Below, piece after piece: positions 1 through 35,650 of a stretch of 35,650 bases of DNA. Each line of letters opens with the position of its first letter. The stretch's first letter is position 1. The position numbers were made by a program, and so were the translations under genes. The notes under the pieces were generated by a model that searched no databases, was not told where the DNA came from, and saw only the letters and a list, made by a program, of their open reading frames with translations. Origin of the DNA: an uncultured Bacteroides sp. (lineage in GTDB: Bacteria; Bacteroidota; Bacteroidia; Bacteroidales; Bacteroidaceae); assembly GCA_945965395.1 (NCBI GenBank), contig CAMFND010000158.1, positions 1 through 35,650 of the forward strand, written 5' to 3'.

Positions 1-122
1 CTCTTGACACTTCCGAAAAATCAGAAGGTATAGTGATTTTAGAAGAAACATTGAAGAAAGATATTGATGAAGGACTAAGAGAATGGGTAAATGAATGTTT
101 GGATGAACAGAAAGAGGAATGA
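1..122 (+). CDS. 3' end of an unknown cassette protein (partial)
   Basis: An open frame enters from the left edge and stops with TGA at 120-122. The 39 visible residues are strongly charged and end in a helix-like stretch (LREWVNECLDEQKEE). Repeat R1 starts a few bases after the stop, so this is the last part of the cassette before it. The start and most of the protein lie outside the window and the family cannot be named. Confidence 0.6.
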   Translation, partial: LDTSEKSEGIVILEETLKKDIDEGLREWVNECLDEQKEE

Positions 123-124
123 AT

Positions 125-184
125 TATTACTAACGAGCCAAGTTAGCTGCTAACGCAACTCCTTGTCAAACCATTAGAAACAGT
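125..184 (+). repeat. Cassette-boundary repeat R1 (divergent copy)
   Basis: Carries the left TAAC box (131-134) and the right box AAACCATTAGAAACAG seen in the other copies. Pairing is weaker: CAAG near 138-142 faces CTTG near 162-165, with an imperfect inner arm (AGTTaGC facing GCAACT). Confidence 0.65.
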
Positions 185-199
185 TAGAATTGAAATAGG

Positions 200-760
200 A
201 TGGTAGTCATTGTATTGCTTCTTATGCTAATTATAGCCTTCTTTGGATGCATCGTCCAAAAGGATTTTAGACATTCCTTGATATTTGCATTTCCGATTTT
301 CATCATTATTGGAATGTATGTATGGCTATTTACATTGTATCCAGTTCAATGGGGATTAAAAAAATTACCTTTCGTTGAACAAGCATGTATAAGAGAAATA
401 TCGGCAAGTGATTACTATCTGTTAAATTACAGGCACCTCAAATACGATGGTGTGATAGAATTTATAACAGATAAAAAAATTGATGATTGTCAAATTATTT
501 TACGAGGCAGCTATAAAAGGAATTTAAGCTACAATGATTTTATAACTAATGATAGTCTTGCCATATTAATCTCTTATGATGTGGTTTTTGTCAAAGAAAT
601 GAACGATAAGTTTTTTTATAAAGCATTGTTTATTTCGAATCAACCCAATAATAACATACTATGTGATAGTATCTATTGCAAGATTTTTATGATACGTATG
701 TTTGCTCCTATTTATGAAACGAACGAGTTTGCAATACCAACTATTTCAAATGGCAAATAG
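200..760 (+). CDS. Unknown cassette protein with two N-terminal membrane helices
   Basis: 186 residues. Two hydrophobic segments (about 2-19 and 26-47) are followed by about 140 polar residues, so the protein is probably inner-membrane anchored with a soluble domain. It sits alone between R1 and R2 in the same direction as its neighbours. The start is the first ATG after the repeat, in the usual position for this array. No family is recognised. Its place among short, AT-rich, unrelated genes including a Tdi1-type immunity gene makes an immunity role plausible, but that is inference from context. Confidence 0.75.
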   Translation: MVVIVLLLMLIIAFFGCIVQKDFRHSLIFAFPIFIIIGMYVWLFTLYPVQWGLKKLPFVEQACIREISASDYYLLNYRHLKYDGVIEFITDKKIDDCQIILRGSYKRNLSYNDFITNDSLAILISYDVVFVKEMNDKFFYKALFISNQPNNNILCDSIYCKIFMIRMFAPIYETNEFAIPTISNGK

Positions 761-761
761 A

Positions 762-820
762 GTTTATAACGAGGTCGAGATAACAGCTAAACGCTGTTGC
801 TCACCAAACCATTAATAACA
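762..820 (+). repeat. Cassette-boundary repeat R2 (good hairpin copy)
   Basis: Left box GTTTATAAC (762-770). Hairpin: GGT-c-GAG (773-779), AT, AACAGC (782-787), 5-nt loop, GCTGTT (793-798), one unpaired G, CTC-ACC (800-805). The right box AAACCATTAATAACA follows. The outer arm has one bulged C on the left side. Confidence 0.85.
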
Positions 821-832
821 ATAGAACGAAAC

Positions 833-1291
833 ATGAAGATAAGAATATTGACTTATTTACCTCACATCATCTACTTTTTAGTATTGGGAGTACTATTATT
901 GTTATTGGTGTGGATTGTAAGTCCATCTGATACAGGTGGAGGCATGGACTTTGCTCCTTTTTTACAGGCAGCTTTACTTTTTGCAGGTGTTCTTGCATAT
1001 CTGATTTACGATTTGTCTTTACATAAGCTCAACTTCAGAATATCTTCACAATTTATAATATTTATTTTTTTAGCATGGTCGTTTAGACATTACTTTAAGA
1101 TGCAGGAGCTGAATAAATTATGTAGTGGTCATCCGGAACCTCCATATGATTCTCTTATACCTCCACCAATAGATGATTTTATAGTATTATGGGTTGTTTG
1201 TCAGGGGATTCTTTTTTACTTATTCTTATTTACAAATGTTTCGTATTTGTTAAATAGAAAAAAGTTATTAACAAACCGGGATAACGCTTGA
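833..1291 (+). CDS. Unknown four-helix membrane cassette protein
   Basis: 152 residues from the ATG at 833. An upstream in-frame TTG at 797 lies inside repeat R2 and would translate the repeat, so ATG 833 is chosen. Four hydrophobic stretches (near the N-terminus, in the FAPFLQ region, in the FIIFIF region and in the last 40 residues) predict an integral inner-membrane protein. The coding sequence ends inside R3: the last codons (AAC CGG GAT AAC GCT TGA) are the left arm of the repeat hairpin. No family is recognised; a membrane immunity role is possible from context only. Confidence 0.75.
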   Translation: MKIRILTYLPHIIYFLVLGVLLLLLVWIVSPSDTGGGMDFAPFLQAALLFAGVLAYLIYDLSLHKLNFRISSQFIIFIFLAWSFRHYFKMQELNKLCSGHPEPPYDSLIPPPIDDFIVLWVVCQGILFYLFLFTNVSYLLNRKKLLTNRDNA

Positions 1292-1320
1292 CTGCGTTCC
1301 CCACTAAACCATTATAAACA
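1264..1320 (+). repeat. Cassette-boundary repeat R3
   Basis: Left box GTTATTAAC (1264-1272). Hairpin: GGG (1278-1280), AT, AACGC (1283-1287), loop, GCGTT (1294-1298), C, CCC (1300-1302). Right box TAAACCATTATAAACA. The upstream gene's stop codon is at 1289-1291 in the hairpin loop. Confidence 0.8.
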
Positions 1321-1335
1321 ATAAAACAAATTTTT

Positions 1336-1770
1336 ATGGAAGATTTTGATATTCTAAAGAGATTTGACAATGATAAGCTAATAGATGTTGTGAAAAATTA
1401 TAAGCGTTACGACTATGATGATGAAATTCGTGATTATGCTATTAATTTATTGGAAGAAAGAGGCTGGAGCATTGAGGATTTGAAAACATTCGGTTATTGG
1501 GAAAATTCCGATTACGAAGAAGCATTGATACAATACAAAGCTTATTGTAGAAATTCACTGATAGCTGTCTGTGTCTTGGTGTTAAGTCTTTGTATGCTGG
1601 CGCCTATCTATCTTGTATTTGTTTTTATGGCATATCGGAATGTATGTAAGTTCTATCAGGCATTAGGGAGAAAGGAAGAAGCCGTATTCTCCTTTGACTT
1701 GTGTTGGCATGTTTTGTTGTTCTTCTACCTAAAAGAGAAAATGAAAGAGGAGTTGAAAGGAATAAGATAA
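1336..1770 (+). CDS. Unknown cassette protein, helical N-domain plus membrane segment
   Basis: 144 residues. The N-terminal 50 residues (DDEIRDYAINLLEERGW region) look like a small helical domain. A long hydrophobic segment spans about 74-99 and a second amphipathic or hydrophobic stretch about 119-133. The layout, including a charged helix ending in 'ERG/KRG', resembles the 151-residue protein at 17149-17604 (EEVRLAKKELYKRGIN), so the two may belong to one loose family. It lies alone between R3 and R4. Function is unknown; its place in the array suggests immunity against a toxin acting at the inner membrane. Confidence 0.75.
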   Translation: MEDFDILKRFDNDKLIDVVKNYKRYDYDDEIRDYAINLLEERGWSIEDLKTFGYWENSDYEEALIQYKAYCRNSLIAVCVLVLSLCMLAPIYLVFVFMAYRNVCKFYQALGRKEEAVFSFDLCWHVLLFFYLKEKMKEELKGIR

Positions 1771-1820
1771 GTTTATAACAAAAAACAACTTAACGTTGTC
1801 TCTCACCCAAACCATTAACA
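1771..1820 (+). repeat. Cassette-boundary repeat R4 (outer stem lost)
   Basis: Starts directly after the upstream stop with GTTTATAAC (1771-1779). Only the inner stem remains: ACAAC (1785-1789) pairs with GTTGT (1795-1799). The right box CCAAACCATTAACAA is kept. Confidence 0.7.
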
Positions 1821-1834
1821 AAAACAGAAAGTCT

Positions 1835-2145
1835 ATGAACAAAGAATACTTTGTATTAGAAATAGAGGACACAAGTTCTGCTGAGTATAGAAAGAACTAT
1901 TGGAAAAAAGCAGCCGAAATTCTCCTTGAGAGAATATATCAAAGAGAACAGTGCATATCCGAAAAGGTTAAAAATATCATAGAACTTTGTTCTTTACCCG
2001 AACATCGTTTTTTAATGTAGATGTTTATATGCCTAAAAAAAGGAATAAGGCAGATACCAACTATTATGCTCTACATTACGACTTTACCTATATTCAAAAT
2101 GATATATTAGGAATGATTGATTACCTTAAAATGATAGAACAATGA
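1835..2145 (+). pseudogene. Frameshifted cassette gene (two ORFs, one apparent protein)
   Basis: ATG 1835 opens a 61-residue frame that stops at 2018-2020. A second frame (ATG 2029, 38 residues, stop 2143-2145) continues at once. The junction is a run of six T's just before 2014. With one more T the frame reads ...LPEHRF FNVDVYMPKKRN... without a stop and gives a single protein of about 103 residues. This suggests a one-base loss in a homopolymer (or a sequencing error or phase variation). An upstream in-frame TTG (1796) lies in repeat R4 and is not used. No family is recognised; the rebuilt protein is charged and soluble. Confidence 0.65.
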
Positions 2146-2150
2146 TTTAA

Positions 2151-2606
2151 ATGATGATTGGTATGCGTTATCCGTTCAATCTTTCTGAACCTTTGGTCAT
2201 TCCACGGAAGAAAATCAGTACATTTGTGGAAGCCGGGTTGTGTATCGCTTATATATGGCTCTGTTGGGACATGCTGTCCGAAAGACTGGTTTTTTGGATT
2301 CCCGTAGGCCTATTTTTTTATTTTTTGGTGAAAGGTATCCGGCATTGGCACCATGTCATCCGAATCAGTGAACAGGGAATCACTACTCCCAAAAGAAAGC
2401 TGTTGCTTTGGAATAAAATCTTGTATTGCCGATATGTGGTAGTGTATGGTAGATGTACGCATGTAGAACTGTTTTTCCGTACTAGCCAGAACTACAACGA
2501 GACAATCCTTCTGGATGATTATTTCTGTAACCATCGGGAGTTGAGGGCTGCCATTGCATTTTACTCCAGAGGGAAGGTGGAATTGGAAAGTAAAGAAGAA
2601 TTTTAG
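2151..2606 (+). CDS. Two-TM protein with PH-like C-terminal domain (hypothetical)
   Basis: 151 residues. Two hydrophobic segments (about 23-40 and 45-63) precede a beta-rich C-terminal region (WHHVIRISEQGITTPKRKLL, then VELFFRTSQNYN). This two-helix plus bacterial PH-like layout is also seen in the protein at 8514-8993. The start is five bases after the frameshifted gene and no boundary repeat lies between them, so R4 to R5 is a two-gene cassette. GC looks higher than in the neighbouring cassettes. The PH-like assignment rests on layout only; function is unknown. Confidence 0.7.
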   Translation: MMIGMRYPFNLSEPLVIPRKKISTFVEAGLCIAYIWLCWDMLSERLVFWIPVGLFFYFLVKGIRHWHHVIRISEQGITTPKRKLLLWNKILYCRYVVVYGRCTHVELFFRTSQNYNETILLDDYFCNHRELRAAIAFYSRGKVELESKEEF

Positions 2607-2701
2607 TATGAAATTACATTACTGGAATAATGTTTTCAATTCCGGGTAACAGATAGTATCTTGTTCATAGACCTAACCCAATATTAGAATGGGTATAATA
2701 T

Positions 2702-2765
2702 TTTGCTAACTAGGTTGAGATAACAGCTTAATGTTGTTCCTCAAGCAAATCATTAGATATAACAG
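2702..2765 (+). repeat. Cassette-boundary repeat R5
   Basis: TTGAG (2715-2719), AT, AACAGC (2722-2727), loop, GTTGTT (2733-2738; a G-T wobble keeps pairing), C, CTCAA (2740-2744). Right box AAATCATTAGATATAACAG. Left box degenerate (TTTGCTAAC). Confidence 0.8.
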
Positions 2766-2767
2766 AT

Positions 2768-3376
2768 ATGAGAATATTTATACTATATTGCTTGCTCCTT
2801 TTTCCACTTAGCTATGTCATAGCGGAAAATGGCTGTATGGAACAAAGTTCTGCAAAATATCATTCTTTGGCTGAACAAGATTCCCTTTATATAGAAACGG
2901 AAAAAACAGAATCTGAAATTCTATATAGGTTATGTTTTAATCAGCAAGGTAAAAAGAATGTTGTTTTTGAGTTGAAAGCGGTAGATGATAGTAGTATTGA
3001 CTTCATACAAAGCTATACAATCATGGGTGTAAGAAAGTTTGATAGCTTTGCTGTGTACGATAATGTAGCAGACGGAAATCGTTTTTTGTTTTTTGATTAT
3101 GAAAGTCAAATTGCTTATATAACGCCTACTTGTTTTTCCGGTTTCTATCCGATATACAGTTCTGTGGACTTTTCAAAAATGGAAGTTTTGCTACAAAATG
3201 AACATTCTTGTTTGAAGTATCCAAGTGATACGTTAAGTATTGACAGTAAGGTGACTTATGTTCCATTTAACTGTAATAATCGAATCATAAAGGCAATTTT
3301 TGTTCCATACGCTCAAGTAGGAAAAGATAATAAATATTTAAAACGAAAGATAGCATCTGGCGATGCTCCTTTCTAA
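2768..3376 (+). CDS. Unknown exported cassette protein
   Basis: 202 residues with a clear Sec signal peptide (MRIFILYCLLLFPLSYVIA, cleavage predicted after VIA). The mature part is beta-rich and polar, so a periplasmic or surface location is likely. The last codons (AAG ATA GCA TCT GGC GAT GCT CCT TTC TAA) run through both arms of the R6 hairpin and the stop lies at its outer end, so the C-terminal sequence (KIASGDAPF) is supplied by the repeat. No family is recognised. An exported orphan immunity protein is one possibility. Confidence 0.75.
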   Translation: MRIFILYCLLLFPLSYVIAENGCMEQSSAKYHSLAEQDSLYIETEKTESEILYRLCFNQQGKKNVVFELKAVDDSSIDFIQSYTIMGVRKFDSFAVYDNVADGNRFLFFDYESQIAYITPTCFSGFYPIYSSVDFSKMEVLLQNEHSCLKYPSDTLSIDSKVTYVPFNCNNRIIKAIFVPYAQVGKDNKYLKRKIASGDAPF

Positions 3377-3390
3377 CCATTATCAACCAT
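3335..3390 (+). repeat. Cassette-boundary repeat R6 (perfect hairpin, variant arms)
   Basis: GAAAG (3345-3349), AT, AGCATC (3352-3357), 4-nt loop, GATGCT (3362-3367), C, CTTTC (3369-3373). Both arms pair perfectly although the sequence differs from the usual AACxxx type. Right box TAACCATTATCAACC. Nearly the same as R11. Confidence 0.85.
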
Positions 3391-3403
3391 AAAACGTAGA
3401 AAT

Positions 3404-3994
3404 ATGTACGAAGAATTTTTAGAAAAAAGCCTCAATAGTAAGAGGCAAGCAGTAGATGATACTTTTATTGCTAAATATGCTGATTTGTCTTATCCCGAAC
3501 TGAATACTTTATGGCAGGAGGTCGGGCTGGGAAGTTATTGTAATGGGCTGTTTAAGCTCATCAATCCGTCCGATTATCAGGATGTGATAAACTCCTGTTT
3601 TGAAAAGGAGGATGACCAATCATTTCTACCATTCATGTGTACGGCTTTCGGAGATCTCTTTGCCTATGTAAAGAATCCGAGGCTGAATAATTACGTCGTT
3701 TATCTGAATGTCAGATACGGAACATATTTAATACTTCCTGCCAATCTTCGTGCGATTTTTAATAAGGTCATGGTAAATGAAAGTTTCTTGAAAGGCTGGT
3801 TTGATTTAGAAAATTATCCTGTAATACAGGAGAAACTCGGAACTCCAGACTATGATGAGTGTTTCGGATATTCTCTACTTTTGGCTTTGGGAGGAAGTGA
3901 GGATATTGAAAACATCAAGATAGTCAAGACCATTCCGTACATTGACATTTGTACCCAAACAATCGGCGAATTTGAAGTTGCAGATAAATGGTGA
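3404..3994 (+). CDS. GAD-like / DUF1851 (Tdi1-type) immunity protein
   Basis: 196 residues, cytoplasmic, no signal peptide. The N-terminal half carries the GAD-like signature (about 25-60: LNTLWQEVGLG, then GLFKLINPSDYQDV). The C-terminal half carries the DUF1851/Tdi1-C signature (about 135-190: LGTPDYDECFGYSLLLALGG, then YIDICTQTIGEF). In this family, Agrobacterium Tdi1 neutralises the type VI effector DNase Tde1. Here no toxin gene is next to it, so it is an orphan immunity gene that would protect against other strains' effectors. It lies alone between R6 and R7 and gives the best functional clue for the whole array. Confidence 0.85.
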   Translation: MYEEFLEKSLNSKRQAVDDTFIAKYADLSYPELNTLWQEVGLGSYCNGLFKLINPSDYQDVINSCFEKEDDQSFLPFMCTAFGDLFAYVKNPRLNNYVVYLNVRYGTYLILPANLRAIFNKVMVNESFLKGWFDLENYPVIQEKLGTPDYDECFGYSLLLALGGSEDIENIKIVKTIPYIDICTQTIGEFEVADKW

Positions 3995-4005
3995 ATATAG
4001 AATAG

Positions 4006-4060
4006 GTTGATAACGAAGCAGGATAACGGCAAGCCGTTCCCTGCTGAACCATTATAAACA
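4006..4060 (+). repeat. Cassette-boundary repeat R7 (best hairpin copy)
   Basis: Left box GTTGATAAC (4006-4014). Hairpin: AGCAGG (4017-4022), AT, AACGGC (4025-4030), AA loop, GCCGTT (4033-4038), C, CCTGCT (4040-4045). Right box GAACCATTATAAACAG. The outermost GTTGATAA and TTATAAAC can also pair at 7 of 8 positions. Confidence 0.9.
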
Positions 4061-4072
4061 GTAATGCAAAAT

Positions 4073-4822
4073 ATGAAACAGAATATATGCCATATCAGTA
4101 TTTTTTTACTCTTTTGGTTTTGTGGAGTAGTCTATCCACAAAATCACAAAGCGGATGTTTTACAAAAAGACCTTTCTGACTTGTTTGACAATTCAAGCAT
4201 GATTGGCATATTAGGAGAAGATTGTAGCCGAATTGATATTCATTTTGCCGAAGTTCGGAAAATAGATGATAGAGAATATGAGATAAAAGGTGCCAGTCGT
4301 ACCCGATTGTCTTTAATCTGTCCGTTTGAAGGGAATATTTTTATAGATAGTATTTCTTCTTGTTTCCAAATAATGAAAAGTGAATGTACGGAAGTGGACG
4401 GTTTCATATACGGGCATTACTCGTTTGAGGAATACGGAGATAAACGATATAGCGGTACATTCTCCGGTTCTTTCAAGCAAGGGTATCGGATGAGAGGACA
4501 ACAAATAGAGAAAGGACGGAATGAAATAGTAGAACTGAAATTGAACTTATCTGAATATCGGGGTAAGTGGAAACCCGCAAAGGGATTGACAAAAGTCTGT
4601 TCCTGGGCAGATGAAATTATACCCGATACTCCTGCAAACTTCTGCCTGTTTAATGATGCAGGCGAATGGGTTGTATCACCGAAATATCGTAAGAATGGTT
4701 GGGAGAATCTATATAATGCCTATCACAATGAGAATCTGACAACGGATGAGATACAAAAGGCCCGTGAAGTGGAAGAACAGGAATGGTGGGTAAATAAAAG
4801 CCAATCATGCAAAGTAAATTGA
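4073..4822 (+). CDS. Unknown exported cassette protein
   Basis: 249 residues from ATG 4073; ATG 4064 is also in frame but lies tight against the repeat, and the later ATG gives a cleaner signal peptide (hydrophobic core ISIFLLFWFCGVV). The mature protein has a beta-rich middle with repeated glycine/aromatic pattern (GHYSFEEYGD, YSGTFSGSFKQGYRMRG) and a C-terminal charged tail. It is probably periplasmic. No family can be named. It sits alone between R7 and R8. Immunity to a periplasm-acting toxin is possible from context only. Confidence 0.75.
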   Translation: MKQNICHISIFLLFWFCGVVYPQNHKADVLQKDLSDLFDNSSMIGILGEDCSRIDIHFAEVRKIDDREYEIKGASRTRLSLICPFEGNIFIDSISSCFQIMKSECTEVDGFIYGHYSFEEYGDKRYSGTFSGSFKQGYRMRGQQIEKGRNEIVELKLNLSEYRGKWKPAKGLTKVCSWADEIIPDTPANFCLFNDAGEWVVSPKYRKNGWENLYNAYHNENLTTDEIQKAREVEEQEWWVNKSQSCKVN

Positions 4823-4881
4823 GTTTATGACAAAGCGTGATAACGCTTACAGCGTTCCCCGCTGAACTATTACTGATAATA
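4823..4881 (+). repeat. Cassette-boundary repeat R8
   Basis: Left box GTTTATGAC directly after the stop of the upstream gene. AGCG (4834-4837), TGAT, AACGCT (4842-4847), 3-nt loop, AGCGTT (4851-4856), CCC, CGCT (4860-4863). Right box GAACTATTACTGATAA is slightly worn. Confidence 0.85.
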
Positions 4882-4892
4882 GAAAATTTGAT

Positions 4893-5453
4893 ATGAAACT
4901 GTTCCTTTTGATATTGACATCTGTTTTTTCCATAGGATTAATAAAAAGGAAAGATTCAACGGATATATCTCAAAATAATGATTGCATTTTCAGGGATACT
5001 TTGGTTGGATATGTAGATTATGACAATGTTTTAGACAGCATATATATTGAAAAGACTTCTGAATATCGGTATGATGATAATGATGGTATGAAAGAATGTT
5101 TCGAACAGGCAGAAAGAGTAATATTTACTGTTTCATTTGGAAATACAGGAGAAATACTTGTGTTGGAAGATAAAGAAGTTTTTGATTATCCATATGCTGG
5201 ATATTCATCTTTGGCTTACAATATCGAAGAAAAAGGTATAATATCAAGACGTACTTATTCATCAAGGTTTTCAGATAAAGTTTATGTGGACTCATATTAT
5301 AAATATGATGACAAGTTAAATGACTTTTTCAGGATAAAAGAACTCATACGTTTAAGTGAAGGCACACACATGATTGATTCAATAATGAAAATGGATTCAA
5401 TTCAGCCTTCTTTGGACGGCAGATGTAATAAAATCAGTAACAAGGAAAGATAA
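4893..5453 (+). CDS. Unknown exported cassette protein
   Basis: 186 residues. The N-terminus has a short hydrophobic signal (MKLFLLILTSVFSIGL) with no clear lipobox. The mature part is acidic (many D, Y, E) and includes DYDNVLDSIYIEKT and YYKYDDKLNDFF stretches, typical of small periplasmic beta proteins. The stop TAA (5451-5453) lies in the R9 hairpin and the last residues NKER are repeat-encoded. No family is recognised. Confidence 0.75.
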   Translation: MKLFLLILTSVFSIGLIKRKDSTDISQNNDCIFRDTLVGYVDYDNVLDSIYIEKTSEYRYDDNDGMKECFEQAERVIFTVSFGNTGEILVLEDKEVFDYPYAGYSSLAYNIEEKGIISRRTYSSRFSDKVYVDSYYKYDDKLNDFFRIKELIRLSEGTHMIDSIMKMDSIQPSLDGRCNKISNKER

Positions 5454-5492
5454 CACCTAAACGGCATTCCTTTTCAAACCATTAGTGATAAC
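5435..5492 (+). repeat. Cassette-boundary repeat R9
   Basis: GGAAAG-type outer arm (GAAAG at 5445-5449) pairs with CTTTTC (5470-5475, one wobble). The inner arms AACACC and GGCATT pair at 4 of 6 positions. The AT / C internal loop is kept. Right box AAACCATTAGTGATAACA. Confidence 0.75.
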
Positions 5493-5527
5493 AACATAAT
5501 TATAAATCCAAAATATAAATAATAGAT

Positions 5528-5728
5528 ATGATTGCATGTGTAATAAATATGATACTTATAGCGGTTTCACTGTTGCTACTCTTTTTATTAAGAAAGAAGA
5601 AATATAAAGGTGTAAAGAAAATAATAATACTAACAATATGCTTTGTGACAGGTCTGTATATTTTGTTGCAAATAATTATGTTGCTATATTTCTTCTTAGG
5701 CGATTTCTCTGCAGAAGAATTATGGTAA
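5528..5728 (+). CDS. Small two-helix membrane cassette protein
   Basis: 66 residues: two hydrophobic helices (about 3-21 and 31-55) joined by a basic loop (RKKKYKGVKK), with a short acidic tail (GDFSAEELW). The basic loop suggests both ends face the periplasm. Its leader and first codons (from about 5482) have a diverged partial copy at about 7682-7740. It sits between R9 and R10. Function unknown; a small membrane immunity peptide is possible. Confidence 0.65.
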   Translation: MIACVINMILIAVSLLLLFLLRKKKYKGVKKIIILTICFVTGLYILLQIIMLLYFFLGDFSAEELW

Positions 5729-5732
5729 AAAT

Positions 5733-5790
5733 ATCACTAACAACGCAGGATAACGGTAAGCCATTCCCTGCTGAACATTAATAACAAAAC
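5733..5790 (+). repeat. Cassette-boundary repeat R10 (close copy of R7)
   Basis: GCAGG (5745-5749), AT, AACGGT (5752-5757), AA, GCCATT (5760-5765), C, CCTGC (5767-5771). It differs from R7 in the hairpin at only two inner-arm positions. The right box lost one base pair of its consensus (GAACATTAATAACA). Confidence 0.85.
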
Positions 5791-5802
5791 TAATAATTCT
5801 TT

Positions 5803-6192
5803 ATGATTAAATTCTTTTTTGATGCGATATATTATCAGTTCTTTATATACAATAGGGATAAATTTAAGTTGGAAGATCCACATGAGAGAACAATATTACT
5901 ATTCTGTGGAATATTATTTCTACCGATAATTGCATTGATTTATCCATTGATAAAAGAGAATTTCAATTATGATTTGCCGTTTATTTTCTTTGTTCCAATA
6001 TTTTGTATTCTATATTATCTTTTAAATAGATATTATGTAAGAAAGGGAAAAGGAATTGAGATAATACGAGAAAAACCTTTATTGTTTAAAAACCAACGTT
6101 TATCGTCCATTATTTCTTGGATGGTTTACCCATTTTTAGCTGTATTACTTTATTTCATGATAACACATCGGCATTGGCTGAAAATAATATAA
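5803..6192 (+). CDS. Unknown three-helix membrane cassette protein
   Basis: 129 residues. Hydrophobic segments near 30-48, 57-75 and 104-120 predict an inner-membrane protein with a polar N-terminus (YNRDKFKLEDPHERT). It is alone between R10 and R11, in the array direction. No known family recognised. Very AT-rich codons, like the rest of the array. Confidence 0.7.
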   Translation: MIKFFFDAIYYQFFIYNRDKFKLEDPHERTILLFCGILFLPIIALIYPLIKENFNYDLPFIFFVPIFCILYYLLNRYYVRKGKGIEIIREKPLLFKNQRLSSIISWMVYPFLAVLLYFMITHRHWLKII

Positions 6193-6206
6193 TAAAGATT
6201 TAATAA

Positions 6207-6264
6207 GTTGGTAACAACGAAAGATAGCATCTGACTATGCTCTTTTCTAACCATTAGCATTAAC
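6207..6264 (+). repeat. Cassette-boundary repeat R11 (close copy of R6)
   Basis: Left box GTTGGTAAC (6207-6215). GAAAG (6219-6223), AT, AGCAT (6226-6230), 6-nt loop, ATGCT (6237-6241), C, TTTTC (6243-6247; the G-T wobble keeps pairing). Right box TAACCATTAGCATTAAC. Confidence 0.85.
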
Positions 6265-6285
6265 GTGCAACTTAAAAAAATCAAT

Positions 6286-7614
6286 ATGAAGATAATAAAT
6301 TGGACATTACTTTTTCTTGTAATGTTTTTTTGTTGTTTAGATAGCGCGAAAGCAAATCCATTACAGCAAGATACTATAAGGGATGTAACTTATCAACTTT
6401 ATCCGTTGGGAGTTGCTTGCCGTGACAATGATATGGCAACCATAAAACGGTTGCTGGCAGGAAAAGATGAACCGATGGCAATGGGTAACGATTTTTATGA
6501 GTTTGATATATTTTATACGGCAATTTACTTTGATAAAGAAGATGTGCTGAAATATGCCCTTACCAAGTATAAAGATATTAATAACAGATTATATAGTGAC
6601 GAATATGGGCTGACGCTCCTGACATATGCCTGTAAATTGTCTAACGTGAGGTTAGCACATATATTGCTGGAGCATGGCATTAGCGTAAATGGTTACCAAA
6701 GTCCATATGATACATATAAAGTATATCCGATTATGGAAGCCATTGCCAATAATAACATAGAACTGGTGAAGTTGCTTTTAGAATATCACGCAGATCTTAA
6801 TATAAAAGGCAGTAACGGCAACACCCCTCTTGCTTTAGCAAAGGAAATAGGTGCAAAAGAAGTAGAAGATTTGCTTTTGCAATGGATGAAACAACATACT
6901 TTTGGACAAAGCTATAAGGAAACTATTCAAGAGGAGATTGATGCAATAAACGAAATGCCTTTGTGGATTGCATACCTTGTTCCTTTGGATAGTTTAGGGA
7001 AAGTGATAGAGGATGAATATATGGAGTTTAATCAAATCCATTCATACAAAATCTTAGATGATGGTCAAATCAAGAATGCCAATATATTGTTCGCGATGTA
7101 TTTCGATCGCGATAACAAAATAAGAAAAGTATTTAAGCGATGGGCTGACGGGGGAGCATTGCATAGTATTGCATATTATAATTCTAATGGGCGATTGATA
7201 TATGGAATATATAATAAAGGCGATGAAACTCACGGAAAGTTGTATGCTGATGCTTCGGGTTTTCACATAGAGCATTTCCCTGAAGAGAATGAATGTAATG
7301 ATTGTTTTGAAGCATATTTATTCCTGTCTACGAAAAGCATAGAAGCTCAATATAATATAATATTACAGAGCTTTTCAAATGCTAAAAGGACGAATTTTAT
7401 ACCACAAATTGGAGATAGTGCCATACTATGCAGTTCTTGCATTTATTCTTTACCTGATGGCGAAAAAACTACCAAAGGTGAGGATGGCATAGCAGTCCAA
7501 TTTGGAATGCCTGTTGTCATAAGTGAATTAATAAATGGCTGGTGCAGAATAAATTCCATTTTTAATGCTCCTATTGGTTATATACCTATTCAAGACATTG
7601 AAATCATTAAGTAA
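6286..7614 (+). CDS. Exported ankyrin-repeat protein with C-terminal SH3-like domain
   Basis: 442 residues from ATG 6286; an in-frame GTG at 6265 lies in repeat R11 and is not chosen. Signal peptide MKIINWTLLFLVMFFCCLDS with cleavage near AKA/NP. Ankyrin repeats span about 40-205 (clear consensus in LLTYACKLSNVRLAHILLEH and GNTPLALAKEIGAKEVEDLL). A middle region with a basic/aromatic pattern follows, then an SH3-like tail (about 375-440: GDSAILCSSC, GMPVVISELINGWCRI, GYIPIQDIE). This suggests a periplasmic binding protein, perhaps cell-wall associated. It is the last complete cassette of the array. A decayed, shortened copy lies at 11576-12039. Confidence 0.85.
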   Translation: MKIINWTLLFLVMFFCCLDSAKANPLQQDTIRDVTYQLYPLGVACRDNDMATIKRLLAGKDEPMAMGNDFYEFDIFYTAIYFDKEDVLKYALTKYKDINNRLYSDEYGLTLLTYACKLSNVRLAHILLEHGISVNGYQSPYDTYKVYPIMEAIANNNIELVKLLLEYHADLNIKGSNGNTPLALAKEIGAKEVEDLLLQWMKQHTFGQSYKETIQEEIDAINEMPLWIAYLVPLDSLGKVIEDEYMEFNQIHSYKILDDGQIKNANILFAMYFDRDNKIRKVFKRWADGGALHSIAYYNSNGRLIYGIYNKGDETHGKLYADASGFHIEHFPEENECNDCFEAYLFLSTKSIEAQYNIILQSFSNAKRTNFIPQIGDSAILCSSCIYSLPDGEKTTKGEDGIAVQFGMPVVISELINGWCRINSIFNAPIGYIPIQDIEIIK

Positions 7615-7624
7615 ATATATAGTA

Positions 7625-7690
7625 AACAACTAACACGTCCGAGATAACAGCTTAACACTATTGATTACCAAGCTATAACTGATTACAACA
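7625..7690 (+). repeat. Cassette-boundary repeat R12 (decayed)
   Basis: Keeps the left half (CTAACACGTCCGAGATAACA, then GCTTAAC) but the right arm is mutated (CACTATTGATTACC instead of GCTGTTCCTC..ACC). The right box is AGCTATAACTGATTACAAC. It marks the end of the regular array. Confidence 0.65.
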
Positions 7691-7740
7691 TAATTATAAA
7701 TTCAAAATATAGATATATGATTATATGTGCGATATGTGAT
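7682..7740 (+). other. Remnant copy of the 5528 cassette's leader and start
   Basis: The stretch TTACAACATAATTATAAATT with the following AAAATATAGATATATGATT matches the 5482-5540 segment just before and at the start of the 66-residue membrane gene. It loses similarity after about 15 codons. It looks like a truncated cassette left at the array end. Confidence 0.55.
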
Positions 7741-7756
7741 TAAATCAAATTAATCA
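7737..7756. promoter_or_regulatory. Operator-like inverted repeat upstream of the TetR gene
   Basis: Perfect 7-bp arms TGATTAA and TTAATCA separated by 6 bases, directly upstream of the -7 motif at 7759. The position would let a bound regulator block this promoter. The arms differ from the TGACC-type operators at 8447 and 8496, so it is probably not bound by the same TetR. Confidence 0.35.
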
Positions 7757-7758
7757 TA

Positions 7759-7766
7759 TATCTTTG
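7759..7766 (+). promoter_or_regulatory. Bacteroidetes -7 promoter element for the TetR gene
   Basis: TATCTTTG matches the TAnnTTTG consensus, 28 bases before ATG 7795. No convincing -33 TTTG is visible. Confidence 0.5.
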
Positions 7767-7794
7767 GGAGAAAGATGGATTATAATATATAAAT

Positions 7795-8409
7795 ATGAAA
7801 ACAAATAGGGACGAAATATTGGAGAGTGCTTTTCAGTTGTTTATGGCAATGAATTATGAGCGTGTAAGTCTGCAAATGATAACTAAAAAGGTAGGGCTTA
7901 CTAAAACAGGAATATTTAATTATTACCCTACCAAACTTGATTTGTTCATAGCCGTAGCTGATAAGTTCCTTTTTAAGATACAGGACCCTAAAACTAAATA
8001 TGAGATACACGATGGTACTTTCAGGGATTTCATTCAGAAGTATGTTCAGGGTGTGAAGAATGCGATGGCTAAGATTGTCGATTTAGGCAATTTAAGTAAA
8101 GATATTATGCCAGGTAAATGTGCTAATGCCGGATATTTGCATCTTTTGCAGCAAGTAAGATTGTATTATCCAGATGGGGCAAGCAAGCTACAGGAAATGA
8201 TTGAAAATGATAAGGAGCATTGGCGTGTGGCTATACATGCTGCTGTTAAGAATGGGGAATTGAGAAAAGATATAGATGTGGAGAGTGTGATACTGCTTTA
8301 TCATCATGTTTTCATGGGTATGTCTTATGAGATGTCTTTGTTTAACGGACTTGATACTGATTTGCTTTATTCAAGTTTTATGTGTTTGTATGATGTGTTG
8401 AAGCAATGA
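7795..8409 (+). CDS. TetR/AcrR-family transcriptional regulator
   Basis: 204 residues, the usual length for the family. The N-terminal HTH domain (about 1-50) is typical: RDEILESAFQLF, then YERVSLQMITKKVGLTKTGI and FNYYPTKLDLF. The C-terminal two thirds are helical and variable and should bind a ligand and dimerise. The gene stands just upstream of, and in the same direction as, a four-gene operon whose promoter has two identical-pattern TetR-type operators, so it is likely that operon's repressor. A terminator (8433-8474) separates the two transcripts. No operator of the same type is seen before its own start. Confidence 0.9.
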   Translation: MKTNRDEILESAFQLFMAMNYERVSLQMITKKVGLTKTGIFNYYPTKLDLFIAVADKFLFKIQDPKTKYEIHDGTFRDFIQKYVQGVKNAMAKIVDLGNLSKDIMPGKCANAGYLHLLQQVRLYYPDGASKLQEMIENDKEHWRVAIHAAVKNGELRKDIDVESVILLYHHVFMGMSYEMSLFNGLDTDLLYSSFMCLYDVLKQ

Positions 8410-8432
8410 TATAAAATAATCCTTTTCAATTA

Positions 8433-8474
8433 AAAAAAGCAAAATATGACCAGACGGTAATATTTTGCTTTTTT
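8433..8474 (+). terminator. Intrinsic terminator of the TetR gene, with operator in its loop
   Basis: A perfect 15-bp stem (AAAAAAGCAAAATAT, 8433-8447, with its complement 8460-8474) ends in six T's. The 12-base loop contains the core of the first TetR-type operator (8447-8460). Confidence 0.75.
8447..8460. promoter_or_regulatory. TetR-type operator O1
   Basis: TGACCAGACGGTAA, a pseudo-palindrome of the pattern TnACC-nnnn-GGTnA. The same pattern recurs at 8496-8509, 49 bp downstream centre to centre. It lies before the -7 element at 8481. Confidence 0.65.
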
Positions 8475-8480
8475 ATTTTT

Positions 8481-8488
8481 TATATTTG
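8481..8488 (+). promoter_or_regulatory. -7 promoter element of the DUF1266 operon
   Basis: TATATTTG is a perfect TAnnTTTG match, lying between operators O1 and O2 and 26 bases before ATG 8514. Confidence 0.6.
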
Positions 8489-8495
8489 CAAAAAA

Positions 8496-8509
8496 TGACC
8501 AATCGGTAA
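8496..8509. promoter_or_regulatory. TetR-type operator O2
   Basis: TGACCAATCGGTAA, same half-sites as O1. It begins 7 bases after the -7 element and ends 4 bases before the start codon, so it should cover the transcription start and block the promoter when bound. Confidence 0.65.
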
Positions 8510-8513
8510 TATT

Positions 8514-8993
8514 ATGGAAAAGGAAAAATTTGAGAGCGTAAACAAAACGTTCAATTACACTCCAAACAGTGTTTTTACGAATCAGTGGTCCAGTCTGGCA
8601 TTTGGTATAGGTATGGTTGTCGTTCCATTGATATGGCCTTTCGGACTTCGTATCAGGCGTGTTCATGTATTGTCGCCTGCAGTCTTGTCAACAATTCTTG
8701 TAATAGGAGGGATATTGCTTCTGTTGTTTACTCTGCAGAGTATGCGGAAGGCTAAAGCATTGATTGCACAAGGAGGAACAATCAAGGTAGAAGGTAACAG
8801 AGTGACATATCCATCCATTGAAAAAGGCAAGGTAGAATATCGTTCATTCCTCATTTCAGATATAGAATATATTAAAGATGATGAAGAAGAGAATCAGTGT
8901 AAGGTCAGTCTTCCTGATAAGTATGTGATTTTTGAAATCAAATATTTTGACTCATACGATGAGTTTGAAGAATTTCGTGCGATTTTAGGATAA
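8514..8993 (+). CDS. Two-TM protein with PH-like domain, first gene of TetR-controlled operon
   Basis: 159 residues. Two hydrophobic segments (about 28-45 and 60-78) are followed by a beta-rich C-terminal region (GGTIKVEGNRVTYPSIEKG, ISDIEYIKDDEEE, YVIFEIKYFDSYDEFEEF) that fits a bacterial PH-like domain. Similar layout to the protein at 2151-2606. The ATG lies 5 bases after operator O2, so it is probably a short-leader transcript. First of four genes in one direction with gaps of 27, 33 and 20 bases. Function unknown; it may anchor a complex made with the lipoprotein and the two DUF1266 proteins. Confidence 0.75.
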   Translation: MEKEKFESVNKTFNYTPNSVFTNQWSSLAFGIGMVVVPLIWPFGLRIRRVHVLSPAVLSTILVIGGILLLLFTLQSMRKAKALIAQGGTIKVEGNRVTYPSIEKGKVEYRSFLISDIEYIKDDEEENQCKVSLPDKYVIFEIKYFDSYDEFEEFRAILG

Positions 8994-9020
8994 AATAAAC
9001 CAATTTAAAAACTTAATATT

Positions 9021-9704
9021 ATGATTAGACAATTTTTCAAGGCAACACTGGTAGTTTCAATGGTTGCATCGGTACTTGTTGGCTGTAATGGAAGTGAACC
9101 TTTAGGAATGGGCTCAGAAGAGAGTATTTCGAAAATAAAGGAGCTCGTAAAAACCAATGTCGATATGAATGAAAACAAAATCTATGAATTGCAATGGGAG
9201 GAAGATAACGGTGAGCATAAGTTGGAAAATATGCTTTCAAGTATCACTGTTGGCTACATTGATAAAGAAAATAATGATTATAAACTTATTATAGAGTTAA
9301 AAGACGGAGAATTTGTTGCAGGTGAACCGGATAAGAATGAAAAATGGAAATATTCGTATGAAAAGTCAACGGCACTGAATCTTGACGATATAAATGCCGG
9401 TTTATTGAAAAAAATGGTCAAAGAGGGATATGACTTGTTTATGACACAGGAAGACAGTACCCAATATGATCTTAAATCAGTCGGGAAGTACAGGTTCTAC
9501 ATTTATCCGGTAAAAGTCGGTCGTGAGCATTTGCTTGCTGAGAATGAATCTTTCAAAAAAGAATATACCACTATGGTTTCTTACTTCGACTTGAATTTCA
9601 TCAAGAAAGATGAGGCACCTGAAGTACGTGGAAAACATATATGGACCAATTACTATACCGCTTCATTTAAGATTGATGAAAACGGAGAGATAGGATTTTT
9701 TTGA
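9021..9704 (+). CDS. Putative lipoprotein of the DUF1266 operon
   Basis: 227 residues with a lipoprotein signal: hydrophobic core followed by lipobox LVGC (residues 19-22), so Cys22 would be lipidated. The mature part is acidic and mixed alpha/beta (ENKIYELQWEEDNGEHKLEN, YFDLNFIKKDEAPE, YTASFKIDENGEIGFF). No known domain is recognised. Second gene of the TetR-controlled operon, so it would be produced with the membrane protein before it and the DUF1266 proteins after it. Confidence 0.8.
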   Translation: MIRQFFKATLVVSMVASVLVGCNGSEPLGMGSEESISKIKELVKTNVDMNENKIYELQWEEDNGEHKLENMLSSITVGYIDKENNDYKLIIELKDGEFVAGEPDKNEKWKYSYEKSTALNLDDINAGLLKKMVKEGYDLFMTQEDSTQYDLKSVGKYRFYIYPVKVGREHLLAENESFKKEYTTMVSYFDLNFIKKDEAPEVRGKHIWTNYYTASFKIDENGEIGFF

Positions 9705-9737
9705 TAGATAAGAAGGCTAATTATAAATCAAAGTATT

Positions 9738-10727
9738 ATGGAAAACGGAAAAACGTATGGAAAACAGACTCCGGAAGAAATAGCAAGAGCCGCACAGGAA
9801 GCGGCTATCAAGTCAGCCATGGAACAGGCGCAATTAATGTTAGGAAACATACCAGGTATGAACATGCAGGACATGCAGGCACAGATTATGGTTCAGATGC
9901 AGGCTGCTGTTCCGAATCTTGCCGATATACAAGCCCAACAGGCTACGATGGGAACATTAGGAGATGTGGATGCGGATATAGTACGTAATGTCGGTATGAA
10001 AAACATGAATGATGCTGCGGATATAACACAATCTTTGATGGGCTTAGATTTCAACGTTGATGATTTCTTTGATGATAATGATAGCTGGGAGATAAAAAGA
10101 AGCAAGGATGGTACCTTAAACAGTGAACAGCTTCGTTTGTTGGCTCTTGGGGCACCGATACTGGTCTATAATGATGAATATACAGATACCATAGGACACC
10201 AGGAGTATGTGGATTCATTGAAAGAACAGATAAGAAGCTGGTGGGAGGTAACTGACAGAGGGTCTACTTTTGAAATTGTTGATTGGCTGCTTCATGAAGG
10301 ACATCATGCTGAAGCGGATAGGGTTCTTGCTGCCATGAGAAACGGGCAGGAAACCGAAGGTATTGATGAAGATAAGGTAGAAGATGTGTCGTTGATAACG
10401 GACTACATGTTGGAAAACAGTATCTGTGATATGAATTCTGTACCTCATACAGCCATTGCCTGGGATTTGGTACGTATTGTCAACCTCGGGCGTTGGGCTT
10501 TCCAGTGCGGTTATATTACAGAAGAAGATATGTGGAACATCATGCGTGTAGCGGATGAAACTGCTTCTGCAAATTTCTCTTCGTGGGAAGAATATGGTAT
10601 GAGTTTCGTTCTTGGTCGTGGTGTATGGCACGGTGATACAGACGATTGTCAGACTGCATACGAGATTGTTACGGAATTACTGAAGAATGAAGATTCACCT
10701 TGGTTGCAGTTTTCATGGAGTGATTGA
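9738..10727 (+). CDS. DUF1266-domain protein (larger paralogue)
   Basis: 329 residues, cytoplasmic. The first 110 residues are rich in A, M and Q (EIARAAQEAAIKSAMEQAQL, MNMQDMQAQIMVQMQ) and probably form long helices. The C-terminal two thirds match the DUF1266 pattern: a W-W pair near 'IRSWWEV', AWDLVRIVNLGRWAFQCGYI, then SSWEEYGMSFVLGRGVWHG and a closing SPWLQFSW. The next gene is a paralogue with the same C-terminal landmarks. The family is unassigned. The pair points to a duplicated component or two specificities. Confidence 0.85.
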   Translation: MENGKTYGKQTPEEIARAAQEAAIKSAMEQAQLMLGNIPGMNMQDMQAQIMVQMQAAVPNLADIQAQQATMGTLGDVDADIVRNVGMKNMNDAADITQSLMGLDFNVDDFFDDNDSWEIKRSKDGTLNSEQLRLLALGAPILVYNDEYTDTIGHQEYVDSLKEQIRSWWEVTDRGSTFEIVDWLLHEGHHAEADRVLAAMRNGQETEGIDEDKVEDVSLITDYMLENSICDMNSVPHTAIAWDLVRIVNLGRWAFQCGYITEEDMWNIMRVADETASANFSSWEEYGMSFVLGRGVWHGDTDDCQTAYEIVTELLKNEDSPWLQFSWSD

Positions 10728-10747
10728 TTATTTAAAAGAGCGGAAAA

Positions 10748-11545
10748 ATGAGTTACGAATTTTATATAATGTCGGGTATTGCCGTTTTTGTGGGCTGTAC
10801 GTGGCTGTACCGGAAAGGTAAAGGGGCATACATGATGGTACGGAAAATCAGAAGTGCGTTTAAGGTTGTAAATATTAATCCGGCATCCTCTCTTGCCGAT
10901 GAGCAATATAAGAAGCTTGCTGTCGGTGCGTTGTATGCCTCACAGCAAGGAGCATACCAGAATTCTATAAAGACAGGTATAGACTATGAACTTCCACAGA
11001 TACTTGGTGAATGGTGGGGAATCAGAAACAGTCAGGATGCCAGGGAAAAAATGGATTATTTGCTGGAAAAAGGATTCAGATATTATTTCCCTTATGTATG
11101 GCAGGCTTTTCTTCTTTCCGACCCCAAGCAACAGGATGAGGTGTTTCAGCAATATATGGAGTCGCAGGAAGATTATGATAAGGCTGTATCTCAGCTTCAG
11201 AATCTGGAAGAGACTTATGATGAGTTGATTGAGAATAAAGTCATATCTTCAAAAGAAGACCTGAAGCGTTATGGTGTTGCCGGATGGGATGCAGGTAGGG
11301 TATGTTTCCTTGCGCGTGCCTGTTGCGAGATGTGTTATATCACAGAAGAAGAAGCCTGGCAGTATATTGACAGAGCGTATGATCTGGCACATCGGGAGTT
11401 CGCTTCATGGCATGACATGGCGATGAGTTATATTATAGGGCGCTCAATGTGGGGAGGAAAGAAATCTTATAATTCAGTAATGAAGGATAACGCCGATAAA
11501 TTACTTTCCGATGAAAAAAGTCCGTGGGTAAGATTTCAATGGTAA
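10748..11545 (+). CDS. DUF1266-domain protein with N-terminal membrane anchor (smaller paralogue)
   Basis: 265 residues. A hydrophobic segment at about 5-20 (YIMSGIAVFVGCTWLY) anchors it to the membrane, unlike the paralogue before it. The DUF1266 landmarks are present: LGEWWGIRNSQDAREKMDYL, AGWDAGRVCFLARACCEM, CYITEEEAWQYI, FASWHDMAMSYIIGRSMWGG and the final SPWVRFQW. Last gene of the TetR-controlled operon, 20 bases after the larger paralogue. Function unknown. Confidence 0.85.
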   Translation: MSYEFYIMSGIAVFVGCTWLYRKGKGAYMMVRKIRSAFKVVNINPASSLADEQYKKLAVGALYASQQGAYQNSIKTGIDYELPQILGEWWGIRNSQDAREKMDYLLEKGFRYYFPYVWQAFLLSDPKQQDEVFQQYMESQEDYDKAVSQLQNLEETYDELIENKVISSKEDLKRYGVAGWDAGRVCFLARACCEMCYITEEEAWQYIDRAYDLAHREFASWHDMAMSYIIGRSMWGGKKSYNSVMKDNADKLLSDEKSPWVRFQW

Positions 11546-11575
11546 TAACCTGACAATGTAGCCTAGAACAATACT

Positions 11576-12039
11576 ATGAGGATAGTAAACTGGGTATTGT
11601 TTTTTCTTGCAACATTTATATGTTATTGGGATAGTGTAAAAGCAAATGCATTGTTGCAAGATACAATACGAGATGAAATCTATCAGCTTTATCCGTTGGG
11701 TATGCCCTTACCAGATACAAGGATATTAATAATAGATTATATAGTGATGAATACGGGCTAACGCTCTTGACATACGCTTGCAAATTGTCTAACGTGAGAT
11801 TAGCCCGTATATTATTGGAGCATGGCATTAGCGTAAATGGCTTTCAAAGTCCATATGACACTTGTAAAGTATATCCGATTATGGAAGCAATCGCCAATAA
11901 TAACATAGAACTGGTGCAGTTACTTTTGGAGTACAATGCAGATATTGATATTAAAGACAGCAATGGTAACAGTCCTCTCGATCTGGCAAGGGAAATTGGT
12001 GTACGAGAGATTGAAAAAATTCTTTTATCATTTAATTGA
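11576..12039 (+). pseudogene. Decayed copy of the exported ankyrin/SH3 cassette gene
   Basis: Closely similar to the start of the gene at 6286 (signal peptide, then QDTIRDxxYQLYPLG). Bases equivalent to about 6411-6552 (some 142 bp) are missing, which shifts the frame, and the first ORF stops at 11759-11761. The second frame (about 11704-12039) again matches the ankyrin part (TYACKLSNVRLARILLEHGI, YPIMEAIANNNIELVQLLLE) and ends after GVREIEKILLSFN. The SH3-like half is absent. No boundary repeat flanks it. This is a duplicated and broken cassette. Confidence 0.8.
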
Positions 12040-12378
12040 GCACAGCAATAAAAGGCTATTCGGTGTCGGATTCTTTCAACAAGGAAATCAGGTTTAATGA
12101 ACGTCTTTTTGAGAATGTGTTGATTAGTAATTAACTAGCTAAGTTTGTATGATTTGTGCCCTTTATGCTGGGTATGCGATGGGACAAAGTAGGTGTTATT
12201 TGAAAACTAATCTGCTTCTTCTTTTGATAGAAGTAACTGATAAATGTCTTGAATATAGTATGGTTCGTGATTTTCAGTTAAAAGTGGAAACAGCTTTCTA
12301 ACTGCATTTATATAGTGAAGCTAAGCTTGTTTCTGTTTGTTTGGGAGGAAAGTACGAATATATAGAAAAATAAAAATA
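12040..12378 (+). other. Gene-free stretch with a possible C-terminal gene remnant
   Basis: No complete gene. The frame at about 12042-12134 reads TAIKGYSVSDSFNKEIRFNE, then RLFENVLISN and a stop, which looks like the tail of a protein unrelated to the ankyrin copy before it. The rest (12135-12378) has no recognisable promoter, repeat or RNA; it is the leader of the ankyrin gene at 12379. Confidence 0.4.
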
Positions 12379-13956
12379 ATGACTTGTAAAGAAATATTCG
12401 ACCTGTACGCATCTGATATCGAAAAATCAGATTTGTACGATGCATACCAGAATGTACTGCTTGACAGTCGGGACGAAATACATAAGAATAATACTCCTTT
12501 GCATACAGCTTGCTATTTTACAGACACTACTGCTGTGCGTATTCTGCTGGGAAGAGGTGCGGATACGAATGCGAGAAACGACGACGGTGATACACCACTG
12601 TGTGTGATGGCGAAGCGGAACTCTTCTCCGGATGATACTCTATATGCCGATATTTCTGGGCTATTGCTTTCCGAAGGGGCGAAGGTAACGCGCTCGGGTA
12701 AAAATACAACCGCTTTGATAGAAGCAGTACGAAATCGTCATTTTTTGATGGCTGATGTCCTTCTGATGTCGGGAAACCGTATTGATTCTACCGACTGGAA
12801 TGGCGACAATGTGCTGCACGCTATTTGCGATTCCGCAGGATACATTGCAAACAATATTAAGTCCAGGAAAAAACGGATAGCTGACTTTGCTGCAAGATGG
12901 TACTCGGACAAGGACAAGCAGGAAACTTATGAAGAGCTGGAAAGCCTTTTGGTTTTGGACAAGCAGTGTTGCCATACTGCAAGGATTATTCTGGAAAGCG
13001 GGCAGATAGATTCGGAGGAAAAGAACAATTGCGGGAAAACACCTTTTCTTATAGCGGCAGAAAGAGGTGCCCGGAAAATTGGAGCCTTGCTATCAGGACA
13101 AGACCCCGAAACAGACGAGCTTGCGGCCATTGCCGGGGGATTAAACCTGTTTCAGGCATTGTGGTATAGGGACGAAGAGGCTTTGGACGCTCTGCTACGT
13201 TCCGGTCCGGATACTCAAATTGTGTGCGAGGATAGTGGCATGGGTGATTTCAAAGGTAAGTCCCCGTTGGGATGTGCTCTGACATGGGAGAATTTTTCAG
13301 CAGCAGAGTTATTACTGAGAGGGGGAGCCGATCCGAATTTTAGGGATTCGGAGGAACGGACAGCCTTTGCAGTATGGATGAGTAATAGAGGGCATGGCTG
13401 TGAGTATAAGAAGCCATGTCTGCATTTTCTCCAATGCCTGACTGCGTGTAGGTGGGATTTGGAAAGTCCAGCCGACAAGGAGGGAAACACTGCTTTATCC
13501 GTAGCCTGTCGTGGGGCAAAATATGACACAGGAATATGGGCTGTTCGTTATCTCGTAGAAAATGGAGCAGATGTGAATGCATCCAATATGCAGGGACAGA
13601 CCCCTGTGATGAATCTTTATGGAGGACGTTACTGGGATGGAAACATACCGCGTTTTTCAGGTTTCGCAAGGTCATATCCATACGACGGGCGAGTTTGTAC
13701 GGAACAAGATGCGGAGACGCTTGAGGTGCTGCTTGAAGCTGGGGCAGACATCAATGCCAAGGACAAATGGGGTAATACTTTGTTGCATTATATAGCGGGA
13801 AGTTCGATGAGAGGTTCAAAGGAAGCGACCGAATTGGTCATGGAGTTCGGTACTCCAGATGTGAGTGCTGTGAATAATGAAGGCTTGACAGCTTTGGACA
13901 TCGCAGCGAAAAAAAATGACGAAACTCTTGTAAAATTTTTATTGAAATATAGTTGA
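12379..13956 (+). CDS. Large cytoplasmic ankyrin-repeat protein
   Basis: 525 residues from ATG 12379; an upstream in-frame TTG (12337) has no support. No signal peptide. Ankyrin repeats recur through the whole length (for example NNTPLHTACYFTDTTAVRIL, GKSPLGCALTWENFSAAELL, GNTALSVACRGAKY, GNTLLHYIAGSSMRG, GLTALDIAAKKNDETLVKFL). Insertions between repeats are long. Ankyrin proteins bind partner proteins, and in polymorphic-toxin loci they are a known immunity type. It forms an operon with the next ankyrin gene, 7 bases downstream. The coding sequence is more GC-rich than the array. Confidence 0.85.
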   Translation: MTCKEIFDLYASDIEKSDLYDAYQNVLLDSRDEIHKNNTPLHTACYFTDTTAVRILLGRGADTNARNDDGDTPLCVMAKRNSSPDDTLYADISGLLLSEGAKVTRSGKNTTALIEAVRNRHFLMADVLLMSGNRIDSTDWNGDNVLHAICDSAGYIANNIKSRKKRIADFAARWYSDKDKQETYEELESLLVLDKQCCHTARIILESGQIDSEEKNNCGKTPFLIAAERGARKIGALLSGQDPETDELAAIAGGLNLFQALWYRDEEALDALLRSGPDTQIVCEDSGMGDFKGKSPLGCALTWENFSAAELLLRGGADPNFRDSEERTAFAVWMSNRGHGCEYKKPCLHFLQCLTACRWDLESPADKEGNTALSVACRGAKYDTGIWAVRYLVENGADVNASNMQGQTPVMNLYGGRYWDGNIPRFSGFARSYPYDGRVCTEQDAETLEVLLEAGADINAKDKWGNTLLHYIAGSSMRGSKEATELVMEFGTPDVSAVNNEGLTALDIAAKKNDETLVKFLLKYS

Positions 13957-13963
13957 TATTTGT

Positions 13964-14938
13964 ATGGATAATAATATGACTTTCCTGAATGTCTGCCGTA
14001 ACGGTCAGAAAGGAATTGTACAGATATTCCTGAAAAAAGGTGGTATTGATGTGAACAAACGGGATGTAGAAGGTAACACTCCGTTGTATCATGCTTGCCT
14101 GAAAGGATTCAGAGACGTTGTGAATCTTCTGCTTGATAGCGATGCGGATGTTTCCATTGCTAATAACCGTTCGGAAACACCCTTACATGCAGTTGCAAGG
14201 AACGGGAATAAGGAGATAATTGGAAAGCTAATACAATATGGAGCGGATCTGGATGCTACGGATAATGAGGGACGAACCCCATTGATTCGTCTCCTTGATA
14301 ACAAGCGTACCGATGCCGCCTTGTTTCTGATAGAACAAGGGGCAGACACAGAAATCACTGATAATTCTGGTCATAAGGCGATAGATTACGCTACTGCCCA
14401 CGGACTGAAAGAAGTTGTGATACGCCTGACTGTGGATGGAATAAGCGACATCCAAGGTAATACACCTCTCCATCAGGCGGTTTTCAATAATCAATCGGAA
14501 ATTGTCCGTTCGTTGCTCTCCATATTTCCAGACATGATAGATGTGACGAATGATGCTGGGGAAACTCCTCTGCTCATCGCCTGCATGAAAGGAAACCTGA
14601 CCATCGTTAATCTGTTGATTGATGCTGGTGCAGAAGTAAATAAAGCCCTTTTGAATGGAAATACTCCCTTGCACTTTGCGGCTGGATTGGGAAATAAATT
14701 TATTGGCAATGACTTGATAGTGGCACAAGCATTGGTTAATGTCAAAAACAAAAATGGAGAAACGCCACTTATCTTTGCTTCTAAGGAAGGAAATAATGAG
14801 TTTGTCACATTACTTGTGGAGTATGGGGCAGATGTAAACCTTGCGGATAATCTTCAGCAAACTGCATTGTATTATGCAGCTGAACGAGGTTATAATGAGA
14901 TTGTGGAAACATTATTGATGGCAGGAGCTGAAGGATAA
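13964..14938 (+). CDS. Cytoplasmic ankyrin-repeat protein
   Basis: 324 residues built almost wholly of about nine ankyrin repeats (GNTPLYHACLKGFRDVVNLL, SETPLHAVARNGNKEIIGKL, GNTPLHQAVFNNQSEIVRSL, GETPLLIACMKGNLTIVNLL, GETPLIFASKEGNNEFVTLL). No signal peptide. Starts 7 bases after the preceding ankyrin gene, so the two are co-transcribed. Degenerate repeat R13 begins at its stop codon, hinting that it once formed a cassette. Likely a protein-binding immunity or scaffold protein; partner unknown. Confidence 0.85.
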   Translation: MDNNMTFLNVCRNGQKGIVQIFLKKGGIDVNKRDVEGNTPLYHACLKGFRDVVNLLLDSDADVSIANNRSETPLHAVARNGNKEIIGKLIQYGADLDATDNEGRTPLIRLLDNKRTDAALFLIEQGADTEITDNSGHKAIDYATAHGLKEVVIRLTVDGISDIQGNTPLHQAVFNNQSEIVRSLLSIFPDMIDVTNDAGETPLLIACMKGNLTIVNLLIDAGAEVNKALLNGNTPLHFAAGLGNKFIGNDLIVAQALVNVKNKNGETPLIFASKEGNNEFVTLLVEYGADVNLADNLQQTALYYAAERGYNEIVETLLMAGAEG

Positions 14939-14976
14939 AACATAACACCCCGTTCCCTGCAAATCATTATAAACTA
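14938..14976 (+). repeat. Cassette-boundary repeat R13 (right half only)
   Basis: AACACCCCGTTCCCTGC, then AAATCATTATAAAC, matches the right arm and right box of R7/R10 (CCGTTCCCTGCtgAACCATTATAAAC). The left arm is gone, so no hairpin forms. It is the only trace of the repeat in region 2. Confidence 0.55.
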
Positions 14977-15075
14977 TTTTCTCCTATTGCCTAAAGATTA
15001 TATTTGAGATAATGAACCAGTAAGTTCATAATGATAAAATATGGACTTTATGATGTTGCTAAAAAAGAAAAGGAT

Positions 15076-16194
15076 ATGAATATTTTTAAAGTTATGAGAA
15101 AGAAATTATTGTTTTTATTGTTCTTTTTATCTTGCGGAAGTATGCTTTTTGCACAAGAACCATTGAAGATTGAAGATGTGGAACAGATACCATTGGGAGA
15201 TTTGACTTATCAATGGAGAGGTGTGTACGATCGTGTACCTCTGCATGGGAAGTGCCGAATTATATTAAGTTACAGATCTTATGCTATAGCCAACTTCAAT
15301 AAGGAAGGTATCCTTGATGGGCCGTATGAGGAGTATGAAGATAATTATCTTTCCAAGAAAATGACTTATGTAAAAGGAAGGCTAAGAGGAAAAGGATATG
15401 AATACTATTATGACGGTAGTGTAGCGAAAGAATATTTCTGGAATAATCAAGGAAAACTGGATGGATTAATGGTGGACTATAGTCGAGCTGGGAGAATGGA
15501 ACGTGATTATAAAAATGGAAAGATTGACGGGCAAGAGCGGATATTTGATAAGGACGGAAAACTGGTTACATTTATTTCGTATAGTAACGATATGCGTTAT
15601 GGCCCTTTTCGTATTTATGAGGAAGGAGGCACTGATATGCCGCCTTTTGTGAGAGAAGGATATACTTGGGGATGGAGTGGAAAGAAAGGTGAATATAAAG
15701 AAACTTGGGCGCAGAGTGGAAAGCTGAAATGTATAGAATACTATACGGAGAAAGGGGAGAAGACAGGTTTGTGGAAGGAGTGGGATTTCAGTGGAAAACT
15801 TATCAGAGAGGAAAACTATGCGGAGATTCCGTATTACTCTGTAAAATTTGATGAAGATGGTTATCCGGTAGAACGACGTTATTATAATGAAGACTTATCA
15901 ACAAAAATTTTTCAGGAGTTTTATCCTGGAACAGATAAAGTGATGAAAGAAGAATATAATATTGACTTTGAGCACTTCAAGCGTGATTATCGGCTATTCT
16001 ATGACGATGGTATCATACAGGAAGAGGGATGCATGAAAAGCGGTAAAGTAATATTTGCTAAAGAGTATTACAAAAACAAGCAGTTGAAGTGTGTGAAGAA
16101 AATGCAGAATATACATGGCTATGAATTGCTTACGGTTACGGAGTTATATGATGAGGCAGGAAAACCACTGCCACTTCCATCAGGTTTGTTTTAA
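15076..16194 (+). CDS. Secreted MORN-variant (YwqK-type) repeat protein
   Basis: 372 residues from ATG 15076; an earlier in-frame ATG (15031) would put a polar stretch before the signal peptide. Signal peptide core LLFLLFFLSCGSMLFA. The mature part is a run of about 22-residue MORN_2-type repeats (ILDGPYEEYEDN, LRGKGYEYYYDG, KLDGLMVDYSRAG, KIDGQERIFDKDG, EKTGLWKEWDFSG). The same repeat type occurs in YwqK, known as antitoxin to an LXG-type toxin in Bacillus. An exported immunity role would fit the island but is inferred. Confidence 0.8.
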   Translation: MNIFKVMRKKLLFLLFFLSCGSMLFAQEPLKIEDVEQIPLGDLTYQWRGVYDRVPLHGKCRIILSYRSYAIANFNKEGILDGPYEEYEDNYLSKKMTYVKGRLRGKGYEYYYDGSVAKEYFWNNQGKLDGLMVDYSRAGRMERDYKNGKIDGQERIFDKDGKLVTFISYSNDMRYGPFRIYEEGGTDMPPFVREGYTWGWSGKKGEYKETWAQSGKLKCIEYYTEKGEKTGLWKEWDFSGKLIREENYAEIPYYSVKFDEDGYPVERRYYNEDLSTKIFQEFYPGTDKVMKEEYNIDFEHFKRDYRLFYDDGIIQEEGCMKSGKVIFAKEYYKNKQLKCVKKMQNIHGYELLTVTELYDEAGKPLPLPSGLF

Positions 16195-16214
16195 GTAATA
16201 ATGATGGCAAGATT

Positions 16215-17099
16215 ATGGAATTTATGAAACGACTAGCCAATAATCTGTTTGGCAGACACAAAACGTATGATGCAAAGGAACTGGGTATCTTTCATTCTAA
16301 AGTCTGGAATTGCTGGAGAAATGAAAGCTATTATTGGTTCGCATTCATGAAATTTCCGATATATCAAGAAGAAACTTTTGTGTGTATAAATGGAGACTCA
16401 AATGCACCATCTCAGACACAAATAGCCTGCCTGAGAGAGGTACTGGACAACTGGGAAGAAATACGCAGTCAGATAAGCAGGATTATGCCCAAACATGTTC
16501 GGTATATAAAAAATAAGGAAGTGTTTATTTATTGGAAAGAGCGCTTTTACCCGGAATCTGTCGATGTGTTTGGAACTGATACTAATAGAGTAAAGATTAC
16601 TTTTTCCACATACGATTTGAATCATAGTTTCAGTTTTGTATGGAGAGATGGATATATTTACGATTTTATTTTGGGAAATGAGGAAAAGGAGAATATTCCA
16701 CATCCGAAGGCATACACATATTATTTATTTGATTATTTGTATTATATAGGTGAAATATGGGAAAAAAGCAATTATCGGATGTGTGGCAGTATATTACTTT
16801 TTTGGTATTATACATTCATTCTTGTCATTCCTGTATATTTTCTTCTTTTACACATGCTGGAATTAAGTAGAGCTGATGATTTCTCATTATATTATATAGG
16901 ATTTAACTTTCTTTTTCCATTTCTATTTTCATGGGCTCGGTACAAAAAGAAAAGGAAATCGGCCCTGATGAAACATTATCGTTATCCTAAAAAAATAAAG
17001 GTTATCAGTGCTATTTTCTTTTTGTTAGTTCCAATTGCAATATGCTGGTTTGAAATGTGGATTTATGGTAAACAAGGATGGATTAATATTGTATATTGA
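16215..17099 (+). CDS. Unknown protein with soluble N-domain and three C-terminal membrane helices
   Basis: 294 residues. The first 170 residues form a soluble, aromatic-rich domain (GIFHSKVWNCWRNESYYWFA; SQTQIACLREVLDNWEEI) whose layout recalls small DUF2004/DUF2262-like immunity domains, though no family can be named with confidence. Three hydrophobic segments follow (about 195-215, 225-240, 262-280). It starts 20 bases after the MORN gene, so it is probably co-transcribed. Likely inner membrane with the N-domain in the cytoplasm. Confidence 0.7.
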   Translation: MEFMKRLANNLFGRHKTYDAKELGIFHSKVWNCWRNESYYWFAFMKFPIYQEETFVCINGDSNAPSQTQIACLREVLDNWEEIRSQISRIMPKHVRYIKNKEVFIYWKERFYPESVDVFGTDTNRVKITFSTYDLNHSFSFVWRDGYIYDFILGNEEKENIPHPKAYTYYLFDYLYYIGEIWEKSNYRMCGSILLFWYYTFILVIPVYFLLLHMLELSRADDFSLYYIGFNFLFPFLFSWARYKKKRKSALMKHYRYPKKIKVISAIFFLLVPIAICWFEMWIYGKQGWINIVY

Positions 17100-17148
17100 G
17101 AAGCTGTAAAACTATTGTTTTAAATTATTATAGTCACTTATAGGAATA

Positions 17149-17604
17149 ATGAGCGTGAGGGATTATTCAACAGATGAGCTCTTGATGATGGCTAATAACA
17201 TAACTGGAGAGTATTCGGAAGAGGAAGTTAGATTGGCAAAAAAAGAGTTGTATAAACGAGGAATAAACGATGAGGTAATAGCCGACATCATGGAGGAAGA
17301 AGAAGAGGCTTTCATGAAAAGGTTGGATGCAGCTGCACGTGCGGAGCAGGAACGGATAGATAAAAGAAATGAAAAGAATGGAGATGTAAGTTATCGGTGG
17401 TGGGAATTACTGATTTTGTTTGTTTTTGCACCATTTTATTTGTGTAGGAGATATTATTTACCAGATAATTTTTTTCCAAAATTGAGACAGTTGAAAGAAG
17501 AAAAATATGACCTGAAATTTAAACAACGGCTTATTGCATTAATTGCTGGAGATATAGTATGGGTTCTTGCTTATTGGATTGAATGTGTATTTATAGGGGA
17601 GTAG
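17149..17604 (+). CDS. Unknown small membrane protein, related in layout to the 1336 cassette protein
   Basis: 151 residues. A charged helical N-half (EEEVRLAKKELYKRGIN; EEEEEAFMKRLDAAARAEQE) is followed by two hydrophobic segments (about 84-100 and 127-148). Layout and the 'helix then RG turn' feature resemble the protein at 1336-1770. Last gene of the accessory island before the composition changes. Function unknown. Confidence 0.7.
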   Translation: MSVRDYSTDELLMMANNITGEYSEEEVRLAKKELYKRGINDEVIADIMEEEEEAFMKRLDAAARAEQERIDKRNEKNGDVSYRWWELLILFVFAPFYLCRRYYLPDNFFPKLRQLKEEKYDLKFKQRLIALIAGDIVWVLAYWIECVFIGE

Positions 17605-17689
17605 AAATACAAGACAATTCAATAGGCAAGAACGATAAATAGAGTGGGAGAAAATGATAATTTTAATTTTACGATAAATCAATCGTTAG

Positions 17690-18571
17690 TCAGAAGGTAC
17701 GGTATTGTTTGGGTGAAAGGCCTGTGATGCGCTTGAAGTATTTTCCGAAGAAGGTTTGTGTCGGAAAATTCAGCTTGTAGGCAATTTCCTGAATCGTCAG
17801 GTCGGTGTGCTTGAGCATGGTTTTGGCTTCGAGGATGACAGATTCTTCAATCCATTCGGTAGCTGTCCGGCCGCTGTACTCTTTCACCCTGGAGGAAAGG
17901 TAATTGGGGGTGAAGTTTAATCTTTGGGCAAAAAATGATAAGGAGTGCTCCGTACCATGGAAGAGGTTCAGTTCCTTGATGAAGTCTTCGAAAACCGTTT
18001 CGCAGCGCTCCGGTACTTTTCTTACGTATTCTTTTTCTTTTAGTTTTCTGACCAGAATGTCATATACCTTGTATAGAAAGGAGGTGGTCAGTCCGATGGT
18101 CATATTATCTTTGTAGCCGGTCTCCGATTGAAGGATGCTTTCCATCAGGTAGTAGTATTTCTCCAGTATATGGATGTCGGCATATTGTAAGCAGAATACT
18201 GGTATGGTTTTGGCGGCCATATAGAGGTTGATAAGGTCCTTGGTCTCGATGTGCAGTTTCTGTATGAATGTGGACGAGATAATGAAGGGGTAGACAATAA
18301 GGTTTTCACAGGAGGTGATTTGAATGATGTTTTCCGGCACATGGAGCGCCATGGTTCCGCTTTCAAGGGTATATTTCTTTAGGTTGACTTGGACTTCTGC
18401 CTTCCCGCTGACACAGAAAATGGCGGCAAAGGCATCCATCCGGCTCGGATGCTTGAACAGTGTGTCATCAAATCCCAGGTTGGCCGACAACAGTATGTCT
18501 GATTTCAGCCTGTTCTGTACAAGCTGTCTGTTATCCAGTTGCTGGATGGATATGGATTCTATCTTTTTCAT
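17690..18571 (-). CDS. AraC-family transcriptional regulator
   Basis: 293 residues from the ATG at 18571; the 14 residues upstream of it lack support. The C-terminal 100 residues carry two helix-turn-helix motifs in the usual AraC/XylS form (SLSFFAQRLNFTPNYLSSRV and LTIQEIAYKLNFPTQTFFGK, then YFKRITGLSPKQYR). The N-terminal 180 residues are a cupin-like sensing domain. Divergent from the RND efflux operon that starts at 18758, so it probably controls that operon. It is the first gene of the higher-GC region. Confidence 0.9.
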   Translation of the reverse strand: MKKIESISIQQLDNRQLVQNRLKSDILLSANLGFDDTLFKHPSRMDAFAAIFCVSGKAEVQVNLKKYTLESGTMALHVPENIIQITSCENLIVYPFIISSTFIQKLHIETKDLINLYMAAKTIPVFCLQYADIHILEKYYYLMESILQSETGYKDNMTIGLTTSFLYKVYDILVRKLKEKEYVRKVPERCETVFEDFIKELNLFHGTEHSLSFFAQRLNFTPNYLSSRVKEYSGRTATEWIEESVILEAKTMLKHTDLTIQEIAYKLNFPTQTFFGKYFKRITGLSPKQYRTF

Positions 18572-18589
18572 CTTTATCTGTTTTGGGAG

Positions 18590-18597
18590 CAAAAATA
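18590..18597 (-). promoter_or_regulatory. -7 promoter element of the AraC gene
   Basis: On the minus strand TATTTTTG matches TAnnTTTG and lies about 19 bases before the start codon at 18571. Confidence 0.45.
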
Positions 18598-18757
18598 TTT
18601 TATAAAATCTCACGGTGCAACTTTATTGATTAATAAGAACAATTCCATCTTTAAATTGACCTTTTTCTATGATGGCTTATGGCCGATATTTGCAAACGAA
18701 AATCATAGACAGTCTATCGAGTCAGTATTATCAGTAACTTTTAATAATTGGAAATAT

Positions 18758-19783
18758 ATGAACAGTAAGTTTTTTGTTACATGTCTGGCTATGCCTATCA
18801 TTGTGGCCGGATGTCAGGATGAATCACACGACGATTCTGCGCAAGAAAAAACAATAAAGGTCAAGACGTTACAAGTGTCAGCCCGTACGTTGACGGCTGA
18901 AAAGCGATACTCAGGCACGGTGGAGGAATCCAGCGGCAGTTCTTTAAGTTTCTCTGTGCCGGGAACGGTGAATAAGGTGTATGTGAAAACGGGTGACCGT
19001 GTGGTTAAAGGCCAGCCTATCGCCTCTATCGATGCCACGACACTGACCAGCAGCTACCATGCGGCAAAGGCATCGTTGGACCAGGCACAGGATGCATATG
19101 ACAGGTTGAAGGTGCTGTACGAGGAGAAGAGTCTGCCGGAAATTAAGTGGGTAGACATGCAGAGCAAGCTTCAGCAGGCAAAGGCTATGGAAGAGGTGGC
19201 CCGGAAAAATTTGAAGGACTGCCAGCTAACGGCACCGTTTGAGGGGGTGATAGCTGGGAAAAAAGTGGAAATAGGACAAAATGTGGCACCGGGTGTGCCG
19301 GTGGTGGACCTTTTTTCCATGCAGCAAGTCAAGATAAAAGTGTCTGTGCCGGAAGGGGATATAGCCGACATTCAGGTTGGGGATGAGGCACTGATATGTA
19401 TTCCTGCCGCAGAAAATCTATGTCTCGAAGGCCGGGTCATTGAAAAGGGTATTGTAGCTAACCCACTGTCGCGCTCATATGAGGTGAAGATTGCGGTAGA
19501 AAATCGGAAGCATGTGCTGTTGCCCGGCATGGTGACAGACGTGTGCGTGATGAGCAACCGGGAGAAATCGGCCATTCTGCTTCCCTCGCACATTGTGCAG
19601 ATAGACGAGCAGAATCAGACGTTTGTGTGGGTGAATCAGAATGGAAGGGCCAGCAAGCGGATAATCACCTGTGGCGAATATACGTCGGGCGGAGTTGTAG
19701 TGGAATCCGGTATCGGAAGTGGAGATGAAATCATTATTTCCGGACAGCATAAAGTGTGTGAAGGTTCTGCCGTTTCATTGTAA
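18758..19783 (+). CDS. RND efflux periplasmic adaptor lipoprotein (HlyD/MexA type)
   Basis: 341 residues from ATG 18758; the longer upstream frame overlaps the divergent promoter region and is not used. Lipobox VAGC (Cys19) anchors it to the membrane. The HlyD/MexA plan is clear: lipoyl half-motif (VNKVYVKTGDRVVKGQPIAS), helical hairpin (DQAQDAYDRLKVLYEEKSL; KLQQAKAMEEVARKNLKD), second lipoyl half (LTAPFEGVIAGKKVEIGQNV), then beta-barrel domain (VKIKVSVPEGDIADIQVG). It joins the inner-membrane pump to the outer-membrane channel. First gene of a three-gene operon. Confidence 0.93.
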   Translation: MNSKFFVTCLAMPIIVAGCQDESHDDSAQEKTIKVKTLQVSARTLTAEKRYSGTVEESSGSSLSFSVPGTVNKVYVKTGDRVVKGQPIASIDATTLTSSYHAAKASLDQAQDAYDRLKVLYEEKSLPEIKWVDMQSKLQQAKAMEEVARKNLKDCQLTAPFEGVIAGKKVEIGQNVAPGVPVVDLFSMQQVKIKVSVPEGDIADIQVGDEALICIPAAENLCLEGRVIEKGIVANPLSRSYEVKIAVENRKHVLLPGMVTDVCVMSNREKSAILLPSHIVQIDEQNQTFVWVNQNGRASKRIITCGEYTSGGVVVESGIGSGDEIIISGQHKVCEGSAVSL

Positions 19784-19805
19784 AACCCTAATAAGTAATT
19801 GAAAA

Positions 19806-22800
19806 ATGAGTCGGAAAAAACGAAATGCGGTAGAATGGGCAATGCATTATCGCCAGATTGTCATTCTGGTGGTATGCTGTCTGGTGGCACTGGGAATATA
19901 CAGTCTTCCCGAGATGCGAAAGAATGAGTTCCCGGATTTTACGGTCCGTCAGGGACTGGTGGTGGCAGTGGCACCCGGCAATACCTCGGAGGAGATGGTG
20001 GAACGGGTGACGAAGCCGCTGGAGAATTATATTTTCAGCTACAAGGAGGTAAAGAAAGAGAAAACCTTTTCGACCAACCGGGATGGGATAGTGTATATTC
20101 AGGTGGAGCTGAACGATGAGGTGAATAACAAGGATGAGTTCTGGAGTAAGTTCAAGCATGGCGTCTCTACGTTCAAGTCTCAGTTGCCAGCTAATGTGCT
20201 TGCCTTGCAGGTGCTGGATGATTTTGGTGATACGTCTGCACTGCTTATCACCATAGAGAGTCAGAATAAAACTTATCGAGAACTCAAGGAGTATATGGAC
20301 GACCTGCAGGACAGGCTGCGCACAGTGAAGAGTGTAGGACGAATGAGTGTGTATGGCATGCAGAAAGAACAGATTTCGGTGGTGCTGAATCACGACAAGC
20401 TGTCAAAATATGCACTGAATGACCAGATGGTGGCTGCCAAGTTGTTTACGAAGGGATTTGCCACCTCGGGCGGAAGGGTGAAAGATGATTCGTACACCCA
20501 TCCCATTTATGTGTCTGAGTCCCTGAATACGGTCTACGACATCCAGCAGCTCATCGTGTATACTGATCCGCTGGGCAACAACATCCGCCTGAAGGACATT
20601 GCCGACGTGAAAAAGGAATATGCTCCTTTTGACAGTTATATTACCAATAACGGAAAGAAGTGTATTCTGCTCAGCGTGGAGATGAAGAAAGGGCAGAATA
20701 TTGTCAAGATGGGTGAAGAGGTGAACAAAACGCTGGATGAATACAAAAGTACCTTGCCGCCGGATGTGGGGATTTACAGAATTACCGATCAGAGCGTAGT
20801 AGTGGACGACAGTGTGCAGAATTTCCTGCGCGAGCTGATGATTGCCATTGTGGCTGTGGTGATAGTGGTCATGCTGCTTTTACCCATGAAGGTGGCACTG
20901 GTGGCTGCTTCTACCATTCCCATCACCATCTTTATTTCGCTGGGACTGTTTCATGCCTTCGGGGTGGAACTTAATACGGTTACGCTGGCGGCCCTGATTG
21001 TTACCTTGGGAATGATTGTGGACAATTCGATTGTGATTATAGACAGCTATCTGGAACGCTTGTCGGAGGGAATGTCGCGCTGGCATGCCTCGATAGACAG
21101 TACGATTCATTTCTTCAAGTCCATCTTGTCGGCTACGCTGGCCATCAGTATCACCTTCTTCCCGTTTCTGATGATAACCGTCGGACTGGTGCACGACTTC
21201 CTGCTGAGCTTCCCCTGGGCCATTACGCTGATTCTGGCTATCTCCTTGCTGGTGGCTGTACTGCTGGTACCCTTCATGCAGTTCTATTTTATCCGCAAGC
21301 CGATAGTCAGGAAGCAGGAGGATGGAAAGCATTTCTCTTTCCTCGATGCCTTGCAGCGCTTTTATGACAAGGTGCTTGCCTGGTGTTTTACTTATCCTAA
21401 AACGGTGGTTGCTGTCGGAGTAGTTTCTATCGTGGTGGGAGGAGTCATGCTGGCCCATCAGCCTCAAAGCATGCTGCCGACGGCCGACCGGAATCAGTTT
21501 GCCGTGGAAATCTACCTGCCGACCGGCACTTCCATTGAAAAGACGGCCATGGTAGCAGACAGCCTGGAACGCATCATCCGGCAGGACAAGCGGGTGGTGT
21601 CTGTCACCTCATTCAAGGGCTGTAACTCGCCGCGATTCCATTCGTCATACGCTCCTCAGATACCGGGAAGTAACTTTGCTCAGTTTATTGTGAACACAAA
21701 GGGGGTTAAGGAGACCGTGGAGATACTGGATGAACTGGCTCCCCGGTATACAAACTATTTTCCGGAGGCTACCATCAAGTTCAAGCAGCTGATATATAGT
21801 ATGGCTGCTTATCCTATTGAGGTGAGACTGAGCGGAGAAAACCTGGATTCTCTGAAATATTATGCACAGCAAGTGGCGGCCTTGATGAAACGCATGCCCG
21901 AAATACAGCATGTGCGGACCGACCGCAACGAACCGCTTTCCGGCACGGAAGTAAGGCTCAAGGAAGATGAGGCTTCACGGCTGGGTGTGAACAACATGCA
22001 GCTGGAGACTACGCTGGCCATGCGTTATGGAAATGGTCTGCCGCTGGCCCATGTATGGGAGGGAGATTACAATATTCCCGTTGTGGTGAAAAGTGTCCGA
22101 TCGGATAAGTCGGATAATGCAGACCTGATGAATGAGCAGATTCCGGTGTATGGCGGGGTGAGCCATGTACCTTTGAGACAGGTTGCTCATGTGGTGCCTG
22201 TTTGGAAAGACGGTCAAATAGTCCGCCGTAATGGAATAAACCTCATTACCATACTGGGAGAACCGGTGAGGGGCTGCAATACCCTGGCTGTAAATGCCAA
22301 GGTTGACGAGCTGGTGAAAGATTTGCACCTTCCTGCCGGGATAAAAGTCAAATACGGTGGAGAACTGGAAGAGAATCAGGACCACATGCCTACCATCATG
22401 ACGGCCTTGCAGATTGCTGCATTCATGATTTTTTTCATTCTGCTGGCGCATTTCCACAGGGTAAACATTGCACTGCTCATTTTCGGCAGTATGGGACTGT
22501 GCGTGTTCGGCACGGCGGTGGGTCTGTGGACCATGCAGCTGGACTTCGGAGTGACCTGTGTATTGGGTATCACCAGTCTGATGGGAATTATTGTCCGCAA
22601 CGGAATCATCATGGTGGACTATGCCGAGGAATTGAGGGAAAAGGGACTGTGCGTGAAAGATGCTATTTATTATTCGGCTTCCCGTCGTATGCGTCCTATA
22701 TTCCTTACTTCAGCGGCTGCTTCCATGGGAGTTATCCCGATGATTTTAGGGGGCAGCGGACTTTGGATGCCTATGGGAACTGTCATCTTCTTCGGAACGC

Positions 22801-22907
22801 TGATTACGATGCTGTTTCTGCTGACGGTACTCCCTGTGTGCTACTGGATGATATTCAGTGGAAGCAGCAAGAAAAGAAAAAGAGTTCTCCAATTAGAAAA
22901 CCAATGA
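19806..22907 (+). CDS. RND efflux pump, inner-membrane permease
   Basis: 1033 residues, standard length for AcrB-type pumps, with 12 predicted helices and two large periplasmic loops. It begins MSRKKRNAVEWAMHYRQIVI and has the expected TM4 and TM10 relay motifs, with changes: TM4 reads VDNSIV (Asp406, Asn407; AcrB has two Asp) and TM10 reads VRNGII (Arg931; AcrB has Lys). It uses proton-motive force to export drugs or other small molecules; the substrate cannot be inferred. It lies 22 bases after the adaptor and 16 before the channel gene. Confidence 0.95.
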   Translation: MSRKKRNAVEWAMHYRQIVILVVCCLVALGIYSLPEMRKNEFPDFTVRQGLVVAVAPGNTSEEMVERVTKPLENYIFSYKEVKKEKTFSTNRDGIVYIQVELNDEVNNKDEFWSKFKHGVSTFKSQLPANVLALQVLDDFGDTSALLITIESQNKTYRELKEYMDDLQDRLRTVKSVGRMSVYGMQKEQISVVLNHDKLSKYALNDQMVAAKLFTKGFATSGGRVKDDSYTHPIYVSESLNTVYDIQQLIVYTDPLGNNIRLKDIADVKKEYAPFDSYITNNGKKCILLSVEMKKGQNIVKMGEEVNKTLDEYKSTLPPDVGIYRITDQSVVVDDSVQNFLRELMIAIVAVVIVVMLLLPMKVALVAASTIPITIFISLGLFHAFGVELNTVTLAALIVTLGMIVDNSIVIIDSYLERLSEGMSRWHASIDSTIHFFKSILSATLAISITFFPFLMITVGLVHDFLLSFPWAITLILAISLLVAVLLVPFMQFYFIRKPIVRKQEDGKHFSFLDALQRFYDKVLAWCFTYPKTVVAVGVVSIVVGGVMLAHQPQSMLPTADRNQFAVEIYLPTGTSIEKTAMVADSLERIIRQDKRVVSVTSFKGCNSPRFHSSYAPQIPGSNFAQFIVNTKGVKETVEILDELAPRYTNYFPEATIKFKQLIYSMAAYPIEVRLSGENLDSLKYYAQQVAALMKRMPEIQHVRTDRNEPLSGTEVRLKEDEASRLGVNNMQLETTLAMRYGNGLPLAHVWEGDYNIPVVVKSVRSDKSDNADLMNEQIPVYGGVSHVPLRQVAHVVPVWKDGQIVRRNGINLITILGEPVRGCNTLAVNAKVDELVKDLHLPAGIKVKYGGELEENQDHMPTIMTALQIAAFMIFFILLAHFHRVNIALLIFGSMGLCVFGTAVGLWTMQLDFGVTCVLGITSLMGIIVRNGIIMVDYAEELREKGLCVKDAIYYSASRRMRPIFLTSAAASMGVIPMILGGSGLWMPMGTVIFFGTLITMLFLLTVLPVCYWMIFSGSSKKRKRVLQLENQ

Positions 22908-22923
22908 TTACACCAAACGGAAT

Positions 22924-24237
22924 ATGAAGATAAGATTTTTGTTATTAAGCGCATTGCTTGCAGGAACCTCGCAGGGGATTCCTGCACAAGAAAAACGGGT
23001 GCTGACACTGGAGACCTGCAAGGAACTGGCCTTGAAGAACAATACGGACATACAGACGGGCAGGATGGATGTGGAAGCTGCCAGCCAGACGAGGAAGGAG
23101 GCTTTTACCAAGTATTTCCCTAAAATATCGGCAGGGGCTCTCACGTATAAAGCCGACGATAATTTGGTTAAAGGAACCATACCGCCTATACCGCCTCTGG
23201 GACTGGAAACTCCGACAGAAGTCGGTGTGCTGGAAGAGGGAAATCTGGTAACGGTGTCTGCCTTGCAGCCTGTTTTTGCGGGGGGACAGATTGTGAATTC
23301 CAATAAACTGGCCCAGACAGCCTTGGAGGCTTCACGCCTGCAGCTTGACATGACGGCGGATAAGGTGGAACTGGAGACGGAAGCATACTATTGGAAAATT
23401 GTTTCTCTGAAAGAGGCAGAAAAGACGCTTGACGTACTTGATACGTTGCTGCATAATCTGCACAAGGATGTGAGTCTTGCCGTGAAGATGGGACTTACAA
23501 CTCAGAATGACCTGCTGACCGTGCAGCTGAAGCAGAATGAATTGCAGAGTACCAGGTTGCAGGTGGAGAATGGCCGGGAACTTTCGTGCATGGCCTTGTG
23601 TCAGTACATCGGCATCCCGCTGGATTCTGCCAAGTTCATCGATGTGCCCGAACTGCATGCCGACATAAAAGCTCCCGGTGAGTATCTGGTGGACCATCCC
23701 ACTGCACTGGCTTCACTGTCCACTTATAAGTTGCTGGAGAAGAATGTAAAGGTGCACGAACTGAAACGGAAAATCGCCTTGGGCCAACAGCTTCCCACGG
23801 TAGGAATAGGTGCTTCATACGCATACGAAGACCTGATGTTTGATAAGAGCCGTAACCATTGGATTATGATGGCTACGGTCAGTGTACCTATTTCCGACTG
23901 GTGGGGAGGGAGTCATAAGTTCAAGCGTTCCCGACTGGAGGAGAAGAAAGCCCTACGCCAGCAACAAGACGGAAGCGAGAAACTGCAACTGAAAATGCAG
24001 CAAAGCTGGAACCTGCTGACGGAATCGTACAAACAGATTGCACTGGCGGAGTCGGCTGTCAGAGAATCGGAAGAGAATCTTCGGATGCAGACCAGTCATT
24101 ACAAATCCGGAATAACCTCCCTATCGGAACTGCTTGATGCCCAAGGATTGTATCAGAAGAGCCGCAACCGCTATTCGGATGCGTGCATTGACTACATGAA
24201 GAAGGTGTCACAATACCTGCAAGACACAGGGCGGTAA
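22924..24237 (+). CDS. TolC-like outer-membrane efflux channel
   Basis: 437 residues, signal peptide (MKIRFLLLSALLAGTSQGIP, cleavage near PAQ). The two repeated OEP halves are seen as long helices with TolC-type signatures: LTLETCKELALKNNTDIQ at the start, LGLTTQNDLLTVQLKQNELQ-type segment in the middle and SHYKSGITSLSELLDAQGLY near the end. It forms the exit duct of the pump. Third gene of the operon, followed by a strong terminator. Confidence 0.92.
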   Translation: MKIRFLLLSALLAGTSQGIPAQEKRVLTLETCKELALKNNTDIQTGRMDVEAASQTRKEAFTKYFPKISAGALTYKADDNLVKGTIPPIPPLGLETPTEVGVLEEGNLVTVSALQPVFAGGQIVNSNKLAQTALEASRLQLDMTADKVELETEAYYWKIVSLKEAEKTLDVLDTLLHNLHKDVSLAVKMGLTTQNDLLTVQLKQNELQSTRLQVENGRELSCMALCQYIGIPLDSAKFIDVPELHADIKAPGEYLVDHPTALASLSTYKLLEKNVKVHELKRKIALGQQLPTVGIGASYAYEDLMFDKSRNHWIMMATVSVPISDWWGGSHKFKRSRLEEKKALRQQQDGSEKLQLKMQQSWNLLTESYKQIALAESAVRESEENLRMQTSHYKSGITSLSELLDAQGLYQKSRNRYSDACIDYMKKVSQYLQDTGR

Positions 24238-24273
24238 GAAGAGAGCATTGTCTTTTGTTATCATATTTGTTAG

Positions 24274-24321
24274 ACTGTCGGACAAGATTCTGAGTTGAGG
24301 GAAGATTGTCCGGCAGTTTTT
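24274..24321 (+). terminator. Intrinsic terminator of the RND operon
   Basis: 12-bp stem ACTGTCGGACAA (24274-24285) with TTGTCCGGCAGT (24306-24317), one G-T wobble, followed by a T run. 36 bases after the channel gene's stop. Confidence 0.8.
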
Positions 24322-24343
24322 ATGTACATGGCGGGCAAAATAA

Positions 24344-24380
24344 AAAGCACCAGAAACGTTTGAGCGATTTCCGTGCTTTC
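24344..24380 (-). terminator. Intrinsic terminator of the 24385-24804 gene pair
   Basis: On the minus strand AAAGCAC (rev. of 24373-24379) pairs with GTGCTTT (rev. of 24344-24350), with an inner GAAA/TTTC stem, followed by TTTATTTT. It lies directly after the stop of the downstream small gene. Confidence 0.65.
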
Positions 24381-24384
24381 TAAT

Positions 24385-24576
24385 TTATTTTCCCTGGAAT
24401 TCCTTTTTCAGCTGAGCGACTACCTTTGGGCAGACATGCTTCCACCCTTGTGTCTTTTTGCAGTTCATCACGTATTGCGTGCGGATAATGTGATAAGTAT
24501 CGTCTGCATTTTTGATGAACTTATAGCTGATATACCCTATGGATAAATCGAACCTTATCGTGAATGTGTCATCCAT
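24385..24576 (-). CDS. Hypothetical 63-residue protein
   Basis: 63 residues, mixed charge, no signal peptide or membrane segment (IRFDLSIGYISYKFIKNADD; CPKVVAQLKKEFQGK). Starts 6 bases after the winged-helix gene and shares its terminator, so the two form an operon. No family is recognised. Confidence 0.6.
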   Translation of the reverse strand: MDDTFTIRFDLSIGYISYKFIKNADDTYHIIRTQYVMNCKKTQGWKHVCPKVVAQLKKEFQGK

Positions 24577-24582
24577 AAAGGG

Positions 24583-24804
24583 CTATAGATATTGATAGGG
24601 GTTGAAGTCTTGAGAAAAGCATACCTCTTCGTTTTCTTCTTTCAGAAGGATGTGATTCTGGTGCATAAGCCATCCTAAAGCTAAGGCTAACTCCATATCT
24701 GAGAAACCGCTTGCTGATTTCAGTTCCTTAAACGACCAGGTACGGTTATCTGCAATCAGTTTTCCGATAAATTCGGCATTTGATTTTACATTGCTGTTTT
24801 TCAT
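24583..24804 (-). CDS. Small winged-helix protein (DUF2582-like)
   Basis: 73 residues. Pattern of the small winged-helix family of Bacteroides: helix (NAEFIGKLIADNR), SFKELKSASGFSDMELALAL recognition region, then GWLMHQNHILLKEENEEVCF wing. It may bind DNA or protein; no target is known. First gene of a two-gene unit on the minus strand. Confidence 0.75.
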   Translation of the reverse strand: MKNSNVKSNAEFIGKLIADNRTWSFKELKSASGFSDMELALALGWLMHQNHILLKEENEEVCFSQDFNPYQYL

Positions 24805-24914
24805 AAGATGAGAATTTTGAACTTTTACAAAGCAAATTTAGCTTTTGCCTGTCCATACTAAAAGGTCAAAATCATCTGCATATTGTTCTGAATCGTATTT
24901 TTCTGTGAGACGGT

Positions 24915-25406
24915 TTACAGAATTTCTCTGGCTATCCACGCGCAGGCTTCGGCATCGGCCAGTGCGTGGTGATGATTTTCCAGACGGTATCCGCAGGCAG
25001 CGGCCACGGTGTGCAACTGGTGGTTGGGGAGCTCCGGAAATACTCTGCGTGCCACGCACAGAGTGTCATAAAACTCATAGTCGGGATAGTCCATCTGATA
25101 GACGCGGAAGACGGCTTTCAGGCAACTCTCATCGAAGGGACGGTTGTGTGCCACGAGCGGCAGGCCCTCAATCAGTGGCTCAATTTGTGTCCATACGGCG
25201 GGGAAAACCGGTGCGTCTTCGGTATCTTCACGGGTAAGTCCGTGTACCTGCGAGCACCAGTATGTGTAATAATTCGGTTCCGGATTGATGAGGGAATAAA
25301 AGGTATCGGCTATCTCGCCGTCGCGCACCACGATCACGCCCACCGAGCATACGGATGAGCGCTGGTTGTTGGCGGTCTCAAAATCTATTGCGGCAAAGTC
25401 TCTCAT
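24915..25406 (-). CDS. DEDDh 3'-5' exonuclease (DnaQ/epsilon-like)
   Basis: 163 residues. All DEDDh active-site residues are visible: Asp8 and Glu10 in AAIDFET (ExoI), Asp92 in AHNRPFDESC (ExoII), and His146 with Asp151 in HHALADAEA (ExoIII). It should remove nucleotides from 3' ends with two metal ions. It stands alone, without a polymerase domain, so a role in repair or RNA/DNA trimming is likely. The EamA transporter gene ends 22 bases upstream of its start, so the two may be co-transcribed. Confidence 0.9.
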   Translation of the reverse strand: MRDFAAIDFETANNQRSSVCSVGVIVVRDGEIADTFYSLINPEPNYYTYWCSQVHGLTREDTEDAPVFPAVWTQIEPLIEGLPLVAHNRPFDESCLKAVFRVYQMDYPDYEFYDTLCVARRVFPELPNHQLHTVAAACGYRLENHHHALADAEACAWIAREIL

Positions 25407-25428
25407 GTCTTTACTTGCTCTATATGCG

Positions 25429-26319
25429 TTATCGCTTGGTCACGGTAATCATGAACGTGACGGCTACCATGGCAATGGAAATGCCGACAATGATGTTGGT
25501 GGTCAGCGGTTCGCCAAACATCAGTGTGCCAACAATGATGGCGGTGATGGGTTCGAATACGCCGAGTACAGAAGCCTTGGTGGCCCCGATGTTACGGGAG
25601 GCTATGGCAAGGGTGGCCGTGGAAACGATGGTTGGCAGCAGGGCAAGTCCCACAAGGTTAAGCCAGTCTGCTCCGGTAGTGATTCCAGCCGTAATTGCAG
25701 TGTCGGAACTGAGGATTTTTCCGATAAAGACAATCGCTCCTACCATGAGTGCATAGAAGGTGAGGAGGGTGTTGGATATGCCGGCAATGGCCTTACTGCG
25801 GTTGATGATGACGATGAAGAGTGCATACACCAGTGCCGAGGCGATGGAGAGCAGCACACCGATGGGGTTGATGGTTTGTGAACCGTCACTTTGTGTCATG
25901 ATGAGCACACCTCCGAAGGTGGCGGCAATGGCAAGCCATACCGGCCATGAGGGAACGACTTTCAGGAACACCATGATAATGGCCACGAGGACGGGGTAGA
26001 GGAATACCAGCGTAGTAGCCAGTCCGGAAGCGATGTATTCGTATGCATCGAAAAGAAAGATGCTGCTGGAGGTGTAAAGCAGTCCGAGGATGAACAATAT
26101 GCCGATTTGCTTTCCTGAAACCCGGAAACTCTGTTTACGGAGTAACAGGAACAGGCCTAAGAGCAGTACCGCAAAAGCATAGCGGAAGAAAAGTATGGAC
26201 TCTATGGCGGCACCGTTCTTCATCAGTGGAACCGCAAATAAGGGATTCAATCCGTAAGTGATGCCGGTGATAATTCCTGCCGGATAGCCTATAATGGCAT
26301 TTTTACTTAGTTTTTTCAT
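25429..26319 (-). CDS. EamA/DMT-family membrane transporter
   Basis: 296 residues with ten hydrophobic segments arranged as two EamA repeats. The second-repeat signature ends in ASVLGVFEPITAIIVGTLMF, typical of the family. It moves small metabolites across the inner membrane; the substrate cannot be told from sequence. Between the thioredoxin gene and the exonuclease gene on the same strand. Confidence 0.88.
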   Translation of the reverse strand: MKKLSKNAIIGYPAGIITGITYGLNPLFAVPLMKNGAAIESILFFRYAFAVLLLGLFLLLRKQSFRVSGKQIGILFILGLLYTSSSIFLFDAYEYIASGLATTLVFLYPVLVAIIMVFLKVVPSWPVWLAIAATFGGVLIMTQSDGSQTINPIGVLLSIASALVYALFIVIINRSKAIAGISNTLLTFYALMVGAIVFIGKILSSDTAITAGITTGADWLNLVGLALLPTIVSTATLAIASRNIGATKASVLGVFEPITAIIVGTLMFGEPLTTNIIVGISIAMVAVTFMITVTKR

Positions 26320-26356
26320 GTGCTGGATAGATGTAATGTAAATCTTAATATATGTA

Positions 26357-26656
26357 CTATTTCAGAAACGGATCAATCGTACTGAGCAACTCAGCCTTCT
26401 GCATTACGCCGCTGATTCTCCAAAGCACTTCCCCGTTATGGAACAGCATGAGAGTGGGGACGGACTGAATTTGGTACTTTTGAGACAATACGCTGTGTGT
26501 GTCCACATCAATCTTGATGATACGGATGCGGTCGCCCAGCACGTCTTTCACCTGTTTCAGAATCGGGTGCATCATTTTACAAGGTTGACACCAGGTGGCG
26601 AAGAAGTCCACCAATACAAGCTGATTACCTGCTACTACGTCATAAAAGGTTTCCAT
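26357..26656 (-). CDS. trxA: Thioredoxin
   Basis: 99 residues, standard length. Active site WCQPC (Trp22 to Cys26; most thioredoxins have WCGPC), followed by the cis-proline region VPTLMLFHNGE. No signal peptide, so it acts in the cytoplasm as a disulfide reductase for proteins. A TAnnTTTG motif (minus strand, 26746-26753) lies about 90 bases upstream. First gene of the minus-strand run trx - EamA - exonuclease. The paralogue cannot be fixed from sequence alone. Confidence 0.92.
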   Translation of the reverse strand: METFYDVVAGNQLVLVDFFATWCQPCKMMHPILKQVKDVLGDRIRIIKIDVDTHSVLSQKYQIQSVPTLMLFHNGEVLWRISGVMQKAELLSTIDPFLK

Positions 26657-26745
26657 TGCTTTTGTTTTTAAGTGGTTCTATATAAACAAGGCTACCTCCC
26701 GAAAGAAATAGCCTGGTGTGTGGTCAATACGCTTAAAATGCGGTG

Positions 26746-26753
26746 CAAATGTA
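26746..26753 (-). promoter_or_regulatory. -7 promoter element upstream of the thioredoxin gene
   Basis: On the minus strand TACATTTG matches TAnnTTTG. The spacing to the start (about 90 bases) leaves a leader of some 80 bases. Confidence 0.4.
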
Positions 26754-26799
26754 CGAAAAGCCGATTAATGGTGGACATGAAATAGTAAAGAAAAATCTG

Positions 26800-26807
26800 T
26801 ATCTTTG
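26800..26807 (+). promoter_or_regulatory. -7 promoter element of the truncated AEC gene
   Basis: TATCTTTG matches TAnnTTTG, about 29 bases before ATG 26837. Confidence 0.5.
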
Positions 26808-26836
26808 CACGACTTTTTTTAAGGTAAGAAGAAACA

Positions 26837-27043
26837 ATGGATGTAATCGTTACACAGATGATTATCCTGTTTATTCTGGTAATCATCGGCTATTATCTGA
26901 GTAAGAAGAAAATGATGGATGCGGATTTCGACCGCAAACTTTCGGGACTGGTTATCAACGTGACGTGTCCCAGTCTGATACTTTCGTCGGTGATGGGCGA
27001 CACACTTCCCGACAAGAAGCTGATTCTGCCTTTCTCGTGGTAG
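26837..27043 (+). pseudogene. AEC (auxin efflux carrier) transporter, N-terminal remnant
   Basis: 68 residues: MDVIVTQMIILFILVIIGYY, then KMMDADFDRKLSGLVINVTCPSLILSSVM. This is the typical start of an AEC-family transporter (usually around 300 residues). Similarity ends near ILPF (about 27032). The last codons are antisense to the AlkZ-like gene and the frame stops at once. The promoter and start are intact, so a truncated product could still be made. Most of the gene was lost in the same event that cut the opposite gene. Confidence 0.8.
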
Positions 27044-27573
27044 ATTTTCAGTGACCAGCCCCAGCCATACTCTCGTCCGTGGCGGTCGAGGGGGTAGATA
27101 AAATCTTCCGTCACAATGTAGCCACCCATTTCCAGTCGGGTGAGATAGGCATCAAAGCGGCTCCGCATTTTCGGTCCGGTAAATCCGCATGCCGCACGCA
27201 GTTCCCGTGTAATCAGGCTACCTTCGCATTTCAGTACGTCGAGGATGGTTTCTTCAATGCTTCCCGCCTCCGGATAAGGAAACAGACTCCGCCGGTAATT
27301 GCAGAAGTCGGGCCACCACTTGCGACTGATGAATGCGGCTTTGTCTTTGAATAACTTACCGTATGCGCAACCGCTTTCTTGCAGGATGGCACCTTTCCAT
27401 TCCCAAAGCGGCCATTCCCATCCGCCGTCGGGCAAACGGGTGTACTGGCAGTCTTCGTCCACGACTTCTTCGGCCGACCATCCGGCAATACCCATGCTGA
27501 GCAAGGGAAGAAAGCCCGTTTCATTGATGTAGTCAATCAGTTCGGGGCAGGAGTGTAGGGGTTCTTGTTTCAT
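26893..27573 (-). pseudogene. AlkZ-related winged-helix protein, C-terminally cut and chimeric
   Basis: 226 residues from ATG 27573. The N-terminal 170 or so residues match the AlkZ-related family of Bacteroidetes (ELIDYINETGFLPLLSMGIA; WPLWEWKGAILQESGCAYGK; FISRKWWPDFCNYRR; winged-helix region ITRELRAACGFTGPKMRSRF). The family normally goes on after 'YGWGWS', but here the frame turns into the antisense of the AEC gene (KGRISFLSGSVSPITDESIR...). The join lies near 27036-27046. The product would lack its natural tail. Confidence 0.75.
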
Positions 27574-27614
27574 GGTTGCAATGATTTTTCTTTTAAGATA
27601 ATGAACAAAACTGA

Positions 27615-27622
27615 TATATTTG
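27615..27622 (+). promoter_or_regulatory. -7 promoter element of the small Cys-rich gene
   Basis: TATATTTG, perfect TAnnTTTG, 30 bases before ATG 27653. Confidence 0.5.
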
Positions 27623-27652
27623 CGTATTATTGTATAAAGCAAAACAGAATCT

Positions 27653-27859
27653 ATGACATCTCCTCCAATTGAACAATCTACCCAGGAAGCCCGCCGGGCA
27701 TATGTGCTCGATGCCTGGAAGTGCCTGCACGATTGCGAATCGTGCGGCAAGTGCCGCATCCTGAAAGGTAAGGATGCGGAAACTTTGTATGCCGACTACA
27801 TTGAAGGCAAGCGTAGCTACATGGACGTGACACTGGAGCTCCGGAACAAGAGTTATTAA
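27653..27859 (+). CDS. Small Cys-cluster protein (hypothetical)
   Basis: 68 residues. Four cysteines in a C-x3-C-x2-C-x2-C spacing (Cys24, 28, 31, 34: CLHDCESCGKC) suggest a zinc or Fe-S site. The rest is charged and helical (GKDAETLYADYIEGKRSYMD). It has its own promoter motif and a hairpin terminator. Function unknown. Confidence 0.7.
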   Translation: MTSPPIEQSTQEARRAYVLDAWKCLHDCESCGKCRILKGKDAETLYADYIEGKRSYMDVTLELRNKSY

Positions 27860-27865
27860 ATTTCC

Positions 27866-27913
27866 CCGGAGGTGGTGATATCCTATTAATCACCTTGTCC
27901 GGCGCAGTTTTTT
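27866..27913 (+). terminator. Probable intrinsic terminator of the Cys-cluster gene
   Basis: CCGGA (27866-27870) with TCCGG (27898-27902) and GGTGAT (27874-27879) with ATCACC (27889-27894), followed a few bases later by six T's. Confidence 0.5.
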
Positions 27914-27923
27914 CTGAAATCTT

Positions 27924-28460
27924 TCAGCAGTGAAGGCCCATCTCATAAGCTTCATTCAGTTTGCTGTGTCCGCTGATGGCGCGTGGGTCAGCCACTCCGC
28001 CGCAGAAAAGCGTACTGGCCAAGCGACTCTTCGGGAAGCAGTCAATCCAGCCCGTGAGACCCGATTCGGCACGTTGAGGAACCTCCGGCTCTTCTTCGGC
28101 TGCCACGGTCAGCATATAGACGTCGCGGAACTGGTAATCCAGAGTGTACATCGCATTCATACGGTCGATGAGCACCTTCATCTGTCCGCTCATCTCGAAA
28201 TAATAAATCGGGGTAGCCCATACGATGACATCTGCGTGTAGCACTTTCTGCATGATAGCGTCCACGTCGTCATTAATCACACACTTGCCCAGTTTCTGGC
28301 AAGCCAGGCATCCACGACAGAAACGTATATCTTTTCCGATGAGTGAGATTTTTTCTACTTCGTGGCCTGCCTGGAGGGCACCTTCCATAAACTTGTCGGC
28401 CAGCATGTCGCTGTTGGAACCAGCACGCAGACTGGTTGAAATCACAATTACTTTTTTCAT
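27924..28460 (-). CDS. Flavodoxin-fold NAD(P)H-dependent FMN reductase with Cys motif
   Basis: 178 residues from ATG 28460; the longer upstream frame has no support. FMN-binding loop near the start (VISTSLRAGSNSDMLAD), Cys cluster FCRGCLACQKLGKC (Cys48, 51, 54, 60) and the substrate-side motif ATPIYYFEMSGQMKVLIDR. This is the layout of small iron-sulfur-flavoprotein-like or NADPH-FMN reductases. It would transfer electrons from NAD(P)H via FMN; the acceptor is unknown. Stands alone. Confidence 0.87.
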   Translation of the reverse strand: MKKVIVISTSLRAGSNSDMLADKFMEGALQAGHEVEKISLIGKDIRFCRGCLACQKLGKCVINDDVDAIMQKVLHADVIVWATPIYYFEMSGQMKVLIDRMNAMYTLDYQFRDVYMLTVAAEEEPEVPQRAESGLTGWIDCFPKSRLASTLFCGGVADPRAISGHSKLNEAYEMGLHC

Positions 28461-28667
28461 GTTATCTTGTTTGGGTTGTTTTTTCTGATAAACTTTCTTC
28501 AAAGTTATGGATTTCTGTGCAGCTTTCCTCGTGTGTGGTGTGGAAATTATGTGTATGAAGTGTTTCCTGAAAATTATTGAAGGCAAATAGTGGAGGTGTT
28601 ACGGTTTATTTGTAATATTGCCACACCAAAAGAAATACTTGAATAACAACTTAAAAATAATACCAGT

Positions 28668-29963
28668 ATGAAAAATCAGCACATCCCGTATTCTTCAGCG
28701 ATAAACGATATGATTTTCGACATCAAGAAAAAAGGTGTGGTAAGTTTTCCTAAGAAAGGGCTTGCAGAGAATGCCACCGATTTCTTCAATCAGATAATTA
28801 AGTGGCAGTTTCAGCATAAAGCGACCATCCAGGCTATACATAAGGCACTGCTTGAGTATGTGAAACGTCCGGATGTCGTGTTTGCCATCCGGCTTTATGG
28901 GAGTGCACCAGAAGGACAGTATGTTTTATTACGCAGAGGATTCCTGTCTGAATATCAGGATGGGTTGAAAACCTTTTTCTGTGATAATACATTTACCATG
29001 CCATTTACGGCTTTGAAACTTTATGACAAGCGTTATACTGCATCCGATTTAGTGGAGCATCTCAATCAGAAAAATGTAGTGTGCGGCTTTAAAACAGATG
29101 AAGAAGAACGAAAGCTTGCCTATTATAAGTGCAATAGCTATAGCTATATTAACTTGAATGATTCGGGGTGGTATTTGGCGCATATTCTTCCAGTGGGTTA
29201 TAATTTTGCCGGGAAACAACGGTTAACTAAGGTATTTCCTAATCCTAAAAGAGCGGAGTGGGAATTGGACCCGGCACACATCCGGCGCGTCGACCGTTCA
29301 TTTACGGAGAATGAATACGCTGTACTTGTAGCGCATTTTCTTCGCTTGGTACACCCTCTTAATTCTTTTGTGATACCTAAGAAAGACTATGTGGCTTATG
29401 ATGGGAAAAACCTGGGTGAAGAGCAAGAGCTTATCAATATAGTGCAGGATTATGTGAAAGCGGAATTTCCTAAGGAATATGCCGAGCTGCAGACACTGAT
29501 GCAGATTCCTGAGCAGGAAAAAGCGACGGACACGGTAGGCGAGATTCACTGGTCAGTATCGGAATATCAAATCAAGAAATGGAGGAAGACAATTTTTAAA
29601 GACAAGCCAAAGACAACTTTAAAGAAGCGCAGTAAGAAAGTGAAAGATCAATATGATGAGGATAAAGCGTATGCATTGGGTAACATGCTGAGGTCTGTTG
29701 GCAAGGCCACCTTTATGAAGCTTTATCCTTTGGTCAAGCAAAATCTGGACATTACCGTAGAAGAGGTAGAGAAGGTGTATCCTGAGTATAAGAAAGGTAA
29801 AGCAGAGAATGCAAAAAGGACCTGTTTGTCGTCTACACGCAGTATTATCCGAAACGGTTATGAGGCAGAGGCGCTAGAGATTATCGTAAATTCATCACGC
29901 ATGGACGATGCGGTGATTCTAGAAGCGAAGAAATATCTGGAAGAATTGTACCAGAAAGATTGA
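28668..29963 (+). CDS. Unknown 431-residue protein
   Basis: 431 residues, cytoplasmic, no membrane segment. Basic and aromatic-rich; landmarks are FAIRLYGSAPEGQYVLLRRG, NDSGWYLAHILPVGYNF, YAVLVAHFLRLVHPLNSFVI and a basic linker (KTTLKKRSKKVK) before a helical C-terminal domain that ends in a repeated-helix pattern. The 'SGWYLAHILPVG' segment with its His could be part of an active site, but no family is recognised. Monocistronic. GC is intermediate between the island and the flanking chromosome. Confidence 0.75.
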   Translation: MKNQHIPYSSAINDMIFDIKKKGVVSFPKKGLAENATDFFNQIIKWQFQHKATIQAIHKALLEYVKRPDVVFAIRLYGSAPEGQYVLLRRGFLSEYQDGLKTFFCDNTFTMPFTALKLYDKRYTASDLVEHLNQKNVVCGFKTDEEERKLAYYKCNSYSYINLNDSGWYLAHILPVGYNFAGKQRLTKVFPNPKRAEWELDPAHIRRVDRSFTENEYAVLVAHFLRLVHPLNSFVIPKKDYVAYDGKNLGEEQELINIVQDYVKAEFPKEYAELQTLMQIPEQEKATDTVGEIHWSVSEYQIKKWRKTIFKDKPKTTLKKRSKKVKDQYDEDKAYALGNMLRSVGKATFMKLYPLVKQNLDITVEEVEKVYPEYKKGKAENAKRTCLSSTRSIIRNGYEAEALEIIVNSSRMDDAVILEAKKYLEELYQKD

Positions 29964-30021
29964 TTTGCGGGGAACTCTTTAATGTGATTCCCTGAATGCC
30001 CGAAATATGAGGGACTTTTCG

Positions 30022-30029
30022 TATCTTCG
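30022..30029 (+). promoter_or_regulatory. Possible -7 element of the M49 peptidase gene
   Basis: TATCTTCG differs at one position from TAnnTTTG and lies 27 bases before ATG 30056. Confidence 0.4.
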
Positions 30030-30055
30030 CAAACAAACAAAACAATCAATGAAGT

Positions 30056-31705
30056 ATGAGAAAAAGAATGATTAATTTTTCGGCAGCCTTGTTGGGAGTT
30101 GCCACGATGGCCTCCAGCCTGTGCTCGTGCAGCAGCCAGCAGAAGGAATCGCCGATGAAAGCAAAGGTAGAGGAGTATGCATCTGTTGAACTGAAGTCTG
30201 ATCTTGTGAACAACTTGAGCGACAAGGAAAAAGAGTTGGTGAGAATATTCTTCCAGGTGGGGAAAATTACTGACGACCTTTTCTGGAAGCAGACATTCGG
30301 TGATAAAAGTCTGCTTGATACCATTACCGACAGCTATGCGAAAGAGTTTGTCATGATTCACTATGGCGCATGGGACCGTCTGGACAATAACAAGCCTTTC
30401 CTGGCTGGTTATGGCGAAAAACCGGATGTATGCAACTATTACCCGCTGGATATTACCGAAGCGGAGTTCAATGCCTTTGAAGATGAAAACAAGGACCCAT
30501 GGTACACGGTTATCCGCCGCAACGAAGACGGTTCTTTAAAGAGCGTATGGTATCATGAAGCCTATGCTCCGGAAATAGAACGCATCTGTGCTTTGCTGGA
30601 GAAAGCGGTGGCACTGGCAGAAGACCCGGGCCTGAAAACCTACCTTGAAAAGCGTATCGAAGCATTCAAAACAGATGATTATTTGGCAAGCGACCTGGCA
30701 TGGATGGACATGAAGGACAGCAAGATTGACTTCGTGACAGGACCTATTGAAACTTACGATGATAAGTTCCGCGAAACCAAGGCGTCGTACGAGTCATTTA
30801 TCTTGCTGAAGGATGAAGCCCGCAGCAAGGACCTGGCCAAGTTTGTAGCCATGCTTCCGGCCCTTCAGAAAGAGTTGCCCTGTCCGCCGGAATATAAAAC
30901 CTTTGTGCCGGGTACGTCGTCCGACCTGAATGTGTATGATGCGGTGTACTATGCCGGCGACTGCAACGCGGGGAGCAAAACTATTGCCATCAATCTGCCG
31001 AACGACGAGCGAGTACATGCGCTGAAAGGTACACGCCGTCTGCAATTGCGTAATTCCATGAAGGCTAAGTTCGATAAGATTCTGTTGCCTATCGGACAGC
31101 TTGTCGTTACGCCCGAACAGCAGAAATACCTCAACTTCGATGCGTTTTTCTGGAACGTGACTTTCCATGAAGTGGCACACGGACTGGGTGTGAAGCAGAC
31201 CATCCGTACCAATGAAAGCGTAGATGCAGTGATGGGCACAGAGAAGACTTCCTGGGAAGAAGCCAAGGCAGACATCCTGGGCCTGTTCATGGTGACCAAG
31301 CTGATCGAAATGGGTGAAATCACGAACATTACAGCCGAGGATGCGATGGCTACTTACATTGCAGGTATCTTGCGTTCAGTTCGTTTTGGAGCAGCTTCTT
31401 CACACGGAAAAGCCAATATGATGTGCTTCAATTATATGGAGAAAGCAGGAGCATTTTCACGTGATGACAAAGGTCAGTATGTGATTGATTTTGCAAAGGC
31501 CAAGGAAGCCATGAACGGCTGGGCAGCGTTGATTCTTCAGACACAGGGCGACGGCAACGTGGAATTTGCGAAGAAGTATAGAGAAGAGAACGGTGGAATT
31601 ACTCCGGCACTTCAGGCCGACCTTGACCGGATTAACGGAGCCGACATTCCTCGTGACATTACCTTTGTGCAGGGAGAAGAAGTGCTGTTAGGAAAAGCGC
31701 AGTAA
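30056..31705 (+). CDS. M49-like (dipeptidyl-peptidase III type) zinc peptidase, lipoprotein
   Basis: 549 residues. N-terminal signal ends in a lipobox-like LCSC, so it is probably a lipoprotein. Zinc-site: HEVAH at 371-375 (a five-residue HExxH; classical DPP III has the longer HExxGH) and a second glutamate motif EEAKAD at 401-406. The flanking region (WNVTFHEVAHGLGVK, TSWEEAKADILGLFM) fits M49-like hydrolases. It likely trims peptides in the cell envelope. Monocistronic, followed by a strong terminator. Confidence 0.85.
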   Translation: MRKRMINFSAALLGVATMASSLCSCSSQQKESPMKAKVEEYASVELKSDLVNNLSDKEKELVRIFFQVGKITDDLFWKQTFGDKSLLDTITDSYAKEFVMIHYGAWDRLDNNKPFLAGYGEKPDVCNYYPLDITEAEFNAFEDENKDPWYTVIRRNEDGSLKSVWYHEAYAPEIERICALLEKAVALAEDPGLKTYLEKRIEAFKTDDYLASDLAWMDMKDSKIDFVTGPIETYDDKFRETKASYESFILLKDEARSKDLAKFVAMLPALQKELPCPPEYKTFVPGTSSDLNVYDAVYYAGDCNAGSKTIAINLPNDERVHALKGTRRLQLRNSMKAKFDKILLPIGQLVVTPEQQKYLNFDAFFWNVTFHEVAHGLGVKQTIRTNESVDAVMGTEKTSWEEAKADILGLFMVTKLIEMGEITNITAEDAMATYIAGILRSVRFGAASSHGKANMMCFNYMEKAGAFSRDDKGQYVIDFAKAKEAMNGWAALILQTQGDGNVEFAKKYREENGGITPALQADLDRINGADIPRDITFVQGEEVLLGKAQ

Positions 31706-31727
31706 CATCAGTTATTGAAACATGATA

Positions 31728-31769
31728 AGCCTGCGGTTCAGATGCGTCTTTGAACCGCAGGCTTTTTTT
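31728..31769. terminator. Strong intrinsic terminator between convergent genes
   Basis: Perfect 13-bp stem AGCCTGCGGTTCA (31728-31740) with TGAACCGCAGGCT (31751-31763), 10-base loop, then a T run. On the minus strand there is no long T tract, but it lies between two genes that face each other and may serve both. Confidence 0.85.
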
Positions 31770-31809
31770 ATGCTGTCATTCTCATGCCGCATGTGCAGGC
31801 ATTGATTCC

Positions 31810-32760
31810 TTATTTTTTATCTGCCTGTCTTCTGAAAATCTGTGCCGCAATGCTGCCTGAGAAGTTGTGCCATACCGAGAACATAGCTCCGGGTACGGCC
31901 GCCATGGGAAACAAGGCAAAATGAGTGGCGGCCAGTGAAGTGGCCAGACCTGAATTTTGCATACCTACCTCGATGGCGATGGCCGACCGTTTGGACGGCT
32001 CGCTTCCGACAAGAGAGGAGAGACTATAGCCCAGGGCCAGTCCGAGTACGTTGTGCAGAATCACTGCTACGGCCACTATCAGGCTGCAAGCTAGGATGCT
32101 GGCTGCGTTGTGCGCTACGATAATGCCGATGATGAACGCAATAGATAAGGTGGAAATCATCGGTAGCAACGGTATAATCCGTCGGGTGGTGCGCTGGAAG
32201 TAATGATTGGCAGCCACTCCCAGTACGATGGGCACTATCACCACCTGTACGATACTTAAAAACATGCCTGCCACATCTACCTCCACCGACTCTCCGGCAA
32301 GCAGCCATACGAGGGCAGGTGTTACGATGGGAGCCAGCAGTGTAGAAACTCCGGTCATGGCCACGCTCAGGGCTACATCGCCTTTGGCCAGGTAGCAGAT
32401 AACATTGCTGGCTGTACCTCCCGGACAACATCCCACGAGAATCACTCCTAAGGCGAGTTCTTCCGGCAGCGACAATAACTTGCAGAGCAGCCACGCCAGC
32501 GAGGGCATGATAAGAAACTGTGCCAGTTCGCCGACGAGGATGTCTTTCGGATGTTGCAAGACCGGCCGGAAGTCGGACGGACGAAGCGTCAGTCCCATGC
32601 CGAACATCACCACGCCCAGCATCGGTGTGATGGCTGATGTATCTATCCAGACGAACGAGGAGGGAAGAAAGAGAGCCACGGCCGTTACCAGCACTACCAC
32701 AAGGGTGATGTGGGCAGCAATCCATGCCGAGATTTGGATGAGCTTATTTTTCATTGTCAT
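31810..32760 (-). CDS. Bile acid:sodium symporter (BASS) family transporter
   Basis: 316 residues, about ten hydrophobic segments. BASS signatures: FGMGLTLRPSDF near the start, VGCCPGGTASNVICYLAKGD in the crossed helix, and a second crossed-helix region IAIEVGMQNSGLATSLAATH. It is a sodium-coupled carrier of organic anions; the substrate is unknown. Two in-frame starts (ATG 32760 and 32754) cannot be told apart. A TAGCTTTG -7 motif lies on the minus strand at 32778-32785, 17 bases upstream. Confidence 0.9.
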   Translation of the reverse strand: MTMKNKLIQISAWIAAHITLVVVLVTAVALFLPSSFVWIDTSAITPMLGVVMFGMGLTLRPSDFRPVLQHPKDILVGELAQFLIMPSLAWLLCKLLSLPEELALGVILVGCCPGGTASNVICYLAKGDVALSVAMTGVSTLLAPIVTPALVWLLAGESVEVDVAGMFLSIVQVVIVPIVLGVAANHYFQRTTRRIIPLLPMISTLSIAFIIGIIVAHNAASILACSLIVAVAVILHNVLGLALGYSLSSLVGSEPSKRSAIAIEVGMQNSGLATSLAATHFALFPMAAVPGAMFSVWHNFSGSIAAQIFRRQADKK

Positions 32761-32777
32761 TTTTTCAAAATTGTCTG

Positions 32778-32785
32778 CAAAGCTA
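32778..32785 (-). promoter_or_regulatory. -7 promoter element of the BASS transporter
   Basis: On the minus strand TAGCTTTG matches TAnnTTTG, 17 bases before the first ATG. Confidence 0.5.
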
Positions 32786-32959
32786 CAAAATTTCGTGCGA
32801 ATCTTGGCGGGAATGTGGGCAAAGTACTCCTCCTGACTCGTGGAATATGATTCAGCTTCTACTGTATATGCAAAGTCAGCTCTGTCTACCTTTTCCTAAA
32901 ATCTGTAACATGGGTATATAGTCCGAGGATTTGTATACCATCCGGTATTCTGCCCTTTT

Positions 32960-32967
32960 CTATTTTT
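32960..32967 (+). promoter_or_regulatory. -7 promoter element of the broken DUF3737 gene
   Basis: TATTTTTG matches TAnnTTTG, 48 bases before ATG 33016. The rest of 32786-33015 holds no gene. Confidence 0.45.
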
Positions 32968-33015
32968 GTATCGGTTAATTGATAAGTAACAGATATGATT
33001 GGAGGAGAAAATTAT

Positions 33016-33200
33016 ATGGAAGTTATCAGAAATTCAGAATTCGGGGCGAACGCCCTTTGTTTGAGTCGTATAATCTGCGTTTGGAAAACGTAATAATCCG
33101 TGCCGGAGAATCAGCCATCAAGGAGTGCAGCAACATTGAGGCAGTAAAATGGAGCTTCACCGGAGCTATCCCAGAAGCATCCGGCTGCACAAAAGAAAAC
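33016..33200 (+). pseudogene. DUF3737 family protein, frameshifted and truncated
   Basis: ATG 33016 gives MEVIRNSEFG, the start of DUF3737 proteins. At a run of four G's (33043-33046) the frame breaks; in the next frame the match continues as ERPLFESYNLRLENV, then IIRAGESAIKECSNIEAVKW. One extra G would restore EFGGERPLF. Similarity ends about 33150 and the following bases belong to the leader of the MATE gene. Family members are normally over 200 residues long, so only the N-terminal quarter is left. Confidence 0.8.
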
Positions 33201-33204
33201 GGAT

Positions 33205-34099
33205 ATGCTGCTTGACCTTATCCGTGACGGCCGTCCGATGACCTTGCGACAGCAGCTGCGCCTGACCGTAGGGCTCAGCGTTCCGGCCATTATAGTACAG
33301 CTGTCTTCCATCATCATGCAGTATATCGATGCAGCCATGGTGGGACGTATCGATGCGGAGGCATCTGCTTCCATCGGACTGATATCAACCACCACATGGC
33401 TTTTCTGGGGATTTTGCACGGCTGCCGCTACGGGCTTTTCCGTACAGGTGGCTCACAGAATCGGAGCAGGCGACCTGAAGGGAGCGCGTATGGTGCTGCA
33501 GCAGTCACTTGTTGGTACACTGGTCTTCAGTCTGCTGCTGGCCATATTGGGCGCGAGCATCAGCTCCTCACTGCCGGCATGGCTGGGAGGCGATGTTTCC
33601 ATCCGTCGGGATGCATCCGTTTATTTTTTCATATTTTCCATTTTCCTGCCCTCTTGTCGGCCAGAGCATCGGAGCCGGACGGAAGAAGCTGACCCGCAGC
33701 TTTGCCCATATTACTGTACTGATGGGAATGGCCATCATGGGCGTAATGGGTATCCTTATGTATCTGTTCGCCCCTCAGATTATCGGGATGATGACTCCGG
33801 TCGAAGAAATCCGTCAGCTGGGGGTAATGGCTTTACGCATCGAAGCTTTTGCTGAGCCCATGTTTGCGGCCTCTATTGTTGCATACGGAGTCTTTGTCGG
33901 AGCAGTCGATACACTGATTCCATGCCTGATGAATTTCTTCAGCATCTGGGCTGTACGTCTGACTCTGGCTGCCTGGCTTACCCCTACATTGGGACTGCAA
34001 GGCGTATGGATTGCCATGTGCGTAGAATTGTGTTTTCGTGGATTTATCTTCCTTGTACGTTTGAAACGTGGACGATGGTTGAAATGCGGTAAGACGTAA
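33205..34099 (+). pseudogene. MATE-family efflux transporter with internal deletion and frameshift
   Basis: The first frame (from ATG 33205) gives the MATE N-terminus (MTLRQQLRLTVGLSVPAIIV; AMVGRIDAEASASIGLISTT; ATGFSVQVAHRIGAGDLKGA) up to YFFIFSIFLP. Near 33645-33655 it jumps to the other frame: LVGQSIGAGRKKLTRSFAHI and the C-terminal helices to GRWLKCGKT, stop at 34099. Each half is about 148 residues. MATE proteins have about 440, so around 150 in the middle are missing and the halves are out of frame. Non-functional. Confidence 0.85.
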
Positions 34100-34459
34100 T
34101 TGATGAGAATTAACGAACCGGCAACCCAGGTAAACGCCAAGGCTGTAGCATCAGCTCTCAGGTGACTTTATATCAAAAAAACACCGATCATCGGAATATG
34201 CTAAAGTCGTATCCGGTGGTCGGTTTCATTTCTTGTCTTTTTGTTTGCCTGTTATTTTCGTTCAAAATGGGCAAATGTGAACTATTATTTGTTCAGAATT
34301 TGTAGTTGGTTGTCGCCCATCATTCTCAGGCCTTTAATAAAGCATTTAATAAGGAATCTCATTTTCGTAGTTGTTTTTATGTTTTACAACACAAAATTAC
34401 ACATTGTTTATTATATAATATGTTGTATAGCATAAAATTTTCATGAGAGGCCTTAATAC
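34100..34459. other. Non-coding stretch with a terminator-like hairpin and a possible tiny ORF
   Basis: No normal gene. It holds an imperfect hairpin after the MATE remnant (34183-34224) and, on the minus strand (34285-34362), a 25-residue basic ORF (MRFLIKCFIKGLRMMGDNQL, then QILNK) preceded by TAATTTTG, a TAnnTTTG match at 34392-34399. Whether it is translated is unclear. Confidence 0.3.
34183..34224 (+). terminator. Terminator-like hairpin after the MATE remnant
   Basis: ACCGATCATCGGA (34183-34195) pairs with TCCGGTGGTCGGT (34212-34224), with G-T wobbles, followed by a T-rich stretch (TTTCATTTCTT). Confidence 0.45.
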
Positions 34460-34800
34460 TTGATATATGTCAACCAGATCGATGTACGACAGGCGGAAGC
34501 AGCACTTGCAGAAGCTTTTTATGCAACCAATTCTGCCCGTGCGGCTTTTTATCCAAGTCTGATACTTTCAGGAACACTTGGTTGGACGAATAACAGTAAC
34601 GGCGTAACCATTAATCCTGGCAAATGGCTGTCGTCGGCTATAGCTTCGCTTACCGTTCCATTGTTTAATAAGGGGGTAAACGTGGCTTAATTTGAAAGTA
34701 GCCAAAACGCGTCAGCAGGAAGCCGTTCTGGAGTTTGAATAGTCGTTACTTGATGCGGGAAACGAGGTAAATAATGCTTCTACCGGATGGCAGATTGCTG
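34460..34800 (+). pseudogene. Outer-membrane efflux protein (NodT/OprM-like) fragment
   Basis: The frame gives NQIDVRQAEAALAEAFYATN, SARAAFYPSLILSGTLGW and LSSAIASLTVPLFNKGVNVA, the middle of an OMF lipoprotein of the RND type. One extra T near 34689 makes a TAA. The next frame continues NLKVAKTRQQEAVLEFE, then TAG replaces a CAG. Only about 110 of the usual 450-480 residues remain, with no start. Pump and adaptor genes are absent, so this is a relic of a second efflux operon. Confidence 0.8.
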
Positions 34801-35224
34801 GTAATCATTTCTCTTTATCATGCGCTTGGTGGAGGTACTAAGTAGTGGTTGTATCTTTTTTATTTGTAAATTTATAGGCGTGCTTCCTGAGGCACAAAGA
34901 AAAAGAATTTCTGTGGCATAAACGCAGATGTGATTACGCTTATACAAAAATACCTCGACACGTAGCTGTCAAGGTCGCGACACGAACATGACGAGACATC
35001 AGCACGAACGTGTCAAGACCTCGTCACGTTCGTGTCGAGGTAAATTTAACTCTATTTTCACATAAATGTGCTTAGATGCTTGATTATAGCTGATAGTTTG
35101 CTTTACATTTTTGCTGGGGTGTTACTGAAAAAGTTCGTGGGGGTTGAGTTTTTCCTTTTTTCTAAGGAGGGGATAAACTGTGGAATTGTTGTTTATTGCA
35201 ATGAGGAGGGGAAAGGGGAAAACT
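34801..35224. other. Non-coding stretch around a palindromic element
   Basis: Apart from the palindrome at 34953-35040 nothing gene-like is seen. An 88-residue plus-strand frame (35068-35334) overlaps the DUF3944 remnant and has unconvincing composition. Confidence 0.4.
34953..35040. repeat. Complex palindromic element built on a GACACGAACGTG motif
   Basis: CCTCGACACG (34953-34962) is the exact complement of CGTGTCGAGG (35031-35040). Inside, CGACACGAACATGACGAG (34978-34995) pairs with CTCGTCACGTTCGTGTCG (35020-35037) with one mismatch. The loop holds a further short palindrome CACGAACGTG (35003-35012). Four related copies of the motif thus lie within 88 bp. GC is far above the surroundings. 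Confidence 0.75.
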
Positions 35225-35437
35225 TTACTTGCCTCCAAACAATTGCAGTTCCATTGCAATGTCCTTCCAAAGGAATTTGCAATTATCTGGGTAGTTCTCA
35301 ATGTAGGAATCCTTCTCTGTCAGTTTTTCACTGAAGCGGATGTTTCCCTCTTCATCATGCGTAAGCATGTTACATAATTCGCGAAGTTCAGTATTGCTGC
35401 AATACTGCAAAAACTCCAGATCAATGTCAGTTCTCAT
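35225..35437 (-). pseudogene. DUF3944 / YaaW-like protein, N-terminal remnant
   Basis: 70 residues: DIDLEFLQYCSNTELRELCN, LTHDEEGNIRFSEKLTEKD and WKDIAMELQLFGGK match the start of DUF3944-containing (YaaW-like) proteins, which are usually more than 200 residues long. The frame stops right after 'LQLFGG' and nothing similar follows. ATG at 35437. Could be a short free-standing DUF3944 protein, but truncation is more likely. Confidence 0.65.
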
Positions 35438-35486
35438 TATTTTCAGATTTTATGAATTGGTTATTGAATCTGGGTGCAAAATTAAA

Positions 35487-35524
35487 GAGGCTGTCTCAAA
35501 TAAACTTGAGATAGCCTTTTTTGT
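35487..35524. repeat. Probable insertion-sequence end / hairpin
   Basis: AGGCTGTCTCAA (35488-35499) pairs with TTGAGATAGCCT (35506-35517) with one G-T wobble, followed by T's. Sequences of the type GAGGCTGTCTCAAA are common at insertion-sequence ends in Bacteroides. The base composition and structure after it (see next entries) fit an IS running off the right edge. Confidence 0.5.
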
Positions 35525-35530
35525 GTCTGC

Positions 35531-35577
35531 AAAAAAAATCGGGCAAGTCCTAACTTCGCTCAGTCAGAACTTGCCCG
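35531..35577 (-). terminator. Intrinsic terminator reading leftwards (probably of a transposase)
   Basis: On the minus strand CGGGCAAGT (35577-35569) pairs with ACTTGCCCG (35548-35540), followed by a run of eight T's (35538-35531). It would end a transcript entering from the right edge. Confidence 0.65.
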
Positions 35578-35635
35578 TCTCCCTAAATTTTTGTATCTTA
35601 GGGAATCAAGTCAATATCTGCTTTTACCTCCGTGT

Positions 35636-35650
35636 TTAGGCGATTTTATT
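35636..35650 (-). CDS. Last codons of a leftward gene, probably transposase (partial)
   Basis: On the minus strand the final bases read AAT AAA ATC GCC TAA (NKIA, stop), 59 bases before the leftward terminator. Only four residues are visible; the transposase guess rests on the IS-like end nearby. Confidence 0.3.
   Translation of the reverse strand, partial: NKIA

Follow-up and report, generated by a model that had tools for sequence, protein, structure and literature searches.

The first part of the 35,650-nt window, by which we mean the whole stretch analysed from contig CAMFND010000158.1 of an uncultured Bacteroides sp. (GCA_945965395.1), appears to be part of a type I rAID array, built by integron-like site-specific recombination; from the sequence comparisons below, we put the probability of this reading at about 0.8. 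rAID arrays are a kind of system already known, and the passages of PMC12247911 that define them name a tyrosine recombinase, co-oriented short genes, conserved intergenic motifs, low GC and orphan immunity genes, and describe the mechanism of rAID biogenesis as an area of active research. The mobile unit would be one cassette, in which an ORF is followed on its 3′ side by a hairpin repeat. The enzyme, a tyrosine recombinase whose gene lies at the upstream end of the array, would cut and join the repeat end within CC-ATT-A, with either the leader just behind the recombinase gene (attI-like) or another repeat as joining partner. The substrate that we infer is a circular cassette, its hairpin strand folded and its ends pairing as an R box (NNNNNTAA with TTANNNNN). 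The reaction would be the work of the array recombinase, and the cargo would give orphan immunity.

Twelve hairpin repeats, all on the + strand, delimit 11 cassettes between positions 131 and 7678. The initial annotation had the count and the common strand of the repeats right, but not their length, which is 42-49 nt by our own delimitation (TAAC to ATTA) instead of 55-60. Its eleven same-direction genes correspond to the 11 cassettes, of which 10 contain one main ORF each; the exception is cassette 4, with a short broken ORF and a second ORF, so that eleven is an approximate gene number. The whole genome holds 19 repeats at E≤0.1, including the 12 in the window. A 15-copy repeat model matches only two of 392 genomes in a phylum-wide sample (E≤1e-6), namely the window's own genome and one other of the same genus, and the motif is thus not a product of chance. 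The GC content is 33.6% in the array and 44.0% in the remaining window.

Position 1 of the window is the contig edge, which cuts a further cassette on the + strand; its 3′ part (1-130) is 100% identical to L059:4452-4581 in array orientation and 96% identical to L091. The attC-like hairpin repeat 1 (131-176, +, TAAC...ATTA, 57.3 bits) follows, and behind it stand the cassettes, all on the + strand, listed here with the complementarity between each cassette start and the left flank of its repeat. Cassette 1 (177-814; 4/5) encodes a membrane protein (200-760) and ends in repeat 767-814; cassette 2 (815-1314; 5/5) likewise encodes a membrane protein (833-1291) and ends in repeat 1269-1314. Cassette 3 (1315-1817; 5/5; ORF 1336-1770, repeat 1776-1817) is 96.7% identical to the leader-proximal cassette of L069, and cassette 4 (1818-2755; 4/5) comprises the broken ORF at ~1836-2020, the ORF 2151-2606 and repeat 2707-2755. 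Cassette 5 (2756-3382; 4/5), with an exported protein (2768-3376) and repeat 3339-3382, is 93.8% identical to cassette 3 of L070, where its neighbours are unrelated. Cassette 6 (3383-4054; 6/6; repeat 4011-4054) is 97.2% identical to the first post-leader cassette of Xylanibacter rarus (L092) and carries an orphan Tdi1/GAD-like immunity gene (3404-3994), which was recognised as such in the initial annotation and exceeds both Pfam cut-offs (T6SS_Tdi1_C, 68.8 bits; GAD-like, 52.0 bits). Cassette 7 (4055-4872; 5/5; exported protein 4064-4822, repeat 4828-4872) shows 91.6-93.3% identity to the best eight cassettes listed, cassette 8 (4873-5484; 5/5; ORF 4893-5453, repeat 5438-5484) 94.3% to cassette 11 of L057, with unrelated neighbours, and cassette 9 (5485-5780; 6/6; 66-aa membrane protein 5528-5728, repeat 5738-5780) 91.2% to cassette 7 of L086. 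Cassette 10 (5781-6256; 3/5; membrane protein 5803-6192, repeat 6212-6256) is 76% identical to six listed cassettes. Cassette 11 (6257-7678; 2/5) encodes an exported ankyrin protein (~6286-7614; Pfam ankyrin) and ends in a degenerate last repeat (7631-7678, ending CTATAA), 3′ of which a cassette-start remnant (7681-7740, +) matches the start of cassette 9 with 81% identity over 54 nt.

Most of the remaining genes had been described as encoding membrane or exported proteins, and a simple Kyte-Doolittle scan finds at least one strongly hydrophobic 19-mer in 9 of the 11 main ORFs. When nine array proteins of the window were run singly against Pfam, six had no match at E≤0.1, one had a sub-cut-off match only, and the others were the Tdi1 and ankyrin proteins; no toxin family was found among these nine, as the initial annotation had stated. 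Across the related arrays, the longest ORF runs in the array direction in 328 of 331 cassettes, the median ORF length is 187 aa (quartiles 140 and 240; 179 non-redundant cassettes), and the median cassette GC is 33.4%. Family scans, which took in 140 of the 175 non-redundant cassette ORFs, identified PoNi, Imm5, Imm-NTF2, Tdi1, Imm43, SUKH and other immunity families, and an immunity function is inferred for most cassettes. A PADLOC scan of the cassette proteins yielded 12 families, none with more than two members, and leaves this reading unchanged.

As comparison between species shows, single cassettes change neighbours. Among pairs of cassettes at least 95% identical, from different genomes and with both flanks known, neither neighbour is related in 108 of 144, one side is shared in 16 and both are shared in 20, the pairs coming from 45 cassette clusters in 24 genomes and not being independent; when all pairs of at least 95% identical cassettes are counted, 121 of 181 have unrelated neighbours on both sides. 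(The first-position cassettes of L069 and L055, whose anchors a pattern had misplaced, were left out of the 144-pair count and of the breakpoint, end-pairing and junction-fold tests, and were included in the 181-pair count, the order comparison, the ORF statistics and the leader-gradient test.) Window cassettes 3, 5, 6, 7, 8 and 9 occur elsewhere at at least 91% identity, and one 489-bp cassette exactly separates two cassettes that are direct neighbours in two other species. Recently shared cassettes show no leader-proximal excess (27 of 62 at positions 0-1 versus 41 of 82 at positions ≥4, p=0.50).

The breakpoints lie outside the hairpin, at the right end of the repeat, within ATT of the terminal ATTA; the repeat ends CCATTA, and its left end is TAAC. 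In pairs that set a leader against an internal position (n=29), identity is 1.00 at −4 to −1, 0.24 at −5 and 0.00 at −6; downstream identity, taken over 131 pairs, drops from 0.97 at −1 to 0.19 at 0. Base −1 may be C, in which case it travels with the downstream cassette. The conserved, attI-like leader lies directly 3′ of the recombinase stop codon with variable first cassettes behind it (L088 has no leader), and the same comparison shows it to be a putative alternative joining partner to the repeats. As to a counterpart of the integron cassette promoter Pc, a simple Bacteroides consensus pattern for promoters had no match in 33 leader stretches.

In the repeat alignment, the predicted hairpin shows strong compensatory change. 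Paired cells amount to 89.0% versus 71.7% in shuffled alignments and double-change cells to 279 versus 88.8, the alignments of the two large pair counts having been fitted to the model and the counts controlled by shuffles and slides. The repeat set comprised 229 matches, of which the 12 weakest were dropped and 217 kept, three of the latter being the same site in overlapping stretches. The excess of pairing and of double changes is seen again in other genomes and in a sister type of site. RNAalifold found no structure in the unaided 15-copy alignment and only five pairs in a larger one, and the fold therefore rests on the counted pairs with their controls and on single-strand folds, which for repeats 1, 9 and 12 were no better than those of shuffles.

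In 216 of 325 cassettes, the first five bases are the perfect complement of the five that precede the terminal repeat of the same cassette, compared with 4 of 325 for the next cassette and a mean of 7.9 (maximum 17) in 1000 shuffles. Such complementarity is the pairing expected of a circular integron cassette. Taking one cassette per cluster, the match is perfect in 95 of 175 versus 2; a de-duplication into 68 groups (26 perfect versus 1 with the next cassette; mean 0.97 and at most 4 in shuffles) proved too coarse and is superseded by the cluster count. In the sister type, 42 of 71 are perfect versus 1 (shuffled mean 1.96, maximum 8). About one-third of cassettes have no perfect end pairing, window cassettes 1, 4, 5, 10 and 11 among them. 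Furthermore, the circle junction folds better than the array junction in 128 of 175 cassettes, equally well in 29 and worse in 18; in window cassette 7, it is the array junction that folds better.

The window, starting at a contig edge, contains no recombinase gene, as had been annotated. In many relatives, an intact 368-aa tyrosine recombinase is encoded directly upstream of the array, and a separate contig of the window's own genome (C31) carries an array start with a decayed recombinase homologue that lacks catalytic residues. This is the only close homologue found in the genome, so without an enzyme working in trans the window's array would probably be static. Of 58 loci with repeats that were compared, 41 come with a tyrosine recombinase encoded on the same strand as the array; the remaining 17 are fragments of contigs, sections from longer arrays, or leader-bearing arrays in which none was found. 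When loci were fetched by the recombinase alone, repeat matches occurred in 26 of 70, and repeats of the window's type were absent from the other 44, mostly distant ones. No relative of the enzyme was found in phage records at E≤1e-30. The initial annotation had proposed a rAID-like, integron-like array of single captured genes, and had named as evidence against it a fixed cassette order across strains, breakpoints away from the repeats, and the lack of a recombinase at related loci. Its proposal is supported: content and order vary among the genomes of the different species compared, breakpoints fall at the repeat end, and many related loci have a recombinase.

It is scarcely credible that the cassettes are reshuffled by homologous recombination from one repeat to another or by successive transpositions, with the recombinase incidental. 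The repeats are alike, a few cassettes carry transposases, and some multi-cassette blocks are common to genomes, all in favour of such shuffling, but the leader and the repeats have little beyond ATTA in common, and even so the same cassettes are joined to either of them at an identical base position. In the pairs listed, the breakpoints also stay put within the repeat, and repeats and recombinase have strand and order in common in 142 of 142 repeat matches at the loci fetched by recombinase, all downstream on the same strand. Lying at gene ends on the coding strand and able to fold, the repeats could alternatively be RNA elements for expression (terminator, processing or stability hairpins), with mobility secondary. 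Typical RNA helices do contain G-U pairs. In the repeats, G-U accounts for 21 of 69 paired cells (13 of 78 in a second set) at the outermost position, where bases frequently stay unpaired, but is almost missing from the ten inner pairs (8 of ~1166; 12 of ~1120). The complementary cassette ends would moreover stand hundreds of bases apart in a transcript, and Rfam gave no match at gathering scores in window positions 1-12000, so we consider a primary role in RNA very improbable.

Ordinary double-strand recombination of the Xer/dif type, in which the repeat is bound as an inverted-repeat duplex and its symmetry reflects two protein-binding arms, would suit the inverted repeat formed by the hairpin arms and a recombinase about as close to XerA/XerH as to IntI. 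We regard it as unlikely, since the breakpoints fall at the repeat's right end, outside the hairpin, and beyond them there is only a loose A-rich bias (e.g., A in 80% at +5) and no mirror arm; the arms vary in sequence and stay complementary, although the sites of one array should be recognised by a single enzyme, and the five-base match of a cassette's own ends has no role in a duplex. As for the cargo, the transposases, ankyrin and leucine-rich repeats matched by some of the 140 cassette proteins, and the lack of a family for most window proteins tested, would fit general accessory genes rather than immunity genes. This seems distinctly unlikely, because immunity families predominate among the named families that have several members, and the 25 Pfam families listed, out of 52, include no toxin family. 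Effector-named NCBIfam models (ankyrin-repeat T4SS effectors, XopL; one or two members each) are read as cross-matches of ankyrin and leucine-rich repeats. In the published tests described in PMC12247911, rAID genes protect against T6SS effectors.

The preferred reading, an integron-like rAID array, agrees with the rAID definition in co-oriented genes of about 100-300 codons, in the conserved intergenic motifs (12 in the window), in gene GC below 41% and in immunity genes without cognate toxins, with Tdi1 as the orphan in the window. The upstream tyrosine recombinase of the definition is present in many relatives; in the window's genome, the array start with the decayed copy on contig C31 may belong to the window's array. 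The passages of PMC12247911 on rAID mention neither a crossover point nor a fold, a leader site or circular-cassette pairing. The same source sets AID-1 clusters, which resemble the array as orphan immunity gene clusters in Bacteroidales, against rAID as holding GA3-specific immunity factors.

Integrons (IntI, attI, attC; e.g., the V. cholerae superintegron) resemble the array in their platform recombinase with an adjoining leader site, in their length, in single-gene cassettes whose terminal site folds into an outer box, an unpaired spacer and an inner stem, and in a crossover within the terminal box with cassette ends complementary in the circle. The conserved leader next to the recombinase gene would correspond to attI, and the predicted R″-L″-L′-R′ fold, with R box pairing of the circular cassette's ends, to attC. 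The attC core is GTTRRRY/RYYYAAC, whereas that of the array is ATTA with five variable bases. IntI and XerA/XerH form the closest fold and sequence group to the recombinase in a test that covered the residues beyond the N-terminal 88; XerA/XerH recombine at a dif-type site of the chromosome and are not known to act on cassette arrays. Against TIGR02249, the enzyme scores 199 bits in two stretches, below the integron-integrase cut-off of 265, its alignment to 2a3v breaks in two around chain residues 221-243, and it has an N-terminal extension of ~90 residues. It does not contain the IntI-specific insert before the last catalytic block, and the system is therefore integron-like in its working and not an integron by that criterion.

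With somewhat less confidence than the main reading, we think it probable that rAID arrays are a second integron lineage, with a non-IntI tyrosine recombinase, circular single-gene cassettes, folded single-stranded sites and a dedicated leader, specialised in trading immunity genes among gut Bacteroidales; its site types, two or more in number (I and II), would each have a recombinase clade and a leader of their own. If so, recombination via folded cassette sites would not be limited to IntI, and gut bacteria would own a dedicated gene-trading platform for protection against their neighbours. The site map (leader, crossover in ATT, hairpin, circular end pairing) makes the question of rAID origin directly testable. 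Of the more distant recombinases (44-57%), inspected by script and by eye, those of the sister type, whose leader ends GTTA, accompany clear arrays. The marine ones offer a further lead.

Twelve hairpin repeats lie in the window between positions 131 and 7678, all on the plus strand and with 11 cassettes in between, in agreement with the same-direction repeat array described in the initial annotation; the window is contig C158 of its genome, and position 1 is the contig edge. A covariance model, built from an alignment of these 12 copies and 3 on contig C7 of the same genome, finds 19 copies in this genome at E≤0.1: besides the 12 of the window there are 3 on C7, 1 on C49 and 3 on C31, which carries an array start and a decayed recombinase gene. 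Counting the window's own genome each time, copies occur in 12 of 60 genomes of the genus sample (E≤0.01), whose members include Phocaeicola barnesiae, P. faecalis, P. coprocola, P. plebeius and P. intestinalis, in 13 of 251 genomes and 5 of 30 genera of the family sample (E≤1e-6), and in 2 of 392 genomes of the phylum sample. The arrays belong to the recombinase-associated acquired interbacterial defence (rAID) system, as defined in PMC12247911. This kind of system is already known, and what we add is its recombination anatomy: among the papers listed by our literature searches, no title or abstract opening describes circular cassettes or attC-like sites in rAID arrays, although a comparison with integrons may already have been drawn in Ross 2019.

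Cutting the arrays at their ATTA ends gave 331 cassettes, which form 179 clusters; 33 cassettes (two mis-anchored) are in first position behind a leader, the attI-like site directly behind the array recombinase gene. Both flanks are known for 144 pairs at least 95% identical and from different genomes, and as had been anticipated for a mobile array, content and order vary: 108 pairs, drawn from 45 cassette clusters and 24 genomes, have no related neighbour on either side, 16 have an unrelated neighbour on one side only, and 20 have the same neighbours throughout; the pairs are not independent of one another. At 99% identity, 51 of 78 such pairs have unrelated neighbours on both sides, and the counts including pairs within one genome are 121 of 181 at the 95% threshold and 57 of 106 at 99%. 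Window cassette 6, encoding Tdi1, has a 97.2% identical counterpart in the leader-proximal position in Xylanibacter rarus, cassette 3 has one at 96.7% in the same position of a B. caecigallinarum locus, and cassettes 5, 7, 8 and 9 are found again elsewhere at 91–94%. In B. bouchesdurhonensis, a 489-bp cassette precisely separates two others that are direct neighbours in P. coprocola and Parabacteroides gordonii. These comparisons argue that the moving unit is the single cassette.

The proposal that breakpoints fall at the repeats is borne out at base resolution, cassette identity beginning and ending at the terminal ATTA. On the leader side (29 pairs), identity is 1.00 at −4 to −1, where −1 is the last base of ATTA, 0.24 at −5 and 0.00 at −6; at the downstream end (131 pairs), it is 0.97 at −1 but only 0.19 at 0. 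One cassette family has C instead of A at −1, and because it keeps this C both behind leaders and within an array, −1 is part of the downstream cassette. Upstream mismatches, at −6 in two pairs and −5 in one, remain with the upstream cassette, which together with the downstream assignment of −1 places the crossover within ATT. Homologous recombination would find too little sequence common to leader and repeat.

Integron attC is a folded site with R and L boxes and an unpaired spacer, as described in PMC2727003 and PMC8946536. Among 129 distinct repeats, 89.0% of cells are paired, compared with 71.7% after shuffling and no more than 52.3% after sliding, and double changes number 279 versus 88.8 in shuffled sequences; for 125 repeats of other genomes the values are 90.1%, and 251 versus 84.5. 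Both alignments were fitted to the model and are biased towards it. A 15-copy MAFFT alignment gives 85.4% versus 69.4%, its structure having been chosen on those same sequences. G-U pairs are nearly absent from the inner ten pairs, with some in the outermost pair, which suggests that the hairpin acts as folded DNA rather than RNA. A sister recombinase group, ~48% identical, heads arrays with its own leader and a different hairpin, which co-varies too and ends as the type I repeat does (TAACAA...AACATTA). Four mixed arrays (L123, from P. coprocola, L140, L125 and L126) combine a sister-type leader with type I repeats, and L123 and L140 also contain sister-type repeats beside these; the two site types may be compatible or fused.

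The start of an integron cassette base-pairs with the outer box of that cassette's own attC, and these ends adjoin only in the circle. Own-end complementarity was therefore predicted here, and the five bases after ATTA at the cassette start were compared with the five before TAAC of the cassette's own repeat (325 cassettes, from 331 after removing 4 skipped and 2 mis-anchored). Pairing is perfect in 216 of 325, versus 4 with the start of the next cassette (shuffled mean 7.9, maximum 17). With one cassette per cluster it is perfect in 95 of 175 versus 2 (3.5 and 11), and in the sister type in 42 of 71 versus 1 (1.96 and 8). Six of the 11 window cassettes pair perfectly and three at four of five bases. 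In DNA folding, the own-end junction is more stable than the array junction in 128 of 175 cases, equal in 29 and worse in 18 (p 2.9e-22). The Tdi1 cassette follows this trend (−15.4 versus −10.2 kcal/mol), whereas window cassette 7 is opposite (−11.8 versus −13.8 kcal/mol).

A ~60-kb array region (L059–L062, G017:C1:3718000-3794999) has four leader copies, at three of which no recombinase was found. At L080 and L083, as in the window's genome, recombinase genes ahead of arrays are reduced to a C-terminal part. Three consecutive tyrosine recombinase genes lie at a contig end (G000:C103:486-2971). Array-type recombinases are also carried by plasmids of Parabacteroides distasonis (NZ_OY725747.1, 174 kb, 84% identity) and Bacteroides ovatus (NZ_CP081918.1, 190 kb, 76%), a possible route of spread. 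In non-gut Bacteroidota (L131, L137 and others), recombinases 44–57% identical are followed by ACGTTATGC or CGTTGTGC-like sequences, which resemble the integron core site; these loci may be genuine integrons with kinship to the forerunners of rAID.

The family scan covered 140 cassette proteins out of 175 non-redundant ORFs. The 25 of 52 Pfam families listed include DUF4274 (7), PoNi (6), Imm5 (3), Imm-NTF2 (3), Tdi1 (3), Imm43 (2), SUKH (2) and Imm11 (2), and no toxin family is among them; the Bfi1 and TaeI immunity families have 5 and 3 members, and some proteins are transposases. Effector-named NCBIfam ankyrin and leucine-rich models, with 1–2 members each, are taken as cross-matches of these repeats. 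Many cassette proteins match no family, and the immunity role of these is putative. A decayed gene at 11572-12027, beyond the array and lacking repeats, survives as two pieces with 77–84% identity to the cassette 11 ankyrin gene and is a possible donor or cassette relic. More small co-oriented genes, likewise without repeats, lie downstream of the array (8514-17604), with putative ankyrin-like and DUF1266-like proteins recognized among them by eye.
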